DNA of 64,000 nt, taken from the NCBI RefSeq assembly GCF_902170565.1, contig NZ_CABHXX010000091.1:1-64000 (forward strand), written 5' to 3'. Shown piece by piece: positions 1-64,000 of the stretch. A program made the translations under genes and the position numbers. The first letter of the stretch is position 1; every line of letters starts with the position of its first letter. Below the pieces are notes generated by a model. That model was not told the origin of the DNA. It worked only from the letters and a program-made list of their open reading frames with translations, and ran no database searches. This DNA is from Yersinia thracica (GTDB lineage: Bacteria > Pseudomonadota > Gammaproteobacteria > Enterobacterales > Enterobacteriaceae).

Positions 1-132
1 GTCATAAAATGTTTGGGACAGTAATGCACTGAGCTTATGATAATCATCAACAAGATGTTCGACTTTATCTATGTCAATATTAGCCAACATTTTTTCTCGA
101 ATTAATTCTTGTATAGTTAATGATACTTTCAT
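1..132 (-). CDS. tadA: TadA/CpaF-type secretion ATPase, N-terminal fragment (cut by window edge)
   Basis: An open frame runs leftward from an ATG at 130-132 to the window edge and gives 44 residues beginning MKVSLTIQELIREK. The fragment is too short to show any ATPase motif. The call rests on position: in tad loci the gene after tadZ is tadA, the hexameric ATPase that powers Flp pilus assembly. The start lies only three bases beyond the tadZ stop, so the two are probably co-transcribed. The short helical, charged N-terminus ahead of the ATPase core fits the CpaF/TadA family. Another tad protein cannot be excluded from this fragment. Confidence 0.55.
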   Translation of the reverse strand, partial: MKVSLTIQELIREKMLANIDIDKVEHLVDDYHKLSALLSQTFYD

Positions 133-135
133 TAT

Positions 136-1269
136 TTACCCTATGCTTTTTAGTGTTGCTATTATTTTTTTTGCCCATATATAATTATCCATCGATGTAT
201 TTACTTTTATACCCAATGTGTTTTTTGCCAAAATATTTATTTTTGTTTTTTTTCTACCAAAATAATTAGGGTCATTCAATGACGATTTTGTGCTATTTAT
301 ATAAGGTATGTGTATGTCAATAACTCGGCCTAATAATGATTGTATATCATTAGTATCTAACATATCTTTAGTTACAGGTCTGCTTTCGTTTAAGCAGATT
401 ATTAGTCGAATGGCTTGTCTATTATCTCTTTTAAATCGCTCATAGAGATTAATGAATTCTTTGGCAATTCTAACTGACATCATACTATTATCGAGCAATA
501 TAATAATGCAGTTAGATTGTTCAATGTAATCTGTTGTTCTTTCTTTCGATGTATTATGGATCGGCTGGTCGAAAATAATAAAATTATGTTTTTTATTTGT
601 TTGGTTATCTATATCACTTAATTTTATCTCGTTACATAGCATAAGATCTAAATATTTATAATACTCAGTGATGCTAGTATTCATTTTTTTCTCTGTTACA
701 AGATCAAGGTCTTGCGATCCTTGATTACCCTGCAACAATAATGTTGGAGATTTCTTTATTTGAGTAATTTCATATGCTAAATGATAACTGAGGAGCGTCG
801 TGCCTATCCCACCTTTACAACCCAGTACGCTGATAAAAAAAGCTTTCCTTTCGGACTCGATCTGAATACCTTTAAGTAATAGCTGTGTCAGTTCAGCCGA
901 TTGTGACTGTATGTTTAAATATAATATTCCTCTGTCAGTAAACTGCTGTGCAATACTGATTGAATCAATATCTCCAACGAGTACACACCAACAATCTCGT
1001 GGTGTGTTATTTTTTATTAAATCTAATATTTTATCTATTTCTTTATCATTACCAATATCAATAATCACACCAATAGTTTGATCTGATAAATTAATTGATG
1101 ATGAGTTGAAAATACTTTTATCTATTTCTTTGATATTATTCATATCAGCCAGTCGTATTTTTTCAGATACTTTCTCTACTAGCCATTTTCTTGAGGATAT
1201 AATTGCAATAGTATCTTTTTCTTTTGTGTTTTTTCTATTGATTAAATCCTTATTTAGGATCAATTGCAT
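136..1269 (-). CDS. tadZ: TadZ/CpaE-like pilus assembly ATPase
   Basis: A protein of 377 residues with two parts: an N-terminal receiver-like region (about 1-130) and a ParA/MinD-type ATPase region. The deviant Walker A reads GCKGGIGTT near residue 150. It keeps the signature lysine but lacks the second lysine of MinD, which is usual for CpaE/TadZ. An aspartate-containing strand (NFIIFDQP) follows at about 230. TadZ-family proteins mark the pole or site where the Tad secretion machine assembles. The start overlaps the end of the preceding small gene by ten bases, and tadA follows directly. Base composition is visibly AT-rich, like the rest of this locus and unlike the siderophore genes. The family call is firm; the exact role here is inferred from the locus. 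Confidence 0.8.
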   Translation of the reverse strand: MQLILNKDLINRKNTKEKDTIAIISSRKWLVEKVSEKIRLADMNNIKEIDKSIFNSSSINLSDQTIGVIIDIGNDKEIDKILDLIKNNTPRDCWCVLVGDIDSISIAQQFTDRGILYLNIQSQSAELTQLLLKGIQIESERKAFFISVLGCKGGIGTTLLSYHLAYEITQIKKSPTLLLQGNQGSQDLDLVTEKKMNTSITEYYKYLDLMLCNEIKLSDIDNQTNKKHNFIIFDQPIHNTSKERTTDYIEQSNCIIILLDNSMMSVRIAKEFINLYERFKRDNRQAIRLIICLNESRPVTKDMLDTNDIQSLLGRVIDIHIPYINSTKSSLNDPNYFGRKKTKINILAKNTLGIKVNTSMDNYIWAKKIIATLKSIG

Positions 1270-1541
1270 ATTTCACCTTTTATACTGGATTTTTTCCTAT
1301 TAATATTAATTGCACATCCAACTTCATGATTTCTAACACGGCGATAATCATTAATACTGTAGTTACAAATTTTGTTTTTAATGTTAATTATGTCATTTTT
1401 GGATCTATTAATGATGTTTTTTGGGAGATGGTTATCTCTCATAAGACATAATGAGCGGTCACTATCACTAGGTTCGATCGTCAGAGCTGCATGGCCCAAG
1501 TTAGTAAATAATATAATGGTGCCTATTATGATTAATCTCAT
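1260..1541 (-). CDS. Small secreted Cys-containing protein in the tad locus, function unknown
   Basis: A protein of 93 residues that starts with a hydrophobic stretch ending GHA at about residue 18, typical of a cleavable signal peptide. The mature part is basic, Asn/Ile-rich and holds four cysteines (SLC, KIC, VGC, EIC), which could form two periplasmic disulfides. I do not recognise a family. Its start overlaps the stop of the secretin gene (ATGA type) and its end overlaps the tadZ start, so it is translationally coupled on both sides. It occupies the slot of rcpB/tadD-like accessory genes in other tad loci but is much shorter than RcpB. A role in the outer-membrane part of the pilus machine is plausible but only inferred. 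Confidence 0.6.
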   Translation of the reverse strand: MRLIIIGTIILFTNLGHAALTIEPSDSDRSLCLMRDNHLPKNIINRSKNDIINIKNKICNYSINDYRRVRNHEVGCAININRKKSSIKGEICN

Positions 1542-2854
1542 TTAATAAATCCCCCTTTACGCAGAAACTCTCTGGCAATCTTTTCTCTTTTTATTTCCTT
1601 GATAGAAGTAAAGTTAAAAAATCGTTCTAGCGTAGAGGTATGCATGAAATCAGGTAACTCTACTTCTTTTTCGGAGACTGGATTCACCAAATTTACAGTT
1701 GCTATCACCACCAATTCAGTTTGGCTTTGTTCTGTCTGCGCATTACGGAAAAATGCTCCTAATAGAGGGATATCACCAATCAGTGGAATTTTACTTAATG
1801 ATTCTCTCTCCGTATTACTGATCAATCCCCCTAAAATGAAACTCTCTCCATCTCCCAGTTCTAGTGTTGTTGCAGCCCTACGTGTTCTTAATGAAGGATA
1901 GGAGTCTCCCCCCTTAATATTAAATGTTTTACCTATACTGCTAACTTCTTCATTTAAGGTAATGCGGATACGTTTTTTATCATTAACTTTGGCACCAATG
2001 TTTAATTTAATACCAAATTCTTTATAACTAACGTCTCTACTATTTTGTGTCGTACTGACAATCGGTATTTCGCCACCAACCAGAAAAGATGCACTTTCAC
2101 CTGACAATACGGAGAGATTAGGTTCGGCTAAAACTCGAGCAATTGTGTCATCGTTAATAGCATGAACTAATGTACTGATCCCTTTTGCATTAAATCTAAA
2201 GAATTGGAAAGAACCCACAGAATCACCGATAGTATTCCAATTTATCCCAACATTTTCAGTAAAATCCTTTGTGACTTCAGCAATGGTGAGTTTGACATTC
2301 ACCTGATTAGATTGTGGTAATTTTATTTTATTGATAATACCTAAATAATCAGCGCCATTAAGAGCCGAGTTATCACTCTCTCTTCTTTTGCTACCCACCG
2401 CTTCACCAACAATTGTAGCAATAGTATCTTTGGCATCCTCTGACCCTACTGTCCCTGTCAGAATATAGCTATCACCTATTTTGTTAATTTCTACATTACT
2501 TTCTGGATATTCAAGCTGCATTCTTTTATATGCAGAGTTAATGACATTATTGACAAAAATAGCAGATTTAATCATCGGTTTATTGGTGCTATTGAACAAG
2601 ATAAACTCTGCCATTCCTTCTTTCTTTGCATAGACAATGATACTTTTTTTACCTACGAGTTCATAGTCAGCTATGGCTGAAGCAGAAACAAAAACAGTAT
2701 CTATTTCATCTTGTGTATTAATAATGTATGACTCGCCAGTAGATAGATAAACTGATTTAGCATTCGCTCTATTGACTGCTGTTTGGAGAGCGATTATGAG
2801 GAATAAGAAAAGTAGTATATTCCCAGAAATATAGCTTAGCCGAAGTCTTCTCAT
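1538..2854 (-). CDS. rcpA: RcpA/CpaC-type secretin, outer-membrane channel of Tad pilus
   Basis: A protein of 438 residues with an N-terminal hydrophobic signal (about 10-32, ending ANA). A small N-terminal pilus/secretion domain follows, then a BON-like region (about 100-165, with ILTGTV) and a C-terminal secretin domain. The secretin signature is clear near the end: IPLIGDIPLLGAFFR followed by a TELVVIATVNLV strand. The length matches CpaC/RcpA proteins, which form a multimeric gate through which the Flp pilus leaves the cell. The gene overlaps rcpC upstream and the small gene downstream by four bases each, so it is an internal operon gene. No defect is visible. Confidence 0.9.
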   Translation of the reverse strand: MRRLRLSYISGNILLFLFLIIALQTAVNRANAKSVYLSTGESYIINTQDEIDTVFVSASAIADYELVGKKSIIVYAKKEGMAEFILFNSTNKPMIKSAIFVNNVINSAYKRMQLEYPESNVEINKIGDSYILTGTVGSEDAKDTIATIVGEAVGSKRRESDNSALNGADYLGIINKIKLPQSNQVNVKLTIAEVTKDFTENVGINWNTIGDSVGSFQFFRFNAKGISTLVHAINDDTIARVLAEPNLSVLSGESASFLVGGEIPIVSTTQNSRDVSYKEFGIKLNIGAKVNDKKRIRITLNEEVSSIGKTFNIKGGDSYPSLRTRRAATTLELGDGESFILGGLISNTERESLSKIPLIGDIPLLGAFFRNAQTEQSQTELVVIATVNLVNPVSEKEVELPDFMHTSTLERFFNFTSIKEIKREKIAREFLRKGGFIK

Positions 2855-3690
2855 CCTCTTAGCTCTCTTGTTGTCCGCAGTTTGGGGATAATGTCATATA
2901 AATTTGTTGATATTTTCTTACTATCATCATTTTTATAGTTAGGAGTCAGAAAAATATCACCTGTTTTTTCTACTATGTGTATCAGATCAAGTTCTTCTGT
3001 TTTTATTATTACGGCAATATAGCCTGTTAACATGTCTTCAGTCTTTTGATTATTGCTGTTTTTTTCTGATAATTCGTCGACGGAGTACTTTTTTATTCTT
3101 ACTATTTTCATATTAGGGATGATTTTATTGAGTGAGTAGCTCTGTGTTTTCCTATCACTCATACTTTTTGTATCAACAATGGTGCCATATTCCATCCCTT
3201 TGCTTTTATTGGTTTCAAGAATTCTCAATTGGAAAGAGATCTCATCACCTGCACTCAATGCATCAAATAAGTAATCATCTTGTTGTTTAATAAAAAACTT
3301 ATAAATAACATGGCCTTTCTGTAAGCTCAGATGATTAAATTCCTCACTCTCGGGTGAGGCTAACATGTCTTTAGTGATGTAGGAGCCACTAAGAGTATTC
3401 ATTTTTAATAAATAGCTATCAATATTAGGGTTTTCAGATATGTCATTTTTTATTAATTCGCTTGATTCTGGGACAATTATTTTTTTTATAACATATTTGG
3501 TATGAGTCAATAGAGTCCCTGAGGGTAAATCACGAGTGGCTTGCGCCAATATAATAGTGACCTCTTTTTCTTTGCTTGGTGTAGTAAGGTTACCCATTAT
3601 TTTTTTATCATCTTCAGAGCCCATCAGTAAGCCAGTAAGACCTATGGCAATAATAAGAAGCGAAGATAATAAAAGAAGTTTACGATTCAC
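2851..3690 (-). CDS. rcpC: RcpC/CpaB-like Flp pilus assembly protein
   Basis: A protein of 279 residues that starts with MNRKLLLLSSLLIIAIGLTG, one N-terminal membrane anchor or signal. The next region (about 45-125, with ATRDLPSGTLLT and DMLASPE) resembles the SAF/RcpC domains of CpaB. CpaB/RcpC is a periplasmic component that is thought to work with the secretin. The gene starts 42 bases after tadV and its end overlaps the start of the secretin gene, the standard rcpC-rcpA order. It is compact compared with many CpaB proteins but has no obvious break. Confidence 0.8.
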   Translation of the reverse strand: MNRKLLLLSSLLIIAIGLTGLLMGSEDDKKIMGNLTTPSKEKEVTIILAQATRDLPSGTLLTHTKYVIKKIIVPESSELIKNDISENPNIDSYLLKMNTLSGSYITKDMLASPESEEFNHLSLQKGHVIYKFFIKQQDDYLFDALSAGDEISFQLRILETNKSKGMEYGTIVDTKSMSDRKTQSYSLNKIIPNMKIVRIKKYSVDELSEKNSNNQKTEDMLTGYIAVIIKTEELDLIHIVEKTGDIFLTPNYKNDDSKKISTNLYDIIPKLRTTRELRG

Positions 3691-3732
3691 TATAATAACC
3701 TTATATTGTTATGGGAATACTTCGGTCCCTAT

Positions 3733-4158
3733 TTAAGACAAAAGGGATACTAAAAAACCACTGGAAATTGCAACAGCGTAAGGTACACCTCTCTGTTGAA
3801 TATCAGTACGGTTGATTAGCATACCTATTATCATGACGACTCCGCCCATAATTGCAGTATAGAGAATAAAATTGAGTGATTGTTCTGCGTTCAGCGAAAA
3901 CAGTAATGCGGTTATTAATTTTACATCGCCACCACCGATAAGTTTGAAATGAAAAGTAATATAACCGATAAATAATGCCAATAGAGGTATGGTCAAACCT
4001 ACCCGATGGTATATGATAAAACTCAAAACTAATGAGTTGATGGCCACAGTAATTACAAGCTTATTGCTAATGATACGATGGCGAATATCGCTATAGCAGA
4101 TTAACAGTAATTGAAAAACTAACAATGTGATTAGTGATATTTGTAATATATTCAACAC
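3733..4158 (-). CDS. tadV: TadV/CpaA prepilin peptidase
   Basis: A short, very hydrophobic protein of 141 residues with about five membrane segments. The two catalytic aspartates of this aspartyl protease family are visible: one in SDIRHRIISNK near residue 25 and one in the GGGDVKL motif near residue 77. TadV lacks the long N-terminal methylase part of PilD-type enzymes, so this length is normal. It processes the Flp pre-pilin and pseudopilins at the inner membrane. It is the second gene after flp, separated by an intercistronic hairpin that could lower its expression relative to the pilin. Confidence 0.88.
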   Translation of the reverse strand: MLNILQISLITLLVFQLLLICYSDIRHRIISNKLVITVAINSLVLSFIIYHRVGLTIPLLALFIGYITFHFKLIGGGDVKLITALLFSLNAEQSLNFILYTAIMGGVVMIIGMLINRTDIQQRGVPYAVAISSGFLVSLLS

Positions 4159-4177
4159 TCCTTCTGAGAATAATATG

Positions 4178-4210
4178 ATTAAGATGGCAATTTAAAGTTG
4201 CCATCTTAAT
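4178..4210 (-). promoter_or_regulatory. Perfect intercistronic hairpin between flp and tadV
   Basis: A 13-bp perfect inverted repeat (ATTAAGATGGCAA / TTGCCATCTTAAT) with a 7-base loop lies 20 bases after the flp stop, on the transcript strand. It is not followed by a run of U, so it reads better as a 3' stabiliser or partial terminator of the pilin message than as a full stop. Such a hairpin would let the abundant pilin be made in excess over the assembly machine. Confidence 0.65.
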
Positions 4211-4230
4211 GTCAACAGAATTTAAATCAC

Positions 4231-4449
4231 TTAGCCATCGTTGCCAGGTGCCGCTGCAGTCACGGTATCTTTGGCTGATGCCACTAAATCAGTGACCAGA
4301 GTGGTTAATGGGCCTTTAGCTGCGGTAATAAGGATACCTGCCAATGCAATAATCATAACGTATTCAATAATAGAACCGCGATTATCCTTCATAAACTCTT
4401 GTGCATTAACTTGTGCTGTTACGTAGCCTTTAGTGATTAAGTTCATCAT
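4231..4449 (-). CDS. flp: Flp-type major pilin precursor
   Basis: A protein of 72 residues with a leader of about 25 residues, then the processing region NRGSIIEYVMIIALAGIL and one hydrophobic helix, ending in an Ala/Gly-rich tail. Flp pilins are cut after a Gly and carry the Glu-Tyr pair at mature positions 5 and 6. Here only three residues separate Gly from Glu (G-S-I-I-E-Y), so the pair would fall at positions 4 and 5 if cut after that Gly. An AAGGA site stands nine bases before the start; a second ATG follows immediately. This is the first gene of the minus-strand tad operon and the structural subunit of the adhesive pilus. Confidence 0.88.
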   Translation of the reverse strand: MMNLITKGYVTAQVNAQEFMKDNRGSIIEYVMIIALAGILITAAKGPLTTLVTDLVASAKDTVTAAAPGNDG

Positions 4450-4669
4450 AATTTATTTTCCTTGTTAAATGTATTGGGATTCTTCCCGATATTTAAATTA
4501 AGTACAGAGCAGGTATCTTGCTACTACTTTCTATCTCGCTACTACCCGAATTGATATTGTTATATTCGCCTCGTTCGTAGTGGCAGCTATTAAATGCCTT
4601 TCTGGGTGATAAATCCTTTTTGTTACCCTTATTTGGCCTCTTTAAATTACATTCATTTTAGTAAGAGTA

Positions 4670-5269
4670 TTAAAGGTTTGGTTTATCCCCACTGAATAAG
4701 ATAATAATGATTAAGACTGAGAGAAATGAAAGCCAGCATAAAGAGAAAAAAGCGAGTAAAGATATCAATTTTTTCCAGCCATTGCTTTGCAAGAAACTTT
4801 GTTTGTCGTGTGCTGGAGGAATCTGTGGTGCGATACTCTCTGCCGGGAAAGAGAGTGTGGTTATCTGGGAAGTATCAGGAAGTGCTGTTATATGCTGAAT
4901 ATCGTCATTATTTTGCTGTTCGTCAGAATATTCGCCAACTGTCACTTGGCTTACCGAGCCAGTATAACGGACGCCTTTTCGGGGAATTGTATGAATAAGA
5001 GATTCTTTCAGCCCTACCTGAAGAAATGCCTTACGCAGCATATAGAGTTGTCCATAATAACTGCTTTCACTGACAGCCCCGCGCTGTTCTTTCCATACTT
5101 GGTTGATAATCTGTTCTTTTTCAGTGACTCCGTTAAGTAACAGTTGCAAAAATCTCAGATTATTTTCAGTTAACATTACCACTGAACCACCAGGGCCATT
5201 TAAACAGCGTTGTGCGGGAGAAAATAGCACTGTTCCTTCTAATTTAAACACAATCTCATTTGTCTCCAT
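4670..5269 (-). CDS. ToxR/CadC-like membrane-bound winged-helix regulator
   Basis: A protein of 199 residues. The first 105 residues form an OmpR-type winged helix: FKLEGTVLFSPAQRCL, a recognition region around VSESSYYGQLYMLRKAF, and the C-terminal wing IHTIPRKGVRYTG, which is diagnostic for the ToxR/CadC group. A polar linker follows. One membrane segment near the C-terminus (about 168-193, LISLLAFFSLCWLSFLSVLI) leaves almost no periplasmic domain. It lies directly upstream of the pilin gene on the same strand, separated by about 220 bases. It is therefore a good candidate for the local activator of the tad genes, though nothing in the sequence proves this. Since it lacks a sensor domain, it may need a partner protein. 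Confidence 0.8.
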   Translation of the reverse strand: METNEIVFKLEGTVLFSPAQRCLNGPGGSVVMLTENNLRFLQLLLNGVTEKEQIINQVWKEQRGAVSESSYYGQLYMLRKAFLQVGLKESLIHTIPRKGVRYTGSVSQVTVGEYSDEQQNNDDIQHITALPDTSQITTLSFPAESIAPQIPPAHDKQSFLQSNGWKKLISLLAFFSLCWLSFLSVLIIIILFSGDKPNL

Positions 5270-5786
5270 ATTGGCGGCTACCTATCCTGTGTAAGGTGTA
5301 TATTTATTTTTTGAGTATTTTAAGATCTTGGGTAACTCAGACTTACGCTAAGTGAATGTTTCTCTTTGATGTTGTGTGCATTGAAAGTGTCATTACGCAT
5401 GTAATAGTGATTGTCAGGGTTATAAATCCGCTGTTTTTCTGTGCTTATTTTAATCCTCAAACTTCTTAAATAACTACGCGGCGTATTCTTGCATGATGCA
5501 ATTGAGCTTAACAAGCAGGTATTTAGCCTGAGTATGTCATTTGCTATTATTACTTATCATCATTTCTTATTTGTTTATTATTTTATCTTTGTCATAGGAT
5601 TATACTATTCTTCCGTTTTTTTGATTATTTTCATGCTTTTTAATTTTAATATATTAAATATAATATTTTTCCGGCATATGGGAAGATAATTTCGATAAAA
5701 AATGAAACAGTGATAAGTTGAGCCGGAGCTGGAGTAAACTGTATTGCTCTTAGTGATGTAATCGCCTGAGGTAAAGTGAGGCCCTT
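5270..5786. other. AT-rich intergenic stretch without a supported gene
   Basis: About 500 bases between the regulator (minus) and alkB (plus). It must hold both promoters. Two short frames (around 5320-5514 minus and 5489-5689 plus) have no credible ribosome site and low-complexity Ile/Phe/Tyr-rich products, so I do not call them. No repeat, tRNA or clear operator was seen. Confidence 0.5.
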
Positions 5787-6452
5787 ATGACCATGGATCT
5801 ATTTTCTCAATTACCCAATGAGCCTTGGGTTGAAGAATTAGCCCCAGGCGCCCTGGTTTTGCATCATTTTGTATCAGAACAGGCCCCGTCATTATTAGCA
5901 GAAGTTGCCGCCATTACCGCTGTTGCTCCCTTTCGGCATTTGATTACCCCGGGCGGTTATCGGATGTCAGTGGCTATGAGTAATTGCGGTTCAGTGGGGT
6001 GGGTTAGTGATGCTCGAGGTTATCGCTACAGCCCAATTGATCCGTTAACAGATATGCGCTGGCCTGCGATGCCCGAAAGTTTTATGGCGCTGGCGGTTTC
6101 TGCTGCACGGCAAGCCGGTTTTCTGCATTTTCAACCCAATGCCTGTTTGATAAACCGCTATGATGTGGGGGCTAAATTATCTTTGCATCAAGATAAAGAT
6201 GAGCTGGATTTACGCCAGCCGATTGTCTCAATATCACTGGGGTTGCCCGCTGTATTCCAATTTGGTGGGGCATCCCGTGAAGCTAAATGCCAGAAAGTTT
6301 TATTGAGTGAAGGGGATGTGGTGGTGTGGGGCGGGCCGTCTCGTTTGAATTATCACGGTATATTGCCAGTAAAAGCAGGTTTTTCTCCCCGTGCAGGAGC
6401 ATATCGGATTAATTTGACCTTTCGATATACTGGGCGCGCTGAGAAGTTATGA
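5787..6452 (+). CDS. alkB: AlkB, alpha-ketoglutarate-dependent DNA/RNA alkylation repair dioxygenase
   Basis: A protein of 221 residues, close to E. coli AlkB in length. It removes methyl groups from 1-methyladenine and 3-methylcytosine by oxidative demethylation in the cytosol. The iron-binding triad is present: His134 and Asp136 in LHQDKDE, and His190 in NYHGI. The 2-oxoglutarate arginines Arg207 and Arg213 lie in YRINLTFR. The substrate region MSVAMSNCGSVGWVSD also matches the family. It starts at an ATG behind a GTGAGG-like site. It stands alone: ada, its usual operon partner in E. coli, is not next to it. A hairpin separates it from the convergent copper operon. Confidence 0.95.
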   Translation: MTMDLFSQLPNEPWVEELAPGALVLHHFVSEQAPSLLAEVAAITAVAPFRHLITPGGYRMSVAMSNCGSVGWVSDARGYRYSPIDPLTDMRWPAMPESFMALAVSAARQAGFLHFQPNACLINRYDVGAKLSLHQDKDELDLRQPIVSISLGLPAVFQFGGASREAKCQKVLLSEGDVVVWGGPSRLNYHGILPVKAGFSPRAGAYRINLTFRYTGRAEKL

Positions 6453-6466
6453 GGTATCAATAAGAC

Positions 6467-6499
6467 AGCCCTGAGTCCAATAAGACAAAACTCAGGGCT
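6467..6499. terminator. Hairpin between convergent alkB and cusA
   Basis: A 10-bp inverted repeat (AGCCCTGAGT / ACTCAGGGCT) with a 13-base loop lies between the stops of the two converging genes. Neither side has a strong U-run, so its efficiency as an intrinsic terminator is uncertain. Its position suggests it serves both directions. Confidence 0.55.
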
Positions 6500-6518
6500 A
6501 TGAGATGCTTATGAAGGT

Positions 6519-9500
6519 TTATTGCTGTTTGTTATCTTTTTTATGCAGCAACATATACACTGCCGGAATAACCAGCATTGAAAGCAATGGTGCACTCACC
6601 ATCCCGCCGATCATCGGGGCGGCAATTCGCTGCATAACTTCCGAACCCGTACCGCCGCCCCACATAATAGGTAGCAAGCCAGCCATGATAGTTGCCACCG
6701 TCATCGCTTTTGGTCGCACTCGCAGTACTGCACCTTCGTGAATGGCCGCACTCATTTCATTGGCCGTCATGGGGAAACCGGGCCGTTGATGTTTTTTCAC
6801 CGCCTGATTCAGATACAGCACCATGATCACGCCGAACTCGGCAGCCACCCCCGCCAGCGCGATAAAGCCCACGGCGGCGGCAACGGAAAAGTTATAGCCC
6901 AATCCATAGAGCAACCAGACTCCGCCAATCAGCGCGAAAGGCAGCGTCGCCATGATCAAAGCGGCATCCCGGACGCTGCTGAAAGTGACATACAACAACA
7001 CGAAAATGATAGTGAGAGTGACCGGCAGAACAATTTTCAATTTCGCGGTTGCCCGCTCCAGATATTCAAATTGCCCAGACCAACTGAGTGAGACGCCCTC
7101 CGGCAGTTTGACTTGTTCAGCAACGGCCTGTTGCATATCCGTGACCGCTGATTTCAAATCCCGCCCACGTAAATCGACATAAACCCAATCAGATAAACGC
7201 GCATTTTCACTTTTCAGCATTGGCGGGCCTTCTGTCACTTTAATATCCGCCAGTTCGGATAACGCCACCTGCCCGCCACTGGCCGTGACGACCGGTAAAT
7301 CACGCAATTTTTGCAGCGAATCGCGGATTTCCCGCGGATAACGCAGATTGATTGGATAGCGCTCACGGCCTTCAATGGTTTCGCCAATGTTTTGCCCGCC
7401 AATCACGGTTTCCACCAGCGATTGCAACTCTTTGACTGAAACACCGTAGCGAGCGGCCCGCTTGCGGTCGATATCAATATCGATATAGCGGCCACCCGCC
7501 AGCCGTTCGGACAGCGCCGAAGTGACGCCCGGCACTTTGCGCACCACCTGCTCAATTTGCTGTGCAACTTGCTCAATTTGCTGCACATTCTTGCCATTTA
7601 CTTTGATCCCCACTGGGCTTTTGATCCCGGTCGACAGCATGTCTAGCCGATTGCGGATCGGCGGTACCCACAGATTAGCAATGCCGGGGACATTAACAGT
7701 GGCATCCAGTTCCTCGATCAATTTGTCCATGGTCATGCCGGGCCGCCATTGATCCTTCGGCTTAAAGCGAATGGTGGTTTCGATCATGGTGAGCGGGGCG
7801 GGATCTGTGGCGGTTTCTGCCCGCCCAGCTTTGCCAAAGACGGTATCCACTTCCGGCACTGTTTTGATTAATCGGTCTGTTTGTTGCAGTAAATGGCTGG
7901 CTTCCCGCACCGAAATACCCGGCAGGGTCGAGGGCATATACAGTAAATCGCCCTCATCCAAAGCGGGCATAAACTCGCTACCTAAGCGGCTTAGCGGGTA
8001 TAGCGTTGCCAGCAATAGCATGCCCGCAATGGTCAATGTGGTTTTTGGCCGCGCCAGCACGGCGGTTAACACTGGTTGATAAAGGGCAATGAGCCAGCGG
8101 TTAATGGGGTTGGCATTTTCGTCAGGAATTTTTCCGCGAATAAAATAGCCCATTAATACCGGCACTAAGGTGATGGCTAAGCCAGCAGAAACCGCCATGG
8201 CATAGGTTTTGGTAAAGGCCAGTGGGGAAAACATCCGCCCCTCCTGCGCCTGTAAGGTAAATACTGGGATGAATGACAAAGTAATGATCAATAAGCTGCA
8301 AAACAGCGCCGGGCCGACTTCAATCGCCGCCTGTTCTGAAATGCGCCAGTAATCCTGGTTAACTGGCGTTTGTCCGGGATTTTCCCGCCGCCATTGTTCC
8401 AATACTTTGTGCATGTTTTCGATCATGACGATCGCCGCATCCACCATGGCACCAATGGCGATGGCGATGCCGCCCAATGACATGATATTGGCATTAACCC
8501 CCTGATAATGCATAACAATAAATGCACCGAGGATACCCAGCGGCAGGGTGATAATCGCCACCAGCGCTGAGCGGAAGTGGAACAGAAACAGTGAGCAGAT
8601 AACCGCGACCACTAAAAACTCTTCCAACAACTTAAATGACAAGCTGTCGATGGCCTGAGTAATCAGATGCGAGCGGTCATAAACCGGCACAATTTCGACG
8701 CCAGCGGGCAAACTGAGCTGAATCCGTTGCAGTTTTTCTTTCACGCCATTGATGGTTTCCAGCGCATTTTTGCCGTAGCGCATCACGATGATGCCGCCAG
8801 CCACTTCGCCTTCGCCGTTCAGTTCAGCTACGCCGCGCCGCATTTCTGGCCCCATGCGCACCGTGGCAACATCGGACAGTAAAATCGGAATCCCCTCACG
8901 GGTGGTTATCACGATATTTCGGAAATCATCCAGCGTTTTCAGGTAGCCGCTAGCGCGCACCATATATTCGGCGGCCCCCATTTCCAGCACGGAACCGCCA
9001 CCCTCCTGATTACTGTCGGCAATGGCGCTGGCGATTGGCTGATGAGAAAGATTCAGCGCCCGCATTCTTTCCGGGTCAAGCACCACCTGATATTGGCGCA
9101 CCATGCCGCCGACACTGGCGACTTCCGAGACATTGGGCACGGTTTTCAGCTCAAACTTCAGTGTCCAATCCTGTAATGCGCGCAAATCGGCCAGGCTATG
9201 TTTGCCGGTTCTATCAATTAATGCATATTCATAAATCCAGCCGACACCGGTGGCATCCGGCCCCAATGAGGCTTTGGCCTCGGCTGGCAGGGTGGATTGC
9301 ACCTGGCTGAGGTACTCCAGCACCCTTGAGCGCGCCCAGTAAGGATCTGTGCCGTCATCAAATAATACATAAACGTAAGCATCGCCAAACATAGAAAAGC
9401 CACGCACAGTTTTAGCGCCGGGCACCGACAGCATGGTGGTGGTGAGCGGGTAAGTGACTTGATCCTCCACCACTTGCGGGGCTTTGCCGGGGTAACTGAC

Positions 9501-9650
9501 GCGGATGATCACTTGTGTGTCCGACAGATCCGGTAGCGCGTCCAGCGGGGTTTGTTGCAGTGACCAAACTCCCCAGGCAGCCATCATCACCGCACCGAGC
9601 AGCACCAACAGCCGGTTACGCAACGACCAACGGATAATGGCAGCAATCAT
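6519..9650 (-). CDS. cusA: CusA-type copper/silver RND efflux pump
   Basis: A protein of 1,043 residues, nearly the length of E. coli CusA. It is the inner-membrane, proton-driven pump of the heavy-metal (HME) branch of the RND family. The HME signature in the fourth membrane helix is present ([16 protein letters not shown]). The N-terminus ([19 protein letters not shown]) and the porter domains are intact. Many methionines lie in the periplasmic parts and near the helices, as expected for a Cu(I)/Ag(I) relay. Its start overlaps the cusB stop by four bases. It is the last gene of the minus-strand operon. No regulator pair cusRS is seen in the window. Confidence 0.95.
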
Positions 9651-11176
9651 AAGTGGCTCCCATGGATATCCGTGCTGTTATTGGCTTTTACCGGCTGGAT
9701 CTGGCGGATCTGCGCGCCTTGTTCATTCAGCGTAAAGGTAAAATTGACTTCACTGCCGACGCGGATATCCGGTGATAATTTGCCCGGTGGTAGCAGGAAA
9801 TCCATGGTCATCGCGCCCCATTTCAAGGCGGCTATCGGGCCGTGAGATAAGGTAATTGTTGCGCCATTAATGGCGTTGACTTCCCCTTGTACCGAGTAAA
9901 TATCGGCTGGCACTTGCACAGTGTTTTCCACGGCAGGCGCTCCGGTTTCTGGGGTCTCTGCCATCTGCGGCAGGGCACTTTGCAAACTGGCCTCGGAATC
10001 AATCAGGAATTGGCCCGACGTCACCACTTGCTGGCCATTGCTCAGCCCGGATTTAATTTCTACCCAACCGTCCTGAGTTTGCCCGGCACTGACTTCAATT
10101 GGCTTAAAGTGACCATTTCCTTCCGCCAGCAACAGGGTGTTGCGGTTGCCCGTCATCAATAAAGCTTCCTGTGGAATAGCCAACACCGGCTCAAGTGCGG
10201 CGGTTTGTGCCGACTGCACATTCAGGTACATCCCCGGTTTGAGCTTTTGTTGCGGGTTTTCCACGGTGATGCGCGCTTTTAAGGTGCGGGTCGTGAGATC
10301 CATATTGGGCAATAACTCACTGACTTTGCCGTGGAAGCTTTCACCCGGCCAACTGGCGGTGGTCGCGGCAATTTCACTGCCGATCGTGACTAAACTGGCT
10401 TGTGATTGCGGATAATCCACCAGGATCCACACCTGATCGAGGCTGGCTAATTCGAACAGTGATTGGGTCGCCGTCACTTGCGAACCGGCGCGGATATCCA
10501 GTTTATTAACATAGCCATTGGCCGGGGATCGCAGAGTCACTCGCGTTTGTGGCTGACCACTTTTTTCTACACTGCGAATCACCTCTTCTGGCATGAATTG
10601 CAGTTGTAGCCGCTGGCGGGCGGCGGCGGTCAATGCGCTGTCACCTAATTGGCGAATAGCCAGATACTCTTGCTGGGCGGCACTCCAATCGGGCACCCAT
10701 AATTGTGCCAATGGTTGATTTTTCGTGACCGGCTGCTGATTGGCGCGCACATATAATTGCTCGATGATGCCATTTGCTCGCGCCGCAATCACTTGCACAC
10801 TGCGCTCGTCTGTCGCCACGGTGCCGTAGCCGGTAAGGCGATAGTTGAGTGCGCGCATTTCTGCCGTCGCGGTGCGCACCCCCAGATTTTGCTGTTGGCG
10901 GGCGCTGATTGTCACGCCGCCATCTTCTACGGTTTCACCGGCATAGCGCGGCACCAGTTCCATATCCATAAAGGGGGATTTTCCCGGTTTGTCGAAGCGC
11001 TGTCCGGGGGACATTGGGTCATACCAATAAAGCACTTTGCGGCTGCTTTCGGCAGTGACGTCAGAGTTGGCGGTGGCGGCTGGCGTAGAATCTGCTGCCG
11101 GTTTTCCGAGTAGATAACCGCCAAGGCCACTGATAACGGCGATGGCCACTAAAGTCAGACTAAATAGCTTTTTCAT
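9647..11176 (-). CDS. cusB: CusB-type membrane fusion protein with C-terminal CusF-like domain
   Basis: A protein of 509 residues, longer than E. coli CusB (about 407). Order: N-terminal signal/anchor (1-25); a heavy-metal-binding segment (about 48-75, [20 protein letters not shown]); the hairpin and lipoyl/beta-barrel regions of an adaptor protein (about 90-400); then an extra CusF-like domain (about 425-500). In the extra domain the copper ligands of CusF are recognisable: His, Trp, Met and Met in [17 protein letters not shown]. The fusion should deliver periplasmic Cu(I)/Ag(I) straight to the pump. It overlaps both cusC and cusA by four bases, so translation is coupled. Domain boundaries are estimates. 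Confidence 0.93.
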
Positions 11177-12489
11177 CGCGCGCTCTCCTGCGGGGTCAGA
11201 TAACGGATGGCTGCCCAGGTGCGGGCTAATTCTCTGGCGGCATTGCTGGCATTGAGCTGGCTGTCGAGCAGGGCGCGCCTTGCTTCCAACACGCTGCTCA
11301 AATCGCTTTTATTGGCCTGATACTGCGCCATAATCAAGTTAACTCGCTGTTTTTGCAGCGGTAAAACCTCGTCAGTTTGCCGTTGCCATAACTGTTGGGT
11401 AGCTTGATATTGCGCCAATAAGGTGTCGAGCTGCGCCCGATGGTCACGGGTCAGCAATGTGAGTTGGTCGTTAGCTTCCATGGATCGCGAGACGTCGGCG
11501 GCATAGTCTTTATCCTGACGTTGTGAGCGGAACAGCGGCAAATCGACAGTGACCATGACACCCGCCATATCCTCATATTCTTCGGCGCGTTTGGCGTAAT
11601 ACACTTCAATACCGACATCGGGCGTGGCCGCAATGGCGGATTGTGCCGAACGCGCTTTGGCGACTTCCGCTTCGCGGCTGGCAAGCAATATTTCCGGATG
11701 CTGGTTGATAGCATCGCGCAATACGGTGATATCTGCTGGCAGGCGGGAGAACTTGGGCAATATGCCACTGACGTGCTGAACTTCAATACCGGTCAATTGG
11801 GTGAGCTGGGTTTGTGCCAAAGCCACATCGCGCTGTGCGGTGGTTAATCTGTCCTGCATGGCGGAGAGGGTCAGGCGCGCATCCAAAACACTGCTGGGTA
11901 ACGCGCCACCACTGGCAACGCCCGCCCGTTGCAGCGCCACCTGTTTTTCGCTTTCCAGCACTAAAATCCTGGCATCCGTCACGGCTTGCTCAGTGAGTGC
12001 CAAATCCAGCCAGGCTTGTGCGGTTTCCTTTTGTAGCCGGGTGCGAATGGTTTCGCTGCCCGCCGCGGTTTTACGGGCTTCGGCGCTGAGAGTATCGGCC
12101 TTTCTTTGCCGCTTATCGCTACTGACATAATCCTGCATGATGCCAATCCGCTGCATGGTCATGCCCTCGCGGGTAAAGCGGCGGCCATTGTTGCCGCCGA
12201 CCGGCAGGTTTTCAATGCCGAATTTCAATTTAGGATCAGGCAGTTGGGTGGCGGAAATGGCCATGTTTTCTAGTGCATTAACCTGGTGCTGATTGGCCGA
12301 TAGCTCGGCGGAATAGCGCTCAGCAGAAACCAGCGCTTGTTCCAGAGTGATGTCTGCCGCATAGCTCGTGGTACTTGTCGCATAGCTCGTGGCGGGTAAA
12401 CTGAATGCGGCGGCTAGCAGCAGGTGGGCCAATCCTATCCGCAAGGCAGCGGTGGGCCGCCCCTGCCGAGGGTGATTCGAGTGATTCAT
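11173..12489 (-). CDS. cusC: CusC-like outer-membrane channel of the copper efflux system
   Basis: A TolC-family outer-membrane factor of 438 residues from the chosen start. The open frame reaches 37 codons further upstream, into cusF. I place the start at the ATG at 12489 because a CGGGAG site precedes it and because it is followed by a proper signal peptide (about 20-38, HLLLAAAFSLPATSYA). Two repeated helical regions of the TolC fold are visible (ITLEQALVSAERYSAE; LPADITVLRDAINQHPEILLA). It is less similar to E. coli CusC than the pump is to CusA, and no N-terminal lipobox cysteine is seen. It lies 13 bases after cusF and overlaps cusB by four bases. Confidence 0.88.
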   Translation of the reverse strand: MNHSNHPRQGRPTAALRIGLAHLLLAAAFSLPATSYATSTTSYAADITLEQALVSAERYSAELSANQHQVNALENMAISATQLPDPKLKFGIENLPVGGNNGRRFTREGMTMQRIGIMQDYVSSDKRQRKADTLSAEARKTAAGSETIRTRLQKETAQAWLDLALTEQAVTDARILVLESEKQVALQRAGVASGGALPSSVLDARLTLSAMQDRLTTAQRDVALAQTQLTQLTGIEVQHVSGILPKFSRLPADITVLRDAINQHPEILLASREAEVAKARSAQSAIAATPDVGIEVYYAKRAEEYEDMAGVMVTVDLPLFRSQRQDKDYAADVSRSMEANDQLTLLTRDHRAQLDTLLAQYQATQQLWQRQTDEVLPLQKQRVNLIMAQYQANKSDLSSVLEARRALLDSQLNASNAARELARTWAAIRYLTPQESAR

Positions 12490-12502
12490 GATGGCTCCCG
12501 CC

Positions 12503-12892
12503 TTACGGCTGTTGCGCTGAAATGGCGGTGAGCAGATAGCCCTGTTCAGTCTGGCGGAAGCTGAATGCGACTTGCGTGCCGACCGGGAGCGGGGCGGCAA
12601 CCCGATTATTCGGCAGGTCGAATGTCATGGTCATCGGCGGCCAGTTTAGCGCCGGAATGGCGCTGTGGGCGATGGAAACGCTGTGGGTATTCCAGGTTTT
12701 TATTTGCCCGCGAGAATGGTAGCTATTGGCGTCTGTGGCAGTGGTTTCAGCCATCATAGCCCCATGATTATGGGACATCGGCAGGTTGTCGGCCATCGAC
12801 GGAGTGGTGGCAAACAGCGGCGCAGAGAAAAGAATAACCGCAAAAAATAATGCACTAATAGTGGCGGATACAGCATTAAATAAGGAACTCAT
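12503..12892 (-). CDS. cusF: CusF-like periplasmic copper/silver chaperone
   Basis: A protein of 129 residues from the ATG at 12892, which has a GGAG site eight bases upstream; the open frame extends nine codons further without one. Residues 1-28 form a signal peptide (ATISALFFAVILFSAPLFA). The mature N-terminus holds a His/Met stretch (MSHNHGAMM). The CusF core follows with the ligands His, Trp, Met and Met in AHSAIPALNWPPMTMTF. CusF binds Cu(I) and Ag(I) in the periplasm and hands them to CusB. The same domain is also fused to the end of CusB here, so this operon has two copies. Confidence 0.92.
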   Translation of the reverse strand: MSSLFNAVSATISALFFAVILFSAPLFATTPSMADNLPMSHNHGAMMAETTATDANSYHSRGQIKTWNTHSVSIAHSAIPALNWPPMTMTFDLPNNRVAAPLPVGTQVAFSFRQTEQGYLLTAISAQQP

Positions 12893-12969
12893 GGAATAAC
12901 TCCAAAATAGAATTAGCACAACACACCGCGGAAAAGCGGCCTGAAAAATGTGGTTAACTCGGTCTGGAT

Positions 12970-13413
12970 CTATTCTCTAAATCGGCAGAAAACAATTTCG
13001 GTGGGTGGCCCGACAATGGGCGGCATATGCCAGTCGAGGCGATGAACACCGGGAGCTTGTTGGACATCCGCCAGCACTAACTCAGTGTGAGTTGGCAATG
13101 CTGCCAACACCAGCATCCCGCTGTCAGACTGAACTGAATCGGGGAGACAGTGTTTTTCACACAGGGAATTTTGCGCCGGGCCATGGGACATTTCCATCGC
13201 CGACAACATTTGTTGCATCGGGTCTGATTGCAAATGCCCTTGATGCTGGCTAAAGACCGGCGAGTTGGCAGGGGCGATATCGCACTGATGACCGGCTATC
13301 GCCAGTTGGGTATTCAGGAAAAACCAGCAGGTCACCAGCAGCATACCGCACAGGCGCTTTTTACAGGCGCGCGTTCGGTGCATAAGCTGTGATATTCCCT
13401 TAAATGCTGGCAT
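12970..13413 (-). CDS. Secreted His/Met/Cys-containing protein at head of copper operon
   Basis: A protein of 147 residues with a basic N-terminus and a hydrophobic signal (about 22-41, CGMLLVTCWFFLNTQLAIAG). The mature part is rich in His, Met and Cys (GHQCD, QHQGH, MQQMLSAMEMSHG, CEKHC) and ends with a Trp/His region. Similar small proteins (DUF2946- or CopL-like) occur at the head of copper resistance operons in Proteobacteria. I do not assign a family with certainty. Its position about 80 bases before cusF on the same strand and its metal-ligand content suggest a periplasmic copper-binding role. Confidence 0.65.
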   Translation of the reverse strand: MPAFKGISQLMHRTRACKKRLCGMLLVTCWFFLNTQLAIAGHQCDIAPANSPVFSQHQGHLQSDPMQQMLSAMEMSHGPAQNSLCEKHCLPDSVQSDSGMLVLAALPTHTELVLADVQQAPGVHRLDWHMPPIVGPPTEIVFCRFRE

Positions 13414-13644
13414 TTTTACCTTGAGTCAGTGGTGTGATGAAATGATGCTGTCCGCGAGTATAGGATTATCTCACTGTTTTTAGAATGGTTTTGGCCGGTT
13501 ACACGGAATAAAGCAAAAGGTTTCTGAAATGTTATTCGGCTGAATTTGTTCAATTTGTTGTTAAAATCACAGCAGTAAGAGGGCGAAAATTTACTTTTCT
13601 TTAAGCAATTCTTATTCCGTTAAGATAAAAAAAACGGGTTAGAA

Positions 13645-13676
13645 TAAAAAACGCGCCAGTATGGGCCACCGGCGCG
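13645..13676 (-). terminator. Rho-independent terminator after the siderophore receptor gene
   Basis: On the minus strand a CGCGCC/GGCGCG stem with a 13-base loop is followed at once by six T. It begins 16 bases after the receptor stop. This is a textbook intrinsic terminator and also shields the copper operon promoter. Confidence 0.8.
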
Positions 13677-13691
13677 ACTGAAAATGAAAAC

Positions 13692-15905
13692 TTACCAGGA
13701 ATAACTGACGGTTGCGGTAGCGACACGGCCACTGCCATAGAAACAGGCCGCCATTTGTGCGCAACTGGCAACATATTCTTTGTTGAATAGGTTGTTGACG
13801 TTAACCTGCAAACTGGTGCCTTTCATGGCGGGCAGTGCTTGCCCCAGTTCATAGCGCATCATCCAGTCATATAGCGTCACCGCCGGAACTTTAAAGCTGT
13901 TTTTCCCATCACCCCAACTGGTGCCGATATAGCGCACGCCGACGCCGGTGGACAAGCCGTCCACCACACCTTTATCAAAGCTATACATTCCCCATAATGA
14001 GGCCGAATGATTGGGGGTCCGTGACGGCATTTTGCCTAATTCAGCGGCGTTCTTGGTTTCACGCACTTTGCCTTTTGTGTAGGTATAAGCGGCGATCAAG
14101 TTGATATTATCGTTAATCTCGCTGTTTAATTGTGTTTCGATTCCCTGAGATTGGACTTCACCAATGGGAACACTGTAGGCCAGCACTGAGTCGTATTGGC
14201 TGATATTTTTCTGACGTAAATCATACAGTGCGGTGGTCAGTAGGGTGCTACTGCCCGGAGGCTGATATTTAACGCCTAATTCGACCTGACGTGCTGTTAC
14301 GGGGTCTAGTGCGCCCGAACCAGGAGCGCCTTTGGCAGTGCTAGGTTCAAATGAGGTGCTGTAGCTGACATAGGGCGAGATACCAGAATCAAAGGCATAC
14401 AACACACCGCCACGACCGGTAAATGCTTTATCGTCTTGCTGGTCTTGCGTGACGCTTTTACGGTTCATGGTTTTTAACTGCGACCAGTCATAGCGCCCTG
14501 ACAGCAGGAAATTCCACTTATCTAATTCAATTTGATCTTGTAAATAAATCCCGACCTGATCAAGTTTGGTCAAATCACTGCTATTGAGCGACAGGTCACT
14601 GTCTTTAATATTCAGGCCATAAGCCGGTGATACCCAATCTAAATTGTAGGCTGGCAGCACTTTACCCATATAGAACCGGCTATCAATACGGGTGCGTTTA
14701 TAATCTAACCCGGTCAGCACCGTGTGATTTAACTGTCCCGTCCAGAAATCGGCTTGCAACTGGTTGTCGACTGCAAACTCGGCTGTTACCTGGCGTTCGA
14801 TTTGCGGGCGGCGGGTCATTGTGCGGTTATCTGCCAGTAAATCCATAAAGACCAAATATTTGTAATCTTGCTTGTTGTAGCTGTAACGCAGATTTTGGCG
14901 GAATTTAAAAGTGTCATTGATGTAATGCTCAAGGGCATATCCGACCGAGGTTTGCTCGCGTTCAGATTGATCAAATGACGGGTCACTGACGTTAAAATCG
15001 TAAGGTATTTTGCCGTAGGGGGTACCAAACACCGTGCCAATTGCCGGTAGGAAGTTACGCGAGCCAGCTTTGGGTTCTTTCTGATAGCTGGTCAGCAAGG
15101 TAAAAGTGGTGTCTTCGTTCGGGATAAAGGTCAATGCCGGGGCAATAGCAAAACGCTCCTGCTTATAGGTATTAACCGCATCATCCTGTGTTCTGCCAAT
15201 CCCATTAAGGCGATAGAGAACTTTACCCTCATCATCCAACACTCCGCCAAAATCAAAGGCAGCTTCTGCCAGGCTATTATTACCTGCCCCGACCTGCACT
15301 TTATGAATACTTTCGGCTGTCGGGCGTTTGCTGACCATATTGATCAGGCCGCCTGGGTTGACCTGGCCATACAGCACCGAGGCTGGGCCACGGACCACTT
15401 CAACGCGCTCCAGCATCCACGGATCAATTTGTCCGCCGCGCCGTGCGCCACCCAGTGAGTTGTAGCTTAATCCATCGAGAAAACGCGGCGCGTAGCCGAA
15501 ACCACGAATGATAACTTCATCATTCATGTTGGAACCACCGCGATATTCCGGCACCACACCGGCGGTATAACGCAATGCTTGTGCCACGGAAGTTGCACCT
15601 TGCTCCTGCATTTGCTGGCGGGTAATCACGGAAATGGATTGTGGAGTGCGGATCAGTGGGGTATCAGTTTTGGTGCCGGTTGAACTATTTTTAGCAACAA
15701 AACCATCATCTTGTTGCCCGCTACCTGCTTTGGCAACCACCACTAATTTATCTTCTTTTGTCGCTGTGGCCTCTTTCGCCGTGGTCGCCGCGAAAGCTTG
15801 TAGAGCCGGTATTAATATAAGTGCAGAGGTTAATAAGGTTTTTGATGCGTAGCTTGCCCGGAATAGCAATTTCCCTGGCATCTTCTTGCCTGAAATATCA
15901 AACAT
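13692..15905 (-). CDS. TonB-dependent catecholate siderophore receptor (chrysobactin/ferrichrome receptor type)
   Basis: A protein of 737 residues in the outer membrane. A signal peptide (about 15-40) is followed by a plug domain (TPQSISVITRQQMQEQG, VEVVRGPASVLYGQVNPGG) and a 22-strand barrel ending in the aromatic SYSW. The plug and barrel resemble the FhuE/FcuA/Fct group rather than FepA. Fct, the chrysobactin receptor, and FvtA, the vanchrobactin receptor, belong to the same broad group. That fits the dimodular NRPS. It is divergent from the esterase gene and shares with it a region carrying a Fur-box-like site, so it should be iron-repressed. It is the natural uptake gate for the ferric form of the siderophore made here. 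Confidence 0.9.
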   Translation of the reverse strand: MFDISGKKMPGKLLFRASYASKTLLTSALILIPALQAFAATTAKEATATKEDKLVVVAKAGSGQQDDGFVAKNSSTGTKTDTPLIRTPQSISVITRQQMQEQGATSVAQALRYTAGVVPEYRGGSNMNDEVIIRGFGYAPRFLDGLSYNSLGGARRGGQIDPWMLERVEVVRGPASVLYGQVNPGGLINMVSKRPTAESIHKVQVGAGNNSLAEAAFDFGGVLDDEGKVLYRLNGIGRTQDDAVNTYKQERFAIAPALTFIPNEDTTFTLLTSYQKEPKAGSRNFLPAIGTVFGTPYGKIPYDFNVSDPSFDQSEREQTSVGYALEHYINDTFKFRQNLRYSYNKQDYKYLVFMDLLADNRTMTRRPQIERQVTAEFAVDNQLQADFWTGQLNHTVLTGLDYKRTRIDSRFYMGKVLPAYNLDWVSPAYGLNIKDSDLSLNSSDLTKLDQVGIYLQDQIELDKWNFLLSGRYDWSQLKTMNRKSVTQDQQDDKAFTGRGGVLYAFDSGISPYVSYSTSFEPSTAKGAPGSGALDPVTARQVELGVKYQPPGSSTLLTTALYDLRQKNISQYDSVLAYSVPIGEVQSQGIETQLNSEINDNINLIAAYTYTKGKVRETKNAAELGKMPSRTPNHSASLWGMYSFDKGVVDGLSTGVGVRYIGTSWGDGKNSFKVPAVTLYDWMMRYELGQALPAMKGTSLQVNVNNLFNKEYVASCAQMAACFYGSGRVATATVSYSW

Positions 15906-16118
15906 GATTTATCCCTACCTGGAAAAACAATAATGAAACGTGCTGGAGTCCATCCGGCCTTATACCCTTCATCTTGAAATCTATTGGGTTTATTTATTAG
16001 CCGGTATGGTGATAATAAAACTTTCTGCCCATTCAATTCCTTCTCGGCACCGCAGAACGCCCTTACTCACATTGCGGGAATAAGGTGGCACTCAAGAATG
16101 AACGTGCGCCATGGTATT

Positions 16119-16137
16119 GCAAATACTAATTATTCTC
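16119..16137. promoter_or_regulatory. Fur-box-like site between receptor and esterase genes
   Basis: Read on the minus strand, the 19 bases match the Fur consensus GATAATGATAATCATTATC at about 13 of 19 positions. The surrounding stretch (16110-16175) is very AT-rich. It lies in the divergent promoter region of the receptor (minus) and the fes-mbtH-NRPS operon (plus). One site could repress both under iron-replete conditions. Confidence 0.5.
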
Positions 16138-16206
16138 AATATTATTTGTATTCGTATAATAATTGCAAATATATTTAACTTGGCCGGACATACATTGGTT
16201 TGATGT

Positions 16207-17556
16207 GTGGTGAATGAAGAGACTTGGGCAATGAAATCAAAAGGATTGAGTGTGAGCACGACAAATGAACATCTTGATAGCCAGAGTTTGTTAGCCGACC
16301 CTCTGGCTGGCAGTGAGTCATGGTGGCAGCAGATTGCACTGCGGGGAACACCGCTGGTGGAGCCAGTCACCGCGGGCAAAGTGAAGCTGACATTCCTCTG
16401 GCGGGAGCCGCCCGCCAAGGCGGGGAGCGCTGTTTATAGCCGTGTCTATATTGATGTTAACGGCGTGACTGATCACCACAGTCCCACTCCTGAAACTCTA
16501 CAGCGCTTGGGCCAGAGCAATGTTTGGTATTGGCAGGCTGAAGTGGAATCTGATTTCCGCGGCAGCTACAGTTTTATTCCTGTGGTTGAAGAACAGGGTT
16601 TGAATTTACCTGAGGGGACACCACAAGAGCGCCGTCAGGCGCAGCGCAATTGGTGGATCTCACTGATGGATTTAGCTGAAAACGATCCGTTCAATCCTAC
16701 CGCTCCCCATTACAGCTATCGCGGGAAACCACTTTCGGCGGTGCATTTAGCCGATGCTTTGCCCCAGACGGCCTGGCAACCCATTGATGCGGGCCAAAAA
16801 CTCCCAATGGACCCAAAACGGCTGCAACTGATTAGCTGGAATAGCCAGTGGCTCGGTAATAGCCGCAATGTGTGGATTTACCACACACTCGGTGCCGAAG
16901 ATAAAGCTGAGCGGCCGCTGGCTATCTTACTCGATGGTCAATATTGGGCGCATGGACAATCGATTTTTGGTGTGCTGGACAGAGAAACTGACGCCGGGCA
17001 CCTACCTGCCAGTGTGTATGTTTTGATCGACATTATCGACCAACCTCATCGCGCTGTGGAATTACCCTGCAATCAGGATTTCTGGCAAGCGCTGCAAACG
17101 GAGTTACTGCCACAAGTGGCCTTGCTGCAACCTTTCACTGACCAAGCCTCTCGCACCCTGGTCGCCGGACAGAGTTTTGGCGGGCTAGCTTCGCTCTATG
17201 CCGGATTACATTGGCCGCAGCGTTTTGGTTGTGTGCTGAGTCAGTCAGGTTCCTTTTGGTGGCCAGATGTCGACAATTTCACCGCACTGACTGCCGGAAC
17301 TGCCGAGCGGCAGGGCTGGCTGACCGAGCAGGTTTATCAAGGTGTGGGCGCTGGCCATCCATTGGATATTTTTATGGAGGCGGGCCGCCGTGAAGATGTG
17401 ATTTATCAAGTCAATGAGGCCATGAGTGAAGCACTGCGGCAGGCTGGGCATCGGCTGCATTACCGAGTGTATTCAGGGGGCCACGATTCCTTGTGCTGGC
17501 GTGGCGGCTTGATTGATGGATTGCACTGTTTATTCGGTTCCTCAGATTCAAAATAA
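16207..17556 (+). CDS. fes: Fes/IroD-type siderophore esterase
   Basis: A protein of up to 449 residues. Order: N-terminal Fes domain (about 25-170) and a C-terminal alpha/beta-hydrolase (esterase D-like) domain. The nucleophile elbow GQSFGG carries Ser323, and the catalytic His is probably His426 in YSGGHDSL. Fes enzymes cut the serine ester bonds of ferric catecholate siderophores in the cytosol and so release iron; this implies a product with seryl ester links. The frame opens with GTG codons at 16207; an ATG at 16231 is an alternative start and gives 441 residues. It is the first gene of the operon fes-mbtH-NRPS. Confidence 0.92.
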   Translation: MVNEETWAMKSKGLSVSTTNEHLDSQSLLADPLAGSESWWQQIALRGTPLVEPVTAGKVKLTFLWREPPAKAGSAVYSRVYIDVNGVTDHHSPTPETLQRLGQSNVWYWQAEVESDFRGSYSFIPVVEEQGLNLPEGTPQERRQAQRNWWISLMDLAENDPFNPTAPHYSYRGKPLSAVHLADALPQTAWQPIDAGQKLPMDPKRLQLISWNSQWLGNSRNVWIYHTLGAEDKAERPLAILLDGQYWAHGQSIFGVLDRETDAGHLPASVYVLIDIIDQPHRAVELPCNQDFWQALQTELLPQVALLQPFTDQASRTLVAGQSFGGLASLYAGLHWPQRFGCVLSQSGSFWWPDVDNFTALTAGTAERQGWLTEQVYQGVGAGHPLDIFMEAGRREDVIYQVNEAMSEALRQAGHRLHYRVYSGGHDSLCWRGGLIDGLHCLFGSSDSK

Positions 17557-17560
17557 GGAT

Positions 17561-17590
17561 ATTTACGCCATGAACATTTACGCCATGAGC
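17561..17590 (+). repeat. 15-bp tandem duplication spanning the mbtH start codon
   Basis: The unit ATTTACGCCATGAAC is followed directly by ATTTACGCCATGAGC, 14 of 15 identical. Each copy carries an in-frame ATG, so mbtH has two possible starts five codons apart (17570 and 17585). The only ribosome site (AAGGA at 17555-17559) is spaced for the first. Confidence 0.85.
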
Positions 17591-17821
17591 AATGAAACAG
17601 AAACACCCACCAACCCGTTTGATAACCAAGACTTGCCTTTTTTTGTGCTGATCAATGAGCAACAGCAATACAGTTTGTGGCCCCAAATTACGGCGATCCC
17701 GGCAGGATGGGAGATTGTTCATGGCCCGCAGAGCCGGGCAGATTGTGTGAAATATCTTGAGGTTAATTGGGTCGACATGCGCCCAGCCAGTTTGATTCGG
17801 GCAGAAGCTGGCCTGCAATAA
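17570..17821 (+). CDS. ybdZ: MbtH-like protein, NRPS adenylation-domain partner
   Basis: A protein of 83 residues from the ATG at 17570. MbtH proteins bind adenylation domains and are needed for their folding or activity. The family motif is clear: NEQQQYSLWP, IPAGWEIVHGP and YLEVNWVDMRP hold the three conserved tryptophans. The ribosome site AAGGA overlaps the fes stop. A 15-base duplication gives a second ATG at 17585. It lies between fes and the NRPS, as ybdZ does in the E. coli enterobactin operon, and should serve one or both adenylation domains of the giant protein downstream. Confidence 0.95.
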   Translation: MNIYAMSNETETPTNPFDNQDLPFFVLINEQQQYSLWPQITAIPAGWEIVHGPQSRADCVKYLEVNWVDMRPASLIRAEAGLQ

Positions 17822-17910
17822 CGCGGGCCGTGGGCTAAAGGAATTATCGGATTATTGCGGCTCCACCGGCTGCAATAAATCCTGTGTTGCCAAAAAAAGG
17901 AATACCCATC

Positions 17911-20900
17911 GTGTCAGAGGATTCAATCTCCCTTGTTGCTACTGTCGAGCTGCCCTTGGTGGCGGCACAGCCCGGAATCTGGTTTGCTGATCAGTTAAGT
18001 CAGCAAAAGAACATGTTTACCGTGGCCCATTATATTGAACTGGCGGGGCCGCTGGAGAGGGAACTCTTTAGCCGTGCCGTTAGCCAAGGGCTGGCGGAGT
18101 CCGATACTCTCCATGCGCATTTTTTTGATGACGACGACGGCCCGATGCAGCGCATTCCCATACAGCGCCATGCGGCTGACATGCCCAAGCTGGAGTGGTT
18201 GGATTTCAGCACTCGCGCCGATGGGCGACAGGCTGCACTGACATTGATGTGGGAGGATACTGAGGCTCCGATACAGTTAGATGGCGAGCAGCCACTGTAT
18301 CGACACTGGGTTATTGGTGTTCCTGATGAAAATGGCAAGCCGCTATGGCTTTGGTATCAGCGTTATCATCATTTATTGCTTGATGGCTTCAGTTTCACCG
18401 CAATTACCCGCCGTATCGCCGATATTTACACTGCATTATTGCAAGGGAAATCTATTGGGGAATCCCCTTTTACCCCATTTAGCGAGGTGGTCAGTGAATA
18501 TTTGGCGTATGCGGGGTCAGAAACCGAGCTGCGCGATAAGCAATTTTGGCAACAACATACTGCGGATTTACCCGCCGCACTCTCCCTTTCCCCCCTGAAT
18601 TCGCCCGCCCGGGCAGAGCCAACGGATAATCGCGTATTGCGGCAGCGCGTTAATATTGATTCTGACTCGTTTGGCCGTCTGACGGCAGGGGGCGCAGAAC
18701 AGCGCCTGAGTGCTGCCGATATGGCGATGGCGCTGTTGCTGATTTATTTCGCCCGTATAAGCGGCGAAATGCGCTTGTCGGTTGGGTGCCCGTTTATGCG
18801 CCGCATGGGATCCGCCGCCTTGACCGCCACCGGGCCGGTGGTGAATGTGTTGCCGTTGCAGATAACTTTACGGCGCGAAATGCAGATTATTGATGTGGCG
18901 CGCGCAGTGGCGAGCGAGCTGAAAACGATGCGTAAACATCAGCGCTATGAAGCGGAGCAATTACGGCGTGATTTGGGAATGGTCGGTTCCCAGCGGGCGC
19001 TATATGGCCCGATACTGAATTTTAAAATGTTCGATTTTGCCCTGAATTTGGCGGAGATAACTGGCGTTACCCACACCCTGGCCTCCGGCCCGGTCGATGA
19101 TGTCGAGTTTGACCTCTACCTTGATAACGGCCAATTGACCTTGGAAATACTGGCAAATGCGCGGCGCTATGACCACGCTTGCCTGCATCAGCATGGCGAG
19201 CGAATACAATTCTTGTTGCAGCAATTGGCGGCCCAAGCTGAAATCACGGTGGGCGACCTCATCTTGACACCAACGCAAGAGCTGCAACGCATTGATAGTT
19301 GGGCTAACGGCCCGCAATTAAGTCTGCCTGCCGGGGTGGTGTCGGTGCTGGATATTTTCCAGCAGCAAGTGAGTGCGCAACCGGATGCCATCGCGGTGAG
19401 CTGTGGCAAGCAAAGTCTGACTTATCGCCAGCTGTCTGACCGTGTGGCCCAGCTAGGGCGAGCATTGATCGCCAGAGGAATTCGGGCTGATGATGTGGTC
19501 GCGATAGGTATTCCGCGAACTGTGGATTCGCTGGTCGCCATTTTGGGGACTCTGGCCAGCGGCGCGGCTTATATGCCGCTTGATCTGGATTACCCGATGG
19601 AGCGGCTCGCCTTAATGTGCGAGGACGCCAGACCGCGCTTACTCTTGGCCCATCAATCGACTGAAAGTTTGTTATCTTCACTGGCTATCACTGGCGAGAT
19701 GGAGATAGTTTGCCTGAATGAATCGCGCTTCCAGCAGGACTGCACGGCTTTCTCTGTTCAGCCCATTACCGATACAGAACGCCGGTACCCTCTGTACGGC
19801 GACCATCTGGCTTATATGATTTATACCTCCGGATCGACTGGGCGGCCAAAAGGGGTGATGAGCACCCACGGTGGCTTAGTCAACTTGCTGGTGGCGCACC
19901 GCACGCACCTGTATGGGCCAGCGATGGCGGAATTTAAGCAGCATCATACCCGCCGGATGCGTGCGGGGCATACCGCCTCATTCTCTTTCGATTCCTCTTG
20001 GGAACCGCTGTTCTGGATGATGATGGGCTGCGAGATGGTTATTTTTGATGAAGAAATGCGCCGTGATGCTTATGCATTGGTGCAGATGATGGATCAGACG
20101 CCAATCGACACCATGGATATTACCCCGTCATTCTTTACGCAAATGATTGATAGCGGTTTACTGGAGGCCGGGCATCACCAGCCCGCCTTTATTATGATGG
20201 GCGGTGAAGCTGCAACCCCGCGTTTGTGGGAGCGGCTGAAACAGCATCCTGAACTAAACGTGGTTAACTTCTACGGCCCGTCGGAATACACCATCGATAC
20301 CCTCGGCGCGAATATCCAGCTGGCGGCGCAACCGGTGATTGGCCGCCCGGTGGCGAATACCGAAGTCTATTTGTTGGATAGCCAACTCGCCAAAGTCCCA
20401 ATAGGTGCGGTGGGGGAGTTATATATTGCCGGTAAAGGGCTGGCTCGTGGTTATCTGAACCGGCCTGATTTAACTGCGGCGCGTTTTGTGGCCAACCCTT
20501 TCCGTCACGGCGAAGTGATGTATCGCAGCGGTGACTTGATGCGCTGGACGGCAGAGGGGCAGTTAGATTTTGTCGGGCGCACTGACCATCAGATAAAAGT
20601 GCGCGGTTTCCGGGTTGAGCTGGGCGAAGTCGAGAACGCGCTAGTGGCTTTGCCGGAAGTCAGCAGTGCGGTGGTTATTGCCGAAGCGGTCGGCGCGACC
20701 CATCGGCTTATTGGCTACTGCGCGGTACCCGATGCGCAACTGCGCCAGAGTGAAGATCTCAATGCCCGGCTGATGGATCAATTGGCCGTGAGCTTGCCAG
20801 ATTATATGGTGCCCGCGATCCTGATGGTGTTGGATGAAATGCCGCTGACGGTAAACGGCAAGATTGACAGACAGGCGCTGCCCGCCCCACAACACCGACA

Positions 20901-23900
20901 ACAGCTCGCCAGTCGGGCACCACAAACCCCACAGGAAAGGCTATTGTGTGATGCCATCGCTCACTTGCTGCATTTGGGCAATATTGGTGCGGAAGATGAT
21001 TTCTTCCAACTCGGGGGCGACAGTATTTCCGCTATGGCGCTGGGGAGCACTTTGCGTCGCGCGGGTTTCCGGCTGGCTCCGCGCGAGATTTTTGCTCTGC
21101 GTACCCCGGCTAAAATGGCGCTGGCTTTACACCCGTTAATGGATTCGCCCGTAGCGGCACCCCCTGTATCCACCGCAGCCTTACCGGAAACACTGTGGCA
21201 GGCGGCTGTCGAAAAATATGGCCCAATAGCCGATATTCTGCCGGTATTGCCGCTCCAGCAAGGTTTGCTATTCCATGCTCAGTTAGGGCAAGAAGCCAAT
21301 AATTACAATGCTATCAGCCGGTTTGGCCTGCAAGGTGAGCTGGACATTGAGCGCTTGCGCGATGCATTGGAAAGCCTACTGCAACGCTACCCGCAACTGG
21401 GGGCTATTTTTGACAGTGAGTTGCACAGTGAATCATTGCAAATCCTGCCGCAGATTCAAGATAGCGCCCGCCGCTGGCCGTGGCAGCAATATGACCTGAG
21501 CGCATTGACACCGGAGCAGCAAACTGCCAAAACCCAGCAATGGGAGCGCGAAGGGCTGGCACGAGATCTGGTGAGTGAGACGGCGGGGACATTAAAACCT
21601 TTATTGATTGCCACCTTGCTCCGCTACAGCGCCGAGCGTCATTCATTGATCATCATCGCGCACCATTTGGTGGGAGATGGCTGGTCATCGGCAATTTTGC
21701 TGCATGACTTGCTGCATCTCTACGGCAACAAGCCGACATTACCGCTGCTGAGTGTCAGTTATGGTGATGTGATCCGCCGCATGACGGCGCGCGACCTGCA
21801 AGCAGACCGTTTGGCCTGGCAACAGGCTGTTCGCGGTGTCACGCCCACGATTCTCTATCCTGAAACCAATGCCGCCAGTCCGGTACACGAATGGACTATC
21901 GCGCTGGACAGCAAACTGGAAACGGCACTGACCGAGCTGCAACGGCGCGAGGGCATCACGCTCAATACCCTATTGCAAGGGGTTTGGGCCACCTTATTGG
22001 GCGTGCTCAGTGGCCGTGATGATGTGGTATTTGGCTCACCGGTTTCTGGCCGTTTTAGTGAAATCGACGGTATCGAACAGCAGGTCGGGCTGTTCAGTAA
22101 CACCCTCCCGGTGCGGGTGAAATTGCAGCCGCAATTACCACTGTTAGCACAGTTGGCCGCGTTGCAGCAGCAGCAGATCCAGTTACTGGAGCACGATGGC
22201 CTGGGCTTGGGGGAGATCCAGCGTCTGGCCGGGGCGAATACGTTATTTGATACCTTGCTGGTGGTCGAAAACTACCCAGAAAACAATCAATTGCATCAGA
22301 AATCTTTTAACGGTTTGCGGTGTAATGCACTGAATAACCGCGGTTATACCCATTACCCACTGACTTTATTGGTGCTGCCGGGCGAGAAGCTGCATCTGCA
22401 ACTGGAATACCGTGATGCGGTCGGCGATCCGCAACGATTGGCCCAGCGCTTGGTGATGTTGCTCGAATATTTGGTTTGGCAACCCGAATTACCGTTATCC
22501 GCCCTGAATTTGCTGACTGCCGATGAAAAAGCGCTGTTGGCATCCACCAATGACACCGCCATCGCCCTACCTGCGCTGACGCTATGTGATTTGCTCAACC
22601 AACAGGCGCAGCTAACACCGCAGGCTATCGCCTTATTGGATGCTGATGAAACACTGACTTATCAGCAAGTTAATCAGCGGGTTCAATCGCTGGCTACCCA
22701 TTTACGTCAACAGGGCGTGCTGCCCGGTGACCGGGTCGCTGTGGCGCTGCCGCGCTCAGTGAATCTCAGTTTGGCCTTGATGGCTATTTTGGCTGCGGGT
22801 GCTGCTTATTTGCCGCTGGATACCGGTTACCCTGATGATCGCCTGGCTTACATGATAAGTGATGCCGATCCACGCCTCCTTATTACGGTCAGCTCTTTGG
22901 CTGAGCGCTTTATCGGCCAGGCCCCGCTGCTGCTGGATCAACTGTCTATACGGGATCAACAGTCTGTGCAGGATAAAACGGCGCTGCTGCCCGCCGTCCA
23001 GATAACGCCAGACCATCCGGCTTATTTGATTTATACCTCCGGCTCCACCGGGCGGCCAAAAGGTGTGGTGGTCACCCATGGGGCTATCGTTAACCGCCTG
23101 TTATGGATGCAAAATGAGTATCCGCTGGGCGGTGATGACGTGGTATTGCAGAAAACGCCGTGCAGTTTTGATGTCTCGGTGTGGGAGTTTTTCTGGCCAA
23201 TGATAACCGGGGCCAGATTGGTCATGGCGCCGCCAGAAGCTCATCGTGACCCAGAGGTGCTGCGTAGCTTGATTGAGGATTATGGCGTCACTACCGCTCA
23301 CTTTGTGCCCTCAATGCTGGCCGCTTTTGTCAGTGCGATGCATGGGCAGCAGCAACCTTGCCAGAGTTTACGCCGGGTATTTTGCAGTGGCGAAGCATTG
23401 TCACGCGAGCTATCGGAGCTATACCAACAGATTTTTGCTGCTCCATTGCATAATTTATATGGCCCAACTGAAGCGGCGGTGGATGTCACTTATCAACCGG
23501 CCTATGGTGACGCTCTGGCGCGAGTGACCGGCAGCAGTGTGCCCATCGGCAAGCCGGTGTGGAACACCCAACTGCGTATTCTCGACAGTATGCTGCGGCA
23601 AGCCCCGGTCGGCATTGCAGGCGATCTCTACTTATGCGGCGTGCAACTGGCGCAGGGTTACTATGCCCGTCCAGACCTGACTGCCAGCCGTTTTGTTGCC
23701 GATCCTTATGATCGTGGGCAGCGGATGTACCGCACCGGTGATATCGCCCGCTGGCTGCCGGATGGCACGGTAGAATATTTGGGGCGCAGTGACGATCAAT
23801 TGAAAATTCGTGGACAACGCATTGAGTTAGGTGAGATTGAATCCGCGCTATTGGTGTTGCCTTCAGTCCAGCAGGCGGTGGTGCATGCCCGCACCCTGGC

Positions 23901-25125
23901 GGGGGCGGAAGGGGCCTTGGCCGGTGCTGATACCCGCCAGTTGGTCGGTTATATTGTGCCGGTTGCCGGGGCGGAAAATATCGATTTAGAGATTTTGCGT
24001 AGCCAGCTTAGTGAGCGCTTACCGGCGCATATGGTGCCGGTGGTTATCATCAGCCTGAGTGCTCTCCCGCTGAGTGCCAATGGCAAACTGGATCGCAAAG
24101 CATTACCGGCACCAGTGAATCAGGCGGGCAGTGGTGGGCGCACGCCACAAGCCGGTTTGGAAAGTCTGATTGCCGGATTATTTGCCCATTTATTGGGGGT
24201 TGAAAGCGTCAGTGCGGATGATGATTTCTTCGCGCTGGGCGGTCATTCTTTGTTGGCAATGCGCTTGGCGGCTGACCTGCGCCGTGAGTTGCAACAGCCG
24301 GTCGCGGTGGGGCAGGTGATGGTGGCCTCGACGGTGGCGGCATTGGCCGCAGCATTGAGTCAGCCGCCATCAGATAAACAGGCGGGTAAAGCCGGTTTCA
24401 GTGAAGTCTTGCCGCTGCGCAGTGGCAGGGGTAACCCACTATTTTGTATCCATCCGGCGTCTGGTTTTGCTTGGCAATTCAGTTTGTTACCGCGTTATTT
24501 ACCGGGTAGCTGGCCGGTGCTGGGAATTCAGTCTCCGCGCCCTCATGGGGCCATTGCCACCCGTCAGGATATGGACAGCTTATGTGACCATCATTTGGCG
24601 ACATTACGTCAGGTGCAGCCACAGGGGCCATATCACCTGATGGGATACTCATTGGGGGGCACAGTGGCGCAGGCCATGGCAGTAAAATTACAAGCACAGG
24701 GCGAGGAGGTGGCTTTCTTGGGGTTGTTGGATACCTATCCGCCGGAAACTCAGGATTGGAACGCGCCGATTGAGGCTGAGGCGCAGGAGGAAGTTGAGCG
24801 CGAGCGGGCATTGTTTATGGCGGCAGCGGGGGATGAGCAGGAAGAGAAGCGAGAAATGTTTGCGCAAATTCAGGCAAATTATGACGATTCTATCGGCTTG
24901 TTATCAGGGGCTAAAACGCCAGTTTACGAGGGTGAAACCACGTTATTTGTTGCCACCCAAACCCTACCCGCAGGTGAAACTCCCGAGGATATTTGGCGGC
25001 CATATGTGAAGCAACTGCGGACATATTATCTTGATTGTTCGCATATCACGATGATGTCGCCGGAGACATTAAAAGTGCTGGGGCCTATTTTGCAGCAAGT
25101 GTTTAGTGGGATTAGGTCATTGTAG
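17911..25125 (+). CDS. Dimodular NRPS (C-A-T-C-A-T-TE), DHB-basic residue-Ser siderophore synthetase
   Basis: A protein of 2,404 residues from the GTG at 17911, which has an AAGGA site; the frame opens nine codons earlier at GTG 17884. Domains: C1 (HHLLLDG at 153-159), A1 (YTSGSTG at 638-644), T1 (LGGDSI, Ser1038), C2 (HHLVGDG at 1251-1257), A2 (YTSGSTG at 1708-1714), T2 (LGGHSL, Ser2113), TE (GYSLGG, Ser2247; His2378). Aligned to the GrsA pocket, A2 reads DVWHFSLVDK, the EntF serine code. A1 reads DSEDMGFIDK, with acidic residues that suit a basic amino acid. E. coli EntF has one module and about 1,290 residues; this layout resembles VabF, CbsF or DhbF. C1 should take DHB from EntB, and TE should oligomerise by ester links. 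No epimerase domain is present between T1 and C2. Confidence 0.93.
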   Translation: MSEDSISLVATVELPLVAAQPGIWFADQLSQQKNMFTVAHYIELAGPLERELFSRAVSQGLAESDTLHAHFFDDDDGPMQRIPIQRHAADMPKLEWLDFSTRADGRQAALTLMWEDTEAPIQLDGEQPLYRHWVIGVPDENGKPLWLWYQRYHHLLLDGFSFTAITRRIADIYTALLQGKSIGESPFTPFSEVVSEYLAYAGSETELRDKQFWQQHTADLPAALSLSPLNSPARAEPTDNRVLRQRVNIDSDSFGRLTAGGAEQRLSAADMAMALLLIYFARISGEMRLSVGCPFMRRMGSAALTATGPVVNVLPLQITLRREMQIIDVARAVASELKTMRKHQRYEAEQLRRDLGMVGSQRALYGPILNFKMFDFALNLAEITGVTHTLASGPVDDVEFDLYLDNGQLTLEILANARRYDHACLHQHGERIQFLLQQLAAQAEITVGDLILTPTQELQRIDSWANGPQLSLPAGVVSVLDIFQQQVSAQPDAIAVSCGKQSLTYRQLSDRVAQLGRALIARGIRADDVVAIGIPRTVDSLVAILGTLASGAAYMPLDLDYPMERLALMCEDARPRLLLAHQSTESLLSSLAITGEMEIVCLNESRFQQDCTAFSVQPITDTERRYPLYGDHLAYMIYTSGSTGRPKGVMSTHGGLVNLLVAHRTHLYGPAMAEFKQHHTRRMRAGHTASFSFDSSWEPLFWMMMGCEMVIFDEEMRRDAYALVQMMDQTPIDTMDITPSFFTQMIDSGLLEAGHHQPAFIMMGGEAATPRLWERLKQHPELNVVNFYGPSEYTIDTLGANIQLAAQPVIGRPVANTEVYLLDSQLAKVPIGAVGELYIAGKGLARGYLNRPDLTAARFVANPFRHGEVMYRSGDLMRWTAEGQLDFVGRTDHQIKVRGFRVELGEVENALVALPEVSSAVVIAEAVGATHRLIGYCAVPDAQLRQSEDLNARLMDQLAVSLPDYMVPAILMVLDEMPLTVNGKIDRQALPAPQHRQQLASRAPQTPQERLLCDAIAHLLHLGNIGAEDDFFQLGGDSISAMALGSTLRRAGFRLAPREIFALRTPAKMALALHPLMDSPVAAPPVSTAALPETLWQAAVEKYGPIADILPVLPLQQGLLFHAQLGQEANNYNAISRFGLQGELDIERLRDALESLLQRYPQLGAIFDSELHSESLQILPQIQDSARRWPWQQYDLSALTPEQQTAKTQQWEREGLARDLVSETAGTLKPLLIATLLRYSAERHSLIIIAHHLVGDGWSSAILLHDLLHLYGNKPTLPLLSVSYGDVIRRMTARDLQADRLAWQQAVRGVTPTILYPETNAASPVHEWTIALDSKLETALTELQRREGITLNTLLQGVWATLLGVLSGRDDVVFGSPVSGRFSEIDGIEQQVGLFSNTLPVRVKLQPQLPLLAQLAALQQQQIQLLEHDGLGLGEIQRLAGANTLFDTLLVVENYPENNQLHQKSFNGLRCNALNNRGYTHYPLTLLVLPGEKLHLQLEYRDAVGDPQRLAQRLVMLLEYLVWQPELPLSALNLLTADEKALLASTNDTAIALPALTLCDLLNQQAQLTPQAIALLDADETLTYQQVNQRVQSLATHLRQQGVLPGDRVAVALPRSVNLSLALMAILAAGAAYLPLDTGYPDDRLAYMISDADPRLLITVSSLAERFIGQAPLLLDQLSIRDQQSVQDKTALLPAVQITPDHPAYLIYTSGSTGRPKGVVVTHGAIVNRLLWMQNEYPLGGDDVVLQKTPCSFDVSVWEFFWPMITGARLVMAPPEAHRDPEVLRSLIEDYGVTTAHFVPSMLAAFVSAMHGQQQPCQSLRRVFCSGEALSRELSELYQQIFAAPLHNLYGPTEAAVDVTYQPAYGDALARVTGSSVPIGKPVWNTQLRILDSMLRQAPVGIAGDLYLCGVQLAQGYYARPDLTASRFVADPYDRGQRMYRTGDIARWLPDGTVEYLGRSDDQLKIRGQRIELGEIESALLVLPSVQQAVVHARTLAGAEGALAGADTRQLVGYIVPVAGAENIDLEILRSQLSERLPAHMVPVVIISLSALPLSANGKLDRKALPAPVNQAGSGGRTPQAGLESLIAGLFAHLLGVESVSADDDFFALGGHSLLAMRLAADLRRELQQPVAVGQVMVASTVAALAAALSQPPSDKQAGKAGFSEVLPLRSGRGNPLFCIHPASGFAWQFSLLPRYLPGSWPVLGIQSPRPHGAIATRQDMDSLCDHHLATLRQVQPQGPYHLMGYSLGGTVAQAMAVKLQAQGEEVAFLGLLDTYPPETQDWNAPIEAEAQEEVERERALFMAAAGDEQEEKREMFAQIQANYDDSIGLLSGAKTPVYEGETTLFVATQTLPAGETPEDIWRPYVKQLRTYYLDCSHITMMSPETLKVLGPILQQVFSGIRSL

Positions 25126-25138
25126 TTGGGGATGGTGA

Positions 25139-26410
25139 TTACCCGCCGACTTCATCGGCCTTCTCCCCCTCAGCGGAAACCTCGTCCCCCATGGTCGCGC
25201 GGCGTAATGTCCCGCCACAGACGGCAATAACGCCCCCCGCCGTTGCCGCGATCATGCCAAAGGTCAAGGCGCTGAGCGCCGGGGCCATGACTCTCGCCAA
25301 CACTCCTAACCCCAATGCGCCGAATGATTCACCCGCAACAAACTGCACATTCCACAGACTGTTCACCCGCCCTAATAAGGCATCCGGGGTATGAGTTTGC
25401 ACTAAGGTATATTGCAGCAACCCGCTGATAGACCCCAGATAGCCATATAACAACAAACCGGGCAGGGCCAGATAGAAATTATTGGTCAGCCCTAATGTTC
25501 CGATAGCTAAAAAAGCGGCAATAGAACTGGACATCAGCACCATTCCAGGGCGGTGAACTTGATTGACCCAGCCACTGGTAAAAGCCCCAATTGTCGCCCC
25601 CAGTGGCACCACTGAGTACATTAAACCAATCTGCGAAGCCCCGACATGATAGGTATTCTCCGCCAGCGCGGGGAATAAAATACGGATAGCCCCAATCATG
25701 CTGACCAATGTTCCCAGCAACACCACTGAGCCTACAACTTTATGCCGCAATACAAACGAAATCCCTGTCGCCAATGCCCGTAATGGGTGTTCATGCTGGC
25801 TGGTCGTCGGTTTCATTGAGGGCAGACTCAACAGCGGCAACAGAGTTAACATCGTCCCCACCGCAGCAATCCCGTAGTTCCAACCCACTCCGCCGTAAAC
25901 TATCACCAGGCCACCCATGGCCGGGGAAATCACCGAGCCAAAACGCACGGTCAGCATGCTTAACCCGCCCGCAGCGGCCAGATTTTCTCGCCCGACCAAT
26001 GAAGGCGTTGCCGCCATCAATGCAGTCATACCGAGCGCACCAAAGAACCCATCCCAGGCTGCTAAAACATACAAAACCCATAATGAGGGTGTCACAGAGA
26101 ACGCATTGATACTTAAGCCAATAAAACCTAAACCACAGGTAAAGCGGGCGAATAAAATCAGTTTACGGCGATCAAGCCTGTCCGCTAATACGCCCCCCAG
26201 CAATAAGCCAATAAACATCCCCAGACCATCCAAGGTGACGGCCAACCCCACTTGCAAGGTTGATCCGGTCATCATTTGTATCTGCACCGGCACCGCAACC
26301 GTGAGCATCCCCAGCCCTAAAATGGAAATAAAACGAGCAAAAAATACAGCTCGAAAATTAGCATTTTCTCTTAACAGGCTGAAATCCAAAAGAATCGGTG
26401 ATTTTGCCAT
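25139..26410 (-). CDS. entS: EntS-type siderophore exporter (MFS)
   Basis: A protein of 423 residues with about twelve membrane segments, very similar to E. coli EntS along its length. Matching stretches include FRAVFFARFISILGLGMLTVAVPVQIQMM and LGRVNSLW near the C-terminus (residues about 18-47 and 345-352). EntS exports the newly made siderophore across the inner membrane. It converges on the NRPS gene with only 13 bases between stops. Its start faces fepD across a region with a strong Fur-box cluster. The C-terminal tail is slightly longer than in E. coli and acidic. Confidence 0.94.
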   Translation of the reverse strand: MAKSPILLDFSLLRENANFRAVFFARFISILGLGMLTVAVPVQIQMMTGSTLQVGLAVTLDGLGMFIGLLLGGVLADRLDRRKLILFARFTCGLGFIGLSINAFSVTPSLWVLYVLAAWDGFFGALGMTALMAATPSLVGRENLAAAGGLSMLTVRFGSVISPAMGGLVIVYGGVGWNYGIAAVGTMLTLLPLLSLPSMKPTTSQHEHPLRALATGISFVLRHKVVGSVVLLGTLVSMIGAIRILFPALAENTYHVGASQIGLMYSVVPLGATIGAFTSGWVNQVHRPGMVLMSSSIAAFLAIGTLGLTNNFYLALPGLLLYGYLGSISGLLQYTLVQTHTPDALLGRVNSLWNVQFVAGESFGALGLGVLARVMAPALSALTFGMIAATAGGVIAVCGGTLRRATMGDEVSAEGEKADEVGG

Positions 26411-26541
26411 GATGATTTAATCCTTTAATGTAGGTAACAATGACCTGCCATGGTGACGAACGGACATTAATCTTGCCGGGAAGCGGTTTTAGCCAATGCA
26501 TTCCCCTTGTAAGTCGTGTTAAAATACATGAAATAAATACT

Positions 26542-26575
26542 AATGATAATCAAAACGATAATAACAATCATTTGT
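26542..26575. promoter_or_regulatory. Fur-box cluster between entS and fepD
   Basis: Two overlapping 19-base windows match the Fur consensus: one starting at 26545 (about 13 of 19) and one at 26557-26575 (about 14 of 19). The core repeats are AATGATAAT, GATAAT and CAATCATT. It sits between the divergent entS and fepDGC genes and most likely controls both by iron. Confidence 0.75.
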
Positions 26576-26633
26576 AGGCAATTATTTATAAATCATCATT
26601 TATAAACCATCAGCATTTGTTAAAAGAGTCACA

Positions 26634-27701
26634 ATGTCAGCGACTGATTCCCCAAACCAATCTTCACCAAAACAGCTAAAACCCAGCCCCGTTGTTGCTG
26701 AAAACGCACAATCCCGTCGGGGACTGTTGCTTTTACTCAGCATAGTTATATTGATGCTCGTGATGGTTGCCAGCCTGATGCTCGGTGCCAAAGCCATTCC
26801 TTTCTCTGTTGTCTGGCAAAGTTTGCTGGGCGAACACAGCAATGCCGACAGTGTTTTAATATTGGAATCCCGCCTACCCCGCACCTTGATTGGGGTGCTG
26901 GCCGGTGCTGCACTTGGGTTATCCGGCGCGGTGATTCAAGCATTGACCCGCAATCCTTTGGCGGACCCAGGGATTTTGGGCGTCAATGCGGGGGCCAGTT
27001 TTGCAGTGGTGCTTGGTATCACTGTTTTTGGCGTTCATGCCATGCATGGCTATATGATTGCTGCATTTATTGGCGCGATGCTCACCACATTGGTGGTGTA
27101 TTGGGTGGGAACACAGGGCAGCGGGCGGGTTGACCCCTTGCGGCTGACCCTCTCCGGCGTGGCTATCGGGGCGGTATTACTGGGGATTTCTACCGGCATA
27201 TCACTGACACACCCGCAGGTCTATGACCGCGTTCGTTTCTGGCAAGCCGGTTCGCTGGATATCCGCGATATGTCGGTGGTGATGGCGGTCGCGCCCGCCA
27301 TTCTTCTCGGCTGTGTGATTGCCTTGCTGCTGGCACGCCCCCTCAATGCTATGCATATGGGGGAAGATTTAGCCGCCGCGATTGGCGCGCGCATTGGTCA
27401 AACCCAATTTTTGGCGGTGGTCACCGTGACTTTACTCTGCGGTGCCGCTACTGCGGCTGTTGGCCCGATAGCCTTTGTCGGCCTGATGGTGCCGCATATT
27501 GCTCGCTGGATTGTCGGGCCGAATCAATGTTGGATTCTCCCATTTACCTTGGTAATGACTCCAATTTTGTTATTAGTTTCTGATATCGTCGGCCGCTTTC
27601 TGGTTCCGGGTGAATTGCGGGTTTCCATCGTAACGGCATTTATTGGCGCACCCTTATTGATCTGGTTGGTACGCCGTAATAAAAGGATGACCGCGTTATG
27701 A
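26634..27701 (+). CDS. fepD: FepD-like ferric siderophore permease
   Basis: A protein of 355 residues, an inner-membrane permease of the FecCD family with about nine or ten membrane helices. Family landmarks are present: SRLPRTLIGVLAGAALGLSG, RNPLADPGILGVNAGA and FVGLMVPHIAR. FepD pairs with FepG to form the channel that carries the ferric siderophore in from FepB. The N-terminus is about 20 residues longer than in E. coli and rich in Ser, Pro and Lys. It overlaps fepG by four bases. The promoter region carries the Fur sites. Confidence 0.93.
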   Translation: MSATDSPNQSSPKQLKPSPVVAENAQSRRGLLLLLSIVILMLVMVASLMLGAKAIPFSVVWQSLLGEHSNADSVLILESRLPRTLIGVLAGAALGLSGAVIQALTRNPLADPGILGVNAGASFAVVLGITVFGVHAMHGYMIAAFIGAMLTTLVVYWVGTQGSGRVDPLRLTLSGVAIGAVLLGISTGISLTHPQVYDRVRFWQAGSLDIRDMSVVMAVAPAILLGCVIALLLARPLNAMHMGEDLAAAIGARIGQTQFLAVVTVTLLCGAATAAVGPIAFVGLMVPHIARWIVGPNQCWILPFTLVMTPILLLVSDIVGRFLVPGELRVSIVTAFIGAPLLIWLVRRNKRMTAL

Positions 27702-28741
27702 AACCCGCCACTCCGCCCTGGCTATTGGGCCGCCCTGATGGCCCAATAAATCTGCGTATCCAACCCCGTAGCCTGATTGTTGGCAGTTTGCTGCTATTGG
27801 CCTGTTTATTGACGGGGCTGCTAGCATTAAGGGTCGGGACTTTGCCGCTCTCTTCCGGGCAAGTATTTGCGGCCTTATTCGGCCAGGCCAGCGGAACGGC
27901 AGATATTATCGTCAACCAATGGCGGTTACCCCGCGCCACGATGGCGTTGATTTTCGGTGCTGCGCTAGGTATCAGTGGCGCTATATTTCAGTCATTGGTG
28001 CGCAACCCATTAGGTAGCCCAGATATCATCGGCTTTAATGCGGGAGCTTATACCGGTGCGTTGGTGGCGATTACGCTGTTCAACGGCAACTATTTTGAGG
28101 TTGCCAGTAGCGCGCTGGGGGGCGGCTTGCTGTCTGCCCTCGCGGTGTATTTGTTGGCTTATCGGCAGGGGATTCAGGGCTTTCGGCTGATTATTGTCGG
28201 CATCGCCATTGGCGCAATGTTAACGGCATTCAATACCTGGCTGACTATCACGGCGTCATTAGAGGCCGCTATGACCGCCGCCGCGTGGGGGGCCGGTTCG
28301 CTGAATGGTCTGACGTGGGCCAAGGGCTTGCCGTCGGTGATATTTATCATTATCGCCACGGTGGTGGCGATGCTGCTGAGCCGCCGCATGCCGCTGTTGG
28401 AAATGGGCGATGACGCGGCGGGTGCGTTGGGCGTTCCGGTCGAAAAAACCCGTTTGGGCTTGATGGCCATTGGCGTCATTTTGATGGCCGCGGTCACCGC
28501 AGCGGCGGGGCCGATTTCTTTTATTGCATTAGCCGCGCCACAGATTGCAAAACGTTTGTTGGGCACCTCTTCAGTGACGTTGACCGCGTCTGCGCTGATG
28601 GGGGCATTGTTATTGATAGCCGCGGATTTGTGCGCTCAGCACCTATTTTCACCTAATCAATTGCCGGTCGGTGTGGTCACTATCAGCATCGGCGGCTTAT
28701 ATCTTATTTGGCTTTTAATCCGAGAGTCCGGACGATCATGA
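27698..28741 (+). CDS. fepG: FepG-like ferric siderophore permease
   Basis: A protein of 347 residues, the second FecCD-family permease. It shows WRLPRATMALIFGAALGISG, RNPLGSPDIIGFNAGAYTGA and ISFIALAAPQIAKRL. The order fepD-fepG-fepC is that of E. coli, but the three genes point the same way as the NRPS here instead of against it. The start overlaps the fepD stop and the end overlaps fepC, so the three products are probably made in fixed ratio. Confidence 0.93.
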   Translation: MKPATPPWLLGRPDGPINLRIQPRSLIVGSLLLLACLLTGLLALRVGTLPLSSGQVFAALFGQASGTADIIVNQWRLPRATMALIFGAALGISGAIFQSLVRNPLGSPDIIGFNAGAYTGALVAITLFNGNYFEVASSALGGGLLSALAVYLLAYRQGIQGFRLIIVGIAIGAMLTAFNTWLTITASLEAAMTAAAWGAGSLNGLTWAKGLPSVIFIIIATVVAMLLSRRMPLLEMGDDAAGALGVPVEKTRLGLMAIGVILMAAVTAAAGPISFIALAAPQIAKRLLGTSSVTLTASALMGALLLIAADLCAQHLFSPNQLPVGVVTISIGGLYLIWLLIRESGRS

Positions 28742-29550
28742 GTAATGCTAGCTCTGCCACCTTACCGATGTCGCGCTTGCAGGCCGATGTTCTGACCTTG
28801 GGTTATGACGGCAAGATTATCAGCAAGAACCTGAGTGTCGCCATTCCTGATGGTGAATTTACCGTGATTGTCGGCCCCAATGCTTGTGGCAAGTCGACAC
28901 TGTTGCGCGCCTTGAGCCGTTTACTGAAACCGCAGGCGGGTCAGGTGATTCTGGATGGTAAGAATATTGCCAGCCTTGATACCCGGCACGTGGCGCGCCA
29001 TTTGGGCTTATTACCGCAAAGCTCGCAAGCTCCGGATGGTATCAGTGTGCTGGATTTAGTGGCGCGAGGCCGCTATCCCCATCAGAAATTGTTACAGCAA
29101 TGGACACAAACCGACAGGTTGGCGGTCAGCCATGCCATGGAAGCCACAGGGGTCAGTGAACTGGCGGACAGGTCAGTGGATGCTTTATCCGGCGGGCAGC
29201 GCCAACGAGTATGGATAGCCATGGTTCTGGCGCAACAAACACCATTGTTACTGTTAGATGAGCCAACTACCTATTTAGATATCGCCCATCAAATTGATTT
29301 ACTTGAGTTATTTAGCAATCTGAATCAGGAGCATAACCATACCTTAGTGGCCGTCCTGCATGATCTTAATCATGCTTGCCGCTATGCCACTCATATTATC
29401 GCCATGCGCGATGGGCAGATAGTGGCGCAAGGTAAACCGCGCGACGTGGTCACTGCCGATTTAGTCGAGCAGGTTTTTGGTATGCCCTGCTTAATTATTG
29501 ATGACCCGGTTTCGCATACGCCGTTGGTGATACCAAAAGGGCGATTTTAG
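28738..29550 (+). CDS. fepC: FepC-like ABC transporter ATPase
   Basis: A protein of 270 residues from the ATG at 28738, which overlaps the fepG stop (ATGA); the frame is open ten codons further up inside fepG. It powers import of the ferric siderophore at the inner membrane. Walker A is GPNACGKST (46-54), the ABC signature is LSGGQRQR (150-157), and Walker B ends in Asp174-Glu175 (LLLLDEP). The switch His lies in VAVLHDLNHA. Everything needed for activity is visible. It is the last gene before a long non-coding stretch. Confidence 0.95.
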   Translation: MSNASSATLPMSRLQADVLTLGYDGKIISKNLSVAIPDGEFTVIVGPNACGKSTLLRALSRLLKPQAGQVILDGKNIASLDTRHVARHLGLLPQSSQAPDGISVLDLVARGRYPHQKLLQQWTQTDRLAVSHAMEATGVSELADRSVDALSGGQRQRVWIAMVLAQQTPLLLLDEPTTYLDIAHQIDLLELFSNLNQEHNHTLVAVLHDLNHACRYATHIIAMRDGQIVAQGKPRDVVTADLVEQVFGMPCLIIDDPVSHTPLVIPKGRF

Positions 29551-29643
29551 TTTAAGTTTTTAAGCTATAGATCGGATTGGTTTTTGGTGATCTGGTTGTT
29601 AGAGCACGGGATCTGGTTTCGGTTGATATTCGATTCGGTGCTC

Positions 29644-30228
29644 AGGTTCGGTTGTTAGAACTTCACTGTTCACTTAATCTCCGACTTATAAGTACAGATC
29701 GAATTATTGTTTCGGTTGATAGTCGTTCAGTTATCACTTAATCCCTGTAGCCTCAACCGAGCAGGAGGGCAAGCCGGCCCTCCTGCACCTGCGGCTTGCG
29801 CGAAATATTGCCCTACGGGTAAACCTCCTGCGTCTTTCGGGCTGACGAGCCAGCGCGATGGGCATCCCTGCTCAAGCGCGCTTTTCGCCGCCATCCCTGG
29901 CGGCTCACTCTACCCTCTATCCTGGTCGGCAATATTCCTGATTGCGCTCAACATCAAAACCACGGTTTTGACCTTGATGTTAAAAGCACATTTGAGCCGC
30001 CGAGTGAAGAATGTAGCTAGGGAAATCCGCCATGGACGGCGGATTTAGGCGTCACGCGGAGGGACCCGCGTAAAGCCGTCCCGCCAGCAAAATGATGAGT
30101 GAGGGAACCCACGTAGTGGGCAGGCGATACGTGCGAAGCGTGGGATTCCACAAGGGTGCGCGCCCGCACCCTTTGGCGGTTGGTTCATCGGAGGTTAAGT
30201 AAACAGTGAAGTTCTAACAACCGAACCT
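29644..30228. mobile_element. Foldback (MITE-like) element with 41-bp terminal inverted repeats
   Basis: About 585 bp bounded by 41-base inverted repeats at 29644-29684 and 30188-30228, identical at 39 of 41 positions. The interior is GC-rich compared with its flanks and packed with short hairpins: GCAGGAGGGC/GCCCTCCTGC at 29761-29786, AAATCCGCC/GGCGGATTT at 30023-30046, then ACGCGG/CCGCGT, CCCAC/GTGGG and GGGTGCG/CGCACCC. A 113-codon frame (29707-30048) crosses these hairpins and I do not believe it. No transposase is present. It fills the gap between the converging fepC and fepB genes. I read it as a non-autonomous insertion or large dispersed repeat; copy number elsewhere cannot be seen from here. 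No clear target-site duplication was found. The flank at 30228-30255 has a short CAAATAAT tandem repeat. Confidence 0.6.
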
Positions 30229-30302
30229 AATCAAATAATCAAATAATCAAATAACCCACTACCAACCACAACAATGCCCCAATCTGATAAAACATAAAAT
30301 AA

Positions 30303-31334
30303 TTAAGGTTTGGTCTTAAACATCCCCTCAATCCGTGCCAATAAATGACTCGCACTGTAATAATCTAACCGGAACGTATCATAGCCCGCGGCATAAACCC
30401 GATCATGTTTAATTGCGGGGATATGAGCTAAAAAGTTATTACTTTTCAGTGCGTCAACCGCCGGTTGATCCCCGGAGAATAGCAAAATAGTCTCGCCGTT
30501 AAGGCCCTCGGCCAGCTTTTCGCCGCCCAGTTGGATGATATCTTTGCGGTGCCCCATGCTGGTGTTGCCTTTCACAGCATCAGGGACTTCCGCCAGTGTG
30601 AAACCCAATTCCTGCAACAGTTTTCCCTGGGCTGAACTCTCAGTCCACAAATTGGCAGTGCTGCCCGCCGCCTGATAGACAAACGCTGAAATAGGTTGCG
30701 GTGGCAGCGTAATATTCTGCTTTACCTCATTGAGTCGATTAGCGAATTTCTCAATAACTTGTTGCGCGTCAGCCTCATGCCCTGTAGCCGTGCCCAGCAC
30801 GATGGCTAACTCTTGCCAACTCTTGTCATCATAATTAATGACTAATGTAGGGGCGATAACGGACAGTTGCTCATACAGCTTTAGCGCCGAATCCCCGCCA
30901 GTGGCAGAAATAATAATTAAGTCCGGGTTCATTCCCGCGACAGCTTCGGCATTGGGTTCCGTCTGGTACATTGGCACCAGTTTTTTGGCCTGTGCAATAT
31001 CTGACCATTGAGTAAAGAAACCTTGATGATCAGCCACTGTGGTGTCAGGCACCGTCGCCCCACTGGCAATCACCGGGGCATTGATAGCCAGCAAAGTCCC
31101 GGTAATGGTGATACTGGTGGACACAATCCGTGTGGGTTGATGTGTGAGTGTCACCGGCCCTTTAGCTGTTTCTACTGTGCGGGCCCACGCCGCCTTGCTC
31201 TCATTGCCTGATTGCCCCGTGGTTTCTTCCGCCGGTTTACAAGCAGACAAGCAGAAAATGAGACCCACAAGGCCCAGGTTCGTCAATATTAAACGCCATT
31301 TTTTATGCTGAATGTAATTGATATAAAAGGACAT
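30303..31334 (-). CDS. fepB: FepB-like periplasmic ferric siderophore-binding protein
   Basis: A protein of 343 residues of the class III solute-binding fold. The N-terminus has a hydrophobic segment ending in LSAC (29-32), a lipobox, so the mature protein could be a lipoprotein anchored at Cys32. Landmarks of the family follow: PTRIVSTSITITGTLLAINAP, PDLIIISATGG and a C-terminal YDTFRLDYYSASHLL. FepB collects the ferric siderophore in the periplasm and delivers it to FepDG. It is transcribed away from entC; the shared upstream region carries a Fur-like site and an inverted repeat. Confidence 0.93.
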   Translation of the reverse strand: MSFYINYIQHKKWRLILTNLGLVGLIFCLSACKPAEETTGQSGNESKAAWARTVETAKGPVTLTHQPTRIVSTSITITGTLLAINAPVIASGATVPDTTVADHQGFFTQWSDIAQAKKLVPMYQTEPNAEAVAGMNPDLIIISATGGDSALKLYEQLSVIAPTLVINYDDKSWQELAIVLGTATGHEADAQQVIEKFANRLNEVKQNITLPPQPISAFVYQAAGSTANLWTESSAQGKLLQELGFTLAEVPDAVKGNTSMGHRKDIIQLGGEKLAEGLNGETILLFSGDQPAVDALKSNNFLAHIPAIKHDRVYAAGYDTFRLDYYSASHLLARIEGMFKTKP

Positions 31335-31403
31335 AAAGGCATTTTCTCTTTCTATTTTAAGCCCCGGTTCTGGGGGGATATATAAATAAGATTGATTAAT
31401 AAT

Positions 31404-31432
31404 GCATTTACATTGATTGACAATGTGAATGC
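31404..31432. promoter_or_regulatory. Near-perfect inverted repeat between fepB and entC
   Basis: GCATTTACATTG and CAATGTGAATGC pair at 11 of 12 positions around a 5-base centre. It lies about 70 bases upstream of the fepB start and 80 bases upstream of entC, separate from the Fur-like site. It could be an operator for a second regulator or a hairpin in the fepB leader. Confidence 0.45.
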
Positions 31433-31464
31433 TTAGTCGTAATTTACCACGCCATAAAGGGAAT

Positions 31465-31483
31465 GATAGTAATTATTATTAGC
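31465..31483 (+). promoter_or_regulatory. Fur-box-like site upstream of entC
   Basis: GATAGTAATTATTATTAGC matches the 19-base Fur consensus at about 14 positions. It ends 30 bases before the entC start and should overlap the promoter of entCEBA. The neighbouring divergent fepB may share it. Confidence 0.65.
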
Positions 31484-31513
31484 ATTACTATTTATATTGT
31501 AATGGAGGTCTTT

Positions 31514-32746
31514 GTGCGGTACTTCAATTCTGAAGAACACAGCAACGCTGAAGAACGTGACAGCTCTGAAGACATGCCCGCTAATTCGCCGTTTTCAGCT
31601 GTGTCCTCAACATTTCTATTTACTTCAAAACATCAGAGTATCAAAACTCAGGGTATCTTCGAACGCATTAATCAAGCGGCACAAAGTTGTGCTGGTCATG
31701 AGAATTCACTGCAATTAGCCCTACAAACGGCGTTCCAACGTGCACATGATGCCGGGCAACAACAGCCTATCATTGTCGGGGCAATACCTTTTGATGCCAG
31801 TCAGGCATCGTGCTTATTTATTCCAGAACATTATCAGGTTTGTGACCGCCAAGCCTTGGTGGATGCTGCGTGTGTTGATAGCCGCAGGGCGGTTACTGCC
31901 CTCGCCAGCCGCAGTTTGCCGGATGAAAATGAGTTCAAACATATTGTGGCGGAGGCTGTTGCTGCTTGTCAGTGCGGTGCAATCCATAAAGTGGTGCTTT
32001 CCCGTATTCTGGAAATTGATACAGACACCCCGGTTGATAGCGATCAGGTTATGAATCATTTACTGATCCAAAACAGCACGGCGCATCATTTTCGCGTACC
32101 GCTTGCTGATGGTGGCGTATTACTCGGTGCCAGCCCTGAATTATTGGTGCGTAAACATTTGGCTGGGGTGTATACCAATCCGTTGGCAGGTTCGGCGAAA
32201 CGGCAGGACGACCCACAGCATGATTGGGATATTAGCCAGGCATTACTGGATTCAGAGAAAGACCAATATGAACATCGGCTGGTTATCGACGAAATTTGCC
32301 GCTTATTGACGCCACATTGCTCAAGTTTGCATGTCCCCTCACAACCTTCATTGATTAGCACCGCCGCGCTGTGGCACTTATCTTCCGCCATCAGTGGTGA
32401 GTTGGAAAACCCACAGATACGGGTGTTAGAGCTGGCGAATCTGTTACACCCAACCCCTGCATTGTGTGGATTACCGACGCAAAAAGCCCGCCAGTTAATT
32501 CAACAATTAGAGCCTTTTGAGCGCGGGTTATTCAGCGGGATTGTGGGTTGGTGTGATGAACAGGGCAATGGTGAATGGGCGGTGATTATCCGTTGCGCCA
32601 CGGTACACCCAACACAAGTGCGGCTATTTGCCGGGGCGGGCATTGTTGCTGCTTCACAACCCGCGCTGGAATGGGCAGAAACTGAAGCCAAATTGGGCAC
32701 CATGCTCAATGCGATTGCCATCACCCGATCAGGAGTGTCGCTATGA
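31514..32746 (+). CDS. entC: Isochorismate synthase EntC
   Basis: A protein of 410 residues from the GTG at 31514, chosen because GGAGG lies five bases upstream; the frame is open 17 codons further, but that part is the promoter with the Fur site. The enzyme converts chorismate to isochorismate, the first step toward 2,3-dihydroxybenzoate. Chorismate-binding family landmarks are seen: [46 protein letters not shown] and GLFSGIVGW. It is the first gene of entCEBA and overlaps entE by four bases. Confidence 0.95.
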
Positions 32747-34389
32747 GTATTGAATTTACCCGTTGGCCGGAAGAGTTTGCTTGTCGCTATCGCGAGAAAG
32801 GCTATTGGACAGACCAGCCGATGACGGAGATTTTGTCTCGCCAATGCCAGCGGCGACCAGAAGCGACGGCCATCATTTGTGGTGAGCGCCATATCAGTTA
32901 TGCGCAGTTCGAGCAGGCAGCGCATCAGCTGGCTGTGCGCTTAACCCATCTGGGCATGCGCCGTGGCGATAGCGCCTTGGTCCAGCTCCCTAATTGTGCT
33001 GAATTTTATCTGGTTTATTTTGCGCTATTAAAAATCGGTGTTGCACCCGTCAATGCATTATTCAGTCATAACCGATTGGAATTAAATGCTTATATTGAAC
33101 AGATCCAACCGCGCTTACTGATTGCTGATGCCAGCCATAACTTGTTTGCCGCAGGGAATTATTGCGCCGAGCTACAGAAAAAAATACCGGTGCTGGAATT
33201 CCTCATTGTGGCGGGAAATACAGATTACGCTCAGTCGCTGGAGGCCTTGTTGTATCGCGAGGGGGGATTTAATGATCGGGATAATGAAACTGCCGAATTT
33301 CATCCCTCTGCGGCTGACGAAGTGGCTTTCTTCCAGCTTTCCGGAGGCAGCACGGGGACGCCCAAACTGATCCCTCGCACCCACAATGACTATTACTACA
33401 GTGTGCGGGCCAGCGCGGAAATTTGTCAGCTCGACGAGCACACCCGCTATCTCTGCGCCTTACCAGCCGCCCATAATTACCCGCTCAGTTCACCGGGGGC
33501 ATTAGGGGTGTTTTATGTCGGCGGCTGTGTGGTGTTGGCTCCAGATCCCAGCGCGATGAGTTGCTTCCCGCTGATTAAACGCCACCAGATTACCTTCACC
33601 TCTTTGGTTCCTCCTGCCGTGGCCCTGTGGCTACAAGCAGCAGAGCATTTTGCCGCTGACCTGGCCAGTTTGCAGGTGCTACAGGTTGGGGGGGCGAAAC
33701 TCAGTGAGTCTCTGGCGCGGCGTATTCCACAGATACTGGGCTGCCAGTTGCAGCAGGTGTTGGGGATGGCGGAAGGATTAGTGAATTACACCCGCTTTGG
33801 TGACAGCGACCACTTGGTGTTTACCACTCAAGGGCGGCCTATCAGCGAGGATGATGAAATTAAAGTGGTAGATAGTGATGGGATGCCCGTGGCTCTCGGA
33901 GAGGTCGGTGCACTGGTGACGCGCGGCCCTTATACCTTCCGTGGCTATTACCGTAGCCCGACTCATAATGCCAATACCTTTGATAAAGAAGGGTTTTACC
34001 ATTCCGGTGATCTGGTGCAGATGACTGAAGAGGGCTATTTACGGGTAGTAGGGCGGGAGAAAGATCAGATTAACCGTGGTGGTGAAAAGATTGCCGCAGA
34101 AGAGATTGAAAACCTGCTGGTGGCCCATAACGATATTCTTCACGCGGCATTGGTTGCTATGCCAGACGAAATAATGGGTGAGAAAAGCTGCGCATTTATT
34201 GTCGTCACGAATACCGATCTGCGGCCAGTAACTTTGCGTAAATACCTGCGTGAGATGGGGGTGGCTGATTTCAAATTGCCCGATCGTTTTGAAATCGTCG
34301 CCAGTCTACCTGTTACTCCCATTGGCAAGATAGATAAAAAGCGGTTGCGTCAGGATATTCAAGACCGCCTCAGTACACTTAGCAAATAA
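32743..34389 (+). CDS. entE: 2,3-dihydroxybenzoate-AMP ligase EntE
   Basis: A protein of 548 residues. It adenylates 2,3-dihydroxybenzoate and transfers it to the phosphopantetheine arm of EntB. It is a stand-alone adenylation enzyme: the P-loop is SGGSTGTPK (200-208), the later motifs include [20 protein letters not shown] and [14 protein letters not shown], and the C-terminal catalytic lysine is Lys529 in PIGKIDK. The aryl-acid pocket stretch [14 protein letters not shown] matches DHB ligases. It lies between entC (overlap four bases) and entB (gap about ten bases). Confidence 0.95.
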
Positions 34390-34399
34390 GGATTTTATG

Positions 34400-35308
34400 A
34401 TGGCTATTCCGGCACTTTCTGCTTACGACCTCCCTAAAGTGGGGCAATTTCCGGCGAATAAAGTGAATTGGCAGTTCAACCCCGCCCGCGCCGTGTTACT
34501 TATCCATGATATGCAGGACTATTTTGTGAGCTTTTATGGTGAAAATAACAATTTAATACAGCAGGTTATCGCCAATATTGCCGCGTTGAGAACTTACTGT
34601 AAACAGCAGGGAATACCGGTTATTTATACTGCCCAGCCTAATCATCAAAGTGCTGAAGATCGCGCGCTGCTTAATGATATGTGGGGCGCGGGTTTGAATA
34701 ATCATCCGGCTAAACAGCGAGTCGTTTCACAGCTGACACCGGATACGGATGATGAAGTGCTCGTCAAATGGCGATACAGCGCGTTTTACCGCTCGCCACT
34801 ACGCCAAATCATGGCGGATAAGGGCCGTGATCAGTTGGTTATTTGTGGCATTTACGGCCATATCGGCTGCCTGACGACCGCCACGGATGCTTTTATGCAA
34901 GATATTCAGCCATTTATGGTCGCCGATGCTATCGCGGATTTCTCTCTGGAAGATCATTTGATGGCACTTAAGTATGTGGCAACGCGCAGCGGGCGGGTGA
35001 TTTTTACCCATGAAATTGTCGCTAACCTGAACGAAAATGCGCTCATTTTCAGTAAAGAAAAGCTAAAACAGCAATTACTGGCTTTGATTGATGAAGATGC
35101 TGATGATTTCGATGAAGACGAAAATCTGATCGATTATGGTCTGAGCTCGGTGCATATCATGGCGCTGGCTACACAGTGGCGTCAGCAAGGTATAGAACTG
35201 AGTTTTGTGGCGTTAGCCAAGAACCCGAGCTTGAAGGGGTGGTGGAAACTGCTGGAGCCACAACTCATTGATCTGGCTAAGAATGTGTCATTGGCCGAGG
35301 CTGAGTAA
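34400..35308 (+). CDS. entB: Isochorismatase / aryl carrier protein EntB
   Basis: A protein of 302 residues from the second of two adjacent ATGs. The AAGGA site is better spaced for ATG 34400, and the N-terminus MAIPALSAYDLP then matches E. coli EntB. Residues 1-210 form the isochorismatase domain (LLIHDMQDYFVSFYGEN, KWRYSAFYRSPL, GIYGHIGCLTTATDAFM), which makes 2,3-dihydro-DHB. The C-terminal aryl carrier domain (about 220-300) should bear phosphopantetheine at Ser250 in DYGLSSVHIM. In E. coli the residue before that serine is Asp (DYGLDS); here it is Ser. The linker is longer and acidic (DEDADDFDEDEN). It overlaps entA by one base. Confidence 0.94.
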   Translation: MAIPALSAYDLPKVGQFPANKVNWQFNPARAVLLIHDMQDYFVSFYGENNNLIQQVIANIAALRTYCKQQGIPVIYTAQPNHQSAEDRALLNDMWGAGLNNHPAKQRVVSQLTPDTDDEVLVKWRYSAFYRSPLRQIMADKGRDQLVICGIYGHIGCLTTATDAFMQDIQPFMVADAIADFSLEDHLMALKYVATRSGRVIFTHEIVANLNENALIFSKEKLKQQLLALIDEDADDFDEDENLIDYGLSSVHIMALATQWRQQGIELSFVALAKNPSLKGWWKLLEPQLIDLAKNVSLAEAE

Positions 35309-36117
35309 TGGCGGCTAATCAGGTTTCGTCCGCGAAAAGTACCTGCGCAATAAATAAAGCGGCGCAGATGGATTTTACCGGTAAACGGGTGTGGGTCACT
35401 GGGGCCGGGCAGGGGATTGGCTATCAAATTGCCAGCCAATTTGTCGCGCTGGGTGCCGATGTCGTCGGGTTGGATAAAAGCTTTTCGGCGACGCAAAACT
35501 TCCCTTTTATCACGGCATTGCTGGATATTAGCAACCCGCAGCAAGTCGCATTGGTGTGCCAGCATCTATTGAGCCAGGTTCCGCGTATTGATGTTCTGGT
35601 GAATGGCGCCGGGATTCTTCGCATGGCAGAGACTGAGGCGCTGAGTCTCGACGATTGGCAACAGTGCTTTAATGTGAATGTTTCCGGTGCGTTTTATCTC
35701 TTGCGCCAGTTAATCCCACAGTTCAAATGGCAGCGTTTTGGCGCGGTAGTGACTATCGGCTCCAATGCCGCGCATGTGCCGCGCATCCAAATGTCGGCTT
35801 ATTGTGCTTCTAAAGCCGCATTAACCAGCTTTAGCCATTGTGTCGGATTAGAGTTAGCGGCTTACGGTGTGCGGTGCAATGTGGTCTCCCCCGGTTCTAC
35901 TGATACCCCGATGCAACGCAGCATGTGGCACAGCGAAGATGCGCAGCAGCGGACGATTGCCGGTTTTCCACAGCAATATAAATTGGGTATCCCTCTGGGG
36001 AAAATTGCCACACCGCAGGAAATTGCCAACACCGTGGTGTTTCTCGCCTCGGATTTAGCCAGCCATATTACTCTGCAAGATATTGTGGTAGACGGCGGCG
36101 CGACATTGTCTGCTTGA
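35308..36117 (+). CDS. entA: 2,3-dihydro-2,3-dihydroxybenzoate dehydrogenase EntA
   Basis: A short-chain dehydrogenase of up to 269 residues. It oxidises 2,3-dihydro-DHB to DHB with NAD. The nucleotide motif VTGAGQGIG and the catalytic Tyr165 and Lys169 (YCASK) are present. The first ATG overlaps the entB stop and has a GAGG site seven bases away. The E. coli protein begins at the equivalent of Met21 (MDFTGKR, 35368), so either a 20-residue extension exists here or the inner ATG is used. The ribosome site favours the first. It is the last gene of entCEBA and its final codons belong to a tandem repeat. Confidence 0.94.
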
Positions 36118-36156
36118 TAAATACGGTCTGCTTGATAAATACGGTCTGCTTGATAA
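36109..36156 (+). repeat. 18-bp tandem repeat across the end of entA
   Basis: The unit TCTGCTTGATAAATACGG occurs twice in full (36109-36126, 36127-36144) and a third time for 12 bases. The first copy contains the last two codons and stop of entA (Ser-Ala-stop). Because the unit is 18 bases, every copy repeats the same in-frame TGA and TAA stops. Confidence 0.85.
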
Positions 36157-36189
36157 GTCACGTTTCATTCCTAAGCGCTTCCTCGTGAC

Positions 36190-36223
36190 ACCCCACCGCA
36201 ATAATTTCTTGTGCGTGGGGTGA
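36190..36223 (+). terminator. Hairpin after entCEBA
   Basis: CACCCCACCGCA pairs with TGCGTGGGGTG across an 11-base loop, with one bulged C. It is the strongest stem after entA and probably ends or protects the entCEBA message. It lacks a U-run, so intrinsic termination is uncertain. Confidence 0.45.
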
Positions 36224-36375
36224 GCCGTACCTGGCCATTTACCCTTTCGTATTGCTCTTCATGACGGCATTTGCTGCCGATTATCACTGTTATTGTTAAT
36301 TTTAGTGAATAAAATTGAATTAAAAATTCATTTAAAATCAATTGATTGTGACTTTATGAATCCTCTCTTGTTAGT

Positions 36376-36397
36376 TATTGTGATTTAAATCGCATTT
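36376..36397 (+). promoter_or_regulatory. CRP-like site upstream of the MFS transporter gene
   Basis: TGTGA at 36379-36383, six bases, then TCGCA at 36390-36394 gives the TGTGA-N6-TCACA pattern with one mismatch, flanked by AT-rich arms. It lies about 150 bases before the transporter start. Catabolite control of a transport and catabolism gene pair would be natural. The rest of 36224-36541 is AT-rich with no gene. Confidence 0.5.
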
Positions 36398-36541
36398 ACT
36401 TCCCGGCTTATCCCTTAGATTTAACTTTAATAAACATTAAATAACTAAAATTAACATTTATGTGTAACACCAGCAGCCATGGTTGACAGGATTATGGCTG
36501 ACCTTTGTTCCCTGCAAATAATTATAATATGAGGCTTTATT

Positions 36542-37852
36542 ATGTCTGAATCATCAACCGAACCTTTAGTGATACCAAAGGTATTACCGGAGGAGAATCA
36601 TGCCTACCGTAAAGCGGCATGGCATATTTTACCTTTATTAATGCTGTGTTATGTCATGGCTTATCTTGATCGGGTGAATGTGGGCTTCGCCAAGTTGCAA
36701 ATGGCTGATGACTTACAATTCTCCGATGCAGTATATGGTTTTGGTGCCGGTATCTTCTTTATTGCTTACTTCTTCCTGGAAATTCCCAGCAACCTGATGT
36801 TGCATCGTGTTGGGGCGCGGCTGTGGATTGCGCGCATCATGATAACTTGGGGCATCATTTCGGCGGGGATGGCTTTCGTCACCACGCCGATGTCATTTTA
36901 TGTGATGCGCTGTTTGTTGGGGATTGCTGAGGCCGGCTTCTATCCGGGGGTGATCCTGTATATTTCTTATTGGTTCCCGAGTAACCGCCGTGGCCGAATG
37001 TATGCCTTATTCGCCACCGCAGTGCCATTATCCGGGGTGATAGGTGCGCCGCTATCTGGCTGGATAATGGATGCCTTTAATGGTTTTCATGGTTTTGCTG
37101 GTTGGCAATGGATGTTTATTCTGGAAGGTATTCCCTCGATACTCATCGGTATTTTGGTGATTTTTAAACTGACGGACAGGATCGCACATGCTAAATGGCT
37201 AACCGACGAAGAGAAAAAAATCCTACAAACCAATATCGATAATGACACACAGCATCATGTCCATAGCAGCCTGAAAGAGATTTTCCTGCAACCCCGAGTC
37301 TGGTTGCTCACCCTTATTTATTTCTGTCTGATTGCCGGTTTTTACACCATTGGCTTCTGGTTGCCGACGCTGATTAAAGACAGCGGGGTGACTAATATCT
37401 TGTACATCGGTTTATTGAGCGCCATTCCCTATGCGGCGGCGGCTGTAACCATGATCGTGGTATCACGCAGTGCCGACCGCTTGCGGGAACGGCGCTGGCA
37501 CTTGGCACTAACCGCGACCTTGGGTGGGATTGGGATGATTATCTCCGCCAGTTTCAGTGACAACATCATCATCGCCATGGTGGGGTTAACCATAGGAGCT
37601 ATGGGGGCATTGAGTACTTTGCCACTGTTTTGGAGCTTGCCAACGGCCTTCCTTGGCGGCACCGCCGCTGCCGCAGGTATTGCACTGATCAACTCCTGGG
37701 GCAACCTGGGGGGCTTCGTCGCACCTTATATGATGGGGTATCTGAAAGATCTGACGCAAAGTACCACCGTCGGGATGTTGATTATTTCTACCATGCTATT
37801 TATTGGTGCAGGGTTGGTCTTTTTAGTTCCGGCTAAAACAGTTAACCGCTAA
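36542..37852 (+). CDS. MFS transporter of the anion:cation symporter (tartrate/sugar-acid) family
   Basis: A protein of 436 residues with about twelve membrane helices. The first helix region YLDRVNVGFAKLQMADDL, then GAGIFFIAYFFLEIPSNLML and RIMITWGIISAGMAF, is typical of the ACS family, which brings in organic anions such as tartrate, aldarates or hydroxyphenylacetate with protons. Family members act at the inner membrane. The substrate cannot be told from sequence; the neighbouring dehydrogenase suggests a sugar acid. It is preceded by a possible CRP site. It does not look like part of the siderophore pathway, although it directly follows it. Confidence 0.85.
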   Translation: MSESSTEPLVIPKVLPEENHAYRKAAWHILPLLMLCYVMAYLDRVNVGFAKLQMADDLQFSDAVYGFGAGIFFIAYFFLEIPSNLMLHRVGARLWIARIMITWGIISAGMAFVTTPMSFYVMRCLLGIAEAGFYPGVILYISYWFPSNRRGRMYALFATAVPLSGVIGAPLSGWIMDAFNGFHGFAGWQWMFILEGIPSILIGILVIFKLTDRIAHAKWLTDEEKKILQTNIDNDTQHHVHSSLKEIFLQPRVWLLTLIYFCLIAGFYTIGFWLPTLIKDSGVTNILYIGLLSAIPYAAAAVTMIVVSRSADRLRERRWHLALTATLGGIGMIISASFSDNIIIAMVGLTIGAMGALSTLPLFWSLPTAFLGGTAAAAGIALINSWGNLGGFVAPYMMGYLKDLTQSTTVGMLIISTMLFIGAGLVFLVPAKTVNR

Positions 37853-37877
37853 CCGCGCAGATAAAAAGGATATGACA

Positions 37878-38873
37878 ATGAACATAATGGTAACGGGCGC
37901 TGCGGGTTTTCTCGGGCGTCGATTAATTGAACGTTTAGTGACTCAGGATCATTTGACTGACAGCCAGGGTCAGCAATGCAGTATCAACAAAATAATTGCC
38001 TGTGATGTGGTGCCGCTGAGCGCGATGAGTGATGAGCGGGTACAGGTCTTTTGTGGTGATATCGCCGACCCGCAATGGCTGGCGGGTGTTTTTGACCAGC
38101 AAGTTGATACGGTTTTCCATTTGGCGGCCATTGTCTCCAGTCAGGCGGAAGAAGAATTTGAACTGGGAATGCGCATCAATTTTGATGCTACCCGTGGGGT
38201 ACTGGAGCGGGCGCGCCAATTGGGGCGCTGCCCTAAAGTCATTATTACCAGTTCAGTGGCTGTATTTGGCGGAGAGTTACCGGCAGTAGTGCCCGATGAG
38301 CAGGTTTGGGCGCCGCAAAGTTCCTATGGGACGCAAAAAGCATTGAATGATTTATTGCTGGCAGATTATAGCCGCCGGGGATTTGTGGATGGTCGTAGCT
38401 TAAGAATGCCGACTATTGTGGTGCGCCCCGGCAAACCTAATCGCGCCGCTTCTAGCTTTGCCAGTGGCATTATTCGTGAGCCATTACAGGGTGTTGCAGT
38501 GGTTTGCCCTGTTAGCCCACAAACACCCTTGTGGCTGTTATCGCCGAAAATGGCGATTAATAACCTGATTCATGGTCATCAACTGGATGCCAGTCAGCTT
38601 AAATCTGGGCGAGTGATTAATCTGCCTGGATTATCTGTTCGTGTGCAACAGATAATTGATACATTACGGCGCATTGCGGGTAATGAAGTCGCTGATCTGA
38701 TTAAAATTCAGAAAGATCCTCTCATTGAGAAAATTGTGAATTCTTGGCCGGGGAATTTCGACGCTTGTTACGCTAAATCATTAGGCTTTTGCAGTGATAG
38801 GGATATCGACAGCATCATTAATGATTTTATTCTCGGTTATTTACCCCAGAGAGGGCTGAATAATGAGCTGTAG
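37878..38873 (+). CDS. NAD-dependent epimerase/dehydratase family, D-erythronate dehydrogenase-like
   Basis: A protein of 331 residues of the extended short-chain dehydrogenase family. The start at 37878 is chosen because AAGGA lies seven bases before it; the ATG two codons earlier is too close to that site. The Rossmann motif TGAAGFLG is near the N-terminus and the catalytic pair is in SSYGTQKAL (Tyr and Lys four residues apart). LRMPTIVVRPGKPNRAASSF resembles DenD-type enzymes, which oxidise D-erythronate in four-carbon acid sugar breakdown. The pairing with a sugar-acid-type transporter 25 bases upstream supports an uptake-and-oxidation unit. The substrate is not proven. Confidence 0.7.
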   Translation: MNIMVTGAAGFLGRRLIERLVTQDHLTDSQGQQCSINKIIACDVVPLSAMSDERVQVFCGDIADPQWLAGVFDQQVDTVFHLAAIVSSQAEEEFELGMRINFDATRGVLERARQLGRCPKVIITSSVAVFGGELPAVVPDEQVWAPQSSYGTQKALNDLLLADYSRRGFVDGRSLRMPTIVVRPGKPNRAASSFASGIIREPLQGVAVVCPVSPQTPLWLLSPKMAINNLIHGHQLDASQLKSGRVINLPGLSVRVQQIIDTLRRIAGNEVADLIKIQKDPLIEKIVNSWPGNFDACYAKSLGFCSDRDIDSIINDFILGYLPQRGLNNEL

Positions 38874-39070
38874 AGATATTAACTTTATATAATAGAAATA
38901 ATTACCATTAATAATGGCATGGGTAATCCGCCGGGTTGTGCGGGATTCTTAGCATAATCTGGTGGATTTTTATTGCCAGATACAGATTTTTAGCCATAAA
39001 GCCGATATAATAATCCTATTCGTAATCATCTCATTAATAATAAAAATATATTTTCATTAGGCTAAATAAT

Positions 39071-40060
39071 ATGGTTTGTTTCCGCGGTGTTTTCTTTTTT
39101 TTGCTGATGATTATCTCATCTTCATCTTTCGCTATAAACTGCCAGCGAGCAGCAACACCGGTTGAATACACTGTCTGCGGTGATGAAGATCTTCATTGGC
39201 TTGATCAGACATTCAGTGATATTTATCAAGCGATGTTAGTGAAATATGATACTGAAACAGTTTATCAGCAGCGGCAAGCATGGGTAAAATCTCTGAACAG
39301 TTGCACCAGTAATAACTGTATCCAGCGTGCTTATTTTCAGGGCATTGCCTCTATGTCAGACATTGATAAAAATTTCGACTGGCGCGGCCAATGGTGGAAT
39401 GTCACTAAAGGTAATGACCGGGGCGGCGTTATCAAAATCACTCGGGTTACGGAGTGGGGGTTCAGTCTTGATAGCCGGGCTTGGTCGGGTGAAAATGCCG
39501 GTAGTTTTAGAGCTGAAGCCCGTAAAGTTGAAGGATTAGCCGTGGTTGATCTTATTGAAAATACAGCAAATTGTCGGCTATTACTGATTCCAATAAAAGA
39601 TGGTTCTATGCAAGTACACAGCAATGGCAGTTGGGGGTGTCGCATCTCGATGCCCAAAGATGTCTTTATTGATGGGCAGTATGTCCGAGCTGAAAAAGAT
39701 CCACGCGAAATACCGACTTTACTTTCCATAGGTATTTTTACTGATGCCGAGAATGATAAAGTTTTTCGTGATTTAGTCGGTGAACATTATGCCCAATTTA
39801 TTGCTTCAGCCAATGTCTATATCTATAGCCAAGACAGGGATAACCGAGGCGCAAAAGTATTATCGACGTGGGTACGAGGAGCTGCAAATAAACGAGCGTC
39901 GATAATTATGTATAATCGTAGCGGTTTGATGTGGGCGGCATATGTTGCGCCTGACAAGGATGGAAACCTGCGGGTGCATTATTTTACTAATGTGCCTGAA
40001 GATAAAGATAAAAGACCTAAAACTATTGTCGAATGGCAACAAACCTTTATGGGTAACTGA
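39071..40060 (+). CDS. Secreted protein with LprI-like N-terminal domain, function unknown
   Basis: A protein of 329 residues with a signal peptide (about 5-22, FFFLLMIISSSSFA). Residues 24-95 match the LprI/DUF1311 pattern: INCQRAATPVEYTVCGDEDLHWLDQ, then the paired cysteines in LNSCTSNNC. LprI proteins inhibit lysozyme in mycobacteria, but in Gammaproteobacteria the domain occurs in many secreted proteins of unknown role. The rest (about 100-329) is not recognised; it is mostly beta-like with several Trp and two further cysteines (NCRLL, WGCRI). It stands alone between the epimerase gene and the flagellar locus, and a strong terminator follows. Confidence 0.65.
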   Translation: MVCFRGVFFFLLMIISSSSFAINCQRAATPVEYTVCGDEDLHWLDQTFSDIYQAMLVKYDTETVYQQRQAWVKSLNSCTSNNCIQRAYFQGIASMSDIDKNFDWRGQWWNVTKGNDRGGVIKITRVTEWGFSLDSRAWSGENAGSFRAEARKVEGLAVVDLIENTANCRLLLIPIKDGSMQVHSNGSWGCRISMPKDVFIDGQYVRAEKDPREIPTLLSIGIFTDAENDKVFRDLVGEHYAQFIASANVYIYSQDRDNRGAKVLSTWVRGAANKRASIIMYNRSGLMWAAYVAPDKDGNLRVHYFTNVPEDKDKRPKTIVEWQQTFMGN

Positions 40061-40166
40061 TATACCTTGCTGCTTAACCTTGCCGAAGAGTAGGCAGCGT
40101 GCTCTTATTCCGAATCAATGAATTGAGTCAGTACACATGATTTTCGGGAGGAGTTTTGAGTATATG

Positions 40167-40216
40167 AAAAATGGCCAGGGTGTCGAGAGATGAATGTCGA
40201 CAACGTGGCCATTTTT
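40167..40216. terminator. Strong bidirectional terminator before the flagellar locus
   Basis: An 11-bp perfect stem (AAAAATGGCCA / TGGCCATTTTT) encloses a second stem (TGTCGA / TCGACA). The A/T arms give a U-run in both directions. It lies between the converging LprI-like gene and flhA and should end both transcripts. Confidence 0.8.
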
Positions 40217-40237
40217 ATGATGATAATTAATAGTATT

Positions 40238-42334
40238 TTATTCTAACGTCCCAATAACGTTCAATGACATATCATCTGGTATTTCGTTATAAGACAATAC
40301 GTTAAGCCCATTGCAGAATAATCGTGCATAGCGTGCAATCAAGGGACGTAATTGCGGCGTGACCAACAAAACAGGTTGGTGATTCTCTGCTTTCATTTGT
40401 TCTTTAATGATAGGCATATTCTGTTGCAACTGGGTCAGAATATTTGGATCGACAGGGAAATTATCCAAGACGATTTTTCCTGCTTGCTGTGCCTGATTGA
40501 GTGAGCCAAGCAACATATTCTCCAGTGCGTTATTAATGGTATAAACCGATAGATTTTTATCATCACCATTAATGCTATTGACGATCCCGGTTCGTAACGC
40601 GTACCGTACATCGGAGGTCAATAAAAGTGAATCTTTCGTCACATTGGCACTCTCTAATAATGTGGTCGCGATGGTCACAATATCTTTAAGGGAGACATTT
40701 TCGATTAATAATTGCCGGTAGACTTTTAATAGCTCACTAAAATTAAATGCAGCAGCGAAATCTTCCGCTAGTCGAGGTGATAATGACTCCAGCCGTTGGT
40801 GTAACTGTGTTATATCGTCGTAATTAAATAACACCGGCAGATGTTCCCGTGCCACTTTATTGACATGAGTTGCTACCACACTGGCACAATCGACTATTTG
40901 ATAGCCAAAGTTTAAGGCATTTGCCTTATTTTGTGGCTCTATCCACACTACCGCCAGGCCATAAGTGGGATCTATCGACAAAACACCATCCACTTCTCCG
41001 TATTGTTCCGTAGTTGGAATTGCCATTAGCTTATCAATATAAATTTCACCGCCCGCGACTTTGACGCCATTAACATTAATTGTGTACTGGGAGGGCTTTA
41101 AACGAAAATTCTCCCGCACTTTAACTTCGGGCAATATGATTCCGCAGGTTTCAGAGATAATTTGGCGCACACCACGCAGCCGCTGGATTAATGGCCGACT
41201 TTTCGCTTCATCAACCAGTGTCACCAATTTATAACCAAGATTCAGGCCAATAGGTTCTACGACGGGTATATTATCCCAATTAATATTGAGTGAGTTGTCT
41301 TCTGAAATTGCTTGGTCGAGGGCTGTAAGATCGGGTTCAATATTCGCTTGCTGTATTTTTTTACTTTGCTGCCAAGCGGCGAACAGGAGTAATCCGGTGA
41401 AACTGAGAAAGGCAAGATGGGGCATCCCCGGCACAATGGCGAGAATGAACATCACAAATGCCGCAGCATATAAAATGGTCGGTTTTGCTAATAACTGATC
41501 TTTAATTTCATCAGTCATATCACCGCCATCACTTACCCTGGTGACAATAATTGCGGCGGCGGTGGCTAATAACAGTGAAGGAATTTGCGCGACCAAACCA
41601 TCACCAATAGTCAGTAATACATATTGCTGGAATGACTGGCTGGCACTGAGGTCGTATTTGAAAATGCCGATACAGATGCCGCCGATCACATTGATCACCA
41701 GAATCATAATACCGGCGATAGCATCCCCACGAACAAACTTGGATGCGCCATCCATTGCCCCGTAGAAGTCGGCTTCGCTGGCGACTTCTTTACGGCGCAG
41801 GCGGGCTTGTTCCTGATTGATTAATCCGGCGTTAAGGTCGGCATCAATCGCCATCTGCTTACCCGGTAGTGCATCCAACGTAAAGCGGGCGGAAACCTCA
41901 GAAATTCGCTCGGCACCTTTCGTCACGACCACAAAGTTGATGATCATCAGGATGATAAACACCACGAAACCAACAACAAAGTTACCGCCAATGACCACCT
42001 GGCCAAAAGCTTCAATCACTTTACCGGCAGCACCCACACCTTCATGACCATTGAGTAATACCACTCGTGTTGACGCCACATTTAATGTTAAGCGCATTAA
42101 AGTGGCAATCAGTAGTACAGTCGGAAATATTGCAAAATCAAGAGGGCGTTTACTGTTTACGCTGACCAATAAAACCAATACAGATAACACAATGTTAAAG
42201 GTAAATAAAATATCCAATACAATAGGTGATAGTGGCAAAATAACCATTGCCAACATGCAAAGAATTAATATCGGAACGGTAACATGCATATCTCTCAGTA
42301 TATGAGCAAGATAACTAAACTTATTTTTCATCAT
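40238..42334 (-). CDS. flhA: FlhA-type flagellar export gate protein (Flag-2, lfhA)
   Basis: A protein of 698 residues from the ATG at 42334; the open frame extends ten codons into flhB without need. FlhA forms the large cytoplasmic ring of the flagellar export gate. Eight membrane segments fill the first 330 residues, including the family region RISEVSARFTLDALPGKQMAIDADLNAG. The C-terminal soluble domain (about 350-698) binds late chaperone-substrate pairs. The start overlaps the flhB stop by 14 bases. This is the last gene of the minus-strand block fliMNPQR-flhBA, the order known for Flag-2 loci. Confidence 0.93.
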   Translation of the reverse strand: MMKNKFSYLAHILRDMHVTVPILILCMLAMVILPLSPIVLDILFTFNIVLSVLVLLVSVNSKRPLDFAIFPTVLLIATLMRLTLNVASTRVVLLNGHEGVGAAGKVIEAFGQVVIGGNFVVGFVVFIILMIINFVVVTKGAERISEVSARFTLDALPGKQMAIDADLNAGLINQEQARLRRKEVASEADFYGAMDGASKFVRGDAIAGIMILVINVIGGICIGIFKYDLSASQSFQQYVLLTIGDGLVAQIPSLLLATAAAIIVTRVSDGGDMTDEIKDQLLAKPTILYAAAFVMFILAIVPGMPHLAFLSFTGLLLFAAWQQSKKIQQANIEPDLTALDQAISEDNSLNINWDNIPVVEPIGLNLGYKLVTLVDEAKSRPLIQRLRGVRQIISETCGIILPEVKVRENFRLKPSQYTINVNGVKVAGGEIYIDKLMAIPTTEQYGEVDGVLSIDPTYGLAVVWIEPQNKANALNFGYQIVDCASVVATHVNKVAREHLPVLFNYDDITQLHQRLESLSPRLAEDFAAAFNFSELLKVYRQLLIENVSLKDIVTIATTLLESANVTKDSLLLTSDVRYALRTGIVNSINGDDKNLSVYTINNALENMLLGSLNQAQQAGKIVLDNFPVDPNILTQLQQNMPIIKEQMKAENHQPVLLVTPQLRPLIARYARLFCNGLNVLSYNEIPDDMSLNVIGTLE

Positions 42335-43454
42335 GGAATTTCTGCATCTCTTTGGGAATACCAAGGTAAGTATTTAATACCGGTTTATTAGCCAGACCTG
42401 AGCGCCAGGACTTGACCTGCATCACATAGGTCAATACCTGAGCGATGGCACGATACAGCTGGGCTGGAACCTGTTGGTTGACCTTGGTGGTATGGTAAAT
42501 AGCACGAGCTAAAGGAGGGAACTCAACAATTTCAATATCATTATTTTTAGCCACAGTCCGAATATATAATGCAATGTCATCCTTACCTTTTGCGATAATA
42601 TAAGGCGCGCTGGCTTTCTCCGGGGCATATTTTAAGGCCACTGAAAAATGCGTTGGGTTAGTAATAATAACATCAGCATTAGGGACAACTTTATTAATTT
42701 GACCCATGGCAAACTGCCGTTGTAACTGACGAACCCTGTTTTTAATTTCTGGATTACCATCATTACTCTTGTGTTCTAGTTTAACCTCCTGCTTAGTCAT
42801 TTTCATTTTCTTGGTGAAGAGATAATTGCTAAGTGGAATATCAATTGCGGCAAAAATCACAATAATGGCGATGAAATAAACCAAAATACTGTGATATAGA
42901 ATAAATCCTTCAGTAATCGCTTCCTGTAGCGGCAATGCCTGTAAACGCAACAAATCGGCCAGCGAGCTATTGACCATCAGGTATAAGGTATAAAGCACGA
43001 TGCTGCACTTGCCGAGCATCTTCAAGACTTCGGTGCCATTGCTGGCTGAAAATATCTTTTTAATTCCTGCCAACGGACTGAGTTTTTTAAAGTCAGGGAT
43101 TAATTTTACCGGTGTGAAATTCCAACCGCCGGGAACTAAGCTCGCCAATATACTGGCCAGCGGAATCGGGGCTAGCGTAAGCAAGAACTTGAAAAAAATA
43201 AACAGGTTGGTCAGCAGTAATTGTTCCAGCGCTGCGGGGTCATCTATTCTGCCCGCTGTACGGCCAACCGCTAAGAATGACTCACGAATCAACTCTTTGT
43301 AATAGGGTAAAAATAGCGTCAGGGTGACTAATGATGTCACCAGTCCGGCCGCCATAGTGACATCTTTGGATCGCGGAATATCCCCTTTCTTTCTCGCTTT
43401 GGTTAGTTTACCGCTGGTGGGTTTTTCACTTTTTTCTCCGCTGCTGGATGACAT
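42321..43454 (-). CDS. flhB: FlhB-type export switch protein (Flag-2, lfhB)
   Basis: A protein of 377 residues. FlhB controls the change from rod/hook to filament export and cleaves itself. The autocleavage motif is NPTH at 266-269, in VIITNPTHFSVALKY. Four membrane helices (about 35-210) precede the cytoplasmic domain. The N-terminus EKSEKPTSGKLTKARKKGDIPRS (residues about 7-29) is the family standard. It overlaps fliR by one base and flhA by 14 bases. Confidence 0.93.
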   Translation of the reverse strand: MSSSSGEKSEKPTSGKLTKARKKGDIPRSKDVTMAAGLVTSLVTLTLFLPYYKELIRESFLAVGRTAGRIDDPAALEQLLLTNLFIFFKFLLTLAPIPLASILASLVPGGWNFTPVKLIPDFKKLSPLAGIKKIFSASNGTEVLKMLGKCSIVLYTLYLMVNSSLADLLRLQALPLQEAITEGFILYHSILVYFIAIIVIFAAIDIPLSNYLFTKKMKMTKQEVKLEHKSNDGNPEIKNRVRQLQRQFAMGQINKVVPNADVIITNPTHFSVALKYAPEKASAPYIIAKGKDDIALYIRTVAKNNDIEIVEFPPLARAIYHTTKVNQQVPAQLYRAIAQVLTYVMQVKSWRSGLANKPVLNTYLGIPKEMQKFHDEK

Positions 43455-44227
43455 CAGTACACCTTCATCCGTTCAAGCTGCGTCAGGATCTCGTTAGTCA
43501 AATTGAGATAATGATTCGGCACATTGATGGCCAGTAGCAGTAGGCACAACAAGCCGAACAACATACCTATTGGAAATCCAAGAGAGAAAAGGTTCAAGGT
43601 CGGAGAAATACGGTTCAACAAACCGAAAGAACCTTGCACAATCAGCATGATAAAAGTGGTTGGCAGAGCCAGCAGTGTGGCGGATGACATGATCCAACCT
43701 AAGCTTAATGCCAGTGATCGTAAGGAGAAATCATTGATAGCTTCGCCCATCGGCCAACTGATAAAACTTTTATACAAGATGGTGACCAGCAACAAGTGCC
43801 CATTCATGGTAAAAAAGATAAGTGTGCTAAAGACAAAAATAATTTGTGAAATCACGGTTGTTGAAGCACCACTGGTTGGGTCATTCATCACCGCCATGCC
43901 TAAACCCATATTCATTGATAAAATCTGGCCAGCGGCTTGTAAGGTTGCAAAAACCAGTTGCAGCATGGAGCCAAATAACCAACCCCACAGGATTTGTTCG
44001 CCAGTCAGCAACAGTGAATTCATTGATAATAACTCACCAAGGATCACCGGCTGGCTGAGCATGGGAGTGATTAACATCGCCAGCAGCAATGAGGTGCCAA
44101 TCTTCGCTTTACGGGGAAAAGCACGATGCTGGAGAACTGGACAAAAATGAAAAAATGCTAAAATTCGTACAAAGGGTAGCCAAAGTGCGAATACCGGCGT
44201 GGTGAGTGTTTGAATATCGATTCCCAT
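43454..44227 (-). CDS. fliR: FliR-type export gate protein (Flag-2, lfiR)
   Basis: A protein of 257 residues with about six membrane helices, normal for FliR. It is part of the FliPQR core through which flagellar subunits pass. Landmarks are RAFPRKAKIGTSLLLAML near residue 35 and GMAVMNDPTSGASTTVISQ near 105. It lies six bases after fliQ and abuts flhB. Confidence 0.92.
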   Translation of the reverse strand: MGIDIQTLTTPVFALWLPFVRILAFFHFCPVLQHRAFPRKAKIGTSLLLAMLITPMLSQPVILGELLSMNSLLLTGEQILWGWLFGSMLQLVFATLQAAGQILSMNMGLGMAVMNDPTSGASTTVISQIIFVFSTLIFFTMNGHLLLVTILYKSFISWPMGEAINDFSLRSLALSLGWIMSSATLLALPTTFIMLIVQGSFGLLNRISPTLNLFSLGFPIGMLFGLLCLLLLAINVPNHYLNLTNEILTQLERMKVY

Positions 44228-44233
44228 TGCCTG

Positions 44234-44506
44234 TTACCCAACCAACTGTGCAGCTTGCTGGAAAATAGCAATGGTGAAGTCACTCAGCTTGGTCATCATC
44301 CATTTACCGGCAAAGATTAATACCAGCATGGTCATCACCAGGCGCGGTAGGAAGCTAAGGGTTTGCTCATTAATTTGTGTGGTGGCTTGAAAGATGCTGA
44401 CCAATAGCCCGGTTAATAAGCTAGGAATAATGGCAACCACCGAAATGATCAATACCAGATGCAACCCTGCGGCAATAATGTCTCCGGCAATATCAGTGGT
44501 CATCAT
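44234..44506 (-). CDS. fliQ: FliQ-type export gate protein (Flag-2, lfiQ)
   Basis: A protein of 90 residues with two membrane helices. FliQ is a small subunit of the export gate with FliP and FliR. The central region LLVSIFQATTQINEQTLSFLP (about 34-54) is strongly conserved in the family. Two ATGs stand in a row at the start. It follows the fliP stop almost directly. Confidence 0.93.
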   Translation of the reverse strand: MMTTDIAGDIIAAGLHLVLIISVVAIIPSLLTGLLVSIFQATTQINEQTLSFLPRLVMTMLVLIFAGKWMMTKLSDFTIAIFQQAAQLVG

Positions 44507-44507
44507 G

Positions 44508-45278
44508 CTATAACCCCTGCACGCTGGCAGTCAGCGTTCCGACAATTAATGTCCAGCCATCGCACAGTACAAACAGCATTAATTTAAAGGGCAGCGAGAC
44601 GATGAGCGGCGATAGCATCATCATCCCCATCGCCATCAAAATACTGGCGACAATCAGATCAATGACCAGAAAAGGGATGTAAATCATAAAGCCAATTTGG
44701 AAAGCAGTTTTCAATTCACTCAGTAGATAAGCGGGAGTCACGACGGTAAGATCTTGCTGTTGCGGCTCGCCGCTGACCTGAGCAATATCCATCATCTGGT
44801 CCAGCGACTGACTGCTGGTCTGCGCCAGCATATAATTCTTAAGAGGAATTTCCGCACGTGCCAGCGCTTGCGGTAAGGTGATTTCATCATTCTGAAAGGG
44901 AATGACGGCGTCTTGATGAACTTTCGTCCATACCGGGCGCATCACCAGTAAGGTGAGTGCTAGCGCAATACCGGTCAGCACTTTATTGGGGGGGCTTTGC
45001 TGCAATCCCAGCGCCTGGCGTAATATTGCCAGCACGATAATAAAGCGGGTAAAGCAGGTCATCATTAGCATCATGATGGGCAACAGGCCAAGCAGTGTCA
45101 TCAGGATCAGGATTTCAATCTTGACGTTGTAATCCTGACCGGCAGCAGTTTGTGCCGTGCTAAACAGGGTAATCCCCCCCTCCTGTGCAAGGAGAAGAGG
45201 GGAATACAATAATCCGCTAATAACCAGGCCACTGCTGATGATTTTAGCTGTCATAGTTGGCAGGCGGCTCAAGATCAT
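44508..45278 (-). CDS. fliP: FliP-type export gate protein (Flag-2, lfiP)
   Basis: A protein of 256 residues. The first 30 residues form a cleavable signal (SSGLVISGLLYSPLLLAQ), as in enterobacterial FliP. Family landmarks are TCFTRFIIVLAILRQALGLQ and FQIGFMIYIPFLVIDLIVAS. FliP builds the export pore with FliQ and FliR. It overlaps fliN by four bases. Confidence 0.94.
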   Translation of the reverse strand: MILSRLPTMTAKIISSGLVISGLLYSPLLLAQEGGITLFSTAQTAAGQDYNVKIEILILMTLLGLLPIMMLMMTCFTRFIIVLAILRQALGLQQSPPNKVLTGIALALTLLVMRPVWTKVHQDAVIPFQNDEITLPQALARAEIPLKNYMLAQTSSQSLDQMMDIAQVSGEPQQQDLTVVTPAYLLSELKTAFQIGFMIYIPFLVIDLIVASILMAMGMMMLSPLIVSLPFKLMLFVLCDGWTLIVGTLTASVQGL

Positions 45279-45664
45279 AAAGCGAGTTCACCCAGGCTTT
45301 GGCTATTGAAGCTGATAATACGCAGGCCATATTTCTCATTGACCACCACGACTTCAGCCTGACCGAACATGATGCCATTGATTTTAATATCCAGTGGTTC
45401 GCCGGCCAGTTTATCCAACTCAATAACTGAATCATTATTCACTGACATCAATTCAGAAAGTGGAATATCTACCGAGGCGACTTCCAGTGTTAATGTGACG
45501 GGAATACGACTGAACAGCGATATTTTGCGTTGCTGTTCATGCTGGCTGTTATCCACGGCGGGCACTGTCGCCGCAGGGGTAGAAAGTGGTACGCTAACCT
45601 CATTCTCTGGTGTTGAGAAATTAAAATCCAGATCATTGCCGAGTTCAATTAATTGGTCAGTCAT
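45275..45664 (-). CDS. fliN: FliN-type motor switch protein (Flag-2, lfiN)
   Basis: A protein of 129 residues. A variable acidic N-terminus (1-45) is followed by the SpoA/FliN domain: IPVTLTLEVASVDIPLSELMSV, VIELDKLAGEPLDIKINGIMFGQAEVVVVNEKYGLRI (about 55-118). FliN forms the C-ring with FliM and helps dock the export ATPase complex. It overlaps fliM by eight bases. Confidence 0.92.
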   Translation of the reverse strand: MTDQLIELGNDLDFNFSTPENEVSVPLSTPAATVPAVDNSQHEQQRKISLFSRIPVTLTLEVASVDIPLSELMSVNNDSVIELDKLAGEPLDIKINGIMFGQAEVVVVNEKYGLRIISFNSQSLGELAL

Positions 45665-46532
45665 GGTTCATCTCGTTAGTTTTGTCATTAAATTCAGATA
45701 AAAATAGTTTTCCGCGACTCTCTGTAATCACAGCACTAAATAAGGGTTTCTTACCAATAAATACTGGGAATCTTTCTGGTAGAGAAGCAGGGATAATATC
45801 GCCCTCTTTTATTGCCATCAGGTCAAATAAAGTGAGTTCACTACAACTTAACTGGCTGGTAAGCTGAATAGGCAATTGGCTTACCAATTGATTAAATTGT
45901 GTTACTGACAATGTCTGAGTTTTCTTTTCTTCTTTTATTCCGGTGTGTAATGTATTAAGCAGTCTGTCGACATGAGGGGTATCAATAAGTAGTGTAAAAC
46001 CGATATTCTCATAATCCTTTAACAAAAAATCCATATGATAGGACCAATTAACAATAGGTGTGGAATTAGTGTTTTTGATCACCAATGGCTCACCGAATAC
46101 TGGCTGATTAAGAATCAAATCAGCTATTTCTATACTTAGTTTGTTTTTTAGTCTCTCTTCTGTCTGGGTTTTCGGTGTGTTATCCACGATGGAAACCATG
46201 TTCTTTTCTTTGGTTAAGCCATAGTAGTCATTAAGAATATTAAGCAGAAGAGTGCGGTCGATATCAAAGGCAATATTCCCTATCTGACTGCTGAGTGTTT
46301 GAGCATTATTGTAATGACAATCTGTTTTGAACTTAATATCTTTTAACGTAATATTGATTCGATATTTTCTTAAAAAATAGAGGCTAATTTGCTTTTCAAT
46401 TACAGCAAAATAGCTACCCACGATTTTGGGTATTTTATGATAAGGACGCCCAAGTTTATTAATGTCCAGAGTCATTGCTTCCGGTAGCGAGTCACTGTTG
46501 TGTACCCTCGCTTTAGCTTTATTTGGCTTCAT
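45657..46532 (-). CDS. fliM: FliM-like motor switch protein, divergent (Flag-2, lfiM)
   Basis: A protein of 291 residues, shorter than the usual FliM of about 330. The C-terminal SpoA domain is visible (LTSQLSCSELTLFDLMAIKEGDIIPASLPE, residues about 218-247; then VFIGKKPLFSAVI). The middle domain is divergent: the FGGDG motif of standard FliM is replaced by DYYGL. The N-terminus lacks the LSQ-EIDALL peptide that binds phosphorylated CheY. Position as first gene of the fliMNPQR-flhBA block supports the call. Upstream lies about 400 bases of AT-rich DNA shared with the divergent activator gene. Confidence 0.85.
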   Translation of the reverse strand: MKPNKAKARVHNSDSLPEAMTLDINKLGRPYHKIPKIVGSYFAVIEKQISLYFLRKYRINITLKDIKFKTDCHYNNAQTLSSQIGNIAFDIDRTLLLNILNDYYGLTKEKNMVSIVDNTPKTQTEERLKNKLSIEIADLILNQPVFGEPLVIKNTNSTPIVNWSYHMDFLLKDYENIGFTLLIDTPHVDRLLNTLHTGIKEEKKTQTLSVTQFNQLVSQLPIQLTSQLSCSELTLFDLMAIKEGDIIPASLPERFPVFIGKKPLFSAVITESRGKLFLSEFNDKTNEMNHD

Positions 46533-46943
46533 GCTTTATCCAAAATCATAGTCCGAATAATTTCTCACGATCTCGCCAGTGGTTATAGGGATGAGTGAGT
46601 TGCTTGTGTTTTCGTTAGGGTGTTAATTAAACCTTCTATTGAAAATCAATACAATGGGCATTTCTTTATTAATTTATTTCTTTTTTATTTTTGAATTAAT
46701 AGTCATATAAGTAAATGCATGATTTTAAAGGGTTAATTTTTTTAATTTTTATTTAATTCCTTTATTTTCAATAGTGAATATATAGTCATTACCCAGCGAA
46801 CGTGTCGTCTGGCTTACCAATGATTGAATAATAATAAAATGATCTAATATTTTACTTCTTTGAGATTTAATAATGACTCGTTGTGAGTCGTATTATTAAC
46901 TATTGAATGTGATTTATTGGCTTTACTGGAGAGTGGATACATT
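46533..46943. other. AT-rich divergent promoter region between fliM and the sigma-54 activator gene
   Basis: About 410 bases with no gene. It should hold the promoters of both divergent flagellar blocks. I looked for the GG-N10-GC pattern of sigma-54 promoters on both strands and found no convincing match, so the activator gene is probably started by another sigma factor. No long repeat was seen. Confidence 0.5.
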
Positions 46944-48002
46944 ATGATGAATATGGCTATGGATATGTTATCTAAAAATGAACATGGTTTTGTTGCTAAT
47001 GCACCCTCCAGTGTGAGCGTATTCTCTCTTGCGCGTCGGGTGGCAGAATTCAATGTGCCAGTATTAATAACTGGAGAGACAGGAACCGGTAAAGAGTGTG
47101 TGGCAAAATATATCCATCATAAAGCAATGGGTGAGAACGCGCCCTATGTTGCAGTAAATTGTGCCGCTATCCCCGAGAGTATGCTGGAAGCTATATTATT
47201 CGGTTATGAAAAAGGCGCATTTACTGGGGCTGTTGCCAGTGTTGCCGGTAAATTTGAACAAGCCAATGGCGGCACATTATTATTGGATGAAATTGGCGAC
47301 ATGCCATTAGCCTTGCAAGTTAAGTTATTACGCGTGTTGCAAGAGCAGGAAGTTGAACGTTTAGGTAGCCATAAACGTATTCCGTTAGATATTCGTATTA
47401 TTGCCTCTACCAATAAAGATTTGAGTGTTGAGATTGCAGAAGGGCGCTTTCGTCAGGATCTCTATTACCGCTTATCAGTGGTGCCTATTCATATCTCACC
47501 GCTGCGCGAAAGACCTGAAGATATTATGCCGTTGGTGAGCGCTTTTTTTAATAAATATCGTAATTTTTTAGATGTAAAAATAAACATTACCCCACAAGCG
47601 CAGTATGAGTTACAGACGTATTCTTGGCCGGGTAATGTTCGCGAATTGGAAAATGTTATCCAGCGCGGAATTATTATGAGCAATGACGGATTAATCGACA
47701 TTTCACACTTAGGTCTGCCTGCAACAAGAAACGTATCTGTATCAGAGGGGAAATTAGCGGGAGATAAATTGGCAGAAAATAAGCCGGTATTCTCTACTGA
47801 AAATATTCAATCCAATCAGGGCGAAAGCAACATTAAATTACGCGGACGTTTGGCTCAATACCAATATATTGCGGATTTATTGCAAAGACACCAGGGAAAT
47901 AAATCTAAAACGGCCGCTTTTTTAGGTATTACACCGCGCGCTTTGCGCTATCGGTTGGCCAATATGCGCGAAGACGGTATCGATATTGAGTGTTACTCAT
48001 AA
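46944..48002 (+). CDS. lafK: Sigma-54-dependent flagellar activator without receiver domain (LafK-like)
   Basis: A protein of 352 residues from the ATG at 46944, behind a GGAGAG site. Only about 20 residues precede the AAA+ domain, so there is no receiver or other sensor domain. Walker A is GETGTGKE (44-51), the sigma-54 contact loop is GAFTGA (91-96), and Walker B follows in GGTLLLDEIGDMP. A Fis-type helix-turn-helix ends the protein (KTAAFLGITPRALRYRL). LafK-type proteins switch on middle genes of the lateral flagellar system. A sigma-54 promoter lies before flgB in this window, a likely target. It is followed 11 bases later by fliE. Confidence 0.9.
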   Translation: MMNMAMDMLSKNEHGFVANAPSSVSVFSLARRVAEFNVPVLITGETGTGKECVAKYIHHKAMGENAPYVAVNCAAIPESMLEAILFGYEKGAFTGAVASVAGKFEQANGGTLLLDEIGDMPLALQVKLLRVLQEQEVERLGSHKRIPLDIRIIASTNKDLSVEIAEGRFRQDLYYRLSVVPIHISPLRERPEDIMPLVSAFFNKYRNFLDVKINITPQAQYELQTYSWPGNVRELENVIQRGIIMSNDGLIDISHLGLPATRNVSVSEGKLAGDKLAENKPVFSTENIQSNQGESNIKLRGRLAQYQYIADLLQRHQGNKSKTAAFLGITPRALRYRLANMREDGIDIECYS

Positions 48003-48013
48003 GAGGAAGAACG

Positions 48014-48394
48014 ATGGATAAAGTTGGAGCTATCACTATGCCAAATATGCAATTGCCGATGATAGCGGAAATGCAACAGATGGCGGCTATAGCCAGCAAT
48101 CGTGTTGAGTTTGGCACTGCATTACCACAACCCGCGGGCAGTAGTTTGTTCGCTCAGGTTAACGAGGTGAATTCCCCTTCATTTTCCCGGGTGCTTAAAG
48201 GTGCGATTAATAGCGTGGATAACTTACAACATGTGGCAAGCGATAAGCAGACCGCAATGGATATGGGCGTCAGTGATGATTTAACCGGCACGATGCTAGC
48301 AAGTCAGAAAGCCAGTGTGGCTTTCTCAGCGATGGTGCAAGTGCGTAATAAGCTTACCACTGCACTCGACGAAGTCATGAATACTGCGCTGTAG
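48014..48394 (+). CDS. fliE: FliE-type hook-basal body adapter (Flag-2, lfiE)
   Basis: A protein of 126 residues from the ATG at 48014, with an AGAGGAAG site just upstream; an earlier ATG at 47990 is inside lafK. FliE joins the MS ring to the proximal rod. The C-terminal half is characteristic: FSRVLKGAINSVDNLQHVASDKQTA and KASVAFSAMVQVRNKLTTALDEVMN (about 55-124). It is somewhat longer at the N-terminus than E. coli FliE. Confidence 0.92.
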   Translation: MDKVGAITMPNMQLPMIAEMQQMAAIASNRVEFGTALPQPAGSSLFAQVNEVNSPSFSRVLKGAINSVDNLQHVASDKQTAMDMGVSDDLTGTMLASQKASVAFSAMVQVRNKLTTALDEVMNTAL

Positions 48395-48403
48395 GGTAAA
48401 TCG

Positions 48404-50029
48404 GTGTTAGATAAAATTAAGCAACAATTGCCCGCCATCAGGTTGGGTAAAAATCAAAAAAGTATTCTCATGGGCGCGGTGGCTATTTTGGTCACCAGTG
48501 CGATTATTTTCAGCCTTTGGCGCAGCTCGCAGGGCTATACCGCTTTGTTTGGTTCACAGGAGCATATTCCGGTGACGCAAGTGGTTGAAGTGCTGGACAG
48601 CGAGGCGATTACCTATCGTATTAATCCAGATAATGGCCAGATATTAGTCGCAGAAAATCAACTCGGCAAAGCTCGTATTCTGCTGGCAGCTAAAGGCATT
48701 ACTGCCACATTGCCGACAGGTTATGAGCTGATGGATCAGGAAACCATGCTCGGCAGTAGCCAGTTTATTCAGAATGTGCGCTACAAACGCAGTCTGGAGG
48801 GGGAATTGGCACAAAGCATCATGGCGCTAACCGCCGTGGATTATGCCCGGGTTCACTTAGGAATGAGTGAAGCCAGTTCTTTTGCTATCAGCAATCGTTC
48901 AGAGAGCAGTGCGTCCGTCATCTTGCGCCTGAAATATGGCCAAACACTGAAAGCGGAGCATGTGGGGGCCATTGCCCAGTTGGTGGCGGGCAGTATTCCC
49001 GGCATGAAAGCGGCGAATGTACGGGTGGTCGATCAGCACGGTGAGCTGTTGTCAGAAGCCTATCAGGCTAACGGCAAGGGAATGACAAATGTGAAAAGTG
49101 GCGCTGAATTAGCCCATTATTTACAGAGCACGACCGAGAAAAGTATCGCCAATCTGCTTAGCTCCGTGGTCGGTATCAATAACTACCGCATCAGTGTCGC
49201 AACCCAACTTGATCTGAGCCGTGTTGAAGAAACGCTGGAACGTTATGGCGCAGAGCCGCGTGTCAGTGATGAGAATATTCAGCAGGAAAACGGTAACGAA
49301 GACATGGCGATGGGGATTCCGGGTTCGTTAAGCAATCAGCCTTCTGCTCAGCCGAACAACACCAATGCACCTGCAATGATAAGCCGCAGTCAGGCCCAGC
49401 GTAAGTATGCCTACGACCGTGATATCCGTCATGTGCGCCATCCGGGCTTTAAGTTAGAGAAGATGACAGTTGCGGTCATTTTGAATAAATCTGCTCCAGC
49501 GCTGGAGAAATGGACACCAGAACAGCTGAATGAATTGAAGCGTTTAATTGAAGATGCCGCCGGTATCGACGTGAAACGGGGTGACTCCCTGACTCTGAAT
49601 ATGCTGGCCTTTACTGCGCCGACAGTGATGGAAGAGTCTGTCATTCCGTGGTGGCAAGAGGCGACAACTTTCCGTTGGGCGGAGATCGCGGGTATTGGCT
49701 TATTGTCGCTGTTGTTCTTGCTATTCGGTGTGCGGCCATTGGTGGCGCGGTTATCACGTCAGGATGATAAGCACGCTACTTTAGCGATGTCCGAAAATAT
49801 TGATAGCCTGGATGCGGCAAATACGGCGGGCGAAAACAGCGCCGCAACAGAAGCGATATTGCCAGCCTCTTCCTTCAAAGAAGATGACAACCTGCCACCG
49901 CAAGGCTCTGGCCTGGATACAAAAATCGCCCACTTGCAACAGCTAGCTCAGTTAGAAACTGAACGTGTCGCCGAAGTCATTAAACAATGGATTAATAATA
50001 ATGAACGAATCAAACCTCAATCAGAATGA
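48404..50029 (+). CDS. fliF: FliF-type MS-ring protein (Flag-2, lfiF)
   Basis: A protein of 541 residues starting with GTG. Two membrane segments flank a large periplasmic part: one at about 22-42 (ILMGAVAILVTSAIIFSLW) and one at about 425-445 (AGIGLLSLLFLLFGVRPLV). Ring motifs such as TGYELMDQ and FIQNVRYKRSLEGELAQSI are present. FliF is the base on which the motor and export gate are built. Its C-terminal tail binds FliG; its coding end overlaps the fliG start by 29 bases. Confidence 0.93.
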   Translation: MLDKIKQQLPAIRLGKNQKSILMGAVAILVTSAIIFSLWRSSQGYTALFGSQEHIPVTQVVEVLDSEAITYRINPDNGQILVAENQLGKARILLAAKGITATLPTGYELMDQETMLGSSQFIQNVRYKRSLEGELAQSIMALTAVDYARVHLGMSEASSFAISNRSESSASVILRLKYGQTLKAEHVGAIAQLVAGSIPGMKAANVRVVDQHGELLSEAYQANGKGMTNVKSGAELAHYLQSTTEKSIANLLSSVVGINNYRISVATQLDLSRVEETLERYGAEPRVSDENIQQENGNEDMAMGIPGSLSNQPSAQPNNTNAPAMISRSQAQRKYAYDRDIRHVRHPGFKLEKMTVAVILNKSAPALEKWTPEQLNELKRLIEDAAGIDVKRGDSLTLNMLAFTAPTVMEESVIPWWQEATTFRWAEIAGIGLLSLLFLLFGVRPLVARLSRQDDKHATLAMSENIDSLDAANTAGENSAATEAILPASSFKEDDNLPPQGSGLDTKIAHLQQLAQLETERVAEVIKQWINNNERIKPQSE

Positions 50030-51056
50030 TGATGCGGTGGTGCGTGATGACGCAACTGCCCCTGCCCCGGTACGCAGCCGTTTAGAGCAGGCAGGGATTT
50101 TGCTACTGAGTGTGGGTGAGGAAGCCGCGGCGATGGTGATGCAAAAACTGACGCGCGAAGAGGTGGTGTGTATCAGCCAAACTATGTCTCGCTTGCATGG
50201 TGTCAAATTGAACCATGCACGGCAGGCATTGGATGATTTCTTTATCGATTACCGTGAACAAAGCGGGATCAACGGCGCTTCCCGCAGTTATCTGCAAGGC
50301 ATTCTGAGTAAAGCCTTGGGCAGTGATATCTCCAAGAGTGTCATTAATGGCATCTATGGTGATGAAATCCGCCATCGGATGACGCGTTTGCAATGGGTCG
50401 GGACACCGCAACTGGCGGCGCTGATTGAGCAGGAGCATCTGCAATTACAGGCGGTATTTTTAGCTTTTCTACCGCCGGATGTTGCCGCCGAGGTCTTGGC
50501 CTATCTGGATAAAGGGCGGCAGGATGATGTGCTGTACCGAATTGCCAAGCTCGATGACGTCAACCGCGATGTAGTGGATGAACTGGATCGCCTGATTGAG
50601 CGCGGCGTGGCGGTATTGTCAGAGCACGGCTCCAAAGTTTTGGGGATCAAGCAAGCGGCGAATATCGTAAACCGCATTCCCGGCAACCAACAGCAATTGT
50701 TGGAGCAACTGGGAGAACGTGATGAAGAGGTGCTTAATGATCTGAAGGATGAGATGTATGAATTCTTTATCCTCAGCCGTCAAAGTGAGGTCACCTTGCA
50801 GCGCTTGATGGATGATATCCCGATGAGTGATTGGGCGATAGCGCTGAAAGGCACTGAACCAGTACTGCGCCAGGCCATTTATGATGTATTGCCAAAGCGC
50901 CAGATACAGCAGTTGCAAAATGCGACCAATCGGATGGGAGCCGTGCCAGTCAGTCGGGTAGAGCATATACGTAAAGAGATAATGGCACAGGTGCGCGCGC
51001 TGGCCGAAGCGGGAGAAATCCAGGTGCAATTGTTTGCTGAACAGACCATGGAGTAA
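50001..51056 (+). CDS. fliG: FliG-type motor switch protein (Flag-2, lfiG)
   Basis: A protein of 351 residues from the ATG at 50001, inside the end of fliF; the frame extends 12 codons further. FliG contacts the stator and turns the rotor. The N-terminal domain binds FliF (ILLLSVGEEAAAMVMQKL). The middle region holds the EHPQ-like position as EQEH, unlike standard FliG. The C-terminal charged torque helix region is present (SDWAIALKGTEPVLRQAIYDVLPKRQ, about 285-310). The first 30 residues are an extra acidic stretch. Confidence 0.9.
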   Translation: MNESNLNQNDDAVVRDDATAPAPVRSRLEQAGILLLSVGEEAAAMVMQKLTREEVVCISQTMSRLHGVKLNHARQALDDFFIDYREQSGINGASRSYLQGILSKALGSDISKSVINGIYGDEIRHRMTRLQWVGTPQLAALIEQEHLQLQAVFLAFLPPDVAAEVLAYLDKGRQDDVLYRIAKLDDVNRDVVDELDRLIERGVAVLSEHGSKVLGIKQAANIVNRIPGNQQQLLEQLGERDEEVLNDLKDEMYEFFILSRQSEVTLQRLMDDIPMSDWAIALKGTEPVLRQAIYDVLPKRQIQQLQNATNRMGAVPVSRVEHIRKEIMAQVRALAEAGEIQVQLFAEQTME

Positions 51057-51060
51057 GGCA

Positions 51061-51777
51061 ATGTCGATAAAAAATAGCCTGCGCTTTGGCGGGGCGAAAG
51101 TGCGGGTTCATCAGTTCCCGCCATTGCGCCAAATCCGCCAGAATTTACCACCAGACGATACCATGGCACTTGACCCGGCGGCCTATCAAAAACAGCTGAT
51201 GGAGGGTTTTCAAGAAGGAGTCAGTCAGGGTTTTAATAAAGGTCTGTCTGAGGGGAAAGAGGAGGGATATCAAGAAGGTGTCCGTCTGGGATATGACGAC
51301 GGGTTGAAAAAAGGGCGGGTAGAAGCGCGACAATCAGAAAGTCACCGATTTGATGAAGCTATCGAGCCATTTACCGGCTATATCGAAAAAATGCATGATT
51401 ATTTAGGTGGTTATGAAAATCGCCGTCGCGATGAGCTAGTGCAGTTAGTCGAAAAAGTGACGCGCCAGGTTATCCGCTGTGAATTGGCACTGCAACCGGC
51501 GCAGTTGCTCGCGTTAGTAGAGGAAGCACTGGCGGCGCAGCCGTCAGTTCCCACACAACTGAAAGTCTATCTTAACCCCGCCGAGTTGGGCCGCATCAAT
51601 GATGTTGCGCCGGAAAAGGTTAAACAGTGGGGGCTAATAGCCGATCCGGAGATGGCCAGCGGTGAGTGCCGTGTGGTCACCGATACCACGGAAATTGATG
51701 TGGGTTGCCAGCATCGTCTGGATCAGTGTGTCGAAGCATTGAAAAGCAGCTTACTGCCGGATCAAGACCATGGGTGA
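51061..51777 (+). CDS. fliH: FliH-type export ATPase regulator (Flag-2, lfiH)
   Basis: A protein of 238 residues from the ATG at 51061, four bases after the fliG stop; the open frame starts 27 bases earlier, inside fliG. FliH binds and restrains FliI and links it to the C-ring. The glycine-spaced helix typical of the family is clear: FQEGVSQGFNKGLSEGKEEGYQEGVRLGYDDGLKKG (about 49-84), repeated Gly every four residues. The C-terminal domain (about 140-235) matches HrpE/FliH proteins. It overlaps fliI by eight bases. Confidence 0.9.
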   Translation: MSIKNSLRFGGAKVRVHQFPPLRQIRQNLPPDDTMALDPAAYQKQLMEGFQEGVSQGFNKGLSEGKEEGYQEGVRLGYDDGLKKGRVEARQSESHRFDEAIEPFTGYIEKMHDYLGGYENRRRDELVQLVEKVTRQVIRCELALQPAQLLALVEEALAAQPSVPTQLKVYLNPAELGRINDVAPEKVKQWGLIADPEMASGECRVVTDTTEIDVGCQHRLDQCVEALKSSLLPDQDHG

Positions 51778-53119
51778 GCTGGCGGCACTTGATAATGCAT
51801 TGAAATCTATAGATAACATTAACCTGGCCAGAGTCGCTGGCCGCTTAGTGCGGGTTAATGGCATTTTGCTGGAAAGTGTCGGTTGCCGTCTGGCGATTGG
51901 CCAGCGTTGCCGTATCGAAAGTGCTGAAGACGTCTTTATTGAGGCGCAGGTGGTCGGGTTTGACCGGGAAGTCACTTACTTGATGCCATTCAAGCAACCC
52001 GATGGCCTGATGAGCGGCGCACGGGTATTCCCGTGTGAGCTGGACGGCGAACTGATGATTGGTGATAGCTGGCTGGGGAGAGTGGTTAATGGTTTGGGCG
52101 AGCCGATTGATGGAAAGGGGCCACTCGGCGGTGAGACTCCACTACAACAGCAATTGCCGCAAATTCACCCGCTTCAGCGCCAGCCCGTCAGCACGCCATT
52201 GGATGTCGGGGTCAAAGCCATCAACGGCTTGCTGACTATTGGCAAAGGCCAGCGGGTCGGGTTGATGGCGGGCAGTGGCGTAGGTAAAAGTATGCTGCTG
52301 GGCATGATGACCCGCTACACCCAGGCGGATGTGGTGGTGGTCGGGCTGATTGGTGAGCGTGGCCGAGAAGTGAAGGAGTTTATCGACCACTCATTACAAG
52401 CCAGTGGTATGGCAAAATCGGTGGTGATAGCCGCACCGGCGGATGAATCGCCCCTGATGCGCATTAAAGCTACCGAACTGTGCCACTCCATCGCCACCTA
52501 TTATCGCGATAAAGGCCAAGACGTGTTGCTGCTGGTGGATTCACTTACCCGTTATGCCATGGCACAGCGGGAAATTGCACTGTCACTGGGGGAACCACCG
52601 GCGACCAAAGGCTACCCGCCCTCTGCTTTCAGCATCATTCCAAGGTTGGCAGAGAGTGCCGGAAACAGTCACGGCAGCGGCACCATGACCGCTATTTATA
52701 CTGTGCTGGCAGAAGGTGATGATCAACAAGATCCCATCGTTGATTGCGCCAGGGCAGTATTAGATGGGCACATCGTATTATCGCGCCAGTTGGCGGAGTC
52801 CGGTCACTACCCCGCCATTGATATCGGCCAGTCTATCAGCCGCTGCATGAGCCAGATTTCGCCGCGTGAACAGATCCAATCTGCGCGTTTACTGAAGCAA
52901 TGCTATGCCGATTATATGGAGATCAAACCCTTGATCCCGCTGGGCGGTTATGTCGCTGGAGCCGATCCGATGGCGGATCGGGCAGTGCAGTATTATCCGG
53001 CTATTATCGACTTCCTGCGCCAAGAAGTGGATCAACCCTCGCTCCTGCCAGCCACACTGGCGCATTTGAACGCGCTCTATCCACCATCTGATATTCAAAC
53101 ACCTGAGGCTCCATCATGA
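51770..53119 (+). CDS. fliI: FliI-type flagellar export ATPase (Flag-2, lfiI)
   Basis: A protein of 449 residues, homologous to the F1 beta subunit. It uses ATP to prepare export substrates at the gate. Walker A is GSGVGKS (168-174). The Walker B strand is in VLLLVDSLTRYAMAQREI, and GYPPSAFSIIPRLAESAGN follows. The first 100 residues are the N-terminal barrel that binds FliH. The gene overlaps fliH and fliJ by a few bases. Confidence 0.95.
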   Translation: MGELAALDNALKSIDNINLARVAGRLVRVNGILLESVGCRLAIGQRCRIESAEDVFIEAQVVGFDREVTYLMPFKQPDGLMSGARVFPCELDGELMIGDSWLGRVVNGLGEPIDGKGPLGGETPLQQQLPQIHPLQRQPVSTPLDVGVKAINGLLTIGKGQRVGLMAGSGVGKSMLLGMMTRYTQADVVVVGLIGERGREVKEFIDHSLQASGMAKSVVIAAPADESPLMRIKATELCHSIATYYRDKGQDVLLLVDSLTRYAMAQREIALSLGEPPATKGYPPSAFSIIPRLAESAGNSHGSGTMTAIYTVLAEGDDQQDPIVDCARAVLDGHIVLSRQLAESGHYPAIDIGQSISRCMSQISPREQIQSARLLKQCYADYMEIKPLIPLGGYVAGADPMADRAVQYYPAIIDFLRQEVDQPSLLPATLAHLNALYPPSDIQTPEAPS

Positions 53120-53547
53120 GTGACAAGCTGATGAATACCCTGCAACGGCTACAACAGTTACGGCAACGGGCGCTTAATCAGGCTACCAGTCAATTGGCAC
53201 AGCAGAAACAGTTGTGCCAGCGTTATCAAAACAATATTAATGCCTTGGGATCCTTAACCCATTTTGCATTAATGCCGGTGGCTGGGGCGGCTTTGATGAC
53301 CAACCGCGCCAGCTATAAGCGCAATATTCAGCGCGTTATTGACTGGCAAAAGCAGGAGCAGGTGCTGGCAAATATTGAAGTGGGCAAGTTGCAAACACAT
53401 TTGCAGCAACAAGCTTGTCGGGAAAAAATCGTGGCGATGGTATTAGCACAGCAACAGCAGCAGTTTTTGATGGAGCGGGGGCGGAGTGAACAAAAAAACA
53501 CCGATGGTCTGGCCGCGCAATGCTGGCAACGACACCGGGCGGGATAG
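53116..53547 (+). CDS. fliJ: FliJ-like export chaperone-escort protein (Flag-2, lfiJ)
   Basis: A protein of 143 residues that is nearly all helical and rich in Gln (LQRLQQLRQRALNQATSQLAQ), typical of the antiparallel coiled coil of FliJ. FliJ forms the stalk inside the FliI ring and recycles chaperones. Sequence similarity in this family is weak, so the call leans on position after fliI (overlap four bases). An intrinsic terminator follows 15 bases after the stop. Confidence 0.85.
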   Translation: MSDKLMNTLQRLQQLRQRALNQATSQLAQQKQLCQRYQNNINALGSLTHFALMPVAGAALMTNRASYKRNIQRVIDWQKQEQVLANIEVGKLQTHLQQQACREKIVAMVLAQQQQQFLMERGRSEQKNTDGLAAQCWQRHRAG

Positions 53548-53562
53548 ATTTCCTGTAATTTG

Positions 53563-53588
53563 AGCACTCATTTTTGAGTGCTTTTTTA
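53563..53588 (+). terminator. Rho-independent terminator after fliJ
   Basis: An 8-bp perfect stem (AGCACTCA / TGAGTGCT) with a TTTT loop is followed by a run of T. It ends the activator-fliEFGHIJ transcript. Confidence 0.9.
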
Positions 53589-53634
53589 TGTTTATTTTTT
53601 ATTGAAACGCAAGTTACAAGAATAAAGATGTGAA

Positions 53635-53669
53635 ACATTCACCCTAGCATAGCAGCCTATGGTGAATGT
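53635..53669. terminator. Second hairpin between fliJ and flgN
   Basis: ACATTCACC and GGTGAATGT form a 9-bp stem with a 17-base loop. It lies about 80 bases beyond the flgN stop on the minus strand and may end the flgAMN transcript. A few T follow on each side. Confidence 0.5.
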
Positions 53670-53749
53670 TTTATTGGGTATGAATATTTCATAAATTCAA
53701 TATGATAAAATTAAAAGCAGCCATTGAAGAAGAGTGGGAAAAGTGTGGC

Positions 53750-54190
53750 TCAACCTGCATATAAAAAATCTGACGGAGCCTCGGTTAATGAAGACAACAG
53801 ATCCATCTGCATGGTTAGCAGCAGACCATTATGCTGGTTTTGCTGGCGGCAGGCGTCGGCGCGTAAACGCAAGTCCGCCCATAATGCGCCAGCATGTTCG
53901 CGGTAATGTATCGGTAAACTAGAGAGCAGCTGGTGCATACCTTCTTTATGGGCAGGAAATTGTAAATCTTGCATTAGCTGCCGGCGTTCAGTGGCAGATT
54001 TATCAATCATATTATACAGTTCCATCAACTGTAGATTGAGTGCCTCCAGAGCTTCAGTATCATGGGCTATCATCAACTCGCGCTGCTTTACCAATAACTT
54101 TTCCAAGGCAATATAGCGTTTGCGATCTTCCTGAATAGCGACCAATAACTGCTGAGTGTTCTGCTGCTGACTATTTTTCACCGGCTGCAT
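53750..54190 (-). CDS. flgN: FlgN-like chaperone for hook-filament junction proteins (Flag-2, lfgN)
   Basis: A protein of 146 residues, almost wholly helical. FlgN binds FlgK and FlgL before export. The family region is recognisable in LLVAIQEDRKRYIALEKLLVKQRELMIAHDTEALEALN (about 15-52). The call is supported by the place seven bases after flgM in the order flgA-flgM-flgN. Its expected clients flgK and flgL are on the plus strand further right. Confidence 0.83.
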   Translation of the reverse strand: MQPVKNSQQQNTQQLLVAIQEDRKRYIALEKLLVKQRELMIAHDTEALEALNLQLMELYNMIDKSATERRQLMQDLQFPAHKEGMHQLLSSLPIHYREHAGALWADLRLRADACRQQNQHNGLLLTMQMDLLSSLTEAPSDFLYAG

Positions 54191-54197
54191 AGTTTCG

Positions 54198-54473
54198 TTA
54201 ACTCCTGTGGAAATTCAGCATCGCCTTGGCGATATCGGCGGTATTCAGTGTGATTTTATCGGCCTGAATAGCGGCTTTAGCTGTGGCGACGCGTTCACTA
54301 TCAACTTCGGGCATTTTTTGTAATTTGGCATGTAACTCACCGGCCGATGCAGCATGTTGTGTGGTGCTCGCCATCGCCCGCACAGGGGCAATAGCTTGAA
54401 TTGTTGGGGCATTTTCTGTTTTGGCGGTTGGCGTGGCAATCATCATTTGCCGCCGCTGTGCATTAATTTCCAT
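54198..54473 (-). CDS. flgM: FlgM-like anti-sigma-28 factor (Flag-2, lfgM)
   Basis: A protein of 91 residues. FlgM holds the flagellar sigma-28 factor inactive until it is exported through a finished hook. The C-terminal half with the sigma-binding helices is seen in MPEVDSERVATAKAAIQADKITLNTADIAKAMLNFHRS (about 54-91), a strong match to the family. The N-terminal half is low-complexity Ala/Thr-rich. A sigma-28-like element and a hairpin precede it, so it may be made both early with flgA and late under its own sigma factor. Confidence 0.9.
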   Translation of the reverse strand: MEINAQRRQMMIATPTAKTENAPTIQAIAPVRAMASTTQHAASAGELHAKLQKMPEVDSERVATAKAAIQADKITLNTADIAKAMLNFHRS

Positions 54474-54515
54474 ATGAAGTCACCTATAGTCAGTTATCGA
54501 GTATCTCGCGTTATC

Positions 54516-54532
54516 GTGGAGGAGACCTCCAC
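54516..54532 (-). promoter_or_regulatory. Palindromic hairpin in the flgM leader
   Basis: GTGGAGG and CCTCCAC form a perfect 7-bp stem around three bases, extended by TTATC/GATAA flanks with an internal bulge. It lies about 43 bases before the flgM start. The stem contains a GGAGG sequence, but it is too far from the ATG to be the flgM ribosome site. Confidence 0.55.
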
Positions 54533-54540
54533 AACCTGAT

Positions 54541-54568
54541 AAAGCGTCACAGTAGGGTCAAAACTTAA
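54541..54568 (-). promoter_or_regulatory. Candidate flagellar sigma-28-type promoter of flgM
   Basis: On the minus strand TTAAGTTT (54568-54561) is followed 15 bases later by GCTTT (54545-54541). The first part is one base short of the sigma-28 minus-35 TTAAAGTTT. The second part (GACGCTTT) matches GCCGATAA only partly. The same element with identical spacing occurs before flgK. Confidence 0.45.
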
Positions 54569-54584
54569 CTGACTGCCGTTAGCC

Positions 54585-55322
54585 CTAACTGCTGGTAATC
54601 CCCAACATTCTGACTCTGGCGATATCATCAACTATGGCGGTCACTGTGCGCTTGCTGCTGAGATTTTTCACTTTAATCAGCTCCCCTTTGCGGCCATTTT
54701 TCAGCGCTTCGCCTAACATGCGAGCTTCAATGCCATCTTGTTCAGCAATCATTAATACTTGCTGACCACGGGTCACTAACACCGGCTGCTCCAATTGAGA
54801 GGGCGTCACGACTTGCAGCCCACGAATGCGGCGTTTAACCGTCAGCCCGACTATTTCATCGGGATCGGTAATATAGCCCCCTTGCGCCGTCGAAATATTC
54901 TTTTTCTTCAATTCAATATCGTCAGGTGCCACTAATTTACCGCGCTCAAGGGTGTTTTTTGCCACCCAAACCGGCAGATAAATATCGGGTTTTACCGTGA
55001 CTGATACTTCCCAGCCAGTAGCGTCAGGACAGCTGATGTCATAACGCAAACGCGAGATATCGCGCTGCCCACTGATGGGTGCCGTCACCCTTACCTCCCC
55101 CTGACACCACTTATATCGGCTCACTTCTGACGGAATAAAAATATTCATTTTTACCCTATAGCCCTGCCAGTTTTTATTTTTGGCGGTTTGGCTAATGTCA
55201 GCGCTGGCTGCATGTAATGCCTGTGTATAAATCTGTTTTCGAGCATGAATATCAGCGCTGTTTGCTGCTGCTGCATACAGTGAAATCAGGCTAACAGACA
55301 GCAGGAATAACTGCCGTGGCAT
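54585..55322 (-). CDS. flgA: FlgA-type P-ring chaperone (Flag-2, lfgA)
   Basis: A protein of 245 residues from the ATG at 55322, which begins a good signal peptide (MPRQLFLLSVSLISLYAAAANS). The frame is open up to 55457 and a second candidate start lies at 55403, but that region carries the sigma-54 promoter of flgB on the other strand. FlgA works in the periplasm to help FlgI form the P ring. The C-terminal SAF domain is clear (LERGKLVAPDDIELKKKNIS and VKRRIRGLQVVTPSQL). The start choice is uncertain because no strong ribosome site is seen. Confidence 0.85.
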   Translation of the reverse strand: MPRQLFLLSVSLISLYAAAANSADIHARKQIYTQALHAASADISQTAKNKNWQGYRVKMNIFIPSEVSRYKWCQGEVRVTAPISGQRDISRLRYDISCPDATGWEVSVTVKPDIYLPVWVAKNTLERGKLVAPDDIELKKKNISTAQGGYITDPDEIVGLTVKRRIRGLQVVTPSQLEQPVLVTRGQQVLMIAEQDGIEARMLGEALKNGRKGELIKVKNLSSKRTVTAIVDDIARVRMLGITSS

Positions 55323-55416
55323 GCGGATAAATACGGGTCGGATTGAGGGGAAATAGCGCTTCCCATTGAACAAAAGAAATAATAAAAAATCGTATTTAAT
55401 CATGATGTTATAAACC

Positions 55417-55432
55417 TGGCACGTTGTTTGCA
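55417..55432 (+). promoter_or_regulatory. Sigma-54 promoter of the flgBCDEFGHIJ operon
   Basis: TGGCACGTTGTTTGCA has the exact minus-24/minus-12 form (GG-N10-GC within TGGCAC-N5-TTGCA). The predicted start of transcription is near 55443, about 50 bases before the flgB start codon. The LafK-like activator encoded at 46944 is its expected partner. Confidence 0.88.
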
Positions 55433-55491
55433 TTAATGTGAGTGTTCGTGAGTGCAAACTCGTGTTTTAACATCAAATTAGGACGTATTTT

Positions 55492-55857
55492 GTGGGCATT
55501 GATTTTCAGAAAGCATTAGGGGTTCACCCTGCGGCGATGCAGCTTCGACTTACCAGAGCAGAACTGCTATCGGCCAATCTGGCCAATGTGAATACGCCAA
55601 ATTTTCAGGCTAAAGATATTGATTTCGGCGCTGAAATGCAACGGGCAAAACAGAGGAGCATAGGGATAGCTTCTCCTCAAATGCTGTCACCTCAAGTTAA
55701 GTACCGGTTGCCGTATCAACCCTCACAGGATGGCAATACGGTGGCATTGAATGTTGAGCAGGCAGAATTTTCAAAAAATGCTCTCGATTATCAAACCAGT
55801 TTGTCATTTCTCAATATGAAGTTGGTCGGCCTGAAACAGGCAATTGAAGGGAAATAG
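55492..55857 (+). CDS. flgB: FlgB-type proximal rod protein (Flag-2, lfgB)
   Basis: A protein of 121 residues that starts with GTG behind an AGGA site. FlgB is a proximal rod subunit. The rod signature LRLTRAELLSANLANVNTPNFQAKDIDF (about 18-45) is standard. It heads the plus-strand operon under the sigma-54 promoter and is followed two bases later by flgC. Confidence 0.93.
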   Translation: MGIDFQKALGVHPAAMQLRLTRAELLSANLANVNTPNFQAKDIDFGAEMQRAKQRSIGIASPQMLSPQVKYRLPYQPSQDGNTVALNVEQAEFSKNALDYQTSLSFLNMKLVGLKQAIEGK

Positions 55858-55859
55858 GG

Positions 55860-56285
55860 ATGTCTTTTAACAATATTTATCGGATATCAGGTTCAGCCAT
55901 GACGGCCCAGACCATCAGGCTCAATACCATCGCCAGTAATCTGGCAAATGCGGAGTCACCGGCGGCCTCGGCGGCTGAAGCTTACAAAGCGCGCAGCCCG
56001 ATATTTTCTGCGGTTTATTCACCTCGCAGTGCGGCTAATCCTCGTGGCGTTACCGGTGCGCAAGTACAGGTATTAAATGTGGTTGAAGTGGGGGAGACGG
56101 TGCAGCGGTATGAACCTAATCATCCGCTGGCTAACCCGCAAGGTTATGTCTTTTATCCGGCAGTCAATGTGGTGTCCGAGATGGCTGACATGATGTCGGC
56201 ATCACGCAGCTTTGAGACCAATGTTGAAGTTCTCAACAGCGTCAAAAGCATGCAGCAAAGTGTATTAAAGCTCGGAGAGCGCTAA
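55860..56285 (+). CDS. flgC: FlgC-type proximal rod protein (Flag-2, lfgC)
   Basis: A protein of 141 residues. FlgC is a proximal rod subunit. It shows IYRISGSAMTAQTIRLNTIASNLANAES at the start and SASRSFETNVEVLNSVKSMQQSVLKLG at the end, both rod-family ends. It lies two bases from flgB and two from flgD. Confidence 0.94.
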   Translation: MSFNNIYRISGSAMTAQTIRLNTIASNLANAESPAASAAEAYKARSPIFSAVYSPRSAANPRGVTGAQVQVLNVVEVGETVQRYEPNHPLANPQGYVFYPAVNVVSEMADMMSASRSFETNVEVLNSVKSMQQSVLKLGER

Positions 56286-56287
56286 TC

Positions 56288-56944
56288 ATGAATATTAATG
56301 AAAGCAGCAGTTTGTCAAAAAACAGTCATAGCTCTCAGATAGCAGAGAGTGAGTTACCCAAGGGTGAAGAGCTTAATAACCAGTTCATGAAGTTATTGGT
56401 GGCGCAGATTCAGAATCAGGACCCCCTGAACCCGATGGATGGCACTGAATTTGTCAGCCAAATGGCGCAGCTTTCGCAGGTTCAATCCACCGAAAACATG
56501 GCCAAGATGTTGAAGAGCAACACCGTGCAGATGGAAAGAGTGCAGGCAATGGCGACCGCCAATCTGGTGGGGCAGCAGGTGATGGTGGAAAGTGCCGAGG
56601 TTGAGCTGGGGACACAAATCCAACATGGGCGGCTGACATTAGAACATGCCGCATCACCGTTGGTGATCCACTTGGTTGATGGTCTGGGACAGGAGCATCA
56701 AATTAGTCTGGGTCAGCAAGCGGCGGGCAGTGTCAATTTCACCCTCGATCCGGCCAGGCACAATCTTAAACCTGGCAACTACAAACTCAGTGCAGTCAGC
56801 AGCAGTGGGGAAGAATTCATTCCGTTGGAATTAGCCGGTGCCGTTAACAATGTGCGTATTCCACAACATGGCGGGGCAGCGCAATTAAATGTCGCCGGTA
56901 TTGGCAATGTGCCTTACCACAAAATTAAACAGTTTGGTGCTTAA
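56288..56944 (+). CDS. flgD: FlgD-type hook cap / scaffolding protein (Flag-2, lfgD)
   Basis: A protein of 218 residues. FlgD caps the growing hook and guides FlgE assembly. The conserved N-terminal part NQFMKLLVAQIQNQDPLNPMDGTEFVSQMAQLSQVQS (about 31-67) is a perfect family match. The C-terminal part holds the Ig-like and tudor-like fold. It is normal in length. Confidence 0.95.
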   Translation: MNINESSSLSKNSHSSQIAESELPKGEELNNQFMKLLVAQIQNQDPLNPMDGTEFVSQMAQLSQVQSTENMAKMLKSNTVQMERVQAMATANLVGQQVMVESAEVELGTQIQHGRLTLEHAASPLVIHLVDGLGQEHQISLGQQAAGSVNFTLDPARHNLKPGNYKLSAVSSSGEEFIPLELAGAVNNVRIPQHGGAAQLNVAGIGNVPYHKIKQFGA

Positions 56945-56988
56945 CGCCATTTCCCCAATAACCCATTATTTTACAAGAGAATTATTTT

Positions 56989-58182
56989 ATGAGTTTTAGT
57001 ATTGCCAATACCGGCCTGAGCGCGGTGACTGAACAGTTAAACAGCATCAGTAACAATATCGCCAACTCCGGCACCAAAGGTTTTAAGTCGAGCCGAACTG
57101 AGTTTGCCTCTATGTATGCACAATCGCAGCCATTAGGGGTTGGGGTTAGCGGAACCACGCAAAGTATCAAAAAAGAAGGCTCGATTGACCGAACGGGTAA
57201 CGCGATGGATTTGGCGATTTCAGGTAGCGGTTTTTTTGTGGTGAAAAACAGCAACGGTGAGGATGCATACACCCGTGCCGGGATGTTCACCACAGATAAT
57301 AATGGGTTACTGGTCAATGCCAGCGGCATGAAATTACAAGGTTACCCCGCTGATGCTGCCGGTAATGTGCAAACTGGTATTATCGGTGATTTGAAGATAA
57401 GCACCACTGGCCTGCCCGCCAAAGCGACCAGCAAATTGGACTTTATGGCTAACTTGCCCGCCAATGATACCCCACCCGCCAACACAACATTCACCATAGC
57501 TGATAAAGATTCATACAACTATATGTCCACGTCGACAGCTTATGACTCCTTGGGCCGTGAACATTTACTGACGCAATATTTTGTTAAAAGGCCAACTGCG
57601 GGTGAATGGAAGGTGCACACTGCGGTCGATAACAGGCTTCATACGGGTTCGCACGACCTCAGGTTTGACACATCAGGTGTATTGACGGGCGGTAACACCC
57701 AAAACATCAACGGCAATTATAGCCCAGCCGGTGCTGCTGGCTTCAATATTGATCTCAATTACACCGGTACCACTCAGTTCCAATCTGAATTTCTTCCTAC
57801 CCTGAATAAAGGCAATGGTTACACCGCGGGCACTAAAAACGGTGAGCGCATTGAGAGTGATGGCTCGGTATATGCCACTTTTAGTAATGGCGAGCGGATG
57901 CTGCAAGGCAAATTGGCATTGGCAAATTTTGCCAATCCTAATGGGTTAGCTGCGCAGAATGGCACCACCTGGAGTGTCACTGGCAAGTCGGGTGGACCAC
58001 TATTAGGTGCGCCCGGCACGGGGTTGTTAGGCGGCATCGAAGTGGGTGCATTGGAATCCTCGAATGTCGATTTAACCGCTGAATTGGTCGGTTTGATGAC
58101 GGCGCAACGTAATTACCAGGCGAATACCAAAATCATCAGCACCAATGACAGCATGATGAATGCGCTGTTCCAGGTGTTGTAA
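56989..58182 (+). CDS. flgE: FlgE-type hook protein (Flag-2, lfgE)
   Basis: A protein of 397 residues, the hook subunit. The N-terminus (FSIANTGLSAVTEQLNSISNNIANSGTKGFK, residues 3-33) and C-terminus (ELVGLMTAQRNYQANTKIISTNDSMMNALFQVL, residues about 365-397) carry the paired helices that line the hook. The middle is the variable surface domain. It overlaps flgF by one base. Hook length control would need a FliK, which is not in this window. Confidence 0.95.
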   Translation: MSFSIANTGLSAVTEQLNSISNNIANSGTKGFKSSRTEFASMYAQSQPLGVGVSGTTQSIKKEGSIDRTGNAMDLAISGSGFFVVKNSNGEDAYTRAGMFTTDNNGLLVNASGMKLQGYPADAAGNVQTGIIGDLKISTTGLPAKATSKLDFMANLPANDTPPANTTFTIADKDSYNYMSTSTAYDSLGREHLLTQYFVKRPTAGEWKVHTAVDNRLHTGSHDLRFDTSGVLTGGNTQNINGNYSPAGAAGFNIDLNYTGTTQFQSEFLPTLNKGNGYTAGTKNGERIESDGSVYATFSNGERMLQGKLALANFANPNGLAAQNGTTWSVTGKSGGPLLGAPGTGLLGGIEVGALESSNVDLTAELVGLMTAQRNYQANTKIISTNDSMMNALFQVL

Positions 58183-58913
58183 TGGACAAACTTCTCTATA
58201 CCGCCGTCAGCGGGGCCAATCGCAGCCTGACACAACAACAGATTCATGCCAATAACCTGGCTAATGTCAACACGCAGGGGTTCCGTGCTGATCTGGAGCG
58301 CGCGACGGCGACTCAGGTGCTGGGCGGCGGTTATAACAGCCGCGTGGCGGTGCTTAGCCAAAACGCGGGTGTGGATATGACGGCGGGCAGTTTGCAAGAA
58401 ACGGGCCGCGAATTGGATGTCGCCATTAAAGATCGTGGCTTGATTGCGGTGCTCAGTGGTGGCCGCGAGGTTTACACCCGTAACGGCCAGATGGACATTG
58501 GCCCGGACGGTGATTTAACCATCAATGGCTTACCGGTATTAGGCGATGGCGGCCCGATTGTGTTGCCACCTTACTCTTCGGTATCGGTCGCCGATGACGG
58601 CACTATTGCCATTATCCCGCAAGACGGCGGTATCAAGACACCGGCGGAAATTGATCGCATCAAGCTGGTGGATATTCCTGCTAATCAATTGAGCAAAAAT
58701 AACCGTGGCTTATTGGTCACTCGCCGTGGTGCTGCGGCACGCGACGAGAATGTTCAACTGGTGAGTAAGCATTTGGAAAGCAGCAATATTTCCGCTATCA
58801 GCGAAATGACCGCCAGTATTTCCCTCAGCCGCCAGTTTGAAGCGCAAATCAAAATGATGAAAGTGGCGGAAGAGCTGGCGCAATCCGGTAACCGGATTAT
58901 CCGTGGCAGTTAA
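58182..58913 (+). CDS. flgF: FlgF-type proximal rod protein (Flag-2, lfgF)
   Basis: A protein of 243 residues. FlgF is a rod subunit. It begins MDKLLYTAVSGANRSLTQQQ and ends with the conserved SLSRQFEAQIKMMKVAEE. The internal region EVYTRNGQMDIGPDGDLTINGLPVLGDGG matches FlgF/FlgG proteins. It shares one base with flgE. Confidence 0.93.
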   Translation: MDKLLYTAVSGANRSLTQQQIHANNLANVNTQGFRADLERATATQVLGGGYNSRVAVLSQNAGVDMTAGSLQETGRELDVAIKDRGLIAVLSGGREVYTRNGQMDIGPDGDLTINGLPVLGDGGPIVLPPYSSVSVADDGTIAIIPQDGGIKTPAEIDRIKLVDIPANQLSKNNRGLLVTRRGAAARDENVQLVSKHLESSNISAISEMTASISLSRQFEAQIKMMKVAEELAQSGNRIIRGS

Positions 58914-58983
58914 TGCTGCTGTCAGCACAAGGTTATTTCATGGATCGTTATTTCATTGATAGAGAAATTAGGGAGCAGTCATT

Positions 58984-59769
58984 ATGAATTCAGCTTTATG
59001 GGTCAGTAAAACCGGGTTGGCAGCACAAGATGCCAAAATGAACGCCATTTCGAACAACCTGGCTAACGTGAATACCGACGGTTTTAAACGCGATCGTGTG
59101 ATGTTTGAAGATCTGTTCTACCAAAACCAGCGCACCCCCGGCGCACCCTTGGATCAAAACAATGCCACGCCGAATGGCATTCAGTTTGGTAGCGGCGTCA
59201 AAGTGGTGGGGACACAAAAGCAATTTACCGTTGGCAATATTAAGGTCACCAGCGGTGATTTTGATGTGGCGATTGTGGGCCAAGGATTTTTCCAGGTTGA
59301 AACTTCCGATGGCGGTATTGCTTACACCCGTGCCGGTAATTTTTCCCTCAATGCTGATGGGGTACTGACCAATGCGCAAGGTATGCCATTGGTACCACAA
59401 ATAGAGATGCCAGCAGGTGCCAGAGATCTGGCGATCGCCAAAGATGGCACGGTCAGCGCCCGTATCGGGGGAGAGGCAGAATTCGCTGAACTGGGGCAAA
59501 TCACCTTGGTCAACTTTGTGAATCCGGCCGGTTTGGAAGCTGTGGGCGGCAATATTTACAAAGAAACCGTTGCCAGCGGCACCGCAACGGAAGGTGTTGC
59601 AGGGGAAGAGTCCTTTGGCGCACTGGCGCATAAATCACTGGAAGGCTCCAATGTGCAAGTGGTCGAAGAAATGGTCGACATGATAACCGTACAGCGAGCT
59701 TATGAGATGAACGCCAAAATGGTCTCTGCTGCCGACGACATGCTGAAGTTTGTCACTCAGAAGCTGTAA
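58984..59769 (+). CDS. flgG: FlgG-type distal rod protein (Flag-2, lfgG)
   Basis: A protein of 261 residues, the distal rod subunit, at the usual length. Landmarks are LWVSKTGLAAQDAKMNAISNNLANVNTDGFKRDRVMFEDLFYQ (about 4-46), YTRAGNFSLNADGVL and a C-terminal VVEEMVDMITVQRAYEMNAK. The distal rod region after YQ is intact. It is preceded by a 70-base gap with its own GGGAG ribosome site. Confidence 0.95.
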   Translation: MNSALWVSKTGLAAQDAKMNAISNNLANVNTDGFKRDRVMFEDLFYQNQRTPGAPLDQNNATPNGIQFGSGVKVVGTQKQFTVGNIKVTSGDFDVAIVGQGFFQVETSDGGIAYTRAGNFSLNADGVLTNAQGMPLVPQIEMPAGARDLAIAKDGTVSARIGGEAEFAELGQITLVNFVNPAGLEAVGGNIYKETVASGTATEGVAGEESFGALAHKSLEGSNVQVVEEMVDMITVQRAYEMNAKMVSAADDMLKFVTQKL

Positions 59770-59803
59770 CTGGCCGTCGCCTCCGTTGAAAAGTGAATGA
59801 TGC

Positions 59804-60469
59804 ATGAAAAGGTTTTTATTATTAACACCATTGGTGCTGGCGTTGAGCGGTTGTGAAACCCCAGCGCTGCTGGTGCAGAAAGACGATGCTGCTTTTGCAC
59901 CACCAGCCAATTTGATCCAGTCGACCACGGTTAAAGAAGGCGGCGGGCTGTTCCAGCCCGCGTACAACTGGTCACTATTGCAGGACCGGCGTGCGTATCG
60001 GATCGGTGACATTCTGACGGTCAAGTTGGATGAATCCACTCAATCCAGTAAGCAGGCTAAAACCAACTTTGGCAAAAAAAACGACATGAGCTTGGGCATC
60101 CCCGAGATATTGGGGAAAAAGCTGAACAAGCTGGGGGGATCAATATCCGGCAAGCGTGATTTTGACGGCAGTGCCAACTCGGCGCAGCAAAATATGTTAC
60201 GTGGCTCGATTACAGTCGCGGTACATCAGGTATTGCCGAACGGGGTATTGGTTATTCGTGGCGAAAAGTGGCTGACCCTTAATCAGGGCGATGAATATAT
60301 GCGCGTGACTGGATTAGTCCGGGCCGATGATGTTGAGCGGGATAATTCAGTCTCTTCTCAGCGGATCGCCAACGCGCGTATTTCCTACGCGGGCCGCGGC
60401 GCGCTCAGCGATGCCAACTCCGCCGGTTGGTTAACGCGCTTCTTCAACCACCCATTATTCCCTATCTAA
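59804..60469 (+). CDS. flgH: FlgH-type L-ring lipoprotein (Flag-2, lfgH)
   Basis: A protein of 221 residues with a lipobox LSGC and Cys17 as the lipid site. FlgH forms the L ring in the outer membrane. The family region SLLQDRRAYRIGDILTVKLDESTQSSKQAKTNF is at about 53-85, and LPNGVLVIRGEKWLTLNQGDEYMRVTGLVR follows. An outer-membrane ring gene of this kind fits a Gram-negative host. Confidence 0.95.
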   Translation: MKRFLLLTPLVLALSGCETPALLVQKDDAAFAPPANLIQSTTVKEGGGLFQPAYNWSLLQDRRAYRIGDILTVKLDESTQSSKQAKTNFGKKNDMSLGIPEILGKKLNKLGGSISGKRDFDGSANSAQQNMLRGSITVAVHQVLPNGVLVIRGEKWLTLNQGDEYMRVTGLVRADDVERDNSVSSQRIANARISYAGRGALSDANSAGWLTRFFNHPLFPI

Positions 60470-60481
60470 CCAGGAATCAAT

Positions 60482-61579
60482 ATGTTACGACGTTATTTTG
60501 TGCTGATTGGGTTGTGGTGTGCTCTGCCCGCCGCGATAGCACAACCACTGGGATCGCTGGTGGATATTCAAGGGGTGCGTGGCAACCAACTGGTGGGCTA
60601 CAGCCTGGTGGTGGGGCTTGACGGCTCTGGCGATAAAAACCAGGTGAAATTTACCGGCCAATCAATGGCTAACATGTTGCGCCAGTTTGGTGTGCAACTG
60701 CCAGAAAAAATGGATCCCAAGGTAAAGAATGTGGCGGCGGTAGCGATCAGCGCCACCCTGCCACCGGGTTATGCGCGCGGTCAATCTATTGATATCACCG
60801 TATCGTCAATTGGTGATGCCAAAAGCTTGCGCGGCGGCACCTTGCTATTAACCCAACTGCGCGGTGCTGATGGCGAAGTGTATGCATTGGCACAGGGCAA
60901 CGTGATTGTGGGGGGGATGAAAGCCGAAGCCAATAGTGGTTCCAGTGTGACGGTGAATACCGCAACGGTGGGGCGCATCCCCAATGGCGGCAGTATTGAA
61001 CGCGAAATTCCGAGTGATTTCCAAAGCAATAGCCAGGTGGTGCTTAACCTGAAACGGCCGAGCTTTAAATCAGCCAACAATGTGGCATTGGCACTGAACC
61101 GTGCTTTTGGCTCTAACACCGCGGTGGCGCAAAGTGCCACTAACGTGATGGTCAATGCACCACAAGATGCGGGGGCGCGGGTGGCCTTTATGTCCTTGTT
61201 GGAAGATGTGCAAATCAATGCTGGCAAGCAGTCGCCACGGGTGGTCTTCAATGCCCGCACCGGGACGGTGGTGATTGGCGAAGGTGTCAGGGTGCGCGCG
61301 GCGGCAGTCTCTCACGGCAATCTGACGGTCAGTATTCGTGAGAAGAAAAATGTCAGCCAACCTAATGTGCTTGGCGGGGGGAAAACCGTCACCACGCCAG
61401 AAAGTGACATTGAAGTGACCAAGGGACGTAATCAAATGGTTATCGTCCCTGCGGGAACACGCCTGCGCAGTATCGTTAATACCATCAATAGCTTAGGCGC
61501 TTCTCCTGATGACATCATGGCCATTTTACAAGCTTTGCATGAAGCCGGTGCACTGGATGCCGAACTGGTCGTAATTTAA
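60482..61579 (+). CDS. flgI: FlgI-type P-ring protein (Flag-2, lfgI)
   Basis: A protein of 365 residues with a signal peptide (about 1-20, ending AIA). FlgI forms the periplasmic P ring and needs FlgA for assembly. Landmarks are [27 protein letters not shown] (about 24-50) and the C-terminal [27 protein letters not shown]. It follows flgH by 12 bases. Confidence 0.96.
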
Positions 61580-61588
61580 GGATGACTG

Positions 61589-61882
61589 ATGATTAACGCA
61601 ATAAGTAAATCAGCCCCGGTGGTGCCGGGGAGCTTTACCGGAGAACTCCTGCCACAGGATCTTGAGCAGGCCGCAGTGCAGTTTGAGGCGGTATTTATGC
61701 GCACCTTACTGGCGCAAATGCGCAAAGCGGCTGAAGCATTGGCTGCTGATGACGACCCATTTAACAGCAAACAACAGCGCATGATGCGGGATTTTTATGA
61801 TGACAAACTGGCTTCCACTCTGGCCTCGCAGCGTAGTAGTGGTATCGCTCATTTACTGATTCAGCAGTTAGGCGGGAAATAG
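61589..61882 (+). CDS. flgJ: Short FlgJ rod-capping protein without muramidase domain (Flag-2, lfgJ)
   Basis: A protein of 97 residues. It has only the rod-binding domain of FlgJ (LEQAAVQFEAVFMRTLLAQMRKAAEAL and a C-terminal HLLIQQLGGK). The C-terminal glucosaminidase domain of the main enterobacterial FlgJ (over 300 residues in total) is absent. The frame ends with a clean stop and the next bases give no muramidase remnant, so this is a genuine short form. A separate hydrolase must open the wall for this rod. Confidence 0.92.
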   Translation: MINAISKSAPVVPGSFTGELLPQDLEQAAVQFEAVFMRTLLAQMRKAAEALAADDDPFNSKQQRMMRDFYDDKLASTLASQRSSGIAHLLIQQLGGK

Positions 61883-61894
61883 CGCGGCTGATTA

Positions 61895-61922
61895 CCCCCT
61901 GGGTCATTGGCGCTACAGGGGG
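61895..61922 (+). terminator. Hairpin between flgJ and flgK
   Basis: CCCCCTG and CAGGGGG form a 7-bp GC-rich stem with a 14-base loop, 12 bases after flgJ. There is no U-run, so it is at best a partial terminator. It separates the sigma-54 operon from the flgK element. Confidence 0.45.
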
Positions 61923-61935
61923 CAGCCATTCATAT

Positions 61936-61963
61936 TTAAGTTTGGCCGTGGATTGACCGCTTT
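61936..61963 (+). promoter_or_regulatory. Candidate flagellar sigma-28-type promoter of flgKL
   Basis: TTAAGTTT (61936-61943) is followed 15 bases later by GCTTT (61959-61963), in GACCGCTTT. It lies about 50 bases before the flgK start. The same two boxes with the same spacing stand before flgM. The minus-35 part is near the sigma-28 consensus; the minus-10 part is divergent. Confidence 0.45.
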
Positions 61964-62012
61964 TTGCTACTAACGTGTATCTGTTATTTAATTGATTACA
62001 GCAGGGAATATC

Positions 62013-63383
62013 ATGAATTTTACCAAAATTGCACAAAGTGGCTTACAGGCGGCTCAAGCCGGTCTCTCTGCGGCGGCAATGAACTTATCTAATGTCAATA
62101 CGCCGGGTTATAGCCGCCAGCGTGCTGAACAAAGTGCGGTTAACACCAGCGGAAATAGTGCTTACAGCGCCGGTAATGGGGTTAATGTTGATGCTTTTAA
62201 ACGCTTATCTGAACAGTATCTGGTGAGTGAAGAGTGGAAAGCGAGCAGCAATCATCAATATTTTAGTGCCTCTCAAAATGCTCTTAGCAAGTTGGAACAT
62301 TCACTGGGTGATGAAAATACCGGCTTAGCTGCGGGGATGCGAGCATTTTTTAATAGCTTGTCATCGGCATCAAATGACCCGTCTTCATCTGCTTATCGTG
62401 AACAAGTGGTGAATGAAGCTAAATCGCTGGCGCTGAATTTTAATTATTTTCATCAATCAGCTCAGGAACAGAAACAGGTTATTGCGACTCAACGAACCGC
62501 GATAATTAGCCAAGTTAATGGGTTAACCAAGAGTATTTATGAATATAACCAAAAAATCGTCAAGCTGGGTTCTGATGGGACCAATACCAATGTATTACAA
62601 GATCAGCGAGATCAACTCGTCAACAAATTAAGTGAAATGGTAGATATTAACGTCATCAAAGGGACTGATGGTGGCTATGATATATCGATGAAAAATGGTT
62701 TGCCATTAATTAATGGGCAGACAGTAGCCACATTAGCGTTAAATACGGGTAGCGCACAGCCACAGATAGATATCCATTTTGCTGGCAATAGTGCGAAAAT
62801 AAATATGTCTTGCGGTGCTAGCCTTGGCTCGATTAATAACTATGAACAAGGTTTATTAAAAGAGACTGAAAGTATTGTACAAGGAATGGCGCAGGTATTA
62901 ACCACCGAGGTCAATACCCAGTTAGCGGCTGGCTATGATTTAGGTGGTGCGGCCGGTGCTGCATTATTTTCATTTGATGCTGCCAATCCAGCGGGAATGT
63001 TATCTGTTACTGATATTAAGCCAGGCGAATTAGGGTTTTCGGATAATGCAACTCATGTGGGAAATGCGACTAATTTACATGCGTTATTGGCATTAAAAGA
63101 TAAAACAATCACTATTGCGGGGCTTGGGCCAACTAAATTTTCAGATGCCAGCACTGCATTGGTTGGAAAAGTTGCCTTTGCCAGCAGTAATAATCAGCAG
63201 TCGATTGTTCGGACTCAAAATGTACTGAGTAGCGCAATATTAAATCGCGAGAGCCTCAGTGGTGTGGATAGCGACGAAGAAGGCAACAATATTTTAGAAT
63301 ACAGCAAAGCATACCGGGCAAATATGAAGGTCATTTCTATCGGTGAGCAGCTTTTCTCTGACTTTTTGGCACTCATGCGCTGA
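62013..63383 (+). CDS. flgK: FlgK-type hook-filament junction protein (Flag-2, lfgK)
   Basis: A protein of 456 residues from the ATG at 62013, with an AGGGA site; the frame opens seven codons earlier. FlgK is the first hook-filament junction protein. The N-terminus TKIAQSGLQAAQAGLSAAAMNLSNVNTPGYSRQRAEQ (about 4-40) and C-terminus EEGNNILEYSKAYRANMKVISIGEQLFSDFLAL are standard. It is about 90 residues shorter than the main FlgK of E. coli, mostly in the middle, as in other lateral systems. It is exported with help from FlgN. Confidence 0.94.
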   Translation: MNFTKIAQSGLQAAQAGLSAAAMNLSNVNTPGYSRQRAEQSAVNTSGNSAYSAGNGVNVDAFKRLSEQYLVSEEWKASSNHQYFSASQNALSKLEHSLGDENTGLAAGMRAFFNSLSSASNDPSSSAYREQVVNEAKSLALNFNYFHQSAQEQKQVIATQRTAIISQVNGLTKSIYEYNQKIVKLGSDGTNTNVLQDQRDQLVNKLSEMVDINVIKGTDGGYDISMKNGLPLINGQTVATLALNTGSAQPQIDIHFAGNSAKINMSCGASLGSINNYEQGLLKETESIVQGMAQVLTTEVNTQLAAGYDLGGAAGAALFSFDAANPAGMLSVTDIKPGELGFSDNATHVGNATNLHALLALKDKTITIAGLGPTKFSDASTALVGKVAFASSNNQQSIVRTQNVLSSAILNRESLSGVDSDEEGNNILEYSKAYRANMKVISIGEQLFSDFLALMR

Positions 63384-63420
63384 ATATATAAAATATAGAT
63401 TTGAAAATAGAGGTAAATAA

Positions 63421-64000
63421 TGAGAATAACTAATACTAGCATGTCCAGAATAATGATGAACAGTATGGCGAATCGCACGGCTGAATATGCAAAATTAAAT
63501 GAGCAGTTAACCAGCGGTAAGCGAGTCAATAAAATATCAGATGATCCTGTTGCCAGTATGCAGTTGGTTCAATTAGAAAATTCAAAATCAGATGTCGAAC
63601 AATATAAAACCAATGTCGTCCGTTTGTCCGGTAACTATTCTGTACAAGAGGCCAGTTTAAAATCGCTGGACAACCAATTGATCGTGGTGCGTGATAAAAT
63701 GTTGGCCGCAAAAAATGGCAATCATTCTGCAACAGAGTCTGCAACCTTTGGCCATGAAATAAATTTGTTACTTGATGGAATGATGTCTGATCTTAATACT
63801 AAAAATCCCGATGGGAATTATTTATTTTCTGGGACTAAAAGTAATATTAAGCCTGTTGAGTATGACCCAGCAACGCAAACATATACTTTTAATGGTAACA
63901 ATGAGCGGCGTGATACGGTGGTCGGTAATGGTATCACCTTACAAGAAAATACTGATCTGAGTAGCGCACTGTCAACATCGGCAAATGATTTAGAGATATT
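63421..64000 (+). CDS. flgL: FlgL-type hook-filament junction protein (Flag-2, lfgL), cut by window end
   Basis: The first 193 residues of FlgL from the ATG at 63421, which has a GAGGT site. The frame is open to the last base. The N-terminus MRITNTSMSRIMMNSMANRT followed by NEQLTSGKRVNKISDDPVASMQL is the FlgL/flagellin family start. FlgL is the second junction protein, between FlgK and the filament. The rest of the gene and the filament, cap, sigma and motor genes are expected to the right of the window. Confidence 0.93.

Follow-up and report, generated by a model that had tools for sequence, protein, structure and literature searches.

A FreF-type synthetase cluster in Yersinia thracica with frederiksenibactin as its predicted product and without an epimerization domain

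The synthetase and its neighbours

The window analysed here is a stretch of 64,000 nucleotides from Yersinia thracica (contig NZ_CABHXX010000091.1). It contains a nonribosomal peptide synthetase (NRPS) among genes of enterobactin type. The NRPS frame occupies positions 17884-25125 of the plus strand and has 2413 codons counted from its first GTG. The original prediction had placed a condensation-adenylation-carrier (C-A-T) module and a C-A-T-TE module, TE being a thioesterase, in this one frame with a start at 17911. The layout is borne out by the Pfam stretches, two Condensation, two AMP-binding, two PP-binding and one Thioesterase, with E values (1.4e-130, 5.8e-170, 4.4e-26 and 6.3e-39) far below chance, and the GTG at 17911, with AAGGA just upstream, is a good candidate for the start. 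The features of the cluster are as follows.

13692-15905 (-): TonB-dependent siderophore receptor, FhuA/FoxA-like subfamily, candidate ferric-frederiksenibactin receptor (TIGR01783, above cut-off)
16207-17556 (+): Fes-type enterochelin esterase (NF007758, 569 bits, cut-off 222)
17585-17821 (+): MbtH-like protein (PF03621, E 3.5e-23; start chosen by eye)
17911-25125 (+): FreF-type NRPS, C-A-T-C-A-T-TE, without an epimerization (E) domain
17947-19290 (+): C1, first condensation domain, HHLLLDG (PF00668 and motif; role as a starter accepting 2,3-dihydroxybenzoate, DHB, assigned by position)
19327-20973 (+): A1, predicted L-Lys adenylation domain (pocket DSEDMGFIDK ungapped, DSWDMGFIDK gapped)
21010-21027 (+): T1 core motif LGGDSI, the usual form in carriers that precede E
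21229-22539 (+): C2, DCL type, grouping with condensation domains directly after E domains (PF00668 and trees)
22597-23664 (+): A2, serine adenylation domain, DVWHFSLVDK
24169-24357 (+): T2, LGGHSL
24436-25071 (+): thioesterase domain, GYSLGG
25139-26410 (-): EntS-type exporter (NF007792, 598 bits, cut-off 324)
26634-27701, 27698-28741 and 28708-29550 (+): FepD-, FepG- and FepC-type ABC importer genes (frames)
30303-31334 (-): FepB-type periplasmic binding protein (NF008200, 478 bits, cut-off 205)
31463-32746, 32743-34389, 34397-35308 and 35308-36117 (+): operon of entC-entE-entB-entA type, for 2,3-dihydroxybenzoate

A Condensation-family profile search of the draft genome (4.31 Mb, 140 contigs) found no E domain. 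It returned two Condensation-family domains, both within this NRPS, and the same model does detect E domains in other genomes, for example in G201 (locus L052, 12392-13654 of contig C210). Two genes of the phosphopantetheinyl-transferase family, which modify carriers, lie elsewhere in the genome (frames of 159 and 250 aa). EntC, EntE and EntA score above cut-off (TIGR00543, TIGR02275 and TIGR04316), and EntB is assigned by its position together with weak hydrolase-family matches below cut-off. For the receptor, none of the best 25 of 28 matches reaches an equivalog cut-off. In the Yersinia loci compared it is a neighbour of the synthetase, and its counterparts beside E-containing relatives (L051-L054, L140, L142 and L143) are 45-62% identical to it.

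In these Yersinia loci, some of them cut short at the flanks, the NRPS is accompanied by counterparts of the cluster genes. The entS-fepDGC block has the window's orientation in G013 and G020 and is inverted in L009, L010, L011, L013, G006 and G011; fepDGC was not seen in the stretches of the Y. massiliensis-type loci (L012 and L049/L050). Relatives of fepDGC match genes annotated as fepD, fepG and ABC ATP-binding protein in an Erwinia aphidicola plasmid locus (L142). The best Fur-box-like sites of four intergenic stretches gave P values of 0.03, 0.098, 0.262 and 0.664 against shuffles, and a 15/19 match to the Fur box lies at 31465, just past the listed EntC start, with two other places in the window scoring equally.

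Three other gene sets were noted in the window. Flagellar-type export genes lie beside the cluster, at 40238-50029 and beyond (by Pfam FlhA, FlhB, FliR, FliP, the FliM/N C-terminal domain, a sigma-54 activator and FliF), and are perhaps a second flagellar system. At 6519-12600 there are RND efflux genes with domains of CusB and CusF type, for copper or silver efflux by their Pfam names; RND and outer-membrane parts also adjoin the receptor in L009, L010 and L011. A secretin with a pilus N-terminal domain (1538-2854) may belong to a pilus locus that extends beyond the window.

Adenylation pockets and the spacer residue

Alignment to GrsA (1amu) gives A2 the pocket DVWHFSLVDK, the serine code, as had been claimed. 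For A1 the code first put forward, DSEDMGFIDK, is the ungapped reading; if a one-residue deletion is placed before the Trp (FDSS-WEP against FDASVWE), the pocket reads DSWDMGFIDK. Nine of the ten positions are the same in both readings and are firm, while GrsA position 239 hinges on where the deletion is placed, MAFFT giving W and a HMMER alignment to LgrA, with no gap there, giving E. The count of acidic positions in A1 is therefore a matter of convention. Of the three that had been claimed, D278 is firm and E239 depends on the reading; D331 occurs in the serine code as well and is not diagnostic. The A1 code of the turnerbactin synthetase TnbF, DSDDGGLVDK, was obtained by its authors with NRPSpredictor2 (PMC3795760). 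Its acidic residue at position 239 would fit the ungapped convention, TnbF being known here from the published code alone.

Whichever reading is taken, A1 has the same ten pocket residues as Y. frederiksenii ATCC 33641 (L011), the proven frederiksenibactin strain. Over an extended signature of 31 pocket positions the window agrees with this strain at 30, with Y. nurmii at 28 and with Y. ruckeri at 16. One ten-residue code is common to nine distinct Yersinia A1 domains, the window's and those of L009, L011, L012, L021-L024 and L028; L025-L027 look like second copies of L009, L011 and L012, and their A1 codes agree. At GrsA position 300, next to pocket positions 299 and 301, the window alone among the nine has Met where the others have Ile. 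In the Y. nurmii-type domains (L010, L029 and L030) position 322 is Tyr and not Phe, and Y. ruckeri (L013 and L031) reads DAWDAGLVDK or DADDAGLVDK. In a quick tree built from 73 A domains, a single branch (SH-aLRT 93) sets the 20 A1 domains of the family, of which L011 alone has a proven substrate, off from the serine A2 domains and from 30 others; the A1 domains of L155 and L156 stand apart. A1 of the window joins this family group and does not show the clustering with neutral-residue domains that the original prediction had named as speaking against it.

The choice between Lys, Arg and Orn that the original prediction had left thus narrows to Lys, because the pocket is that of the proven frederiksenibactin strain (an argument from orthology), and the L configuration is predicted because no E domain was found in the genome. 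It is improbable that A1 activates Arg or Orn to give a ruckerbactin- or turnerbactin-like product. Such synthetases belong to the same family and have the same architecture, a cationic side chain of whatever kind would be bound by D278 and possibly E239, and the code of TnbF (L-Orn) shares six of ten positions with the ungapped window code when counted by hand, but the pocket is identical, 10/10, to that of the proven Lys strain and differs (16/31) from that of Y. ruckeri, whose A1 we take to be Arg-specific. Loci from Vibrio, Pseudoalteromonas and Pseudomonas (L014-L016 and L019) were tried as Arg references and rejected, as their frames are EntF-sized (1318-1328 aa) and have the serine-type code only.

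Carrier and condensation domains

None of the eight Yersinia proteins compared has an E domain, yet T1 reads LGGDSI in all of them. In the set used for comparison the motif GGDSI is found in all 13 carriers directly before an E domain, while 57 of the 60 carriers before a C domain do not read GGDS, and carriers with neither C nor E next read GGDS in 3 of 29 cases; the counts are not independent, many rows coming from two close relatives (G201 and G309). The eight Yersinia proteins, as the test cases, and the overlapping fragments L089o0 and L090o0 were left out of this tally. Two of the three exceptions before a C domain, IGGDSL in L102 and L105, are real, and the third is L098, whose next domain falls in the E clade.

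C2 shows a similar pattern. In a FastTree analysis of 148 C and E domains, labelled by position and not by chemistry, the eight C2 domains from Yersinia make up one clade (1.0), which groups with the five after-E C domains of the relatives (1.0). A larger clade around them (1.0) holds all nine after-E domains, four first-position domains and 39 domains that come after a GGHS carrier with no E, which are presumably partners of dual condensation/epimerization domains. As all eight Yersinia C2 domains lie with the after-E domains of relatives, C2 is nearest to the DCL kind and not to the LCL kind, though no E domain precedes it. The same mismatch was published for TnbF in 2013 by Han et al., who suggested loss of an E domain (PMC3795760). 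We did not find it stated for Yersinia synthetases in the literature searched, which included parts of PMC8480324 and PMC8949500 and was mostly other than subscription literature. New relative to the TnbF precedent is its extension to Yersinia, Azospirillum and three other Enterobacterales genomes.

One point against the predicted L-Lys product, besides the Met at GrsA position 300, is that the C2 subtype predicts a D donor; TnbF has the same mismatch, and its product has a proven L residue. A chrysobactin-type unit, DHB-D-Lys-L-Ser, with Lys epimerised by C2 or in trans, would suit the grouping of C2 with D-donor condensation domains and the T1 motif of E-partnered carriers, but we consider it very unlikely, given that the genome search found no E domain and that the proven orthologue, likewise without one, gives L-Lys (PMC8480324). 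With L-Lys as the predicted donor, an E-less C2 of DCL type offers a natural case for testing what determines the donor stereochemistry that a condensation domain accepts, which is of practical value for NRPS engineering.

Distribution of the synthetase

Twelve of the 25 Yersinia genomes searched, counting the window's own, have an orthologue that matches nearly the whole query (E <= 1e-200), and the closest two are 95% and 92% identical. Among named records, identity in the best segment is 86% for Y. alsatica and Y. frederiksenii ATCC 33641, 84% for Y. massiliensis, 70% for Y. nurmii and 64% for Y. ruckeri. An order-wide search with A1 gave 8 of 394 genomes at E <= 1e-150. In four genomes outside Yersinia the frames are 2812-2873 aa long and have the order C-A-T-E-C-A-T, which is also found in plasmid loci of Pantoea, Erwinia aphidicola and Serratia grimesii (L140-L143); a fifth, L055, has a frame of 2010 aa that reads C-A-T-E-C up to its end. 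In a class-wide search the window's A1 found its own genome only (1 of 369, at E 1e-120), and a profile of the A1 alignment found 36 of 369, in frames of 619 to 7478 aa.

E-less members with LGGDSI in T1 are present at three loci on large Azospirillum plasmids (L144-L146), as clusters of DHB-X-Ser type with the A1 pocket DS(W/L)DLGLVDK. Three other Enterobacterales genomes (G195, G188 and G118) hold E-less synthetases of DHB-X-Ser type with LGGDSI (L155), MAGDSI (L156) and LAGDSI (L157); their A1 pocket, DT(W/D)A(N/D)CIVYK, is unlike the window's Lys code, the Y. ruckeri code and the Orn code of TnbF, and they possibly make a new siderophore. At the Y. ruckeri locus L013 the A1 core (11366-13225) is 46-51% identical to the relatives compared, against 72, 79, 87 and 86% identity to Y. 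nurmii for C1, C2, A2 core and TE. On these figures A1, roughly from the C1 end to T1, looks replaced or fast-evolving, and either would fit a substrate change within Yersinia.

Probable loss of the E domain, once or more than once

Both C2 trees show two changes in the presence of E. In the first tree a single change was found in 12% of 200 bootstrap trees, and E-bearing L055 is unplaced. In the second the two changes are forced by the starred branches, a single change was found in 0% of 200 bootstrap trees, and the E-bearing rows cluster together (86/90), surrounded by E-less lineages. The AU test did not reject a single E-less side in either tree (p 0.217 and 0.35). The trees used 6 and 5, respectively, of the 13 Yersinia C2 rows; near-copies L053 and L141 were left out of both, and L145 also of the second. 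In unrooted trees from C2 to TE, made without L055, a single branch splits E-less from E-bearing rows (100/100). Long branches or an odd composition mark several rows of these trees.

Since the E-bearing rows group among E-less lineages, these sequences would fit repeated loss of E, or its early loss followed by one regain. The position of the whole family with after-E domains argues that a deeper ancestor probably had an E domain. The configuration of the spacer residue sets the chirality of the iron complex, L-Lys giving Delta and D-Lys giving Lambda (PMC8480324). We tentatively speculate, at less than even odds, that the Yersinia L-Lys siderophore may have arisen from an E-bearing line making a D-amino-acid product, E being excised, the T1 motif kept and the DCL-type C2 retuned to an L donor. 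The same may have happened separately in Azospirillum, Teredinibacter and other Enterobacterales, and excision of E would then be a recurrent natural route by which siderophore chirality and the handedness of the iron complex are flipped.

Predicted product and pathway

Frederiksenibactin, isolated from Y. frederiksenii ATCC 33641, is an iron-scavenging compound made of repeats of dihydroxybenzoate, L-lysine and L-serine, both amino acids being assigned as L by Marfey's analysis; its synthetase FreF is without an E domain, and similar clusters occur in several Yersinia genomes (PMC8480324). Our results suggest, with a probability of roughly 0.88, that frederiksenibactin is also the product of the cluster described here. 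An enterobactin synthetase with an idle A1 is hardly credible, even though several surrounding genes bear enterobactin names and the match to the EntF model NF007605 is strongest over the second module (residues 1119-2406), since that model has a cut-off of 2400 bits and scores 1996 in two stretches, the orthologues examined retain the A1 pocket in three variants, and the first-module C and T motifs are present in all eight Yersinia proteins compared. The finding of frederiksenibactin as the likely product is an ordinary one, within a known product class. The original prediction of a DHB-(basic residue)-Ser siderophore other than enterobactin was correct, as was its naming of frederiksenibactin as an L-Lys compound of Y. 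frederiksenii (PMC8480324). The product can thus be predicted by name without culture work.

We infer the order of the biosynthetic steps by homology with enterobactin and frederiksenibactin biosynthesis. EntCBA-type enzymes would make 2,3-dihydroxybenzoate, which EntE would load onto the carrier part of EntB. C1 would join it to L-Lys, activated by A1, on T1, and C2, although its kind usually follows an epimerase and accepts a D donor, would have to take the L form and pass DHB-L-Lys to L-Ser, activated by A2, on T2. The TE would oligomerise three units as seryl esters and then release them, mainly as the linear trimer. EntS would serve for export, the adjacent TonB-dependent receptor and FepBCDG for import of the iron complex, and the Fes-type esterase would cut the seryl esters.

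Comparison with known systems

The closest known system is the frederiksenibactin cluster freABCEF of Y. frederiksenii ATCC 33641, which has the same gene set, the same C-A-T-C-A-T-TE order without E, and identical ten-residue pockets in A1 and A2. Its NRPS is matched over residues 1-2413 and is 86% identical in the best segment; identities of the other proteins are 93% (receptor), 84% (Fes), 81% (MbtH), 93% (EntS), 87% (FepB), 83% (EntC), 88% (EntE) and 89% (EntB). It differs in belonging to another species, in having Ile and not Met at GrsA position 300, and in the inverted entS-fepDGC block. The ruckerbactin synthetase of Y. ruckeri (L013), which we take to be a known member with L-Arg in its product, shares the E-less architecture and a similar gene neighbourhood, but its A1 core is 49% identical to the window's and its pocket is different. 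EntF shares the second module, the TE and the accessory genes, but has one module and no spacer amino acid.

The turnerbactin synthetase TnbF of Teredinibacter turnerae is likewise an E-less two-module NRPS (2399 aa) with a serine A2 code and a C2 of DCL type that acts on an L residue; it differs in using Orn and in its A1 code (PMC3795760). In the chrysobactin-like synthetases (L051-L054 and L140-L143) C1, A1, T1 (LGGDSI), C2, A2, T2 and TE are all homologous to the window's, and the A1 pocket is one residue off (Y for F at 322) in six of eight, two in L143 and three in L054. They have an E domain between T1 and C2, the mark of the chrysobactin type, which predicts a D residue, whereas the window NRPS has none at this place. 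An E-bearing cluster in Chromobacterium violaceum gives cyclic trichrysobactin with D-Lys (PMC13251462), in line with the E domain setting the chirality.
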